Counted from the stretch's first letter, positions 1 through 39,793 are shown. The stretch: DNA of 39,793 nucleotides from Alphaproteobacteria bacterium (GCA_017453485.1 JAFTEW010000041.1:1-39793), one strand, 5' to 3'. Notes: generated from the letters alone by a model not told the origin. Numbers and translations are program-made.

Positions 1-65
1 AACTTTTTTTTAAAAAAAAATGATTTTTTTTCATTTTGTCTATTTCCCAAAAAAAATTTTTAGTG

Positions 66-71
66 TATAGT
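66..71 (+). promoter_or_regulatory. Probable -10 box for the first operon
   Basis: TATAGT lies 31 bp before the first start codon in a very AT-rich leader. The hexamer 17 bp upstream (TTTCCC, 43-48) is a poor -35, so the promoter may be weak or activator-dependent. A GAAAGGAG ribosome binding site precedes the ATG at 103. Confidence 0.4.
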
Positions 72-102
72 AGGGACAGGTTTAACCGAAAGGAGAAAAA
101 CA

Positions 103-1092
103 ATGGAAGAAATTATTTTCCCCAATCAGATACGTATGTTCCGCCGTGTCCGGGGCATTTCAATGAAAAAATTGGCCGATCATTTGGGTATGAGTCTGTC
201 CGCAATCAGTAAGATTGAACGCGGCTACCGTCGGATAGATGAACATCAGTTGAAAAGTTTGACCTCCTTATTAAATTGTCCGCCCGAAGCTATCTTTGTG
301 ACAGAGGAATCTTCCCAACCCGAAGTGATTAAAGCCTGGAAAACCGAACAGGAACGTCGCAATAAAATCAATGCCGGTAGCGGGTTAAAGACATTAGGTG
401 CTGGCCTCAGATACCTGCGGGGACAGAAAAAATTAACTTTGTTCAAGGTGGCTAAGGGTGCCGGTTTGACATTATCGGTTTATCACCGAATCGAAATGGG
501 ACAGCGCGAGGTTGAAGAACCTGTTTTGGAGCGAATCGCTCATGCGCTCGGCTTTTCGGGGGCTGATCTACAATTAAAAATCTATGAATTGGATATGTCC
601 GGGGCATTGGATGAGTTGAAAAACAACGATTCCAAAACCGGTATAGAAACGTGTAAAGGCGGCTATAATGATTTGCCGGTCAGCCGCTTTATGATGAAAA
701 ATGCCGATTCGCAGGAAGTCACGCTGCAAATCTATGGTATGCCACAAAAAGACGGATCGCTTTTGGTTGACAGGGCACAGCCTGTCGGATCGGTTATCTG
801 TCCGTCAACATTGGCCGGTGAAATGGATTTGTATGCCGTTCGTTTAATGACGGATAGTCTGGGGGATATTATTCCCCGTCGTTCGGTGATGGTTGTGGCT
901 CCTCATGCCAAGGTTCAAGATGGCGATATCGTTGCTTTGCCAATTGATAAGGACCGAATTCGTTTCGTTTCCGTACATGTGGGCGGTGATGGTGTCTGGT
1001 ATTGGCGGACGGCCGATTCGGACAAAAAAGAGATATTACCCTTTGACGTATTAAAATCGTTGCATCGGGTTGTCTATATTGCGATACCATAG
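103..1092 (+). CDS. Double-HTH (XRE family) regulator with S24-like C-terminal domain
   Basis: This is a probable cytoplasmic DNA-binding regulator of 329 residues. It has two Cro/CI-type helix-turn-helix domains, at about residues 8-62 (LADHLGMSLSAISKIERG) and 98-152 (VAKGAGLTLSVYHRIEMG). A C-terminal region at about 220-329 resembles the LexA/CI S24 fold: a DSLGDIIPRRS segment sits where DSMEP is expected, followed by VQDGDIVAL. The lysine expected for self-cleavage appears replaced by arginine (DRIRFVSV), so it may not autoproteolyse. It is the first gene of a tightly packed operon, and its stop codon overlaps the ribosome binding site of the next gene. It probably controls that operon. 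The fold is well supported, but the target and ligand are unknown. Confidence 0.85.
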   Translation: MEEIIFPNQIRMFRRVRGISMKKLADHLGMSLSAISKIERGYRRIDEHQLKSLTSLLNCPPEAIFVTEESSQPEVIKAWKTEQERRNKINAGSGLKTLGAGLRYLRGQKKLTLFKVAKGAGLTLSVYHRIEMGQREVEEPVLERIAHALGFSGADLQLKIYELDMSGALDELKNNDSKTGIETCKGGYNDLPVSRFMMKNADSQEVTLQIYGMPQKDGSLLVDRAQPVGSVICPSTLAGEMDLYAVRLMTDSLGDIIPRRSVMVVAPHAKVQDGDIVALPIDKDRIRFVSVHVGGDGVWYWRTADSDKKEILPFDVLKSLHRVVYIAIP

Positions 1093-1104
1093 GTGGAAGT
1101 TAAA

Positions 1105-1773
1105 ATGGCCGAAACAACCGTTTCTATGAAAGAAAGTTTTATTCATCAACAACAAAATCGTGTTGATGAGGTGTTGGTTGAGGCTCAACGATTGGTGAAT
1201 TTATATCGTCATTCTGACGCTTTCGGAGATGATTTTAATAAAAAATTAGACGATTTATTGATAAATATTAAGCCTGAGGTCCTGACGGCTTTATCCGATA
1301 TTCAGGGGGGGATAGTCGTTCGTCGGTATTGTGAATTTTTAAAAGATAAGTTAAATCCGAAATCGGATACGGAAGGCCTGGCGGAAAATGCCGATTCAGA
1401 AGCGCCCCAACAAACGGGATATCTGCCGAATCCGGATGATGATATACCGTTTCCGGTTGAAATCGGAACAGCGTCCGGTGAAAAAACGGCGCGTCAGCCA
1501 TCCTTGGGAAAAGGGGTGTTAGAGGCTTTGTTTAAGACGTTTATGGAAACACATCAGGCCGAATTGACCCAGATTTTAGAGAAACAAACGGAAACATTGA
1601 CCGATTTGTTGGAACGCCTGGATCGGAATACACACGATATTGCGGCTCATCAAACGAATCGCCTGATTGATGCGATTAAGACGGAAGCCGGTAAACAAAA
1701 GGAATACGCAGATATAATTGAATCAACCGGTCAAACCCCGGTTTTGGTTCCGGATGAAACGGAGGGATTTTAA
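1105..1773 (+). CDS. Hypothetical acidic, partly coiled-coil protein
   Basis: I do not recognise this protein. I chose the ATG at 1105 over the in-frame GTG at 1093 because AGGTGG at 1091-1096 gives a good ribosome binding site 8 bases before it. The 222-residue product has no signal peptide or membrane segment, so it is probably cytoplasmic. It has a helical N-terminal part (about 1-85), a low-complexity acidic and proline-rich linker (about 88-140), and a helical C-terminal part (about 145-205) with heptad-like leucines (ILEKQTETLTDLLERLD) that suggests a coiled coil. It lies between the regulator and another acidic protein, with only 2 bases before the next gene, so co-expression is likely. 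A structural or adaptor role in the same apparatus is inference. Confidence 0.6.
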   Translation: MAETTVSMKESFIHQQQNRVDEVLVEAQRLVNLYRHSDAFGDDFNKKLDDLLINIKPEVLTALSDIQGGIVVRRYCEFLKDKLNPKSDTEGLAENADSEAPQQTGYLPNPDDDIPFPVEIGTASGEKTARQPSLGKGVLEALFKTFMETHQAELTQILEKQTETLTDLLERLDRNTHDIAAHQTNRLIDAIKTEAGKQKEYADIIESTGQTPVLVPDETEGF

Positions 1774-1775
1774 TC

Positions 1776-2897
1776 ATGGCGGATATTGAAAAACTAAAAC
1801 AGGCATTGGCAGCCTATACCGGCGAACCGGATTCGTTGAATCAATTTGTGTCGGTGGCCGTGGCGGAATTGGGTGAAAATTGGGCGGAAACAATTTATGA
1901 TACGTTGTCCGATTTAACCGAAGAAGAACGGGGGCGTTTGGATCATGCGTTTCAATATTATGCGGCAACGACGGCATGGAATGAAGCGCAAAGTTATTTA
2001 ACGCAGGAAGCCCCCCTTGATGTGGACCTTGTTCGGGAAAGGATCCCGATTTTGGAACACTGGTTGGCTTTTTTTCAAGATGCCGGATTACAGGTTGTGG
2101 CGCAATTGAAGGAAAAGGTGGATTCCGTGCCAGGAACGTCGGAAGCAGCAGTGCTGTCGGATATCCAATCCGATCCGAAAAACGAATCGAATGTTCCGTC
2201 GGATTCGGTGACGGAAACGACTGATACGGCCGAAACAGATAGCCCATCGGAACCGGCGGAATCGGTTGTCGCAGAGGTGGCAGAAAAGCCTAAATCCAAA
2301 GAATTTTGGATTGTTGATAAAGTGCGTAAACAGGTTGATATGACCCGTGCCGTTCAGGCCTGGGTAGCAGCGCGATGTGTATCCTTGGGGAATCGAGAGG
2401 TTTTTGCCTATCCTTATTATGGTTTTGTGGTTGATTTAATGCATCAGACCCGGGATGAAATTCAGGAAATCTTAAATTCTGGCGATCTGTTGCAGGAAGT
2501 CAATGCCGTTGATCCCGGTATTGTAAAGGAATTGCAGGATTATCAAATTTCGTTGGACAAGGATTTGGAAATTGCGGCCCAAAACGGTGTATCCGAAGAA
2601 ACGTCCTTGATTAATGATGAATTGACCGGTGAAGATGCCAAACGTATTTTAGGACAACTGGATACATCTAATACACCGGAATTTTCGGGACCGGCACCGG
2701 ATGGGTTTGAAGTTATCCTGGATACCGATTCCGAAATAGATGAACAACCGATTAAGGATGAATACCGTCAGATTGAAAATGTTGTCTTATCCGAACAAAC
2801 GCAAAATAATGAAAAAAACACTTCACAAACTGCTCAAAATAGTGTAAAAAAGAAATTGTCTTTTACATTGGGCAATAAAAAACCGGCTGGAACCTGA
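1776..2897 (+). CDS. Hypothetical acidic cytoplasmic protein
   Basis: I do not recognise this 373-residue protein. It lacks a signal peptide and membrane segments. A helical N-terminal region (about 1-120) is followed by a strongly acidic Ser/Thr/Glu-rich linker (about 120-170). A second globular region (about 172-290) contains tryptophan and tyrosine-rich patches (KEFWIVDKVRKQ, FAYPYYGFVVDL). The tail to about 350 is acidic, and the last 20 or so residues are basic (SVKKKLSFTLGNKK). The alternation of folded parts and charged linkers resembles the preceding gene product and suggests a scaffold or adaptor. The next gene, an exported secretin-like protein, starts 11 bases downstream, which ties this protein to an envelope-related operon. 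Confidence 0.6.
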   Translation: MADIEKLKQALAAYTGEPDSLNQFVSVAVAELGENWAETIYDTLSDLTEEERGRLDHAFQYYAATTAWNEAQSYLTQEAPLDVDLVRERIPILEHWLAFFQDAGLQVVAQLKEKVDSVPGTSEAAVLSDIQSDPKNESNVPSDSVTETTDTAETDSPSEPAESVVAEVAEKPKSKEFWIVDKVRKQVDMTRAVQAWVAARCVSLGNREVFAYPYYGFVVDLMHQTRDEIQEILNSGDLLQEVNAVDPGIVKELQDYQISLDKDLEIAAQNGVSEETSLINDELTGEDAKRILGQLDTSNTPEFSGPAPDGFEVILDTDSEIDEQPIKDEYRQIENVVLSEQTQNNEKNTSQTAQNSVKKKLSFTLGNKKPAGT

Positions 2898-2908
2898 TAG
2901 GAGTTTTT

Positions 2909-4063
2909 ATGAAAAACACATATTTATATCGTTTATGCACTGTGGCTGTCGCGACTTGTTTGATGTGGGGAACGGCATCTTTTGCCGAAAAAACGGCCCC
3001 GAAATCCAGCGCACGTTTCATCAATATTGAAACCCCGTTTCGCTGTGCTGTTAATCGGCTCCGGGACCTTGATATTGCCACAACATTGGCCTTAAAGGAC
3101 GATGATTTTAAATTAACGTTCTTTGACAAAATGGATAATTTACCGCGGTATGAAGTTAACGGTTTATCCTTTACCAAACAACCGATTGATGAGGCTCTGC
3201 AAAAATTGGTTGATGAAGCTGATATTACCGTTTATACCGAAGACGGTTTTTATCCGTCTATGGATGCCAAAGATGTCTATGGCGAATTGACAGATGTGGT
3301 TGATGAATTGACAAAGGCCGGTGAAGTTTTTTATCGCTACGATGCAATGAAAAAAGAGTTGTATTTATCCCGGCGGGGGCGGTTTGAATTGCAATTACCG
3401 AACAGCCGGACGGTTATGTTGGCCCTGTTGGATGCTTTGCGTGGGGCAGGGATTACAAACGTCAATCCGGATTGGAAAAACAATACAATCCTGATGTCTT
3501 TAACGGCATCCGAAAAAGAAACGGTGGAAGATTTAATTGGCTACATTGAAAAGGACGGTTATTTGTTGTTGGCTGATACGCAGGTTTATACAGTGCGGCC
3601 CAAGGGAAATGCTAATTGGCAAAAAGTGATTCGTCGCTTTGGGGCGGGGCGTGTTTATTCTGCCAATAACGGATTGAGTGGTAAAGTTCTGAATATCGGT
3701 AATCAAATCCCGCAAGAAAGAATGTTGGCTGCGATTGATACGGAATTTGATATTGAACCGGTCAGTCAGGGGATGGCTATTGTTCCCAACGGTTGGAAAA
3801 TGCGTTTTAATGTGGGACAATGCTCTTTCCGAAATGATATGGCATCACTGTCTGTTTTGTTGAATGCCCGTATTTTAGCACCGGAAAAAATAGAAACAAA
3901 CATCGTGTTGGATTCTAAACAAGGGGAAATCAGTTCTTTCAACACGGTATCGGCCATTGATAACGAATTGGTTATTGTCGGCGTACCGGTTCCTGATTCA
4001 CCAGCGGATGAGTTGATGGCAACTTTAAAATTAAGATTGATTCGTTTAGTAAGGGAAAAATAA
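2909..4063 (+). CDS. Exported secretin-like protein with N0/STN-type domain
   Basis: This is a predicted periplasmic or outer-membrane protein of 384 residues. A signal peptide occupies residues 1-26, with likely cleavage after ASFA. Residues about 80-115 (FTKQPIDEALQKLVDEADITVY) resemble the STN/N0 domain of secretins and TonB-system proteins. Residues about 150-240 look like a ring-building N1-type repeat. Residues about 265-375 carry a faint secretin-like pattern: a Gly-rich stretch, alternating hydrophobic strands and an ending similar to the VIVG strand of PilN/BfpB-type secretins. It is clearly shorter than usual secretins (about 500-650 residues), so it may be a minimal secretin or a secretin-associated ring component. 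It begins 11 bases after the previous gene and is 1 base from the next. Export is fairly certain; the family assignment is tentative. Confidence 0.55.
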   Translation: MKNTYLYRLCTVAVATCLMWGTASFAEKTAPKSSARFINIETPFRCAVNRLRDLDIATTLALKDDDFKLTFFDKMDNLPRYEVNGLSFTKQPIDEALQKLVDEADITVYTEDGFYPSMDAKDVYGELTDVVDELTKAGEVFYRYDAMKKELYLSRRGRFELQLPNSRTVMLALLDALRGAGITNVNPDWKNNTILMSLTASEKETVEDLIGYIEKDGYLLLADTQVYTVRPKGNANWQKVIRRFGAGRVYSANNGLSGKVLNIGNQIPQERMLAAIDTEFDIEPVSQGMAIVPNGWKMRFNVGQCSFRNDMASLSVLLNARILAPEKIETNIVLDSKQGEISSFNTVSAIDNELVIVGVPVPDSPADELMATLKLRLIRLVREK

Positions 4064-4064
4064 G

Positions 4065-4598
4065 ATGACAGAACAACATTTTCAAACACCGCCTGTTCCG
4101 CCGCATGCGCCAAGTTTTGATGCATCAAAACCCATGACTGCTCGACCGGATTTGTCGGGAGTGTCTCATGGTGGGGTAACGGATTTACCGCCGGATAATT
4201 TTGCGGCGGCATTAAAGTTATCTCCGAATATCTATCGCACAAAGGTGATGGCCCTTGTCCTGGGGGGGACAGTTATTTTAGGTATGATTTTGGGGGCTTT
4301 ATTTTTTGGCGGAAGCAGTACGTCTCAAAAGCAGGCGCCTCAGGGATTGACGGGGGTTGTGCCGAATCCGGATTGGCGGGGATTGCCGCGGTGCGGGATG
4401 GTTTCCGAAACGGCCCCATGTGCGGTTTATTTAGTAAATCACACGCGCAATGACCATTATGCGGAGTACTTTTTTGATGAAGCTGTTAAGTTAACAAATC
4501 GGCAAAAATATTTAATCACGATTGAAAATCCGCATTATGCCAAGACAAGTATTCCGCCGGGATATATTGCTCAAATCAGAATACCGGCCTTACGCTAA
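4065..4598 (+). CDS. Bitopic inner-membrane protein, proline-rich N-terminus
   Basis: I do not recognise this family. The 177-residue protein has a Pro-rich, presumably cytoplasmic N-terminus (1-55), one hydrophobic segment (about 61-82, VMALVLGGTVILGMILGALF) and a small periplasmic domain. Cys110 and Cys119 flank a short loop (CGMVSETAPC) and could form a disulfide. The domain ends in a strand-rich tail. The start codon is 1 base after the stop of the secretin-like gene, so translation is probably coupled. The architecture (cytoplasmic tail, single membrane span, small periplasmic domain) is that of a linker between inner-membrane and periplasmic parts of a secretion or pilus machine, but I see no motif that names it. 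It is the last gene before a terminator. Confidence 0.6.
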   Translation: MTEQHFQTPPVPPHAPSFDASKPMTARPDLSGVSHGGVTDLPPDNFAAALKLSPNIYRTKVMALVLGGTVILGMILGALFFGGSSTSQKQAPQGLTGVVPNPDWRGLPRCGMVSETAPCAVYLVNHTRNDHYAEYFFDEAVKLTNRQKYLITIENPHYAKTSIPPGYIAQIRIPALR

Positions 4599-4635
4599 AA
4601 AAAAGAATGCCCCGATTACGGGGCTTATTCTTTAT
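4596..4635. terminator. Bidirectional Rho-independent terminator
   Basis: GCCCCG (4609-4614) and CGGGGC (4619-4624) form a stem around an ATTA loop, flanked by an A-rich arm upstream and a T-rich arm downstream. It lies between convergent genes, can end both transcripts, and overlaps the last codon of the lipoprotein gene on the minus strand. Confidence 0.85.
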
Positions 4636-5072
4636 CGGGTCAAACAATCATTCAGGCGGTCAGTTTGACGATTTAAAAATTGATTCAATTCATTTTCTTT
4701 TTGTCTTTCTAAGGCTTGGTATTCCGGATAGGTTATGTTGTAGCCGCGTTCTATTCCGTTCCAAAGTCCTGTACCGATACCTTTGGTCAGAGTTAATGGT
4801 GTTGTTAAAACCGCTTTGCCTAGGGTGTTTGAAGCGCCTTCACGGAAACCGTCAATGCTGCCCTGAATTCCGCCGCCTATGCCGAACAAAGCGCCATTAT
4901 AAATATGTCCCAGCGCCGTGTATTCCTTTTCGTATGTGGCATAGGTTGAATAAATGGGATTTCCGTCCGAATCTTTCATACGTGTGGCTTGCCGATGCAG
5001 AACGGGTTGACGCATGACACAGCCGCTGCATAATATGTTTAAAGCCAACAATTTTAAAATGGTTTTGTTCAT
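4632..5072 (-). CDS. Small predicted lipoprotein
   Basis: This 146-residue protein has a short signal sequence ending in a likely lipobox (LCSGC, residues 13-17), so it should be lipid-anchored. The ATG at 5072 is preferred over the upstream in-frame start at 5111 because it has an AGAGGGA ribosome binding site and places the lipobox correctly. The mature part contains a Gly-rich amphipathic region (IYNGALFGIGGGIQG, then GFREGASNTLGKAVL) and a charged helical C-terminus (LERQKENELNQFLNRQ). I do not recognise a family. It is transcribed alone from its own promoter, divergent from the glycan operon and convergent with the secretin-like operon. A role in the envelope is all the sequence supports. 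Confidence 0.65.
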   Translation of the reverse strand: MNKTILKLLALNILCSGCVMRQPVLHRQATRMKDSDGNPIYSTYATYEKEYTALGHIYNGALFGIGGGIQGSIDGFREGASNTLGKAVLTTPLTLTKGIGTGLWNGIERGYNITYPEYQALERQKENELNQFLNRQTDRLNDCLTR

Positions 5073-5101
5073 TGTTTCCCTCTCTATCCCTAATCCAGGG
5101 G

Positions 5102-5130
5102 ATTTTAGCATAATTTATAAATTTTGTCAA
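5102..5130 (-). promoter_or_regulatory. Sigma-70 promoter of the lipoprotein gene
   Basis: On the minus strand TTGACA (5125-5130) is followed after exactly 17 bases by TAAAAT (5102-5107). It is divergent from the promoter at 5166-5194. Confidence 0.8.
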
Positions 5131-5165
5131 TGTTTTTTATTGTATTGAATCGGTTGAAAAAAAGA

Positions 5166-5194
5166 TTGACTTTTCGGGTCAAGTTGTTTACTAT
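5166..5194 (+). promoter_or_regulatory. Sigma-70 promoter of the glycan/rhamnose operon
   Basis: TTGACT (5166-5171) and TACTAT (5189-5194) are separated by 17 bases. Transcription would begin near 5201, about 33 bases before the likely TTG start of the first glycosyltransferase. It probably drives the genes through 14244, since no internal terminator was seen. Confidence 0.8.
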
Positions 5195-5233
5195 GCCAGT
5201 AGTTTTAAATTGTGTGATAAACAGGGCTGAAAA

Positions 5234-6136
5234 TTGTTTACGAAAGGATTATGGAACCATAGAGTTTTGGGGCGTCCCTCTGGACGGTTGGCCGTCCATT
5301 TGCATCTGTATTATGAAGAACAGTTGCCGATGGTTTTGGCGTATTTGAACAGTTTGTCGGATATTCCTTATGATCTATTTGTGACTTTATCACGGGAAAA
5401 TCATACTTTACGACAACAAGTTTTAAAATTTAATTCTAATGCCATTATTTGGGTGGCGGATAATCGCGGTTATGATGTTGGTCCATTTATTGATTTCTTA
5501 CATCGCATTGACCTGAACAATTATGCCTATATTATGAAATTGCATACCAAAAATAATAAGTCCGGCTACTGTCGTATCAACGGATACCATATCATCGATT
5601 CTTTATGGGGGGCGCTGCTGTGGGATTCGCTATTGAAAGACAAAAAACGGGTTTTGCGCAATTTGGCTGTATTGGAAAAAGATTCAAATGTCGGTATGTT
5701 GGGGTCTCAATTCTTGACAACCCATGAGAAAAAAACGTATCAGCACGTATTACCTTTGGTGAATCAGGCTTTGGAAAAAATGGATTTTCATCCGGTGAAA
5801 AAGGTAATGTTTGTGGCAGGAACCATGTTTTTGGCTCGTGCTTTTTTGTTCCAACCGCTTTTGAAATATCAGATATCGGATTTTGAAATGACTGACGGAA
5901 ATGTTAAGGATAAAACATTGGCTCACGCGATGGAACGTGTTTTTGGGGCTTTGGTGACCTGTTCCGGATATCGGATAAAGAAAATACGTCAACCGGGATT
6001 TCGGGTAAAACTGTGGCGTTGTAATTTGCGCCATTTTATTTGGAAGGATAAAGTCTCCGCACGTGGGATCCGAACAATCAAGATATTTAAAATTCCGGTT
6101 TATCAATCTGTTATTCGAAAGGAAGAAATAAAATGA
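5234..6136 (+). CDS. RgpF-type (rhamnan synthesis F) glycosyltransferase
   Basis: This is a predicted glycosyltransferase of the RgpF family, which builds rhamnose-containing surface polysaccharide. Residues about 18-250 carry the family pattern: LAVHLHLYYEEQLP, then ADNRGYDVGPFIDFL, then YIMKLHTKNN and SLWGALLWDSLL. The C-terminus ends in a short basic motif (IRTIKIFKIPVYQS) seen again in the 944-residue neighbour. The start is unusual: an in-frame TGA ends at 5230, so the earliest possible start is TTG at 5234, supported by AGGG at 5223-5226. The first in-frame ATG (5330) would cut into the domain. The N-terminus is therefore short, and 5-prime erosion cannot be excluded. The gene overlaps rmlA by 4 bases, linking it to dTDP-rhamnose supply. 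Confidence 0.8.
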   Translation: MFTKGLWNHRVLGRPSGRLAVHLHLYYEEQLPMVLAYLNSLSDIPYDLFVTLSRENHTLRQQVLKFNSNAIIWVADNRGYDVGPFIDFLHRIDLNNYAYIMKLHTKNNKSGYCRINGYHIIDSLWGALLWDSLLKDKKRVLRNLAVLEKDSNVGMLGSQFLTTHEKKTYQHVLPLVNQALEKMDFHPVKKVMFVAGTMFLARAFLFQPLLKYQISDFEMTDGNVKDKTLAHAMERVFGALVTCSGYRIKKIRQPGFRVKLWRCNLRHFIWKDKVSARGIRTIKIFKIPVYQSVIRKEEIK

Positions 6137-7020
6137 AAGGAATTATATTAGCTGGTGGCAGTGGTACACGTCTTTATCCCCTGACAAAAATTATTTCAAA
6201 ACAGTTATTGCCGGTGTATGATAAACCGATGATTTATTATCCGTTATCGACATTGATGTTATTCGGGATAAGAGATATTTTGATTATTTCCACACCACAG
6301 GATACGCCCAATATTGAAAAATTGTTTGGACGGGGAGAACAATTAGGGCTTAACATTCAATATGCTATTCAAAATGAGCCCAAAGGAATCGCACAGGCTT
6401 TTACCATCGGAGCTGATTTTATCGGAAAAGAGGATGTGTGCTTGATCTTGGGGGATAATATTTTTTACATGGGCGAACAATTCCACACTTTCCGTGATGA
6501 AGTTGCTAAAAATAAAGGGAAATGCGCCACGATTTTTGCCTATCATGTCAATGATCCCGAACGATTCGGTGTTGTCGAATTTGATAAAGATTATCACGTT
6601 GTTTCCATTGAAGAAAAGCCCAAAAATCCTAAATCAAATTATGCTTCGGTCGGTCTTTATTTCTATCCGGCGGATGTGGTTGAAAAGGCCAGAAGTCTGA
6701 AACCTTCCGCCCGGGGAGAACTGGAAATTACGGATTTAAATAATCTTTATTTGAAAGAAAACCGTATGAGTGTCGTCCCGATGCGTCGGGGAAATGCCTG
6801 GCTGGATGCGGGAACACCGGACAGTTTGATGGAATCCGGGGCTTTTGTTCGGATTATTGAGCAGCGTCAGGGATTGAAAATTGCCTGTATTGAGGAAATT
6901 GCCTATCGTCGCGGATTTATTAATGAAGCACAAATGAAGCAGTTGATCTGTCAATATAAAAACAGTGATTATAAAAAATATTTACAAAAAGTATATGAGG
7001 AATACCATGAACTTTATTAA
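6133..7020 (+). CDS. rmlA: Glucose-1-phosphate thymidylyltransferase
   Basis: This enzyme makes dTDP-glucose from glucose-1-phosphate and dTTP, the first step of dTDP-L-rhamnose synthesis in the cytoplasm. The 295-residue length is normal for RmlA/RfbA. Its signatures are the N-terminal nucleotide-binding loop GGSGTRLYPLT (residues 8-18), the conserved KQLLPVYDKPMIYYPL stretch, LGDNIFY, VEEKP-like IEEKPKNP, YFYP and WLDAGT. It follows the RgpF-type gene with a 4-base overlap and has a GAAAGGAAG ribosome binding site. The end overlaps rmlC by 14 bases. The order rmlA-C-D-B and the overlaps indicate one translationally coupled operon. Identification is very secure. Confidence 0.97.
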   Translation: MKGIILAGGSGTRLYPLTKIISKQLLPVYDKPMIYYPLSTLMLFGIRDILIISTPQDTPNIEKLFGRGEQLGLNIQYAIQNEPKGIAQAFTIGADFIGKEDVCLILGDNIFYMGEQFHTFRDEVAKNKGKCATIFAYHVNDPERFGVVEFDKDYHVVSIEEKPKNPKSNYASVGLYFYPADVVEKARSLKPSARGELEITDLNNLYLKENRMSVVPMRRGNAWLDAGTPDSLMESGAFVRIIEQRQGLKIACIEEIAYRRGFINEAQMKQLICQYKNSDYKKYLQKVYEEYHELY

Positions 7021-7570
7021 AACAGCCATTGACGGCGTTAAGATTGTTGAACCGAAAATTTTTGAGGATGAACGGGGATATTTTTTTGAAAGTTATAATG
7101 AACTGGAATTTTTTAAAAATGGAATTACCAATCGTTTTGTGCAGGATAATCAAAGTAAATCATCCTATGGTGTAATACGGGGATTACATTGTCAATTGGG
7201 TGAACACGCGCAGGCTAAATTGGTCCGCGTTTTGCAGGGAAAAGTATTGGATGTTGCCGTGGATGCCCGTTTAAAATCGCCGACATTTGGTCAACATGTA
7301 GCCGTAGAATTATCCGCCGAAAATCAACGTCAATTATTTATTCCGCGTGGTTTTTTACACGGTTTTTCAGTACTTAGCGAAACGGCTGTTTTTGCCTATA
7401 AGTGTGATAATTTATATTGCAAGGAATCAGAATTTGGTATTCGGTATGATGACCCGGAAATTGGTGTGAATTGGCAAATTCCGGCGGCAAAAATTATTAC
7501 CTCGGAAAAGGATAGAATGGCCAATAAATTGCAAGATTTGATTTTAAAGGAAAAATCATATGAACGGTAA
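7007..7570 (+). CDS. rmlC: dTDP-4-dehydrorhamnose 3,5-epimerase
   Basis: This is a cupin-fold epimerase that converts dTDP-4-keto-6-deoxyglucose to dTDP-4-keto-L-rhamnose. The 187-residue protein shows the family hallmarks: GYFFESYN, FVQDNQSKSSYGVIRGLHCQ with the catalytic histidine in RGLHCQ, KLVRVLQGKVLDVAVD, LFIPRGFLHGF and an aromatic FAYKCDNLYC segment. I chose ATG 7007 because the product then begins at the family N-terminus (MNFIKTAIDGVKIVEP) and a GAGG ribosome binding site lies just upstream. The reading frame is open from 6965, but that extension has no homology to the family. It overlaps rmlA by 14 bases and rmlD by 11. Confidence 0.97.
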   Translation: MNFIKTAIDGVKIVEPKIFEDERGYFFESYNELEFFKNGITNRFVQDNQSKSSYGVIRGLHCQLGEHAQAKLVRVLQGKVLDVAVDARLKSPTFGQHVAVELSAENQRQLFIPRGFLHGFSVLSETAVFAYKCDNLYCKESEFGIRYDDPEIGVNWQIPAAKIITSEKDRMANKLQDLILKEKSYER

Positions 7571-8390
7571 AGTGTTAATTACGGGTAGTCGGGGGCAGTT
7601 GGGAACGGAACTGTCCAAACTACTGCCGGATGCCGTTTTGACGGACGTAGAGGAGTTGGATATTACGGATTTGACGGCCGTTCGACAATTTGTCAAAGAA
7701 AACAATGTTGATACAATCATTAACTGTGCGGCTTATACAGCGGTGGATAAGGCAGAAGATGATATTGAAACGGCCGAAAAAATCAATGTGCTGGGCCCGG
7801 AAAATTTGGCTAAAACAGGTTGTAAAATTGTTCATATTTCAACGGATTACGTTTTTGACGGTTTGGGGCATAAGCCATATACGCCGGCGGACGAAACAAA
7901 GCCGATTTCCGTATATGGCAAGACCAAAAGAGCCGGGGAATTGGCTGTTTTAAATAATGCCACAGAGGCTGTTATTATTCGAACGGCTTGGCTGTATTCA
8001 CCCTATGGCAATAATTTTGTAAAAACAATGCGCCGTTTAGGGGCTGAAAAAGAAAGCATCAATGTGGTTGTCGATCAAATCGGAACGCCGACCTATGCCG
8101 GTGATTTGGCCGAAGCCATTGTGGCGATTTTACCCCAAATTTCCGAAAAAACAAAGGGTATTTATCATTTTACGAATGAAGGTGTTTGCTCTTGGTATGA
8201 TTTTGCGACTGAAATTATGAAGCAATCTGGATTGAAATGTCAGGTCAACCCCATTCCGTCCAGTGCCTATCCGACAAAAGCAAACAGGCCCTTTTACAGC
8301 GTTTTGGATAAGTCTAAAATCAAAGATGTTTTTAATATCAATATCCAACATTGGCAGAAAGGATTGGAAAAATGTCTGAAACAATTTTAA
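7560..8390 (+). CDS. rmlD: dTDP-4-dehydrorhamnose reductase
   Basis: This NAD(P)H-dependent reductase carries out the last step to dTDP-L-rhamnose. The 276-residue protein is a short-chain dehydrogenase-like Rossmann enzyme. The cofactor loop GSRGQLG is at residues 8-14, followed by the conserved CAAYTAVDKAE, ISTDYVFDG, the YGKTKRAGE catalytic Tyr-x3-Lys motif and RTAWLYSPYG. The last third (PIPSSAYPTKANRPFYSVL) is typical of RmlD. It overlaps both its neighbours (11 bases with rmlC, 19 bases with rmlB), which implies translational coupling. The assignment is secure. Confidence 0.97.
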   Translation: MNGKVLITGSRGQLGTELSKLLPDAVLTDVEELDITDLTAVRQFVKENNVDTIINCAAYTAVDKAEDDIETAEKINVLGPENLAKTGCKIVHISTDYVFDGLGHKPYTPADETKPISVYGKTKRAGELAVLNNATEAVIIRTAWLYSPYGNNFVKTMRRLGAEKESINVVVDQIGTPTYAGDLAEAIVAILPQISEKTKGIYHFTNEGVCSWYDFATEIMKQSGLKCQVNPIPSSAYPTKANRPFYSVLDKSKIKDVFNINIQHWQKGLEKCLKQF

Positions 8391-9382
8391 TTACGGGTGG
8401 TGCCGGTTTTATCGGCTCTAATTTTGTCCCTTATTTTACGGCAAAATATCCCGATTATAACATTATCAATTTGGATAAATTGACCTATGCGGGGAATTTG
8501 GATAATTTAAAAGAATGTGAAAGTATGTCCAATTACACCTTTATCCAAGGGGATATTTGCGACAGAGCCTTAATTGAAAAATTATTTACCGAAAATGATA
8601 TTCGTGGTGTCATTCACTTTGCGGCCGAAAGCCATGTGGATAATTCCATTAAAAATCCCGGGGCTTTTATTAAAACAAATATTGAAGGGACTTTTACCCT
8701 GATTGATGTGGCTTTTCGGCATTGGATGGATGGTCCCAACAAAGTGAAATCCGGCTATGAAAATTGTCGCTTCCATCACATTTCCACGGATGAAGTATAT
8801 GGTGCTTTGGGACATGAGGGCTTTTTCACGGAAAAGACACCCTATGCGCCCAACAGCCCTTATTCTGCCAGCAAAGCCAGTTCTGACTTTATTGTGCGGG
8901 CCTATCATCATACGTTCGGGATGAATGTGACGACCAGCAATTGTTCCAATAATTACGGCCCCAAACAACATCATGAAAAATTGATTCCGCATATTATCCG
9001 ACAAGCTTTGGCAGAACAGCCTCTGCCGATTTACGGTAAAGGTGAAAATGTGCGTGATTGGTTGTATGTGCTGGATCATTGCAAAGCCATTGACCTGATT
9101 TTTCATAAAGGGAAGTCGGGGGAAACCTATAATATCGGTGGACATAATGAGCACAATAACATCACCATTGTTAAAACGATTTGTTCTATTTTGGATGAAA
9201 AATGTCCCCGTAAAGACGGTCAAAAATACGAGGAACTGATTACTTTTGTGCCGGATCGGGCCGGACATGATTTTCGTTATGCCATTGACGCAACCAAGCT
9301 GGAAACAGAACTGGGTTGGCGCGCCGATGAAACTTTTGATACAGGCATTATCAAAACCGTGGAATGGTATTTAAAAGGGTAA
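8372..9382 (+). CDS. rmlB: dTDP-glucose 4,6-dehydratase
   Basis: This NAD-dependent dehydratase converts dTDP-glucose to dTDP-4-keto-6-deoxyglucose. The 336-residue protein has the Rossmann motif GGAGFIGSN (residues 8-16), HFAAESHVDNSI, HISTDEVYGAL, YSASKASSDFIVRAYHHTFG with the catalytic Tyr-x3-Lys, and NNYGPKQ. I chose ATG 8372 because it begins the family sequence (MSETILITGG) and has an AGAAAGGA ribosome binding site upstream; the in-frame TTG at 8351 is less likely. It overlaps rmlD by 19 bases and ends 3 bases before the RgpF-HAD fusion gene, so all four rhamnose genes and the transferases form one unit. Confidence 0.97.
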   Translation: MSETILITGGAGFIGSNFVPYFTAKYPDYNIINLDKLTYAGNLDNLKECESMSNYTFIQGDICDRALIEKLFTENDIRGVIHFAAESHVDNSIKNPGAFIKTNIEGTFTLIDVAFRHWMDGPNKVKSGYENCRFHHISTDEVYGALGHEGFFTEKTPYAPNSPYSASKASSDFIVRAYHHTFGMNVTTSNCSNNYGPKQHHEKLIPHIIRQALAEQPLPIYGKGENVRDWLYVLDHCKAIDLIFHKGKSGETYNIGGHNEHNNITIVKTICSILDEKCPRKDGQKYEELITFVPDRAGHDFRYAIDATKLETELGWRADETFDTGIIKTVEWYLKG

Positions 9383-9385
9383 TCT

Positions 9386-12220
9386 ATGGATAAGATATGG
9401 GAAAAAATTAAATTTAATTCCGGCGATAAGGTTATTCGTAAATATAAGTTATTTGGCGTGACTGTTTTATCCCAGAAAAAATCTCCGACAAGTCGAAAGA
9501 TAAAGGTATTGGGGATTCAGGTCTATCACAAAAAACGGAAATTAAATAATGAAGCGCAAAAGTTAAAAAAAGTGATTTTCCCCAAATCCGCCAAAAATAT
9601 AACTTACACTTCTGCCGCACGACCTCAACATTTTAAGCGCTTGGCGATTTTTGCATCATTTAGCGGCAATGGAAAAATTGCCGACTATGTGGTGTATTAT
9701 CTGAAAGAGTTGAGAAAAGTTTGTGACGGTATAATTTTTATTACCGATAATCCGATTATACCCGATGAAGTAAATAAAATTAAAGATTTAGTGCTTTATG
9801 CCCAATTTAAACGTCATGAAGAATATGATTTCGGATCATATAAACGGGGGTATCAATATGCGGATAAAAGGGGATTTTTGAAAAAGTGCGATGAATTGGT
9901 TATTTGTAACGATTCCTGCTATGGCCCCGTTTATCCGTTTTCCGAAGTATTTAATACCATGAATAAGAAAGAGTGTGATTTTTGGGGACTAATTCAAAAT
10001 GATGATATCCAGTATCACCTGCAATCCTGGTTCTATGTTTTTAAGAAAAATATCATTCAATCCGGATATGTCGGTCAGTTTTTAAAAAAGGTAAAAAAAG
10101 AACGGAGTTTCTGGGATATCATTATGAAATATGAGTTTAAATTGACCGGTTTTTTAACGGATAAAGGATTTAAAGCAGATGCCTTTTTGCCATTGGAATT
10201 GTCCTTGCTTGAAAAAAAAGCGACAAGAGCAGGACATAAAAATAAGACTGTTAGCCCTTTAACCTTAATAAGGGATTATCACTTTCCCATGATAAAGGTC
10301 AAGTGTTTTACGAATGGCTTTACTTATGCATTAGAAGAATCGCCACAATCCGTCTTGTCTTATTTAGAGGGAAAAAACGATGAACTTCGGCAACTTATTT
10401 TATCCGATTTGAAAGATAAAAATTTGAATTATCATTTGGAAAAAACGATTGATGAGTTGATTGATCAGGCGACGGTTGTCTCCTTTGATATATTTGATAC
10501 GTTATTAATCAGGCCGTATGTGAAACCGACGGATTTGTTTATGCATATGGAAGAATTCTATCATGCGGAAGGTTTCCACACGGAACGAATTAATGCCGAA
10601 TTACGTGCAAGGCATGCCAATCCGCATTTAAGCGATATTACCCTGGATGAAATATATCGTCAAATTTTACCTAAATTTTATCAGTATAAAGAAAAGGAAT
10701 TAGAATGGGAAAAGCGTTTGTTGATGCCGCATCCCCAAAATATAGAAATTTATAACACAGCTGTAAAAAAGAATAAAAAAATCGTCATTGCATCAGACAT
10801 GTATTTGCCGACCGAGTTTTTAAAAGAAGTTTTGCATAAAAACGGTTATACGAAATTGGATAAGATTTATGTCAGCGGTGATTGTAATGCAACCAAAGGA
10901 TCGGGCAGCCTGTTTAACAAAATGATGTCTGATTTTCATGTAAATGCAGCAGAAATTTTACACATTGGCGATAATGAATTTAGTGATATTGAAAAACCCA
11001 AAAGTATGGGGTTAAATACATTTTATGTTAAAAAATACTATGATTGGTTTATTCAATGGGGGGGAAATCAAAAATATCTATATTTCTACAACAATGATCA
11101 AACGGTGGAAAAAAGTATTTTGATTTCCCAAATCGCACGTCATCAATTAATTCCGGAAGAATCCTTTTATTGGGAAGAAATCGGTTATGCCTTGGCCGGC
11201 CCGTTAGCCGTAGGATATATACAAAAAATTATAAAGGAATGTCAATTAAACCAAATAGATCATATTCTTTTTGTCGCACGTGACGGATATTTGCTGCAAA
11301 AAGTATATAATAAATTGGCCCAAAATCCCATTCCGAATACATATATATATGCACCGCGTATTTTAAATTTAACGTGTTTCGGGGATTATGCGGAAATTCC
11401 CCATTATTTGAACAGTTATGTTGAACTTTTACACAAAGTTTTTCCAGAAATTCCGCTTTCTACCGACTACGGTGAGAATAAGAAAATATTAAAACAATAT
11501 GATAATGTTATTCAAAAATGGATACGAACAAATAAACAAGAATATGATAAATATATTCAAACTTTAAAAATAACGGGGAAAAGGATTGCGTCGGTTGACA
11601 TGACAACCGGTGCCTTTACCTCCGAAAAATTTTTGAAGAAAATTTTTGGTAACCGCTATTATATGGGTTTCTTTAGTGCCGCCTTTCAAAATAATACGGA
11701 TTTAAGGTATGAAACCTATATGAAAGGACTGATTAAGCCGAAATCGCAAGAGAGTCTTTTTGAATTAAGTGAATTATTGATAACCGCACCGGAATACCCG
11801 ATTATTGATATCAAAAATGCCAAGCCCGTCTATAAAAAATCAAAACACGATAAACATAGAAAAGAGGTTACTGAACATATTGAAAAAGGTGTGTTGAAAT
11901 ATTTGAATGATTATTTAAATACCCCTGTTTATCCGATTGATATCAAGATGGAAACCATTTTAGATTTGTGTGACAGTTATTTAAATTGTCTGGCTTCATC
12001 CGACATATCCAGTTTAAAAAAAATATATCATTCAGCAGATATTACAAATGACCATTTTGTTTCCTTGTATGATGCGTTTCAAAACAGGAAGAATACGCTG
12101 CCGTGTTATAAAAGGTCCAAACTGCTTGGTTTTATCTATCAAAAGCGGGTGAATACCAAGGGCGTTTTAAAAATAAAAATGTTTAAAATTCCGGTCTATA
12201 TCAAAAAAGTGAGAGGTTAA
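9386..12220 (+). CDS. RgpF-type glycosyltransferase / HAD-like domain fusion
   Basis: This large 944-residue protein has several parts. Residues 1-55 contain two copies of a short basic motif (KYKLFGVTVLSQKK and KIKVLGIQVYHKK). Residues about 85-335 are an RgpF/rhamnan-synthesis domain (YDFGSYKRGYQYA, ICNDSCYGPVYPF, WGLIQNDDIQYHLQSWF). Residues about 360-560 form a HAD-like domain with DIFDTLL near 369, IASDMYLP and HIGDNEFSDIEKP. Residues about 590-870 (FVARDGYLLQKVY near 630) match the C-terminal part common in large HAD/glycosyltransferase proteins of polysaccharide loci. The tail repeats the basic motif (KIKMFKIPVYIKK). It probably adds or modifies rhamnose residues of a surface glycan at the cytoplasmic membrane. 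The catalytic role of the HAD part is unknown. Confidence 0.8.
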   Translation: MDKIWEKIKFNSGDKVIRKYKLFGVTVLSQKKSPTSRKIKVLGIQVYHKKRKLNNEAQKLKKVIFPKSAKNITYTSAARPQHFKRLAIFASFSGNGKIADYVVYYLKELRKVCDGIIFITDNPIIPDEVNKIKDLVLYAQFKRHEEYDFGSYKRGYQYADKRGFLKKCDELVICNDSCYGPVYPFSEVFNTMNKKECDFWGLIQNDDIQYHLQSWFYVFKKNIIQSGYVGQFLKKVKKERSFWDIIMKYEFKLTGFLTDKGFKADAFLPLELSLLEKKATRAGHKNKTVSPLTLIRDYHFPMIKVKCFTNGFTYALEESPQSVLSYLEGKNDELRQLILSDLKDKNLNYHLEKTIDELIDQATVVSFDIFDTLLIRPYVKPTDLFMHMEEFYHAEGFHTERINAELRARHANPHLSDITLDEIYRQILPKFYQYKEKELEWEKRLLMPHPQNIEIYNTAVKKNKKIVIASDMYLPTEFLKEVLHKNGYTKLDKIYVSGDCNATKGSGSLFNKMMSDFHVNAAEILHIGDNEFSDIEKPKSMGLNTFYVKKYYDWFIQWGGNQKYLYFYNNDQTVEKSILISQIARHQLIPEESFYWEEIGYALAGPLAVGYIQKIIKECQLNQIDHILFVARDGYLLQKVYNKLAQNPIPNTYIYAPRILNLTCFGDYAEIPHYLNSYVELLHKVFPEIPLSTDYGENKKILKQYDNVIQKWIRTNKQEYDKYIQTLKITGKRIASVDMTTGAFTSEKFLKKIFGNRYYMGFFSAAFQNNTDLRYETYMKGLIKPKSQESLFELSELLITAPEYPIIDIKNAKPVYKKSKHDKHRKEVTEHIEKGVLKYLNDYLNTPVYPIDIKMETILDLCDSYLNCLASSDISSLKKIYHSADITNDHFVSLYDAFQNRKNTLPCYKRSKLLGFIYQKRVNTKGVLKIKMFKIPVYIKKVRG

Positions 12221-12276
12221 TGATGATTCTTACTCTAATACAACCGTTGACCAGGTTATTGGTCCAAGAGCATTAA
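12220..12276 (+). other. 18-codon ORF overlapping the preceding stop; possible gene remnant
   Basis: The ATG overlaps the stop of the RgpF-HAD gene (TAATG), is preceded by GAGAGG, and opens an 18-codon frame ending in TAA. A different frame across the same bases reads SNTTVDQVIGPRALK into the next gene without a stop. This could be a short coupling ORF or the worn end of a deleted gene. Confidence 0.25.
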
Positions 12277-12288
12277 AGGTAAAAATTG

Positions 12289-14244
12289 ATGAAAAACATT
12301 TTATTTACGGGATATTATTTTGATGGGTATCATGGATCCATGATCCATATTTGCGAGATTGCCGATTATTTAAGCAAAAAAGGTTTCTCTTGTTACTGTG
12401 CATCGGTCAGTATTACGGATGAAATAAAAGAATATGCTAAAACGAAAGGGTTGAATGTTTTTTCTGCCTCTGATGGATCCTTGTTGAGCAGAACATACGA
12501 TTATGTGTGGGCGTATCATTTTCCAATTCTGGGATATTTACTTCATAATGGATTAAAATATCGGAAGATTCATATCGGATCACTTTCGTCTTTTGTTGCA
12601 ATTGAACGCCCCGTGTTATTTTATGATGAGTGTGCATTATTCTCTGTTGTGAGTGAAGAAACAAAAGAAAATTTAGTAAAGGAATATGGCGTAAAACAAG
12701 ATAAAATTTACCTTTTAAAAAATTTATTACCGGATGCTTATCCCTCTTATCATATTGATAACAAGGTAAAACAATCGCTTCCCAAAAAAATTGCCGTCAT
12801 ATCTAATCATCCGCCAAAGGAATTAACGGAATTAAAGGAATTTTTACCCAATACAGAAATCACATATTACGGAAGCAAGTCTGATAATTACCAACCAATA
12901 ACGCCCGAATTAATTTCCAAATATGATGTGATTATAAGCATTGGTAAGACAGTTCAATACGCATTGGGAATGGGAATTCCCGTTTATAACTATGATTATC
13001 TGGGGGGAAGTGGTTATATTACCTTAAAAAATATTGATGAAGAAGAATACTTTAATTTTAGCGGTAGAAGTCATTGCAGAAAAATAACATCAGAAGAAAT
13101 AGCTAATGAAATTTTAAACGGATATGAAAAAGCCGTTCAGGAATCAGAAAAATTAAAAAGATTGGCTGTTGACAGATATCTTTTGTCTAAAAATATTGAT
13201 AATATAATAAAATTATTAGATGGCAAAGAAGATACAAAATTAACAACAGATGTCGATTATAAACTTTTTATGGCTTACTCAACTGCTTTTATAAACGAGG
13301 TTCTTTTCTTACATAATAACATAAAACAGTCGGCGGAGAATTTTAAAAATCTGGAGCATAAAAATACGGAACTTATTAAGGAATATGAAAATTATAAAAG
13401 TTATTTTCACTTACCTAAACCGTTGGTCTTATTTTTATCTTGTTTTATTCCTAAACGAAAAAACAGAAGACATTTTAGAAAAATCCACACAATGCCTTCA
13501 AAATCCTTAAAAATTGCGTGTATAATGTGTGTTAAAAATGAAGAAAGATATCTGCCTACTTTCCTGAAACATGTGGAAAAATATGTAGATTCAATCTTGG
13601 TCGTGGATGATGGCTCAACAGATTCCACTGTTCAGATTTTAGAACAGCATCCCCTTGTCAAAGAGGTATGTAAACTACCTGTCCATACGGTTAAAGAATG
13701 GGATGAAAATAAAAACAGGAGAAAATTGATAGAACTGGCCCAAAAGCACAAAATTGATTGGGTTTTATGCTGTGATCCGGATGAGCGTTTTGAACTAAAC
13801 TTTTTAAAGAATATTAGGAAACTTATTAAAAGTGCCCACAATGAGCGTTTATGCTATCATCTGCACTTCAGAGAACTTTGGGATAGTCCGATGACCTATC
13901 GTTGTGATGGTATTTGGGATAAAAAAGAAAAAGGTATTTTATTTCCTCTGTCCCAACATGAAGATCACTCTTATTCAAGTCACCTTCATATTCCATGGTT
14001 TTCAAAGGATATAACGATACATAAACAAATTGATTATAATATTTATCATTTAAAAATGATAAAAAAAGAAGAAAGAGAAAAACGTAAAAATTTGTATAAA
14101 TTCTTGGATCCTAAAAATGAAATGCAGTCAATCGGATATGACTATCTGACGGATACGGAAAATCTGAAACTGAGGACGATTCCTAAAAATAAAAAATATG
14201 ATGTAAAAAAACTTCCTTCATTTTTAATTGATAATGGTTCTTAA
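12289..14244 (+). CDS. Two-domain glycosyltransferase (GT-B-like plus GT2)
   Basis: This 651-residue protein probably carries two transferase domains. Residues about 1-310 look like a GT-B transferase: NILFTGYYFDGYHGS with a glycine-rich start, then VSEETKENLVKEYGV and late ALGMGIPVYNYD. Residues about 335-375 are a charged helix. A linker holds a basic motif (FIPKRKNRRHFRK) common in surface-glycan transferases. Residues about 404-560 are a GT2 domain with CVKNEERYLP, VVDDGSTDST near 438 and CCDPDERF near 494 as the metal-binding motif. I chose ATG 12289, which has AAAGG 8 bases upstream, over TTG 12286. It is visibly richer in A/T codons than the rml genes, suggesting separate acquisition. 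The sugar donor and acceptor are unknown. Confidence 0.8.
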   Translation: MKNILFTGYYFDGYHGSMIHICEIADYLSKKGFSCYCASVSITDEIKEYAKTKGLNVFSASDGSLLSRTYDYVWAYHFPILGYLLHNGLKYRKIHIGSLSSFVAIERPVLFYDECALFSVVSEETKENLVKEYGVKQDKIYLLKNLLPDAYPSYHIDNKVKQSLPKKIAVISNHPPKELTELKEFLPNTEITYYGSKSDNYQPITPELISKYDVIISIGKTVQYALGMGIPVYNYDYLGGSGYITLKNIDEEEYFNFSGRSHCRKITSEEIANEILNGYEKAVQESEKLKRLAVDRYLLSKNIDNIIKLLDGKEDTKLTTDVDYKLFMAYSTAFINEVLFLHNNIKQSAENFKNLEHKNTELIKEYENYKSYFHLPKPLVLFLSCFIPKRKNRRHFRKIHTMPSKSLKIACIMCVKNEERYLPTFLKHVEKYVDSILVVDDGSTDSTVQILEQHPLVKEVCKLPVHTVKEWDENKNRRKLIELAQKHKIDWVLCCDPDERFELNFLKNIRKLIKSAHNERLCYHLHFRELWDSPMTYRCDGIWDKKEKGILFPLSQHEDHSYSSHLHIPWFSKDITIHKQIDYNIYHLKMIKKEEREKRKNLYKFLDPKNEMQSIGYDYLTDTENLKLRTIPKNKKYDVKKLPSFLIDNGS

Positions 14245-14276
14245 TTGTAATTATTGATGCCTTTAAAAGTAAATGA

Positions 14277-14305
14277 AAAAGCCCGTCCGGTAAAAGGCGG
14301 GCTTA
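14277..14305. terminator. Terminator between convergent glycan operon and tail-fibre genes
   Basis: GCCCGTCC (14281-14288) pairs with GGCGGGC (14296-14302) with one bulged T. An A-run on the left gives a strong U-tract for minus-strand transcripts, and TTATC on the right a weaker one for the plus strand. Confidence 0.8.
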
Positions 14306-14310
14306 TCATA

Positions 14311-14619
14311 TTATCCCTTTGGATACTTTGTTTTAATTTCGGTAATTTTTTGTTGCCATAAATTTGTGCCGTTAACTTTGTCCCAATAAATCATATCCAA
14401 TTGTTCTCCCAGGGCGGGATATTCGGCCAACCGTTTTTCGGTATATGATTTTGCCGGTTCCTGCGGTGCGTATCCTTTGACATACCAATTACCGTCGTAT
14501 GCCTGTTCGACATCCGTTTCAATCATACCTAAGGTGCGGTATAGGCCACTGTCTGTCCCCAAACCAACCTGACAGGCTTTTGTTTTTTCATTGACTATTT
14601 TGGCATACTTAATTGTCAT
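14311..14619 (-). CDS. Small phage-type protein downstream of tail fibre
   Basis: This 102-residue protein resembles the small proteins often found just after phage tail-fibre genes (tail-fibre assembly or XkdW-like). The pattern YDGNWYVKGYAPQEPAK followed by a charged helical C-terminus (KRLAEYPALGEQLDMIYW) is typical of that group. It overlaps the tail-fibre gene by 4 bases (start inside the stop of the previous gene), so the two are made together. A role as chaperone or fibre tip partner is likely by analogy only. It is followed by the terminator at 14277-14305, so this is a self-contained two-gene transcription unit. Confidence 0.6.
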   Translation of the reverse strand: MTIKYAKIVNEKTKACQVGLGTDSGLYRTLGMIETDVEQAYDGNWYVKGYAPQEPAKSYTEKRLAEYPALGEQLDMIYWDKVNGTNLWQQKITEIKTKYPKG

Positions 14620-15641
14620 GCGCTTGCTCCTTTCAATTTATAGTAAACAGTCTCAGATGTTGGGGTCGTTCCAGAGGCTTGAACCCGGAAATAATATCCT
14701 TTTGGCACAAAGGCACCAAGGATTGCCGAATATCCATAGCTATAGGCCACTCTGACATAATTTGTCTCCGAATTATTTAAATTAACCTGGATTTCTTGCG
14801 AAATATTTGCCCCTGATGCTGCGCCGCCCGTCACATAGCAATCATAGGGGGCCCTTACCCAAGTCTTTCCAGCAAAACTTATCCCTGTTGTATAATTTGG
14901 CACCCCAAGGGCTGCTACCGTATTTTTACCCGCAGTCGTCAAATTATCCATACTTGTGTTGGCTTTTGTGGAAAGCGAAGCGCTGACTTCATCTGCCTTT
15001 TGGGCGGCCAGTTCGGCTTTTGCTGTGGCAATGTCGGCTTGGGTTGTTGCCGTTTGGGCCTGAGTGGTAGCAACTTCGGCCCTGTCAGTGGCCGTAGCAG
15101 CAGCGGACTCAGCGGAGTTTTTATAACCCTTAATGGTGTTTTCCAACGCATTAATTTCTATCGTTGAATTTTCAAGGTTTGTTCCTTCGGCATTCCAGAT
15201 AATGGCTTTTCCTGCCGTCGGTGTCGGTAAGGTTAAATTAACACCGGTGCCGGCTGCATATGGTGGCAAGACCATACTGCGATTTAATTGGTCGGCGATT
15301 TGTTGTTGGCAGGCGATTTGATAGTCTAATTCGTCATTCAATGTATCGGCCCGAAGGGCTCCGCCTTCCTGAAAATCTGTTGTGCGTTCAATAGACAGAT
15401 CCCGAACAATGGTAATTACAACGCCCTGATTCGGAGCGGTATTAAAAATAACCGATCCTCCGTCGGAATGACGAACGCCTGTGACAGTATAAGAATTTTG
15501 ATTTTGTTGAATATCATCCAAATAAACTCGAATATCCGATGCGTCAAAGACGGCGAACGGAAATTCATATGTCGCCAACAAGCCATCGGCAACATACTGT
15601 ATTCGTGGTATAACACTACGAACTTTGACATGCTCGTTCAT
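14616..15641 (-). CDS. T7-type phage tail fibre protein
   Basis: This is a 341-residue receptor-binding fibre. Residues about 1-125 match the T7 gp17 N-terminal virion-attachment domain in layout: YEFPFAVFDASDIRVYL, VIFNTAPNQG, ITIVRDLSIERTTDF, then GGALRADTLNDELD. Residues about 150-215 are an Ala/Thr/Gln-rich trimeric coiled-coil shaft with near-repeats (TTQAQTATTQADIATAKA). The last 100 residues form a compact tip with aromatic and Gly-rich strands. The start has an AAGGAGATA ribosome binding site and its own promoter. The gene sits directly downstream of mnmG, far from the capsid genes at 25800-35624, yet its N-terminal type fits that T7-like cluster, so it probably supplies its fibre. 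That link is inference. Confidence 0.8.
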   Translation of the reverse strand: MNEHVKVRSVIPRIQYVADGLLATYEFPFAVFDASDIRVYLDDIQQNQNSYTVTGVRHSDGGSVIFNTAPNQGVVITIVRDLSIERTTDFQEGGALRADTLNDELDYQIACQQQIADQLNRSMVLPPYAAGTGVNLTLPTPTAGKAIIWNAEGTNLENSTIEINALENTIKGYKNSAESAAATATDRAEVATTQAQTATTQADIATAKAELAAQKADEVSASLSTKANTSMDNLTTAGKNTVAALGVPNYTTGISFAGKTWVRAPYDCYVTGGAASGANISQEIQVNLNNSETNYVRVAYSYGYSAILGAFVPKGYYFRVQASGTTPTSETVYYKLKGASA

Positions 15642-15705
15642 AAATATCTCCTTGGTAATAATGTAATGAAAACTAAATGGAAAATAATTCCGATCAATCA
15701 GCCAA

Positions 15706-15732
15706 TAAAAAACGGCGGATAGAGCTCCGCCG
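15706..15732 (-). terminator. Intrinsic terminator after mnmG, inside the tail-fibre leader
   Basis: On the minus strand CGGCGGA, a 6-base loop and TCCGCCG form a strong stem (15713-15732) followed by TTTTTT. It can end the mnmG operon, but it also lies about 8 bases downstream of the start expected from the tail-fibre promoter. Outer TCAATC/GATTGA arms could pair around it. Confidence 0.8.
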
Positions 15733-15746
15733 ATTGACTGTTTTCC

Positions 15747-15775
15747 CTTATATCACAAATTGAATCAAAAGTCAA
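15747..15775 (-). promoter_or_regulatory. Sigma-70 promoter of the tail-fibre genes
   Basis: On the minus strand TTGACT (15770-15775), 17 bases, then TATAAG (15747-15752). Transcription would start near 15740 and must read through the hairpin at 15713-15732 to reach the tail-fibre start at 15641. Confidence 0.75.
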
Positions 15776-15798
15776 GGATTTTTTTCCTATAATAGGAA

Positions 15799-17646
15799 TT
15801 ATTTTCTTTTCAGGTAGCCGATAACGGCTGTCGCGGCGGCCGGTGTCATACCGGTCATACGCATCATCGCCCCGATTGTTGCCGGTTTAGTTTCGGTCAG
15901 ACGTTCGATAATTTCGTTTGAAAGGCCACCGATTTTACCAAAGTCTGTATCAACCGGTATTTTCAGGGCTTCACCTTTTCGAAAAGAATCAATATCTAAT
16001 TGTTGGCGGGCCAAATAACCACTGTAACGTCCCTCAATTTCCAATTGTTCTGCCACATCCGGTGGAATTTTTTGTAATTCCGGGAAAGCCTGTGACAAGA
16101 CGGACCAGTCAACTCCTTGATAAGACAGCATATCAAAGGCCGTTCGCTTTTGCCCATCGGCGTTGACGGTAAAGCCTTTGGCCTGTAATTCTTTGGTCGT
16201 ATAGGTTTGGGATTTTAATAAATTTCGGGTCTGATTCAAGCAATCTGATTTTTGTCGGAAGGCTTCTGCTCGTTTAGCACCCACACAGCCCATTTCAATC
16301 CCCTTTGGTGTTAATCGTAAATCGGCATTATCGGCCCGCATGCTGAGTCTGTATTCGGCCCGTGAGGTAAACAAACGGTAAGGTTCATCAACCCCGGTTG
16401 TCGTGATATCGTCAATCATGACCCCGATATAACTGTCCGCCCGGTCTAAAATCAATTCTTTACCGGTTTTAAGAGCACGATGAGCCGCATTGATACCGGC
16501 AATCAACCCCTGACCGGCGGCTTCCTCATAGCCGGTTGTACCGTTAATTTGACCGGCTAAAAATAACCCTGATACTTTTTTTGTTTCCAGTGTCGGTTTT
16601 AATTCCCGCGGATCAACATAGTCATATTCAATCGCATAGGCATACCGCAAAATACGAGCATTTTCCAATCCGGGAATGGAGTGAATAAAGGCTTCTTGGA
16701 CATCCTTGGGAACACTGGTTGAGATACCGTTGGGATAGATGCTGTTCCCGTTACGGGATTCCGGCTCCAAAAAGACATGATGACTATCCCGACCGGCGAA
16801 TCGAATCAATTTTGTTTCAATACTGGGACAATAGCGAGGTCCTGTTGAGGTTATCTGCCCGTCAAACAGGGGAGCCCGATCCAAATTATCCAGAATAATT
16901 TTATGTGTTTCCGGAGTTGTATGCGTGATATAGCAAGGCACTTGTTCAGGACAGAAATCACGCGTCATAAAAGAAAAAGGCTTTGGGGGATTGTCCCCAT
17001 CCTGACGGGTGCATTTTGACCAATCAATCGTTTCTTTATCCAATCGGGCAGGGGTTCCGGTTTTTAAACGACCAACCGTCAATCCTAATCGTTTCAAAGC
17101 CGGGGTCAAGCCCGTGCTGGCTTCTTCCCCCCAACGCCCTCCCGGTGTTTGCTCGGGACCGATATGCAAAACACCGTTTAAAAAAGTTCCGGTTGTTAAA
17201 ATAACGACGCTTGCCCGTATTTTTTGACCGTTGGCAACAACGCCGATAACCGTTCCGTTTTCTGTCAGTAAATCATCGACAGGGGCTTCCAACAAAGTCA
17301 GATTCGGGTAATTTTTTAAGGTTTGCTGCATTATTTGTCGGTAGAGCTGTTTATCGGCTTGGGCCCGCGGGCCTTGAACCGCAGGACCTTTACTGGCATT
17401 CAGCATCCGAAATTGCAGACCTGTTTCATCAATGACCCGCCCCATCAAGCCATCCAGAGCATCAACTTCGCGCACAACGGTTCCTTTGGCCAGTCCGCCG
17501 ATGGCGGGATTACAGGACATATCGGCAATCGTATCAATGTGCAGTGTTATTAACGCTGTTTTTGCGCCGATTCGGGCCGCTGCCGCACAGGCTTCTACCC
17601 CGGCATGGCCGCCCCCGACAACAATAACGTCAAATTCATTTATCAT
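15799..17646 (-). CDS. mnmG: tRNA uridine-5-carboxymethylaminomethyl modification enzyme MnmG
   Basis: This FAD enzyme works with MnmE to modify wobble uridine 34 of certain tRNAs. The 615-residue product begins with the FAD-binding motif [12 protein letters not shown] and contains [37 protein letters not shown] and [15 protein letters not shown], all family hallmarks. I chose ATG 17646 (MINEFDV); it lies 2 bases after the mnmE stop and has GGAAGTG upstream. In most alphaproteobacteria mnmG is followed by rsmG, parA and parB. Here a terminator and phage tail-fibre genes follow instead, so the usual order is broken. Confidence 0.98.
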
Positions 17647-17648
17647 CT

Positions 17649-18968
17649 TCACTTCCCAATACAAAAATCCCGAAAAATAATATCCAACAAATCTTCGGCA
17701 TCAATGCGACCGGTGATGCGCCCTAAACAGCGTGCCGCCAACCGCAGGTCCTCCGCTTTTAATTCCAGTTCGGAAACCGTTAAAGCGTGGGTCAGATTAC
17801 GGACACAATCGGCTAAGGCTACCCGATACCTTTCCCGGGTGATTAAGGCATTATCTCGTTGGCCGAAATCCCGTTCCAAAACACCTTGAATATGATTCCA
17901 TAAGTCGGCAATACCGTCACCGGTTTTGGCACTGATGACTAAGCCGTCCGGCTTGGTTGTCATTAAATCAGATTTATTCCAAACAGTCAGGACCGTTTTT
18001 TGATTTAAAATATCCGGCAGCAAATCTGCCCGGGGCCACCGGGTACCATCTTGGATATGCAAGATTAAGTCGGCATCGGAAGCCCTACGGACAGCCCGTT
18101 TAATTCCTTCGGTTTCAATTGTATCTGCCTGATCTCTCAGACCGGCCGTATCGGCTAAAATAACGGGGAAACCGGCAACGTCCAAATGAGCCTCCACTAC
18201 ATCACGGGTCGTTCCGGCGATCTGCGATACGATGGCTACATCCCGATGCGTCAAGGCATTAATTAGACTGCTTTTCCCGACATTAGGTGCCCCGACAATA
18301 GCAATGTAAAAACCGTCCCGCAAACGTTCGCCGGCCCGATTATCGTTTAAATGTGTGTTGATTTTATCAATTAAAGAATGAATATCCGCGTCAATAGCAT
18401 CCAGTTTTTCAGGAGGAATTTCTTCTTCCGGAAAATCAATAAAGGCTTCCAAATACGCCATGTGGCGAGTTAAATCCGACCGCCATCCGTCATAGAGAGT
18501 TGCTAAATTACCGGCCATTTGTTTTAAAGCCAAAGCCCGTTGGCGTTCTGTTTCGGCATTGATTAAGTCCAACAACCCTTCGGCTTCGGTTAAATCCATT
18601 TTACCATTGATAACGGCTCGCCGGGAAAATTCACCCCGATCGGCCGGCCGACAGCCCGGAATATTGCCGATAGCCTCCAACACGGATTGAATAACCGCCC
18701 GACCGCCGTGCACTTGAAATTCGGCCACATCCTCACCGGTAAAACTGTTGGGGGCTTGGAAATACAGGACCAGAGCATGATCCAAAATTTGTGCCGTCCC
18801 GATAGCCCGAAAGTAGGCATATCGGGGGTGCGGTTCATCCAAATGTGCTAATTCCTTTAAAACGGTGCGAACCTGATGACCGGAAACACGGATAATAGCA
18901 ACACCGCCTTTTCCGGAACCGCTGGATAAAGCATAAATCGTATCGGTTAATGTATATGTTTCCGCCAT
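17649..18968 (-). CDS. mnmE: tRNA modification GTPase MnmE
   Basis: This GTPase partners with MnmG in tRNA wobble-uridine modification. The 439-residue protein has the N-terminal tetrahydrofolate-binding domain ([22 protein letters not shown]), a helical domain, and an inserted G domain with [22 protein letters not shown] and NKSD. The C-terminal FCIGK ends the protein with the conserved catalytic-type cysteine. Its length is normal. It is followed after 2 bases by mnmG and preceded after 2 bases by engB, so these lie in one operon that starts at rpmH. An AAGGGAA ribosome binding site precedes the ATG. Confidence 0.98.
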
Positions 18969-18970
18969 TG

Positions 18971-19603
18971 TTAAATTCCCTTTAACACTTTAACAAACTC
19001 GGCCCGAAGTAAGTCTATATTTTGTTTTTTATTGCTGCTAGTCAGGATAATTTCAGGATAACAAGCTACATGTTTTTTTCCGATTTCGGACACGATAGCC
19101 AGCATAATTTCGGCCTGATGGGGGGATACTTTATCCGCCTTGGTCAGGATGATTTGATAACTGACGGCGGCTTTATCCAACATTTTCATAATGTTTTCAT
19201 CAACGGTTTTTATCCCGTGACGAATATCGATTAATAAAAAAACCCGTCGTAATTGTTGACGACCGCGCAAATAATCGTGAATAAGGCGTGTCCAGGTTTG
19301 GACCTTTTGCTCCGGAGCACTGGCATACCCGTAGCCGGGCAGATCAACAATAAAAAAGCGATCCTTTTGTTCGAAGAAATTTAGTTCTTGCGTCCGACCG
19401 GGAGTATCGGAAGCCCGAGCCAATTTCGGCACCCCGGTGACGGCGTTAATCAAACTGCTTTTCCCAACATTTGACCGACCGGCAAAAGCAAATTCCGGCA
19501 ACCGATTAAGGGGTAATTGATCCACATCAACAACACCCCGCACAAAAATGGGTTTTTGCTCAAATAATCGGTTCCCCGCTTTTATCAGGTCGGCTTGTTC
19601 CAT
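18971..19603 (-). CDS. engB: Ribosome biogenesis GTPase EngB (YihA/YsxC)
   Basis: This is an essential GTPase needed for large ribosomal subunit assembly. The 210-residue protein shows [14 protein letters not shown] (G1), DTPGRTQELNFF, DLPGYGYA (G3), LTKADKV (G4) and a final TSS G5 motif. The start is directly adjacent to the yidC stop. In other alphaproteobacteria engB likewise follows yidC, so the order is conserved. No unusual residues were seen. Confidence 0.97.
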   Translation of the reverse strand: MEQADLIKAGNRLFEQKPIFVRGVVDVDQLPLNRLPEFAFAGRSNVGKSSLINAVTGVPKLARASDTPGRTQELNFFEQKDRFFIVDLPGYGYASAPEQKVQTWTRLIHDYLRGRQQLRRVFLLIDIRHGIKTVDENIMKMLDKAAVSYQIILTKADKVSPHQAEIMLAIVSEIGKKHVACYPEIILTSSNKKQNIDLLRAEFVKVLKGI

Positions 19604-21244
19604 TTATGCTCCGAATTTTTTCATAATGTATTTTTGTTGTGCGATGGACAGGATGTTGCTCCATGTCCAGTAGATTACCAATCCGGCAGCAAAATTACCC
19701 ATCATAAATGTGAATAAAACAGGCATCATGTTCATCATCATTTTTTGGTCTTTATTGGTAATGGTGGTCGGATTTAGTCGTTGTTGAATCACCATCGTTA
19801 ATCCCATTAAAACCGCCCAAATACCGATATCCAGAAAACGCGGAATCGGCCACGGCAAATATCCGAATGCCGTGAAAATAGATGACGGATCCGGCTGCGA
19901 TAAATCCGTAATCCAACCGAAGAACGGTGCTTGACGCATTAAAATTGAAACAGACAAAACTTTATAAAGGGCAAAGAAAACCGGAATTTGAATAAGCATC
20001 GGTAAACATCCCGAAGCCGGATTGACTTTGTCCCGTTTGTATAAATTCATCATCTCAATTTGAAGGCGCGGTTTATCATCTTTGAATCGTTCCTGTAAGT
20101 CTTTAATTTTTGGCTGAATCTTTTTCATTTTTGCCATACTTTCATATGATTTTGTTGCAATCGGTAACAATAAAATACGAATTAAGGTGGCAAAAACCAA
20201 AATGGCAATTCCCATATTGCCGACCAGGGCATACAACCATCCCAGGAAATACAGGAAAGGCTTTGTTAAAAAGTAATACCATCCAAAGTCAATGGATAAA
20301 TCAAAGCGGGGAATGCCCTGTTTTTCATACGTATTAATTAAATCCAATTCCTTGGCGCCGGCAAATAATTTTGTCGTGCGGGTTATTGTCTGCCCTGCCG
20401 GTATGGTTGTCGGCATGGTAAAGGAAGAGATGTAATTATCCTTAGTCTTTTCAAATTTCATATGGGATATGTTCTGTTGATCCGGCACGAAGATAGTTTG
20501 CCAGTATTTATCCGTCATACCGATCCAACCGCCCTGGTTATCCGTCGTAAAAGGTTTATCATCGGAAACAGAGGCATAACGTTCTTCCTTTTCTTTATTA
20601 TCAAACAGGCCCAAAAAACCTTCATGAACCGTTGAACGTTCCGTCGGAATATCGGCTTCCGATCGGGTAATTTTACCGATCAGTTGCCCTTGAACGGGGG
20701 TATTCGCCTTATTGATTATTTCGTCGGTATATGTCATTAAATAACGATTGTCCAAGCTGATGGTGCGTCGAACGGTGACCGTTCCGTTGTCCCAAGTCAG
20801 AATAACGGGTGTGTCCGGCGTTAGTTTGTCCCCTTCAATTTTAGGAACCTGTGCCGTATCAGGAAAAGAATCCCCCGACCAATTCAGTGCTGCCGTATAA
20901 TTTTTTTGCAATAAAGTGACGGCAGGACTGTTGGAATCAGTCGTTTGGCGATATTGTGTTAAATCTAACTGATTGACTGTTGAACCGTTTGTTTGTAAAG
21001 TTCCGGACAGACTTGGACTTTCAATTGCAACCATAACGGGGTCAGATGTCGTGAGGTCGGTGCTGGTCTGCACAATCGGTGTTTCGGGAACGGAAACCGA
21101 AGCCTGCACTTCCGGGGCGGATGCCGGCAGAGTGGTAGAAGGGACTGATTTGGCTGTTAAGCGATTAAACAGCATCAAAACAGCCACAACCAAAATCATG
21201 GCAATCATCATATTGCGTTGTTCTTTTTTTTCTTCATCTAACAT
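19604..21244 (-). CDS. yidC: Membrane protein insertase YidC
   Basis: This inner-membrane insertase and chaperone places membrane proteins alone or with SecYEG. The 546-residue protein has an N-terminal anchor (MMIAMILVVAVLMLF, residues about 11-28) and a large periplasmic beta domain (about 50-340). The conserved five-helix insertase core includes TLIRILLLP with the functional arginine, KMKKIQPKIKDLQERF, and GCLPMLIQIPVFFALYKVL. I chose ATG 21244, which matches the family start (MLDEEKKEQRN) and has an AAAGGAAAA ribosome binding site. The neighbours yidD and rnpA upstream and engB downstream form the conserved order. Confidence 0.98.
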   Translation of the reverse strand: MLDEEKKEQRNMMIAMILVVAVLMLFNRLTAKSVPSTTLPASAPEVQASVSVPETPIVQTSTDLTTSDPVMVAIESPSLSGTLQTNGSTVNQLDLTQYRQTTDSNSPAVTLLQKNYTAALNWSGDSFPDTAQVPKIEGDKLTPDTPVILTWDNGTVTVRRTISLDNRYLMTYTDEIINKANTPVQGQLIGKITRSEADIPTERSTVHEGFLGLFDNKEKEERYASVSDDKPFTTDNQGGWIGMTDKYWQTIFVPDQQNISHMKFEKTKDNYISSFTMPTTIPAGQTITRTTKLFAGAKELDLINTYEKQGIPRFDLSIDFGWYYFLTKPFLYFLGWLYALVGNMGIAILVFATLIRILLLPIATKSYESMAKMKKIQPKIKDLQERFKDDKPRLQIEMMNLYKRDKVNPASGCLPMLIQIPVFFALYKVLSVSILMRQAPFFGWITDLSQPDPSSIFTAFGYLPWPIPRFLDIGIWAVLMGLTMVIQQRLNPTTITNKDQKMMMNMMPVLFTFMMGNFAAGLVIYWTWSNILSIAQQKYIMKKFGA

Positions 21245-21245
21245 T

Positions 21246-21479
21246 TTATTTTTTTCCTTTACTGATTGGCTGCGGAACGGGATCATAACCGGACCCGCCC
21301 CATGGATGACACCGTAGAATCCGTCGGAGCGTCAGCATAGCACCTTTTATCGGTCCATGCAACAAAAAAGCGTCCCGAGCATAGGCCGAACAGGTCGGTG
21401 TAAAGCGACAACAGGGGGACTTGAACGGCGATAAACAAATCTGATAAAATCGGATTAAAAATTGAATGAGGCTATTCAT
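21246..21479 (-). CDS. yidD: Membrane protein insertion efficiency factor YidD
   Basis: This small amphipathic protein assists membrane protein insertion. The 77-residue product contains the complete family signature: [25 protein letters not shown], and [20 protein letters not shown] chose ATG 21479 (MNSLIQFL), which overlaps the rnpA end by 8 bases. The ribosome binding site is weak, so coupling to rnpA translation is likely. An in-frame ATG at 21515 would add 12 residues outside the family. The yidC start follows closely, as in most bacteria. Confidence 0.95.
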
Positions 21480-21837
21480 GCGATATGTCCGAGGTAAATT
21501 GTCTTTGAATCTCATTCAGAGCATAAATTAAATCCGCCCGTAATTTCGGATAGGGCCTTTCCCTGGTGGATAATCGCCCGATAAAAACCAGGTCAAATCC
21601 GGCCATATTTCCGATTTTTGGCTCTGTTCGAACCAACTCTTTCAATCGACGGCGGGTGCGATTACGAACAACGGCACATCCGATTTTTTTTGTGACGGTA
21701 AAACCGATTCGAATCGTATCTGAATTGTTGGGACAAGCCTGAACCACCATACCGCCGGCAACGACCTTAATGCCGTTTTGGTTGACGTTGACGAACATTT
21801 TGTGCTTTTTCATTCGAACGGGACGAATTTCGGACAT
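21472..21837 (-). CDS. rnpA: Ribonuclease P protein component
   Basis: This is the protein subunit of RNase P, which trims tRNA 5-prime leaders together with the RnpB RNA (not in the window). The 121-residue protein is short and basic. It shows the RNR-type motif [15 protein letters not shown] at about residues 53-67, preceded by [12 protein letters not shown], and ends with the conserved helix. An AAGGG ribosome binding site lies 7 bases upstream of the ATG. The gene follows rpmH, the classic order. An intrinsic terminator-like hairpin between the two would make rnpA expression lower than rpmH expression. Confidence 0.96.
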
Positions 21838-21851
21838 AACTAAACCCTTTT

Positions 21852-21886
21852 GATATAAAATAAGACACCGTTTTAAAATCGGTGTC
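21852..21886 (-). terminator. Intrinsic terminator or attenuator between rpmH and rnpA
   Basis: GACACCG (21864-21870) and CGGTGTC (21880-21886) form a 7-bp stem with an AT loop. On the minus strand it is followed by TTATTTTAT. It would reduce read-through from rpmH to rnpA-yidD-yidC, a known way to set their different levels. Confidence 0.7.
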
Positions 21887-21916
21887 CGCTTTTATTCCCG
21901 ATAAATCGGCAAATGA

Positions 21917-22051
21917 TTAGGCGCTAACGACCTTGCGTCCCTTACGACGACGGGCGTTAACAACGGCACGACCGCCCTGAGTGGCCATACGGGCACGGAA
22001 CCCATGACGCCGTGTGCGGACGATTTTACTTGGCTGATATGTGCGTTTCAT
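21917..22051 (-). CDS. rpmH: 50S ribosomal protein L34
   Basis: This is ribosomal protein L34, 44 residues and highly basic. It begins [19 protein letters not shown] and continues [12 protein letters not shown] and RRRKGRK, a complete match to the family. It is preceded by a GAAAGGAG ribosome binding site and a strong promoter at about 22085-22114. It heads the operon rpmH-rnpA-yidD-yidC-engB-mnmE-mnmG. In many bacteria rpmH is next to dnaA; here dnaA is not adjacent. Confidence 0.98.
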
Positions 22052-22084
22052 AATATAGTCTCCTTTCGAATCATAAGTGAAAGT

Positions 22085-22114
22085 CTTATATCCGATTTTT
22101 TTTCAAAAGTCAAG
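22085..22114 (-). promoter_or_regulatory. Sigma-70 promoter of the rpmH operon
   Basis: On the minus strand TTGACT, 17 bases, then TATAAG. It points at rpmH about 35 bases away and lies just after the end of the upstream gene. Confidence 0.85.
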
Positions 22115-22128
22115 AAGTTTTTTGGTGC

Positions 22129-22491
22129 TTAATGACCGGGGGTGGCCAGGGTAATATCAAAGTGAACCGATCCCTTTTTGGGAAAAGAGAGAATAAGGGT
22201 GTCATTCCCGCGTTTAAAATGATTTGATTTTGATTGTTCCCACCCCATTGCCGTTAGTGTTTTTTGATAAAAAGACAGCACCTGTTTTTGGGAAAAAGAA
22301 GTATCGGCATCAAACGCTAAAATCTGACCGGCCGGTGTGTCAAAGGCAAAGTCATTTGTTTCCGGCAAACTTAGCCCATCCATCAACGGAATATCATCTG
22401 TTCCGGGTAAAAAATCAGCCGATGCCGTTTGCCCCACCGAGATAGCGACAATAAATATCAGGCAAAACAGAATGTTAAATCCGATCCGCAT
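22129..22491 (-). CDS. Small exported protein conserved in alphaproteobacteria
   Basis: This 120-residue protein has an N-terminal signal peptide (MRIGFNILFCLIFIVAISVG, cleavage probably after ASA near residue 25) and a small mature domain. The pattern IPLMDGLSLPE, then FDTPAGQI, then FYQKTLTAMGWEQ is one I associate with a short periplasmic protein family of unknown function widespread in alphaproteobacteria. I chose ATG 22491, inside the end of the preceding gene (17-base overlap), because it starts the signal peptide. It is co-transcribed with the Sel1-like gene and ends just before the rpmH promoter. Confidence 0.65.
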   Translation of the reverse strand: MRIGFNILFCLIFIVAISVGQTASADFLPGTDDIPLMDGLSLPETNDFAFDTPAGQILAFDADTSFSQKQVLSFYQKTLTAMGWEQSKSNHFKRGNDTLILSFPKKGSVHFDITLATPGH

Positions 22492-23161
22492 TTGTGAAAA
22501 TAGCCCCTGCCGGCACAACTTGACCGGCTTGTTTCGGTTCGGCCGGCGTTTCTGTCTTGGCAGATTGTGTTTTTATACCCAACATCGAATCGATTTCCTC
22601 ATTGATTTTATCTAATTCCTGTTGTTTGGCATCGATTCGTTTTTGCTGCTCTGCAATGACGGCTTTATACTTGTTCCCGATGGCAGGCAGCATAGCCTGA
22701 ACCGAGCGAGTTGCCAATTCAATTTCTTCCGTCGTTAAAAAACGTTCCAACAACAAGGCCAGTTTACCTGCTTCCTCGTGGCCGTTTAAGGACGCCAAAA
22801 AGGCCCAACGATAAGCACTTAAATCATCCTGTGGCAGAACGATGCCTTTGTTATATAATTGGGCGACACGATATTGCGAATCCACATTCCCCAACAAAGC
22901 CGCCGCAATCAAACAATAACCGGCCTTATTCCGTTCAACGGGATCAGTGTTGAGTAAAAATTCTTCCCCATGTTCGGCCATTTCAACGGATGTTGGCATA
23001 AAGACACCGCCGCGGCTGTCATCAAAAACACCATCGCATTCGGCCGGAATTTGCGATTCACTGTTGGCATCGTCATAGTTCCAAAAAGCCAATTGCGCCC
23101 GGGCCGGAGAAATTGTATTAAAAACAAGGACAGTTAATGTCAAAAGAGCCGTTTTCTTCAT
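22475..23161 (-). CDS. Exported Sel1-repeat-like protein
   Basis: This is a 228-residue exported protein. It has a signal peptide ending near SPARA (residues 1-24). The mature part contains a short TPR/Sel1-type helical array (about 80-140: AGYCLIAAALLGNVDSQYRVAQLY, then DDLSAYRWAFLASLNGHEEAG). A charged coiled-coil segment (about 160-195: AEQQKRIDAKQQELDKINEEID) and a Lys/Pro-rich tail follow. It probably acts as a periplasmic protein-protein adaptor. I chose ATG 23161, which has an AAGGGAT ribosome binding site. The promoter at 23195-23223 is close upstream, and the next gene overlaps its end. Specific function is not visible. Confidence 0.65.
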   Translation of the reverse strand: MKKTALLTLTVLVFNTISPARAQLAFWNYDDANSESQIPAECDGVFDDSRGGVFMPTSVEMAEHGEEFLLNTDPVERNKAGYCLIAAALLGNVDSQYRVAQLYNKGIVLPQDDLSAYRWAFLASLNGHEEAGKLALLLERFLTTEEIELATRSVQAMLPAIGNKYKAVIAEQQKRIDAKQQELDKINEEIDSMLGIKTQSAKTETPAEPKQAGQVVPAGAIFTNADRI

Positions 23162-23194
23162 GTTGGATCCCTTATTATTGAACGTTCTTTCTTC

Positions 23195-23223
23195 GTTATA
23201 CCTGTTTTTAAAACGGAAATCAA
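23195..23223 (-). promoter_or_regulatory. Sigma-70 promoter of the Sel1-like operon
   Basis: On the minus strand TTGATT (23218-23223), 17 bases, TATAAC (23195-23200), about 34 bases before the start codon at 23161. Confidence 0.7.
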
Positions 23224-23286
23224 GCATAAATTTGGTATAAAAAATGATTTTGTTTTGGATAAACAACTGTTCGGGAAGTTGGTTAC

Positions 23287-23316
23287 GAAAAAAAGACCAT
23301 CCCGAAAAGGATGGTC
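23287..23316 (-). terminator. Rho-independent terminator after rpmJ
   Basis: GACCATCC (23295-23302) and GGATGGTC (23309-23316) pair perfectly around a 6-base loop. On the minus strand the stem is followed by a run of seven T. It ends the rpmJ transcript. Confidence 0.9.
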
Positions 23317-23337
23317 CGGAACAAACAAGTATCAACC

Positions 23338-23463
23338 CTAACCCTGACGTGCTTTCAGTTTGGGTTTTTTCTTGTTAATTACATAAACGCGTCCTTTACG
23401 GCGAACGATTTTGCAATCTTTATCACGCGCTTTGGCGGATTTTAATGAACAACGAACTTTCAT
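23338..23463 (-). CDS. rpmJ: 50S ribosomal protein L36
   Basis: This is ribosomal protein L36, 41 residues: [20 protein letters not shown], then [20 protein letters not shown]. It is the longer variant typical of proteobacteria outside the spc operon. Of the four zinc-ribbon ligands found in zinc-type L36, only two cysteines are present, as in the non-zinc form. The gene has an AAAGGTA ribosome binding site, its own canonical promoter and its own terminator, so it is monocistronic. Confidence 0.97.
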
Positions 23464-23495
23464 AACGATACCTTTCAATAGTAAAATGATGCTCT

Positions 23496-23524
23496 ATCAT
23501 ATAGAAGAAAAATAACTTTGTCAA
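23496..23524 (-). promoter_or_regulatory. Sigma-70 promoter of rpmJ
   Basis: On the minus strand TTGACA (23519-23524), 17 bases, TATGAT (23496-23501). It lies between the lnt stop and rpmJ. Confidence 0.85.
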
Positions 23525-23527
23525 GGA

Positions 23528-25003
23528 TTATTTTCGTTTTATACTTAAAAAAATCAAAATTAAAACCGAAATACCGATGGGAATCCAAATCCCGAACTGG
23601 GCATAAAGTGTCGGTGGTAAAGCAACAGGTAAAGAAGTATCCAATACGCCTTCCGTCCCTAAGGCTAACTCTCCGACCGTTCGACCATAGGCGTCAAAGA
23701 CGGCACTGATGCCGGTATTGGCGGCCCGAATTAGAGGAAGACCTTCTTCTACGGCCCTCATTTTTGCCATACCCAAATGCTGATAAGGACCGGCGGAAAT
23801 GCCGTACCAACCGTCATTTGTCACGTTGATCAACCAGGCCGGTCGCCGCTTGGAATCGGTCACTTGTCCTGAAAAAATGACTTCATAACAGACCAATGGG
23901 CCGATATCGGGGGTGCCCGGAATCTGAATCGTTTGAACACCGGGACCGCTCATGAAATCAAACGGCAGAGGAACCAGTTTATCCAGCGGTAAAATCCCCC
24001 GAAATGGCACATATTCACCAAACGGGACCAAATGGGACTTGTCATAAGAAGCCTGAATTTGTCCCAAATCATTCAAAACAAAAAGGCTGTTAGCAACGGT
24101 TTTTTGATCCTCCGCCGCACGCAGGCCTCCTAAAATCAGGGTAGCGCCCTGGCGAACGGCCTGCATCAATAATAGTCGGTCGTCTGTTTTTTTATTGACC
24201 AAAAAATGAACAGACGATTCGGGCCAGATAACATGGGTAATCTTGTCGTTATTTTCCCGGGACAATCGTCGTATTTTGGCAAAAGAAACTTCGGCCTCGT
24301 CAGGATCCCACTTCAAGGTTTGGGGGATATTCGGCTGAACGATTCGTAATTGAATACCCCATACAACATCGGCCGTTGCCGTATATAGGCGCACAGAACC
24401 GAACAACCATAATATAAACAATCCGAATAATCCTGTAATGATAGGCCTTTTATGTGGCCAAAAAGCCGGCGTTGATAAGGTTAGAATTGTTATAAATGTT
24501 AATCCGTAAATACCGAAAACGCTGGCCGATTGTAAAACGGGTAAAGTGTTTTCCCATACTGATCCCATTAGGTTCCATGGAAAACCGGTTAAAAACCAAC
24601 TGCGAATCCATTCAAAAACGGTAAATAAGGCGGCCCATGCCCATAGTCTTTTCGTTCCGATAGGAAAATAAGAAAGAAAAATAGCCGGTAATCCGAAAAA
24701 AAGTCCGAAAAAAAAGCCCATTCCCATCCAAGCCGGCGGAACCAACCAAATGGAGGATGGCCCCTCTAATAAAATAGCGTGGGCAATCCAGCCCGTTGAA
24801 ACAGCGCCGAATCCGAAACCAAAGCAAAACGACCGGGCAAACAGGGAACGTTTACGAACGGATTGATTTAAACACCAAAATAAAAAGGATAAAAGAATCG
24901 GCAATAACCAGATTTGATAATAGGGGGCAAAACATAAAGATAAGCCAGCACCTGCTAATATCAAAGTTATATAGAGTGTTTTTCTGTGTTGTTCCCAAAA
25001 CAT
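23528..25003 (-). CDS. lnt: Apolipoprotein N-acyltransferase
   Basis: This inner-membrane enzyme adds the third acyl chain to lipoproteins. The 491-residue protein has an N-terminal block of about six membrane segments (about 10-205) and a nitrilase-like periplasmic domain (about 215-460). The expected catalytic triad is visible: Glu in VIWPESSVHF, Lys in YDKSHLVPFGEYVPF and Cys in VCYEVIFSG. A final membrane helix (IGISVLILIFLSI) and a basic tail close the protein. The ATG at 25003 has an AAGGA ribosome binding site. The upstream S24-type HTH gene, 10 bases away, is its common alphaproteobacterial neighbour. Confidence 0.97.
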   Translation of the reverse strand: MFWEQHRKTLYITLILAGAGLSLCFAPYYQIWLLPILLSFLFWCLNQSVRKRSLFARSFCFGFGFGAVSTGWIAHAILLEGPSSIWLVPPAWMGMGFFFGLFFGLPAIFLSYFPIGTKRLWAWAALFTVFEWIRSWFLTGFPWNLMGSVWENTLPVLQSASVFGIYGLTFITILTLSTPAFWPHKRPIITGLFGLFILWLFGSVRLYTATADVVWGIQLRIVQPNIPQTLKWDPDEAEVSFAKIRRLSRENNDKITHVIWPESSVHFLVNKKTDDRLLLMQAVRQGATLILGGLRAAEDQKTVANSLFVLNDLGQIQASYDKSHLVPFGEYVPFRGILPLDKLVPLPFDFMSGPGVQTIQIPGTPDIGPLVCYEVIFSGQVTDSKRRPAWLINVTNDGWYGISAGPYQHLGMAKMRAVEEGLPLIRAANTGISAVFDAYGRTVGELALGTEGVLDTSLPVALPPTLYAQFGIWIPIGISVLILIFLSIKRK

Positions 25004-25013
25004 GGTCTGTTCC

Positions 25014-25649
25014 TTATTGGCTAACCCAAATAACGCGTGCCATCCAGGCGACTTCCGATGCGTTTAAAATAATGTCCGGGTGTTCGTGATTTAATGATTT
25101 GAGTTGAATTTGTCGGGCAGAACGATGTTCCAGTTCTTTGACCATCACTTCTCCGGCTGTTGTTTTAACGACGATCCGATCGCCTTTTCGAATTTCCGAA
25201 TCGGGTGAAATAACCAATTTATCACCGTCCCGATAGGCCGGTTCCATGCTGTTTCCGGATACTTCCAAAGCATAAACATTATCGGCCACAGCCAATGGAA
25301 ATTCGATTCCGTCCCATGTCTCGGTTCCAAGCGGATAGCCATCCGAATCGAAGTATCCTTCACGGCCGGCTTTGGCAAGCCCTAACAGAGGGATAATATG
25401 CGGTTTGGGGCGATAGGGTTCACCGGCACGTTCCATGAATTCAAAAATGGTTGTATTCGTGGCTTGCAGGATTTTATTCATACTTTCTGTGGAAGGCCAC
25501 CGTTTGCGACCATCGGCACCAATGCGCTTGGATTTGTTAAAACTAGTTGGGTCCAGACCGGCTTTGACGGCTAGTCCCGATAAAGAAAGGCCCTTGCTTT
25601 CTGCTAATTTTTCGATTCCATTCCAAATTTCTGTGTATGATAATTGCAT
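25014..25649 (-). CDS. LexA/CI-like HTH regulator with S24 peptidase domain
   Basis: This is a DNA-binding repressor of 211 residues. The HTH region is at about 8-70 (LSLSGLAVKAGLDPTSFNKSKR). The S24 domain at about 85-205 has the self-cleavage set intact: Ala94-Gly95 (LAKAGREG), Ser134 (SGNSMEPAYRDGD) and Lys171 (VMVKELEH), as in LexA and CI. It could therefore respond to RecA-type DNA damage signalling. It lies 10 bases upstream of lnt, a pairing found in many alphaproteobacteria, so it is probably a host gene. However, it is also divergent from the phage-derived cluster across a promoter-containing gap, the arrangement of a phage repressor. Which operators it binds cannot be told from sequence. 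Confidence 0.88.
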   Translation of the reverse strand: MQLSYTEIWNGIEKLAESKGLSLSGLAVKAGLDPTSFNKSKRIGADGRKRWPSTESMNKILQATNTTIFEFMERAGEPYRPKPHIIPLLGLAKAGREGYFDSDGYPLGTETWDGIEFPLAVADNVYALEVSGNSMEPAYRDGDKLVISPDSEIRKGDRIVVKTTAGEVMVKELEHRSARQIQLKSLNHEHPDIILNASEVAWMARVIWVSQ

Positions 25650-25679
25650 ATTCTCTCCATTATTTAAACAGATATATAT

Positions 25680-25708
25680 TATGTATCATATCCTTTTTAT
25701 CCTGTCAA
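25680..25708 (-). promoter_or_regulatory. Promoter of the S24 regulator and lnt
   Basis: On the minus strand TTGACA (25703-25708), 17 bases, TACATA (25680-25685). The spacer holds two GGATA copies, a possible operator. Confidence 0.65.
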
Positions 25709-25732
25709 TAGGTTTTTTTTCTTATTTTTAAC

Positions 25733-25776
25733 TTGACATCTTTTATTTTTTGGTTTAGTTCTTGTTTTGTTCTTAT
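25733..25776 (+). promoter_or_regulatory. Weak or activator-dependent promoter of the phage-derived cluster, with direct repeats
   Basis: TTGACA (25733-25738) is a perfect -35, but no good -10 lies at 16-18 bases (TAGTTC at 17). Two direct GTTCTT copies follow, 6 bases apart (near 25758-25773), and are candidate binding sites. The start of the first cluster gene is at 25800. Confidence 0.4.
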
Positions 25777-25799
25777 TTTTATCAATGAAAGGATTGCAA

Positions 25800-26183
25800 A
25801 TGAGGAATAAATACCTAAAACAAACAGACGGCCGCGAAACCGTGCCGTTTGAAACAACGGAAAAAGCCTGGTTTTGGTATTGTTTATGCCGACAACTGGG
25901 ATTTGAAAAAGGACATCGACAGAGTGGTCAAATGGCGCGTCCTTGTGAAACATCGGATATTTTTATCTCGCTAAAACGGCTGTTATGTCAAGGCGTTTTG
26001 CGGCGGGCACACTTACTTGTCCTGCAAATATATGGGGATAGACAAGAACCGCCTCACATCAATTTCGGGGCAAGTGAACGTGTTTGTCGTTTGTGGCAGG
26101 ATGCGATAGCGGCTTTGGATGTATTGCTGCGGGAAAAGGGGATTGTGGCCGGATTGTTTTTGATCGGGGGATATGTTCGATGA
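25800..26183 (+). CDS. Hypothetical phage-associated protein, possible regulator
   Basis: I do not recognise a named family in this 127-residue protein. It begins MRNKYLKQTDGRETVPFE and is rich in Trp, Cys and Arg (EKAWFWYCLCRQLGFEKG, DIFISLKRLLCQGVLRRAHLL, RVCRLWQDAIAALDVLL). The helical, basic character without membrane segments would suit a small nucleic-acid-binding or transcription factor. I chose ATG 25800, with AAAGGA 6 bases upstream. It is the first gene after the divergent S24 regulator and shares 4 bases with the next gene. Position at the head of a late-gene cluster fits an activator or antiterminator, but nothing in the sequence proves it. Confidence 0.6.
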   Translation: MRNKYLKQTDGRETVPFETTEKAWFWYCLCRQLGFEKGHRQSGQMARPCETSDIFISLKRLLCQGVLRRAHLLVLQIYGDRQEPPHINFGASERVCRLWQDAIAALDVLLREKGIVAGLFLIGGYVR

Positions 26184-26575
26184 AAAATATATTGGCACAA
26201 GGATATCGCTATCCGTTTGCTTACGTTGCTTTTGGCGGATCAAAGACCCAATGGTGGATGCGTTTTTTGAAAAAAGGATTTTATCATTGCGCTTTGGTTT
26301 TGGGAAATGGACGGGATTGGATATTGATTGATCCGTTGGCTGGATTTACGGATATGATTATATTAAAGAATGTTGCGGTTGTAAAAGTCTTGAAAGCAAA
26401 AGGATATCGTCTGATGCGAACGACACCGCATCTGCCGTCAAACACCGGGATTCAGTTGCGGCCGATGACCTGTGTAGAAACGGTTAAGCGTTTTTTGGGG
26501 ATACGACGTCCCGAAATTTGGACGCCGTATCAATTATTTAAATTTTTATTCCTAAAAAAGGAAAATAATCCTTGA
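26180..26575 (+). CDS. Small protein resembling permuted papain-fold (NlpC/P60-LRAT-like) enzymes
   Basis: This is a 131-residue soluble protein. I chose ATG 26180, which overlaps the previous stop (ATGA). A His in FYHCALVLGNG (His36) is followed by strands (DWILIDPLAGF) and later a Cys in MTCVETVKRFLGI (Cys98) at a helix start. That His-before-Cys order, with HxxxV-like and TCVE-like surroundings, is typical of permuted papain-fold families such as YiiX and LRAT-like proteins, some of which are phage-encoded. If correct it would be a cysteine hydrolase or acyltransferase acting on cell wall or lipids. The similarity is by eye only. A canonical promoter for the capsid genes overlaps its stop codon. 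Confidence 0.5.
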   Translation: MKNILAQGYRYPFAYVAFGGSKTQWWMRFLKKGFYHCALVLGNGRDWILIDPLAGFTDMIILKNVAVVKVLKAKGYRLMRTTPHLPSNTGIQLRPMTCVETVKRFLGIRRPEIWTPYQLFKFLFLKKENNP

Positions 26576-26600
26576 CATTTTTAAAAAAATATGATATAGT
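26572..26600 (+). promoter_or_regulatory. Strong sigma-70 promoter of the virion genes
   Basis: TTGACA (26572-26577), 17 bases, TATAGT (26595-26600). It overlaps the end of the preceding gene, and transcription would start near 26607. The leader contains a terminator-like hairpin before the portal gene at 26707. Confidence 0.85.
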
Positions 26601-26633
26601 CCTTTTCAGTTAGCAAGCAGAAGTCTATCCCTC

Positions 26634-26668
26634 GCAGGTTTTCGATTTGTTCGAAAGCCTGCTTTTTG
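26634..26668 (+). terminator. Intrinsic terminator / possible attenuator in the portal leader
   Basis: A 12-bp stem with one G-T pair joins GCAGGTTTTCGA (from 26634) and TCGAAAGCCTGC (to 26662), followed by TTTTT. AAGCAG at 26615-26620 is complementary to CTGCTT (26659-26664), an alternative pairing that would break the terminator stem. It lies between the promoter and the first virion gene. Confidence 0.7.
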
Positions 26669-26706
26669 TTTGCAGCTGTTATTATTGATTTTATAAAGGA
26701 GAGGTT

Positions 26707-28176
26707 ATGAAAGACATTCAATACCTGTATCGCCGATTTCAACGGGCACGTTCCGTTCGCAGCGGTTGGGAAGCGGTTTGGCGTGATTGCTATGAATATG
26801 CATTGCCACAACGGGGCAGTTCATTCCATCCCGGCGAATCGCCGATTGTGCCGCTTTTTGACGGAACGGCGCCGGATTCGGTGGATCAGTTGGCGGCTTT
26901 AATTCTGTCAGAAATGACGCCCCCGTGGCTTCGTTGGTTCCAACTGACAGCCGGGACGGATTTATCCGAAGCGGAACGGAATCGAATCGCCGTTGATTTG
27001 GAAAAAATTTCCGATATTTTGCAAACACATTTTGATCGGTCAAATTTTGCCATGGAGATTCACCAATGTTATTTTGACTTAATCACGGCCGGAACGGCTT
27101 GTCTTTTGTTTGAAGAAGCTCCGGTCGGTTTGGCAACAGCTTTCCGATTTACGGCTATTCCGCTTTCTGAAATTTATGTTCTGGAAGGTCCGTCCGGTCG
27201 GCTTGATACCACATTCCGGTTGTGCCGGATGGATTTGGAAACATTTCGGAACCGTTTTCCGACGGTTGCTCTGCCGGAAAAGGTATACCAAGAAAATAGG
27301 GAAATTTATTTTAATGTAATAGAAGCCATTATTCCTAATCCTCGCGGGGGATATGATTACACGGCTTTTTTACAACCGGATAGCCAGTATGATTCCCTAA
27401 ACGGGATGAATCCTGTTTTAAAAGAAGGATATTACAGGAGTTCGCCGTTTATTACTTTTCGCTGGTTAAAGGCTCCGGGCGAGGTTTATGGACGATCGCC
27501 GGTAATGAAGACATTGCCGGATATTAAAACAGCCAATAAAGTGGTTGAGTTAATCCTGAAAAATGCGTCCATTTCCGTGACGGGTATTTGGCTGGCCGAG
27601 GACGATGGCGTCCTGAATCCCGGCAATATCAGCCTCGTCCCCGGAGCCATCATTCCCAAAGCCGTCGGGTCAAAAGGATTGACTCCGTTGGAGGCGCCTG
27701 GCAAATTTGACGTATCACAATTGATGATTGATGATTTGCGTAAACGTATCCGGCATGCTTTGTTGGTTGATCGATTTGGCGAGGTTGATACCCCAAAAAT
27801 GACAGCCACCGAAGTTTTGCAACGTTCGGATGAAATGATGCGGATTTTAGGGGCAACTTACGGTCGATTACAAACGGAATTATTGACGCCGCTGATTGAA
27901 CGAGCCGTTTATATCTTACGCAAACGCGGGGAGATTCCCGAGATTTATCTTGACGGGCGGTTATTGAAAGTTGCCTATAAATCTACCCGTGCCGGTCAAC
28001 AGGCTCAAATTGACGCCAACAATGCTTTGTTATGGTTGTCATCTGTCAGTAAATTAGGTGATAGCGCCTTACAATCGGTTGATATAGCGGCTTTCGTCAA
28101 ATGGTTGGGACAACAATTAAATGTACCGGCCGATATTTTAGGAGGACATTCCGTGACGAATGGTGCTGCCGTATGA
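26707..28176 (+). CDS. T7-type portal (head-tail connector) protein
   Basis: This forms the dodecameric ring through which DNA enters the capsid and to which the tail attaches. The 489-residue protein has the T7 gp8-type layout: RSGWEAVWRDCYEYALP near the start, then LFDGTAPDSVDQLAALILSE, and later FRWLKAPGEVYGRSPVMKTLPDIK. A long C-terminal helical region follows (KMTATEVLQRSDEMMRILGATYGRLQTELL). Length and motifs match the podoviral head-tail connector family. A GGAGAGG ribosome binding site precedes the ATG. The stop overlaps the next start (ATGA). The gene appears complete with no inactivating change. Confidence 0.92.
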   Translation: MKDIQYLYRRFQRARSVRSGWEAVWRDCYEYALPQRGSSFHPGESPIVPLFDGTAPDSVDQLAALILSEMTPPWLRWFQLTAGTDLSEAERNRIAVDLEKISDILQTHFDRSNFAMEIHQCYFDLITAGTACLLFEEAPVGLATAFRFTAIPLSEIYVLEGPSGRLDTTFRLCRMDLETFRNRFPTVALPEKVYQENREIYFNVIEAIIPNPRGGYDYTAFLQPDSQYDSLNGMNPVLKEGYYRSSPFITFRWLKAPGEVYGRSPVMKTLPDIKTANKVVELILKNASISVTGIWLAEDDGVLNPGNISLVPGAIIPKAVGSKGLTPLEAPGKFDVSQLMIDDLRKRIRHALLVDRFGEVDTPKMTATEVLQRSDEMMRILGATYGRLQTELLTPLIERAVYILRKRGEIPEIYLDGRLLKVAYKSTRAGQQAQIDANNALLWLSSVSKLGDSALQSVDIAAFVKWLGQQLNVPADILGGHSVTNGAAV

Positions 28177-28373
28177 ACCCGGCCATTCACTTTGCCAGAC
28201 TTTTCCGTCATCCGGAGGGAGCCGAAGTGCTTGCCTACCTGAAACGTATTACGCAAGAACGCATTTTATCCCCGATGGTCAGTGACGGAGAATTGCGCTA
28301 TTTAGAGGGACAGAGAGCTTTGGTAGCCCTTATTCTGTCCCTGATTCATCAAGGTCAACAAAAGGAGAAATAA
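28173..28373 (+). CDS. Small Bbp19-like phage protein
   Basis: This 66-residue protein overlaps the portal stop by 4 bases. It resembles the Bbp19 group of small podoviral proteins found between portal and scaffold genes: FRHPEGAEVLAYLKRITQERIL and a helical GELRYLEGQRALVALIL. The protein is all-helical and soluble. Its role in the virion is unknown in the family. I chose the start because it places the conserved N-terminus directly at the coupling overlap. It is 1 base from the scaffold gene. Confidence 0.6.
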   Translation: MNPAIHFARLFRHPEGAEVLAYLKRITQERILSPMVSDGELRYLEGQRALVALILSLIHQGQQKEK

Positions 28374-28374
28374 T

Positions 28375-29061
28375 ATGACCAAAAAAAAAGAAAATATAAT
28401 ATCGGGAACAGAACAGACAAAGCCCCCGGTTGAATTGCCGGATAAATTTGAAACAGATAACGACAATTTAAATACGACGGTTTTGTTAAAATCATTTTTA
28501 GATCCGAAAAAGGATGTAAGGTTGAAATTTAATCAGTTTTCGGTCGGAACCCGTCCGGAAAAGCCGGAAGATTACCGTATCCGGATAAATAATGCTTTTA
28601 TGGTCAATGATCCGATCGTGAATAAACGCCTGTTTGATTTGGGACTGACAAACGAACAGGTCCAAGGCATTTATGATCTGGCGGCCGATACAATTATACC
28701 GATGATTGAGACATTGTGTTCTGCTTTTCGGGCTGATAAAGATTTGTCGGAATTGGAACAAACTTTCGGCGGTGCGGACCAGTTTAATCAGGTTGCCCGA
28801 CAAATTTCTGATTGGGGTGAAAAGAATTTGGAACGATCCGTTTTTGAGGCTTTATCCGGCAGTAAAGATGGTATTATGACTATGTATAAAATGATGACCA
28901 ATGCCCGGGAAGAATCGGTTTTACCCCGGCCGGAAGAGAGTGTTTCGCCGGATACGGAAGACAGTTTAAAACGTTTAATGCAGGATCCCCGTTATTGGAA
29001 AAAGCAGGATCCTGAATTGGTTAAACGTGTGACCGAAGGCTTTAAACGTCTTTATGGTTAA
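28375..29061 (+). CDS. Capsid assembly scaffolding protein
   Basis: This is the probable internal scaffold for capsid assembly. It has 228 residues, is acidic and helical, and lacks Cys-rich or membrane parts. The gene lies between portal and major capsid, the T7 gp9 position. The N-terminal third is disordered and charged (KENIISGTEQTKPP). The C-terminus carries the recurring scaffold ending MQDPRYWKKQDPELVKRVTEGFKRLYG in part (DPRYWKKQDPELVKR), a pattern I know from podoviral scaffolds. The ribosome binding site is AAGGAGAAATA. It is followed by a 115-base non-coding gap with three hairpins before the capsid gene. Confidence 0.75.
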   Translation: MTKKKENIISGTEQTKPPVELPDKFETDNDNLNTTVLLKSFLDPKKDVRLKFNQFSVGTRPEKPEDYRIRINNAFMVNDPIVNKRLFDLGLTNEQVQGIYDLAADTIIPMIETLCSAFRADKDLSELEQTFGGADQFNQVARQISDWGEKNLERSVFEALSGSKDGIMTMYKMMTNAREESVLPRPEESVSPDTEDSLKRLMQDPRYWKKQDPELVKRVTEGFKRLYG

Positions 29062-29176
29062 ACCTTTTGACGGATAATCTTCGGCCCGTCAAATAAATGG
29101 GGAATACATCCCCGGAATTGTCGGTATTTGTCTGTGCAAATGCCGATTTTTTTATAACATGAAAGGAAAATATATA
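29062..29176 (+). promoter_or_regulatory. Structured gap with three successive hairpins before the capsid gene
   Basis: Hairpin 1: TTTGACGG (29066-29073) with CCGTCAAA (29086-29093). Hairpin 2: GGGGA (29099-29103) with TCCCC (29109-29113). Hairpin 3: TCGGTATTTG (29121-29130) with CAAATGCCGA (29137-29146), then seven T. Such a set could process or stabilise the capsid mRNA or set its level relative to the scaffold. Confidence 0.7.
29121..29153 (+). terminator. Intrinsic terminator before the capsid gene
   Basis: A 10-bp stem with one G-T pair and a 6-base loop ends at 29146, followed by TTTTTTT. It would end most transcripts of the portal-scaffold unit. No strong promoter is visible between it and the capsid start, so read-through or antitermination is required for capsid expression. 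Confidence 0.75.
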
Positions 29177-30016
29177 ATGACAGAAACAGTATCAACAGCG
29201 ATTGATGCTTCTTTTATTAAACACTTTGAAGCCGATGTGCATACTGCCTATCAGCAACAAGGTTCTAAATTAAAAAATACGGTTCGGTCCAAAAATAATG
29301 TTCAGGGTGCTTCTACAACATTTCAGGTTATCGGCGCAATGACGGCCGGCACAAAGACTCGGAATGCCCAAATTGCTTCATCGGCCGTGACACATGCCCC
29401 GGTTGAATGTGCTTTGACAGATTATTATGCCGGTGAATGGGTCGATCAATTAGATGAATTAAAGGTCGGTCACGACGAACGTAAAGTTTTGGCATTGGCC
29501 GGGGCATATGCCTTGGGTCGCAAGACGGATGAATTGATTATTACCGCTTTATCCGGTGCGACACAAACGGTCGGAACAGCCTCGGAAGGGTTAACAAAAG
29601 ACCGTATTTTAAAGGCCTTTACAATCCTGAATAACAATGATGTGCCTGATGATGGCGAACGATATGCTTTGGTTAGTCCGGCCCAGTGGAATCAATTATT
29701 ATCCATTGAAGAATTTTCATCGGCCAATTATGTCGGGGACGCTTACCCGATGTTGAGCGGTTCCGAAAGCCGGAAATGGATGGGAATCGTATGGATTATG
29801 CATACGGGACTTCCCAAAACAAGTTCCAGTCACACCTGCTTTATTTACCATAAATCTGCCGTCGGTCATGCCAGCGGTCAAGATATTAAGACGGATATTA
29901 CCTGGCACGGTGATTATGCGGCCCACTTCGTCAATAATATGATGAGTCAGGGGGCCTGCCTGATTGATCCGAAGGGAGTTATTAAAATGGAGTGTGCCGA
30001 TACCGTCAGTGCATAA
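29177..30016 (+). CDS. Major capsid protein
   Basis: This is the probable HK97-fold shell protein, 279 residues. The motifs match the phage capsid family used by some podoviruses: IDASFIKHFEADVHTAYQQQG, TFQVIGAMTAGTK, DYYAGEWVDQLDELK, RKVLALAGAYALGRKTDEL, and later YALVSPAQWNQLL and SGQDIKTDITWHGDYAAHFV. I chose ATG 29177, which has AAAGGAAAA upstream; the in-frame ATG at 29159 lies within that leader and would add six residues. It is followed by a strong terminator, so it may be a separate abundant transcript. The gene seems intact. There is no sign of a frameshift-derived longer form. Confidence 0.9.
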   Translation: MTETVSTAIDASFIKHFEADVHTAYQQQGSKLKNTVRSKNNVQGASTTFQVIGAMTAGTKTRNAQIASSAVTHAPVECALTDYYAGEWVDQLDELKVGHDERKVLALAGAYALGRKTDELIITALSGATQTVGTASEGLTKDRILKAFTILNNNDVPDDGERYALVSPAQWNQLLSIEEFSSANYVGDAYPMLSGSESRKWMGIVWIMHTGLPKTSSSHTCFIYHKSAVGHASGQDIKTDITWHGDYAAHFVNNMMSQGACLIDPKGVIKMECADTVSA

Positions 30017-30026
30017 TAAAACCGGA

Positions 30027-30060
30027 AAGGAGCCGCTATCGGCTCCTTTTTATTTTTTTT
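30027..30060 (+). terminator. Rho-independent terminator after the capsid gene
   Basis: AAGGAGCCG (30027-30035), loop CTAT, CGGCTCCTT (30040-30048), then a T-rich run to 30060. The next gene begins 18 bases later, and no promoter was recognised between them. Confidence 0.9.
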
Positions 30061-30077
30061 AGGGGAGTATTTTTAAT

Positions 30078-30647
30078 ATGAGTTTAACGTCTGTTGATAT
30101 TTGTTCCCATGCGTTGGTTAAATTAGGGGCCGGCAGTATTTCTTCATTTAATGAAGATACGACCGAGGCCCATGTTGCTAAACAATTATACGATATAACG
30201 GTTGAGGCTTTACTGGCTTCTTATCCGTGGCGTTTTGCTTTAAAGCAAGTTCATTTACCACGATTATTGAATCAGCCGGATGCGGATTATCGGTATGCTT
30301 ACGCCCTTCCAAAGGATTGTGTGCGGGTGCTGTCGGCCGGTGCCCATAAGCGTGGACGTGGCCTGAATTACCGGATTGCCAAACAACAATTACAAACCGA
30401 TAGTGATTCTGTGATATTGACCTATCTTGCCAAACCGGATGAAGCCGATTTTCCGGCTTTTTTCACAAAAGCCCTTATTTCCAAATTGGCGGCGGAATTT
30501 TGTCTGCCGTTGACGGAAAGTACAAGCCGAACGGACTATTTGTTGAAATTGGCGGCTGAAGATATTCAAAATGCCCGCCTGATTGACAGTCAACAGGCTG
30601 TCCCGCAGGCTTTTCAGGATTTTTCACTGATCGGAGTGCGCCAATGA
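30078..30647 (+). CDS. Tail tubular protein A-like (head-tail adaptor)
   Basis: This resembles T7 gp11, which forms the adaptor ring between portal and tail nozzle. The 189-residue protein shows the family start SLTSVDICSHALVKLGAGSI, then a helical AKQLYDITVEALLASYPWRFAL and PDADYRYAYALPKDCVRVL. An AGGGGAG ribosome binding site precedes the ATG. The gene overlaps the next one by 4 bases, and the pair corresponds to the gp11-gp12 order. It lies downstream of the capsid terminator, so its expression depends on read-through or an unseen promoter. Confidence 0.85.
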   Translation: MSLTSVDICSHALVKLGAGSISSFNEDTTEAHVAKQLYDITVEALLASYPWRFALKQVHLPRLLNQPDADYRYAYALPKDCVRVLSAGAHKRGRGLNYRIAKQQLQTDSDSVILTYLAKPDEADFPAFFTKALISKLAAEFCLPLTESTSRTDYLLKLAAEDIQNARLIDSQQAVPQAFQDFSLIGVRQ

Positions 30648-32557
30648 CAAATCTGTTTACGGCAAAAACAAATTTTACAGCCGGTGCTTTATCGGCGAAT
30701 TTGTTGGGACGGGTTGATTTAAAAGCCTATGATAATGGTGCCATGATTTTAGAAAATGTCTTTATTGAACCAACGGGCGGTGTTTATCGCCGTCCCGGCC
30801 TAAAATATGTGGCAACATTATCCGGTAACGGTCGGTTGATAATCTATGAAAAAAAAGCGAACGAAGCCTACTTGATTATCTTACAGGACGAATGTCTGCA
30901 TATTTATTTAGACGGTGTGTATCAAACGACATTGGCGGCCCCGTGGCATGAAACGCAAATAACATCTGTTCGGTGGTGCCAAAGTTCGGATGCTCTGTAT
31001 TTGGTTCATCCGGATGTTCCGCCGCAAAAATTGATGTTGAAGGACGGGATCTGGCAACTTTCGGCTTTTACTTTTTTGGCGGATAACGGATGTATTTTGC
31101 AGCCCTATCATAAATTTTGTGATGATGCTGTGACGATTGCTTCATCCGGCATGGAAGGTACGGTGACATTGACGGCTTCAAGCCCTGTCTTTCAAAATAA
31201 ACATGTCGGCCGTATTTTTAAAGTAGCCGAGGGGTATGTATCTATTACCGGTATTTCCGGTGAAATGTCTGCTACCGGTCGCGTTTTAAAAAAATTGGAT
31301 GAAGACGGTGAAGGGGCGTTACCCGCTACACGCAGTTGGGGAGAACCCGCTTTTGATTCGGAAACCGGTTATCCGGCGACGGTGGCCTTTTATCAATCGC
31401 GATTGGTCTTTGGCGGCAGTCGGTCTTTGCCGAATTATCTGTGGTTCAGTCAAAGCGGTGATTTAACGAATTTTGAATTAGGACAGGGCTATGATGCCGA
31501 TGCGATTGAATTTAACATTTTGTCGGATCAGTCAAACGCTATTTGTGCCTTGTTTGCCGGTCGCCATTTACAGGTTTTTACGACTAATGCCGAATGGATG
31601 GTATCCGGGGATCCTTTAACCCCGACAAGTATTCAATTAAAACGGCAAACACAGGTCGGCTCACCGGATAGTCGCTATGTTCCACCGATCAGTATTGACG
31701 GAGCAACTATTTTTTCGGCGGCAAACGGTCGGGAAATTCGGGAGTTTCTGTTTGCGGATATTGAACAAGCTTATCAGGCAACGGATTTATCCTTGATGTC
31801 GTCTCATTTAATCAATCAACCGCAAGATCAGGCCTATGATAAACAAAATCGTCAGGCCTATGTCATTATGGCGGATGGACGGTTATGCACACTTGTCAGT
31901 TTTCGGGCCGAAGATATTCAAAGTTGGTCTGAACAAAAAACGGACGGTGCTTTTATATCTGTTGCCGTCGGTGGGGGACAAACTTACTTTATCGTTAAAC
32001 GCGGTGAAAATTGGTATTTGGAACAACTGGATGATACGTTGCATACCGATTGTGGGTTTCACCTGTCCGAGGTCACCCCGTCACAGACATTTGGCGGGTT
32101 ATCCGTTTTAGAAGGAAAAACAGTCAAAGTTGTAGCCGATGATATTATTGTTCCGGATTGTATTGTGCAAAACGGAATGATTACCCTGGAACATCCGGCC
32201 CGTGTGATAGAGGTCGGATTGCCCTTTATTCATCGGGTTATCCCATTACCGCCGTCCGTCGGTGCCGGAAACGGGACAGCGCCGATTTCATCGGCTCGCC
32301 TGGTCAAGGGTGTTTTTCGTGTTGTTGATACTGGTTCTTTGGAAATTGATACGGGTACCGGTCTGCATCAGGAATTAACACGCCCGTTGGCATCCTATCA
32401 TTTAGATACGGTGCCCGGCCCGCAAACGGCGGATATTGTTGTCCGATCGCTCGGTTGGATACGTCGTCCGACGCAACCGCTCTGGTTGATTGAGGGGAGT
32501 CAACCGAAATCATTTAAATTGGTCAGTGTGACCAGTGATATTCAAATAGGAGGATAA
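30644..32557 (+). CDS. Tail tubular protein B-like (tail nozzle)
   Basis: This is the probable tail nozzle protein, 637 residues, rich in beta strands. It shows the stabilising-tail-protein pattern near the start: NFTAGALSANLLGRVDLKAYDNG, then ENVFIEPTGGVYRRPGLKYV. Repeated strand-turn units follow (IYEKKANEAYLIILQ, CLHIYLDGVYQTTLA). Later FYQSRLVFGGSRSLPNYLWFSQSG and ALFAGRHLQVFTTNAEWM recur in podoviral nozzle proteins. The 4-base overlap with the gp11-like gene shows coupling. The reading frame is complete. Confidence 0.85.
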   Translation: MTNLFTAKTNFTAGALSANLLGRVDLKAYDNGAMILENVFIEPTGGVYRRPGLKYVATLSGNGRLIIYEKKANEAYLIILQDECLHIYLDGVYQTTLAAPWHETQITSVRWCQSSDALYLVHPDVPPQKLMLKDGIWQLSAFTFLADNGCILQPYHKFCDDAVTIASSGMEGTVTLTASSPVFQNKHVGRIFKVAEGYVSITGISGEMSATGRVLKKLDEDGEGALPATRSWGEPAFDSETGYPATVAFYQSRLVFGGSRSLPNYLWFSQSGDLTNFELGQGYDADAIEFNILSDQSNAICALFAGRHLQVFTTNAEWMVSGDPLTPTSIQLKRQTQVGSPDSRYVPPISIDGATIFSAANGREIREFLFADIEQAYQATDLSLMSSHLINQPQDQAYDKQNRQAYVIMADGRLCTLVSFRAEDIQSWSEQKTDGAFISVAVGGGQTYFIVKRGENWYLEQLDDTLHTDCGFHLSEVTPSQTFGGLSVLEGKTVKVVADDIIVPDCIVQNGMITLEHPARVIEVGLPFIHRVIPLPPSVGAGNGTAPISSARLVKGVFRVVDTGSLEIDTGTGLHQELTRPLASYHLDTVPGPQTADIVVRSLGWIRRPTQPLWLIEGSQPKSFKLVSVTSDIQIGG

Positions 32558-32560
32558 TTT

Positions 32561-33037
32561 ATGGAAATCACACCCATTGTATCGACATTAACCACGGCCG
32601 CATCGGCCTATTTTATGAAAGAAAGTGTGGATACGCAAAAAAAAGCCATGAAGGCCGAACGGGCCGCCAATCAACGACAGTATGATTTAGAGGTGGCTCA
32701 AAAAAAATTAACGTTGGCCGAGGAACAACGTAAAAACCGAAATTTGTTGGCGCAACAGCAATCGGGCTATCGGGCCAAACTCGGTGCCGCCGGGCTCAGC
32801 GCTCAATCCGGTAGTGGTCGGGCTGTGCTTGATTCAATGAAACAAGAGTATGATACCGAGGATAAATACTTGATCAATCAGGCTAACATTTCTTTGGAAG
32901 CTCTGTTGAACGGCATTAACACAAAACAAAATCGGAATTTATTATCCATGTCATCTTTAAATAACCGACAGATGTCTAATACGTTAAACGCCATTAATAA
33001 TTTTACCTCAAATGCGGGGCGATCTGTCCTGAAATAG
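32561..33037 (+). CDS. Putative internal virion protein (T7 gp14-like)
   Basis: This 158-residue protein is helical and Ala/Gln-rich. A short apolar N-terminus (IVSTLTTAASAYFM) is followed by a long basic coiled coil (QKKAMKAERAANQRQYDLEV, LAEEQRKNRNLLAQQQ) and a low-complexity GAAGLSAQSGSGRA stretch. It sits after the tail nozzle gene, in the position of T7 gp14, which forms part of the DNA-ejection channel. The same Gly/Ser motif followed by DSMKQEYDTEDKYL is familiar from phage internal proteins. No large gp15- or gp16-type genes follow, so the ejection complex, if any, is minimal. Confidence 0.65.
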   Translation: MEITPIVSTLTTAASAYFMKESVDTQKKAMKAERAANQRQYDLEVAQKKLTLAEEQRKNRNLLAQQQSGYRAKLGAAGLSAQSGSGRAVLDSMKQEYDTEDKYLINQANISLEALLNGINTKQNRNLLSMSSLNNRQMSNTLNAINNFTSNAGRSVLK

Positions 33038-33046
33038 GGGGCGGTT

Positions 33047-33328
33047 ATGACGGATGAAAAGGATTTAACCGATTGTTGTCGGGACGGCTTAAATCGGGCT
33101 TTGGCATCCTATCGCCGTTTTCAAACGTCTGAGGCCCCTTTGGATGCCAAGGGATTTACCGCGTATCATAACGCCTGTAAGGCCGCATTACTGCATATTG
33201 CCGTTTTGTTGAAATTGGTCCCGCCGGATTCTCAAACGAATCAAAATCGGGCAGGGGATTGGCTTGCGGCGGCCCAAGCTGCTTTGCGATCGGAAACGGA
33301 GGGAAAAGATGATGAGCTCTTTGATTGA
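33047..33328 (+). CDS. Hypothetical protein, position of a small terminase subunit
   Basis: This 93-residue helical protein is not similar to anything I can name. It has a Cys-containing start (DLTDCCRDGLNRALASYRRF) and an Ala/Leu-rich centre (CKAALLHIAVLLKLV), and ends with an acidic tail. It overlaps the large terminase gene by 20 bases. T7-like phages place the small terminase just before the large one, so a DNA-recognition role is plausible from context alone. If it is a small terminase, it would set packaging specificity, which matters for judging whether host DNA is packaged. Confidence 0.45.
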   Translation: MTDEKDLTDCCRDGLNRALASYRRFQTSEAPLDAKGFTAYHNACKAALLHIAVLLKLVPPDSQTNQNRAGDWLAAAQAALRSETEGKDDELFD

Positions 33329-34718
33329 GTTTATTTGGATTTGGGACAAAGTGCAAGGATTTAACTTACCCCGCCATCACCGAATGATGGCCCGATTTTT
33401 GACGGGTCTTTATCGGGACCGGGAAAGCGGATTATTGATGGCTTTTCGAAATTCGGGAAAGTCAACGATTGTCGGATTGTTTTGTGCCTGGCTGTTGTTG
33501 AATAATCCGGACCTCCGTATTCTGATTCTGTCGGCCGATCAAGGGTTGGCCAGAAAAATGGTTCATCACATAAAAAAAATTATTGAACGCCATCCCTTGA
33601 CCCGAACACTGGTGCCGGAGGATAAAGATGAGTGGGCCGCCGGTCGATTTACGGTTCGTCGCTCGGGCGGGTTTCGGGATCCGTCCGTTTTGGCTTGCGG
33701 ACTTATGACGAATATAACGGGATGCCGGGCTGATATAATTATCTGTGATGATGTAGAAGTTCCCAAAACCTGTGATACGGTCGGTAAAAGGGAGATTCTG
33801 CGCCGAAAACTGGATGAATTAAACTATATTTTGACTCCCGGTGGGGTGGTGCTTTATATCGGAACACCGCATACGGCAGATACCATTTATGATACGGGGC
33901 CAGCCGGTTTTTTAAGTGCTTGGCGGCAAATGAAATTACCGTTATTAAAGTCGGATGGCACGTCGGCATGGCCGGAACGATTCGGGCTGGAACAAATTGA
34001 TGCCTTGAAAAAGAAGACCGGCCCACGTCAATTTGCTGCTCAGATGATGTTGGAACCGATTTCTGTTTTTGAAAGCCGGTTGGATAGCAGTCGCCTGAAA
34101 TTTTACCAAGGTGATTTGGATTATCGGGAGGCAAACGGTCGCGGTATTTTGTCTTTAAACGGTTATCGGTTGTGCGGCTGCGCCTGTTGGTGGGACCCGG
34201 CTTTCGGCTCTCCGACGGGTGATAAAAGCGTGGTTGCCTGTGTTTTTTTTGATGAACGGGGTATAGCCTATATCCATCGGATTTTATACTTAACCGTGCC
34301 GCCGGATTGTGAGGCAACAGCCTATCAATGTGGGGCTGTGCAACGCCTGATAGCCGATTGTCATATTCCCGCCATCCATTTGGAAACAAACGGAATCGGT
34401 AAGTTTTTGCCGGCACTGCTGCGGCAAACGTTGGCACGGTCCGGGACACCTTGTGCCGTGATAGAAGAAACATCCCGTCGCAATAAGGTTGAACGTATTT
34501 TATCGGCATTGGATGCCCCTTTGATGAACGGCAATTTATGGGTTCATGAATCGGTTCGGTCAACGCCGTTTATACAAGAAATGCAGGATTTTAAACCCGG
34601 TGGTCCCTGTCATGATGACGGTTTGGATGCCGTTGCGGGATGCTTGTCAATTGAACCAGTCCGACTGCAAAAACGGATGGGAACGATTATTAAAAATACA
34701 TTAGAATGGAGATTTTAA
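33309..34718 (+). CDS. Phage terminase large subunit
   Basis: This is the motor and nuclease that packages DNA into the capsid. The 469-residue protein has a complete ATPase: Walker A FRNSGKST (residues 45-52), Walker B ADIIICDDVE (about 141-150) and a coupling-type YIGTPHT near 183. Its RNase H-like nuclease is intact too: Asp296 in WWDPAFGSPTGDKS, Glu359 in HLETNGIG, and Asp436/Asp437 with Asp440 in CHDDGLDAVAG. I chose the ATG at 33309 (tandem ATG) with GGAGGGAAAA upstream; the frame is open from 33264. Intact ATPase and nuclease residues imply that packaging is still selected. It belongs with the T7-like gp19 type. Confidence 0.93.
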   Translation: MMSSLIEFIWIWDKVQGFNLPRHHRMMARFLTGLYRDRESGLLMAFRNSGKSTIVGLFCAWLLLNNPDLRILILSADQGLARKMVHHIKKIIERHPLTRTLVPEDKDEWAAGRFTVRRSGGFRDPSVLACGLMTNITGCRADIIICDDVEVPKTCDTVGKREILRRKLDELNYILTPGGVVLYIGTPHTADTIYDTGPAGFLSAWRQMKLPLLKSDGTSAWPERFGLEQIDALKKKTGPRQFAAQMMLEPISVFESRLDSSRLKFYQGDLDYREANGRGILSLNGYRLCGCACWWDPAFGSPTGDKSVVACVFFDERGIAYIHRILYLTVPPDCEATAYQCGAVQRLIADCHIPAIHLETNGIGKFLPALLRQTLARSGTPCAVIEETSRRNKVERILSALDAPLMNGNLWVHESVRSTPFIQEMQDFKPGGPCHDDGLDAVAGCLSIEPVRLQKRMGTIIKNTLEWRF

Positions 34719-34719
34719 T

Positions 34720-35115
34720 ATGGATAAAGAAACGGAAATTTTGGCTAAGACCATTTATGGAGAAGCCCGGGGCGAGGGGCTATCCGGTATGGAAGCCATC
34801 GCTAATGTTATTATGAACAGAGTTCATAAAAAAAGTTGGTGGGGCAAGACGATATCGGAAGTTTGCTTAAAACCGAAACAATTTTCCTGTTGGAATGAAA
34901 ATGATCCGAATGCTAAATTGATAAAAGGTGATTTAACGAAAGATTCTGTTTTTCGTGTTTGTTGCCGTATTGCTAAACGAGCCATAAAGGGTCTCTTACC
35001 GGATATTACAAAAGGTTCCACCCATTACCATGCGTTATCGGTCAATCCGGCCTGGGCCAATCGATTGGTGCCGAATGCACAAATCGGGAATCATTTATTT
35101 TATACCTGTAATTAA
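34720..35115 (+). CDS. SleB-type cell wall hydrolase (endolysin)
   Basis: This 131-residue enzyme belongs to the hydrolase_2/SleB family, which cleaves peptidoglycan glycan strands. The signature TIYGEARGEG at residues 11-20 carries the catalytic glutamate. GMEAIANVIMNRV, PKQFSCWNEND and a C-terminal GSTHYHA motif follow, all typical. It has no signal peptide and thus needs a holin or another route to reach the wall. It lies 1 base after the terminase stop, in the lysis part of the cluster. The sequence appears functional. Confidence 0.92.
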   Translation: MDKETEILAKTIYGEARGEGLSGMEAIANVIMNRVHKKSWWGKTISEVCLKPKQFSCWNENDPNAKLIKGDLTKDSVFRVCCRIAKRAIKGLLPDITKGSTHYHALSVNPAWANRLVPNAQIGNHLFYTCN

Positions 35116-35127
35116 AGGAGACAGAAA

Positions 35128-35433
35128 ATGCCCACATTAACCATGGAAATCGGAAAATTGATGGCTTTGGTGGATACCCTTCAAAAGCAATTACAATCAA
35201 TACAAAAGGAAATCTGCCAAACCAAAAATCAAATCACGGATGTGCATACGGAATTGTTGAATTTTATGGCGACGGTTCAAAAAAAATCCGTGTGTCAGGC
35301 CCTTCACGATAAATTGGCCCAAAACTATGTGGCAAAATCCGAAATTGCCCCGTTAAAGGCCTTTGTCGCGATGATTACCCTGACGACAGTGACGGCTATT
35401 GGAGCCGCTTTTTTTAACTTAATTTTAAAATGA
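35128..35433 (+). CDS. Small protein with C-terminal membrane segment, possible lysis accessory
   Basis: This is a 101-residue protein. The first two thirds form a charged coiled coil (LVDTLQKQLQSIQKEICQTKNQ). A hydrophobic segment ends the protein (VAMITLTTVTAIGAAFFNLIL, about 79-100). Such a coil-plus-anchor layout appears in phage holin or spanin-related proteins and in virion-associated anchors. It follows the lysin gene after 12 bases with an AAAGGAGA ribosome binding site. The role is inferred from architecture and position only. Confidence 0.6.
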   Translation: MPTLTMEIGKLMALVDTLQKQLQSIQKEICQTKNQITDVHTELLNFMATVQKKSVCQALHDKLAQNYVAKSEIAPLKAFVAMITLTTVTAIGAAFFNLILK

Positions 35434-35444
35434 AAGGAAATGAA

Positions 35445-35624
35445 ATGTTTGCTTTTTTAATCACTTATTGGGATGAAATGCTTATTGCCATATCCGGCAT
35501 CGTATCCGGTGCCAGTGCTTTGGCGGCTCTAACGCCGACCGGTAAAGATGATACTTTTTGGGCCAATATTAAAAAAGGGTTAGATGTTCTAGCCTTAAAT
35601 GTCGGTCATGCTAAGGCTGCCTAA
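35445..35624 (+). CDS. Small membrane protein, possible holin
   Basis: This 59-residue protein has one hydrophobic stretch near the N-terminus (MLIAISGIVSGASALAALT, about 11-29) and a polar C-terminal half (KDDTFWANIKKGLDVLALNV). The ATG at 35445 has AAAGGAAA upstream and fits better than the ATG overlapping the previous stop at 35430. A holin role is plausible by size and place next to the lysin. The stop codon overlaps that of the convergent Bax/DUF192 gene, so the phage-derived block ends without any intergenic sequence. Confidence 0.6.
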   Translation: MFAFLITYWDEMLIAISGIVSGASALAALTPTGKDDTFWANIKKGLDVLALNVGHAKAA

Positions 35625-36886
35625 AATTTAATTTTATCCCCGATTTTTAAAGAATCTTTTTGCACCGTTCCGGCCGGAAATTCGATAAATCCCAATGTCA
35701 ATTTTTCCGGTCCGTGCGGTGTTTCATCCAAAGGGGCCACATTTTCCAATATGTGGACAATGGTATGATTTTCATCAAAAAAGACAATGTCCAGTGGCAC
35801 AAACGTATTTTTCATCCAAATGGCAATTTGCTGTGGTTTATCGCCCCAAAAAACCATGCCCGTTCGTTCCGGCACATGTGTCCGAAACATCAAACCGCGT
35901 AATCGCTGTTCTCTGGTGCGGGCTTCTTCCACCGTATAGGAATGATGATTAATTGCTATTTCTCCCTTATCAAAAGTGATTGGATTTTGGGGTAAAAAGC
36001 CGATGGTATCCGGTATTTCATATCCGAGTTCTGCCGCCCGCAGATGCAATTTGTCGGTATAATCCGGATCCTCCATTTTGTAATCCCCCAACCAACGCAA
36101 TACCCGATAGCCGACGTCGGTATAATCCCGACTGTTCAGGTTTGCACGCGATATCCGCCAATAGTCCAGTGGCGGCATACCGTTCATCTCCCGGGCATAA
36201 GCGGCGGTCGCTTCCGTCAGCGAATCAAAAGGAATCCGATCATATGTTTTTCGGTCTAACCATCCGATTTGATCATAGGGAGAATCCAAATGGTTTTTCC
36301 CCCAATCGGTGGCTTCGGCAGCCTGTATTACGGCCGTCATCGGCGGAATACAATCTACTTTGGCAATCAAATCCGCCATTTGTGCTGTTGGCACTTTTCG
36401 GGATTTAGCGTCATACTTGGCCACCAATTGGTTGAAAAATTCGGATTCTTTTGTTGTCCAAGTTTCCCCTTTTTGTTGTTTTTGGCGCAATAGTGTCAAA
36501 ATGGCGCGCTCTTTTAAAATATTTTCATTCTCCCGCAAAATAAGGGCACCGATAACTTGTGCAAATAAATTTTTATCCCCCTGTTCGGCAAAATCATCCG
36601 GCAACTTATCCACAAAAATACGGGGTAGTTTGTCCTCAGTTGCTTCGGAAAACCAAGCCCGCAACTCGGCCGTTGTGTGAGGACGGATAACGGTTTCCGA
36701 GGCGGGATGTGTTATTCGATCAATTAAAAATTCGGCCGGTGTCGGAACGGAAACAGACTTTTGCATTTCGGGCTCAAATTGTTGAACGGTCCGGGACGAT
36801 TTCTGATTTAAACATAAAAAAGTACCGCCGACAATGCTCATTGCCACAACACATATCAGAACACCTAAAATAACTTTCCGTTTCAT
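35621..36886 (-). CDS. Bax-like glucosaminidase / DUF192 fusion protein
   Basis: This is a predicted membrane-anchored envelope protein, 421 residues. The N-terminal anchor is residues about 3-22 (KVILGVLICVVAMSIVGG). Residues about 100-280 match the Bax/glucosaminidase type: PPMTAVIQAAEATDWGKNHL with the expected catalytic Glu, then SLTEATAAYAREMNGMPPL. The C-terminal 115 residues are a complete DUF192 domain: EQRLRGLMFRTHVP, GMVFWGDKPQQIAIWMKNTFVPLDIVFF and LTLGFIEFPAGT. I chose ATG 36886 (GGGGGAAAT upstream). It follows murJ by 11 bases, so the peptidoglycan link is supported by context. The domain fusion is unusual. Confidence 0.8.
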   Translation of the reverse strand: MKRKVILGVLICVVAMSIVGGTFLCLNQKSSRTVQQFEPEMQKSVSVPTPAEFLIDRITHPASETVIRPHTTAELRAWFSEATEDKLPRIFVDKLPDDFAEQGDKNLFAQVIGALILRENENILKERAILTLLRQKQQKGETWTTKESEFFNQLVAKYDAKSRKVPTAQMADLIAKVDCIPPMTAVIQAAEATDWGKNHLDSPYDQIGWLDRKTYDRIPFDSLTEATAAYAREMNGMPPLDYWRISRANLNSRDYTDVGYRVLRWLGDYKMEDPDYTDKLHLRAAELGYEIPDTIGFLPQNPITFDKGEIAINHHSYTVEEARTREQRLRGLMFRTHVPERTGMVFWGDKPQQIAIWMKNTFVPLDIVFFDENHTIVHILENVAPLDETPHGPEKLTLGFIEFPAGTVQKDSLKIGDKIKF

Positions 36887-36897
36887 ATTTCCCCCGT

Positions 36898-38487
36898 TTA
36901 ATTCAGCCGCTTTTGCTTTAACAATGTTTTTATCTGAGACAGCGGGATACCGCCGCTGATTATCAAAGTGCCGACAAAAACAATGATACTGATGCCAATT
37001 AATCCCCCTAATGCCACGAAAGACAGAATACTTGTTCCGTGTTCCCAATGCGGTATATATAGGGTGACTAAGGCTTTAAGTCCATATAAAACACCGCCCA
37101 TTAATAAACCGGCACCGATAATTCGCGGAAACCGATAGCAGAATGTCTTATCCAGCATAAAGTCCCCCCGATGATGCAAGCGGACCATATACTGAACGGC
37201 ATTAATCCAAACGGAAATACCGGTTGCCAGGGCTATGCCGGCATATCCCCAAAATTGCATAAAAACAACGCCCATCATCACATTTAAAACAACACCGACA
37301 ATGGCGATTTTTACCGGGGTGGTTGTGTCCCCGCGGGCATAGAAGAACGGCGCCAAGGTTTTTGTCATCATATAGGCCGGCAATCCGAAAGCAAAAATCG
37401 TTAAAGCCCGCGCCGTGTGAAGGGTATCATTGGCGGTAAACTTACCGTGTTCAAATAAGATACCGATAATGGGATGCGATAAAAAAATCAGGCCCAACAT
37501 GGAAGAAACCGACAAAGCCACCGATACTTCCAGTCCTCTGTTTAAGTGTAAGTTAGCCAATTCCGTCTGACCGGTTTTGATATACTTGGATAAAACCGGT
37601 AATAAAACCGTCCCGATGGCGACGCCGATAATCCCGATGGGCAGTTGAAACAAATGGTTGGCATAATTCAACCAAGAAATAGCCCCTGCACCGACCAATG
37701 ACACCAACAAAGTATCCAAAAATAAATTGATTTGATAAACACCTGATCCTAAAACACCGGGGGCCATTTTTTTCAAAAGCGTCTTGACACCGGTCCCGAT
37801 ATGGCAAAGGGCTTTAATCGGTCCGATTAACCGGAATGTCATACCGATTTTTTTGATATGCCACAGCAAAAAACAAAATTCAACAATCCCTGCAACAAAT
37901 ACCCCCCAGGCCAAAGCAAAAGCCGGTGCATACGGGGATTGAATAAAAGGGGTCATGATGATTAAAAAGGTAATCATCACTATGTTTAAAAGTGTTGGGG
38001 TAAAGGCTGCCGCCCCAAAACGGCCGGCCGAATTGAGTATCCCCGAAAATAAAGACACCAATGATACAAACAATAAAAACGGGAATGTAATGCGCGATAA
38101 AGTTGTTGTCAGGGCTAATTTGCCCGGGATTTCTTCAAAGCCGGGGGCCAGAATAAACATCAGATTCGGCATTAAAATTTCCATCACAACCGTAAAGATT
38201 AACAGCACATAGAACAAAAATCCGAATACGGCCCGAGCAAAGATAAGGGCTTGCTTTTTTCCATGTGTTTGTAATTCTCCGGAAAAAAGAGGAACAAAGG
38301 CTACATTTAAGGTTCCTTCGGCAAATAGGCTGCGGAACAGATTCGGAAAGCGCAAAGCGACAAAAAAAGCATCCGCCATCATCCCGGCCCCCAAGTAGCG
38401 GGCCAATAAAATTTCGCGAATAAAACCGACAACACGACTAATCGCCGTGCAACCACCGACCGTGGCAATGGATGAATGCAATGACAT
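36898..38487 (-). CDS. murJ: Lipid II flippase MurJ
   Basis: This is the essential flippase that moves lipid II across the inner membrane for peptidoglycan synthesis. The 529-residue protein starts MSLHSSIATVGGCTAISRVVGFIREILLA in part (IATVGGCTAISRVVGFI), the standard MurJ beginning. It has about 14 membrane segments, with GLFILLPVLS-like VGVAIGTVLLPVLSK and TLAPFFYARGDTTTPVKIA. The family start fixes ATG 38487, although the frame is open to 38547. A canonical promoter has its -10 only 6 bases before this ATG, so the mRNA may be leaderless. Confidence 0.97.
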   Translation of the reverse strand: MSLHSSIATVGGCTAISRVVGFIREILLARYLGAGMMADAFFVALRFPNLFRSLFAEGTLNVAFVPLFSGELQTHGKKQALIFARAVFGFLFYVLLIFTVVMEILMPNLMFILAPGFEEIPGKLALTTTLSRITFPFLLFVSLVSLFSGILNSAGRFGAAAFTPTLLNIVMITFLIIMTPFIQSPYAPAFALAWGVFVAGIVEFCFLLWHIKKIGMTFRLIGPIKALCHIGTGVKTLLKKMAPGVLGSGVYQINLFLDTLLVSLVGAGAISWLNYANHLFQLPIGIIGVAIGTVLLPVLSKYIKTGQTELANLHLNRGLEVSVALSVSSMLGLIFLSHPIIGILFEHGKFTANDTLHTARALTIFAFGLPAYMMTKTLAPFFYARGDTTTPVKIAIVGVVLNVMMGVVFMQFWGYAGIALATGISVWINAVQYMVRLHHRGDFMLDKTFCYRFPRIIGAGLLMGGVLYGLKALVTLYIPHWEHGTSILSFVALGGLIGISIIVFVGTLIISGGIPLSQIKTLLKQKRLN

Positions 38488-38493
38488 ACAAAC

Positions 38494-38522
38494 CTTATAC
38501 GTCAAAAAGAAATGACTTGCAA
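38494..38522 (-). promoter_or_regulatory. Promoter of murJ, predicting a leaderless mRNA
   Basis: On the minus strand TTGCAA (38517-38522), 17 bases, TATAAG (38494-38499). The start codon at 38485-38487 is 6 bases further, where transcription should begin. Confidence 0.65.
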
Positions 38523-38568
38523 GCGAAAAGGAGAGGGGCATAGCCATATTTTTTTAAAAGGGAGTATC

Positions 38569-38654
38569 GGGTATATCTTAACCCTTACGGCCTTATATGG
38601 CTCACCGCCCGATCAAGTCAGTGATTTTCTTGCCCGGGCGGTGGAGGGTATATC
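38569..38654. other. Structured non-coding gap between pilin-like gene and murJ
   Basis: CACCGCCCG (38603-38611) and CGGGCGGTG (38635-38643) form a 9-bp stem with an inner CAAG/CTTG helix. The block is framed by two direct copies of GGGTATATC (38569-38577 and 38646-38654). It has no classic U-tract. It may be a small RNA, a transcript 3-prime end or a small insertion. Confidence 0.45.
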
Positions 38655-38661
38655 GTTTTAA

Positions 38662-39753
38662 TTACCGACAAACAACACCTGCAGCACACCAGTATCCGTC
38701 AGGTCGCCCCGTGTATATGGATGAAGCACTTGTTGCGGTCATACTGAGGTTTCCACCTTGAACCCAATAGGATCCACCACAGGGTTTGGGTAAAGAAGGA
38801 CGTAATTTTTCGGAAACAGCAACAAATTCTGCGGCGGTCAATAATCTTTTACCGATTGTCGCGCAGTAATCCTCGGCCGACCAACGGGGAATATATCCCC
38901 ATCCGCAATCCGCATATCCGGTATCCGGCCGACACCAAGATTTGAGTTCGGTTGCCGAATTGTAATAATAGGTCACTCCGTCTATTGTAATGCTACGCGG
39001 TTTGGCTTTCAAGCATTTATTTGGCGTATTCGGGGCACCATAGTAACAAAACTCACCGGACGGACAAACGCCCGCTCTATTACATGGTGTTCCTTCGGAT
39101 GTATTACACCGATTGGTGTTTCCATTGCATGTTCCTTTAAGTCCTCCGATTTCGCACTCTGTTCCTGCCGGAGCAAATGTATATGTTGCGGCGCCGGTAT
39201 TCGGGTCTTGTGTGCATGTTTCACAAACACCCCGCCGACAATCTTCGTTTTCTTGCTTATCTGGGTCACTGTCACTATTTTCTGAGGTTGCTTTTCCCAG
39301 CGTATTACTGAACACAAACTCAATGGCGTTGGCTTCGCCCTGGTCACAGGAATCGGATTCACCGTTGATGGCAACGTCCTCCGGGACTTTCCAATCCATA
39401 CCCTTAATCCGTTCACATACTTCGTCATTCATATTTGATACGATAATGGAAAAGGTTCCGTCATTGTTCTGTGCCGTTTCTACGCCAAAGGCACCGCTGA
39501 TGGACAGGTTCCCATTTGCGTCTTTCCATTCCGGTAGGGTCAGGCTCCCTTGGGTCGTCAGTTCCGTGCTGGCCGTGACAGCCATTTGTGATACGGCCCC
39601 CAGAATTGTATTGGCGTTGGATTTATTGATGGCATAGCGATACCCCGCTATTCCCCCGATCGTCAATACCCCCATAATAGCCAGTGTCCCCAACATCTCT
39701 ACCATACTCCGTCCCGATTGGGTGTTGATATATCTGATTTGTTTTTGTGACAT
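38662..39753 (-). CDS. Pilin-like (type IV) surface protein with Cys-rich and lectin-like tail
   Basis: This 363-residue protein carries a type IV prepilin N-terminus: Gly14 before RSMVEMLG, Glu19 at position +5 of the mature chain, and a hydrophobic helix (MLGTLAIMGVLTIGGIAGY). It should be cleaved by a prepilin peptidase and join a pilus or pseudopilus. Residues about 170-265 are Cys-rich (CRRGVCETCTQDPN, CNRAGVCPSGEFCYYG). The last 100 residues (WSAEDYCATIGKRLLTAAEF, GYWCAAGVVCR) resemble a C-type-lectin-like fold. The protein is large for a major pilin and may be an adhesive minor pilin. An AAAGGAAC ribosome binding site precedes the ATG. Other pilus genes are not in the window. Confidence 0.8.
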   Translation of the reverse strand: MSQKQIRYINTQSGRSMVEMLGTLAIMGVLTIGGIAGYRYAINKSNANTILGAVSQMAVTASTELTTQGSLTLPEWKDANGNLSISGAFGVETAQNNDGTFSIIVSNMNDEVCERIKGMDWKVPEDVAINGESDSCDQGEANAIEFVFSNTLGKATSENSDSDPDKQENEDCRRGVCETCTQDPNTGAATYTFAPAGTECEIGGLKGTCNGNTNRCNTSEGTPCNRAGVCPSGEFCYYGAPNTPNKCLKAKPRSITIDGVTYYYNSATELKSWCRPDTGYADCGWGYIPRWSAEDYCATIGKRLLTAAEFVAVSEKLRPSLPKPCGGSYWVQGGNLSMTATSASSIYTGRPDGYWCAAGVVCR

Positions 39754-39793
39754 TGTTTGTTCCTTTCATATTTTATAAAATCGCCACAGCCCA

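Follow-up and report, generated by a model that had tools for sequence, protein, structure and literature searches.

BaGTA of Bartonella is a domesticated phage-derived particle of an alphaproteobacterium, restricted to one genus and of a phage ancestry different from that of the element described here. The better distributed gene transfer agents (GTAs) RcGTA and CcGTA (Rhodogtaviriformidae) have, like this element, been inherited vertically over a wide range of Alphaproteobacteria, with loss in some lineages and with parts residing at several loci, but their particle is of siphovirus type. They also share with it a LexA-like repressor, the operator of which is in their case GGAA-N4-TTCC: Caulobacter RogA, a protein of 213 aa with a helix-turn-helix (HTH) and a LexA/CI-like domain without catalytic residues, represses the activators of the siphovirus-type CcGTA, and the promoter that it binds has two GGAA-N4-TTCC repeats (PMC9632790). 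Rhodospirillales, Kiloniellales, Rickettsiales and other orders lacked RcGTA-like clusters in a previous survey (PMC6821227). Orders without such clusters have been regarded as GTA-free.

The sole podovirus-like GTA found in our literature searches is FpGTA of the Firmicute Faecalibacterium prausnitzii, published in January 2026 (PMC12946183), and the same searches found none of podovirus type in Alphaproteobacteria. Compared by description, FpGTA resembles the present element in that TerS, TerL, portal, scaffold and capsid, all like those of short-tailed phages, belong to an operon of about 10 kb, that its fibre is in a second locus and that it is widespread in a genus. It differs in its host and in that its fibre locus also carries lysis genes, which here end the main operon. 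FpGTA is moreover backed by a particle, a proteome and DNA of 8.4-8.9 kb (PMC12946183), the present element by sequence comparison. The original prediction that a podovirus-type GTA would be new has to be qualified, as FpGTA is a precedent for the type as such. Among cultured phages the best matches are to Pelagibacter phage Hodr EXVC031P (capsid 42%, portal 33%). Hodr and other pelagiphages have homologous portal, Bbp19, scaffold, capsid, tail A/B and lysin genes; Hodr differs in being a replicating phage of 34 kb, and the repressor (R), the first two operon genes (g0 and g1), TerS and TerL of the element were unmatched in the 28 kb examined.

The window analyzed here is a stretch of 39,793 nucleotides from an alphaproteobacterium (GCA_017453485.1, JAFTEW010000041.1:1-39793). 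We consider it likely, on the comparative sequence evidence set out below, that it carries a domesticated, vertically inherited GTA-like element of podovirus type, whose lineage is separate from those of RcGTA and BaGTA and whose most likely use would be gene transfer. Its particle genes lie in one direction (plus strand) at 25,800-35,624, and ORF reading and profile matches found all frames intact. Behind g0 and g1 come the portal or head-tail connector, similar to T7 gp8 (26,707-28,176; PF12236, E 7.5e-124), a small Bbp19-like protein (28,173-28,373; PF25181, 8.9e-14), a gp9-like scaffold (28,375-29,061; PF05396, 1.3e-7) and the major capsid protein (29,159-30,016; PF19821, 5.9e-71; phrog_3437, 4.9e-79). 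The tail is represented by tubular protein A, gp11-like (30,078-30,647; phrog_394, 2.7e-49), and tubular protein B or nozzle, gp12-like (30,644-32,557; phrog_376, 3.9e-130), followed by a gp14-like internal virion protein with weak matches and a conserved position (32,561-33,037; phrog_418, 0.0047; PF24072, 0.0046). A small-terminase-like protein (TerS) occupies the gp18 position directly before TerL (33,047-33,328; phrog_31793, an unannotated family, 1.2e-13), and the gp19-like large terminase TerL (33,309-34,718; NF033889 'termin_lrg_T7', 9.4e-113) has intact Walker A/B and nuclease motifs that are conserved across relatives. The cluster ends with a SleB-like cell-wall hydrolase, presumably the endolysin (34,720-35,115; PF07486, 1e-23; phrog_938, 6.4e-26), a small coiled-coil/membrane protein that may be a lysis accessory (35,128-35,433; position conserved at 29 loci) and a small membrane protein that is holin-like by position, which is likewise conserved (35,430-35,624; phrog_9685, 5.6e-12).

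The order in the window is thus that of T7 gp8-9-10-11-12-14-18-19, and the profile matches bear out the original prediction of a compact particle gene set in gp8 to gp19 order, in which all frames are open and the terminase keeps its ATPase and nuclease residues. The element as a whole shares the order gp8-9-10-11-12-14-(17)-18-19 with T7 and other Autographiviridae; it differs from them in its capsid, which is of another family (PF19821), and in what it lacks. In the window neither the single-subunit RNA polymerase and replication genes of a T7-like phage nor a large ejection protein of gp15/gp16 type was seen, as had been predicted.

Two conserved genes (25,800-26,575) start the operon. The first, g0 (25,800-26,183), encodes a helical protein conserved across families, a candidate activator or antiterminator of the operon, and the second, g1 (26,180-26,575), encodes a conserved alpha/beta protein in which an alignment shows invariant His-Cys and Cys-Val-Glu. 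Searches of Pfam, PHROGs, NCBIfam, PDB sequences and folds gave no significant match that would indicate a function for either. The predicted structures have a pLDDT of 87 (AF2, helical g0) and 93 (g1). The top fold match of g0, not significant, is a sigma -35-binding domain; set against the sigma-like HTH of GafZ, the CcGTA antiterminator (PMC11150451), it may serve as a lead to an activator or antiterminator role for g0.

The neighbors of the cluster are host genes, namely Lnt to its left, DUF192 and MurJ to its right and also a Sel1-repeat gene, and no direct repeat of at least 14 bp joins the flanks, in agreement with what had been predicted. A prophage with attachment sites was considered and rejected on this ground. 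Integrase and replication genes were recognized neither among the window ORFs around the cluster nor among the flanking ORFs scanned at related loci. In the congener G002 the same site is filled, in the order Lnt-repressor-cluster-DUF192-MurJ, rather than being empty. When profiles built from the window genes were run over about 110 loci, the order R-0-1-portal-Bbp19-scaffold-capsid-tailA-tailB-gp14-(fibre)-TerS-TerL-lysin recurred in about 80 genomes of many families, and the comparison of synteny across related genomes that had been suggested thus found the order conserved. At three loci (L083 in G058, L204 in G353, L206 in G413), capsids of 48-52% identity stand in another arrangement of genes; these may be genuine prophages, near to the phage from which the element arose. 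In family f70, with genomes of 0.9 Mb, the element is kept in a rearranged order (L170, L171, L173), and a second TerL-like match lies about 3 kb from the first.

Immediately upstream of the operon and divergent from it lies R (25,014-25,649, minus strand), a repressor with HTH and S24 (LexA/CI-like) domains (PF00717, 6.2e-25; phrog_4, 4.1e-29), which belongs to the conserved unit by its synteny with the cluster. The predicted extent of 25,800-35,624 was right for the particle cluster and too narrow for the unit, which also takes in R; TerS has to be added to the genes originally listed, and a detached fibre was found as well. At about 210 aa, R has the make-up of an HTH and S24-domain protein as in RogA-type control. 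It lies adjacent to its operon and mostly keeps the cleavage residues that RogA is without (PMC9632790). In the window R both the AG (Ala-Gly) cleavage site and the Ser/Lys dyad are intact; these residues are kept in most genomes and lost in several separate lineages, through at least 5 changes by parsimony over 35 genomes. The interval between R and g0 (25,650-25,799) is a putative divergent promoter/operator region, in which GGAA-N4-TTCC is enriched family-wide. This motif, the published RogA operator, occurs at 7/8 or better in 34 of the 69 R-g0/g1 intergenic regions, whereas 200 shuffles gave 5.7 on average and never more than 13, and spacings other than N4 occur in 2-16 of the same regions. 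The window's own copy is degenerate (TAGGTTTTTTTTCTTA).

In podovirus-type cluster genomes of several families, a direct search found R tail-to-tail with a gene that we take, from its sequence, to be a class-I lysyl-tRNA synthetase (lysK). R is also near lysK in three genomes that have the RcGTA marker PF13547 in place of the cluster (G045, G046, G051), the R proteins of which nest within the R tree. Since R occurs at lysK in both types of genome and its tree is nested, R looks ancestral and common to both settings. We propose that R may be RogA.

A survey of the class covered 387 alphaproteobacterial genomes with a completeness of at least 90%. The capsid of this lineage was present at 47-100% identity in 63 of them, from about 31 families and essentially in one copy each, and was separated by a clear gap from the next capsid matches among the 387, which have 34% identity or less and look like ordinary prophages. 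No capsid above 29% identity was found outside Alphaproteobacteria in a phylum-wide sample. The hosts range from bacteria with genomes of 1 Mb to soil genera such as Skermanella, and the named carriers include Rhodospirillales-type genera; Skermanella aerolata, Caenispirillum bisanense and Marivibrio halodurans are carriers in culture. The RcGTA marker PF13547 (GTA_TIM domain of the tail protein) is absent from G000 and is never found alongside this element: it occurs in 40 of the 387 genomes, with an overlap of 0 where 6.5 would be expected (hypergeometric P 0.0005, a value that shared ancestry inflates). Within the family of the window, 28 of 43 genomes have one capsid copy and the same 28 have one TerL locus, while 14 are without the cluster; ten of these 14 make up one genus, which also lacks R. 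The remaining genome (G020) is masked and its status unreadable; its reading as an empty site with R retained was dropped, as its locus (L218) is masked N from 10,001 on, beyond R.

In 56 genomes a tree of seven element genes was compared with one host marker, rpoB. Patristic distances were correlated with a Mantel r of 0.757, a value reached in 0 of 2,000 permutations (maximum 0.35), and 74% of random quartets, or 88% of the well-resolved ones, agreed between the two trees, where chance would give one third. Host families with at least two members were monophyletic in the element tree in 13 of 14 cases; the disagreements are a split f16 and a different placement of f70/f147 and f80. The agreement, strong and not perfect, argues for long-term vertical inheritance with the host.

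In several genomes the cluster is dispersed. Portal and capsid are 1.6 Mb apart in G219 and 1.25 Mb apart in G371, in both cases on a single contig covering essentially all of the genome; the distance is 244 kb in G307, 153 kb in G200, 134 kb in G239 and 58 kb in G424, and in G408 and G143 the two genes are on different contigs. Where split genomes were read at both places, R-0-1-portal-scaffold formed one unit and capsid-tail-terminase the other, a pattern that leaves out G219 and G424, in which only the portal was recognized, and G307 with respect to g0, which was not recognized there. A phage genome in such distant pieces could not excise or package itself, and such dispersal recalls the known GTAs rather than a prophage. 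G012 has lost the cluster through one internal deletion, by which a truncated R was joined to the two membrane genes at the other end; the deletion also shows where the unit begins and stops. The dispersal of genes in several genomes and the agreement of the element tree with that of the host lend substance to the predicted domestication of a podovirus-type element. These data have to be weighed against a temperate podovirus (or its remnants) that is strictly restricted to its hosts, has co-diverged with Alphaproteobacteria and is still mobile as a phage, perhaps through host replication and recombination. All parts of the element are indeed phage-derived, true phages such as Hodr are related to it and a CI-like cleavable repressor stands beside the operon. 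Nevertheless, an integrase/replication module was recognized at no locus, the parts lie up to 1.6 Mb apart and without attachment repeats, there is one copy per genome and the deep trees are congruent, so that we regard such a phage as unlikely.

A T7 gp17-type tail fibre with an N-terminal adaptor domain (14,616-15,641, minus strand; PF03906, 1.8e-5; phrog_1640, 2.1e-22) was located in the window by a search with the fibre of a deeper relative. It is the one fibre match in this genome, and a single homolog was present in 20 of the 21 genomes searched. Downstream is a small protein, probably a fibre accessory (14,311-14,619, minus strand; phrog_9114, 2.4e-13), whose gene adjoins the fibre also in the relatives L303/L076, L304, L308, L310 and L311. 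In deeper clades the same fibre is found between gp14 and TerS, within the cluster, and it is therefore detached in the family of the window. An AT-rich block for rhamnan/LPS synthesis (RgpF, RmlD, glycosyltransferases) at 5,234-14,244, with GC down to 0.32, directly adjoins the detached fibre, and fibre and surface-sugar genes may co-vary. The presence of a fibre and a lysin would also suit a domesticated particle that serves to kill rivals, for altruistic lysis or for the release of matrix or DNA, without productive gene transfer, and it has been argued that GTAs may be of advantage through repair or the release of DNA (PMC9632790). We hold such a particle to be quite unlikely: conservation extends to capsid, scaffold, portal and terminase, the last with intact ATPase and nuclease motifs, and a device for killing or lysis needs none of them.

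Pairwise dN/dS over all genes was 0.06-0.23 in every pair with an estimable dS, which indicates purifying selection on the particle genes; this was one of the checks proposed with the original prediction. The core genes are of full length in nearly all family members, the exceptions being TerL in G027 and contig-edge cases. In G093 (G093:C2:1262476-1280769; L296, L297) the portal breaks off at about residue 300 and continues some 17 kb further on, so that the GTA-like locus, conserved in other respects, carries an insertion. Defective prophage remnants kept by chance would likewise be without replication genes and would be expected to include broken members, such as those with the TerL of G027, the portal of G093 and the deletion of G012. 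The selection data make this reading very unlikely: frames are intact, dN/dS is low over class-level divergence and the genes are kept in genomes of 0.9-1.5 Mb, from which DNA of no use should disappear. A phage satellite that packages its own DNA, alone or through a helper, is highly improbable in spite of the compactness of the unit (about 10 kb) and of the repressor that it carries, since no integrase or primase was seen, a full particle is something that satellites usually borrow and do not encode, and dispersed loci are not packageable as one genome.

Relatives of the cluster are found in IMG/VR (L085-L164; 80 of 169 matches kept), where they consist, including those of 9-18 kb, of this gene string and little else, with no other phage module recognized. 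Public virus collections thus list the cluster as a provirus, and these entries appear to be wrongly filed under viruses or proviruses. One scaffold from human faeces in Mexico, labelled 'Bacteriophage sp.' (L165, MT838907.1; 5,084 bp), is a piece of the cluster from portal to tail B, with a capsid of 60% identity. It would fit a study of DNase-treated virus-like particles from Mexico (PMC8361208), in which accession MT838907 is not named; possibly the scaffold stems from such particles, which would be an indirect sign of packaging and is offered as a lead.

The reading as a domesticated element draws on the full single-copy gene set, the selection on it, the tree that follows the host, the lack of recognized integrase and replication genes, the separate fibre and the adjacent S24 repressor. 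The following model would fit. Long ago, a podovirus would have become domesticated in Alphaproteobacteria, which have since passed on the particle genes with the chromosome. R would bind its operator and silence the g0 promoter; because the cleavage residues of the window R are intact, it would in this genome probably be relieved by RecA-stimulated self-cleavage after DNA damage. Relief of R would allow g0 to turn on the operon and heads to assemble, which the terminase would fill with host DNA in non-specific pieces. The producer cell would be lysed by SleB together with the small membrane proteins, and the particles, guided by the fibre, would bring DNA to kin, whose ComEC and DprA could aid its uptake and recombination. 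Both are encoded in this genome and in nearly all relatives, with or without the cluster, and are therefore only permissive for the model.

A tentative and rather doubtful extension is that the podovirus-type element is the older gene transfer system of Alphaproteobacteria, fixed beside an ancestral S24 repressor at lysK, and that lineages later gaining RcGTA lost the element, kept the repressor and re-used it as RogA for an unrelated newcomer. If so, the two GTA types would be mutually exclusive alternatives under one regulator, and the repeated loss of self-cleavage in R would show that gene transfer was several times disconnected from the SOS response.

If the domesticated-element reading is true, many IMG/VR proviruses would have to be re-classified as host machinery, and carrier genera in culture (Skermanella, Caenispirillum, Marivibrio) would be open to direct tests. 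Many lineages free of RcGTA would possess a second, independently domesticated system of podovirus origin; a major GTA lineage would be added to the class, in which domestication for DNA transfer would have been repeated.
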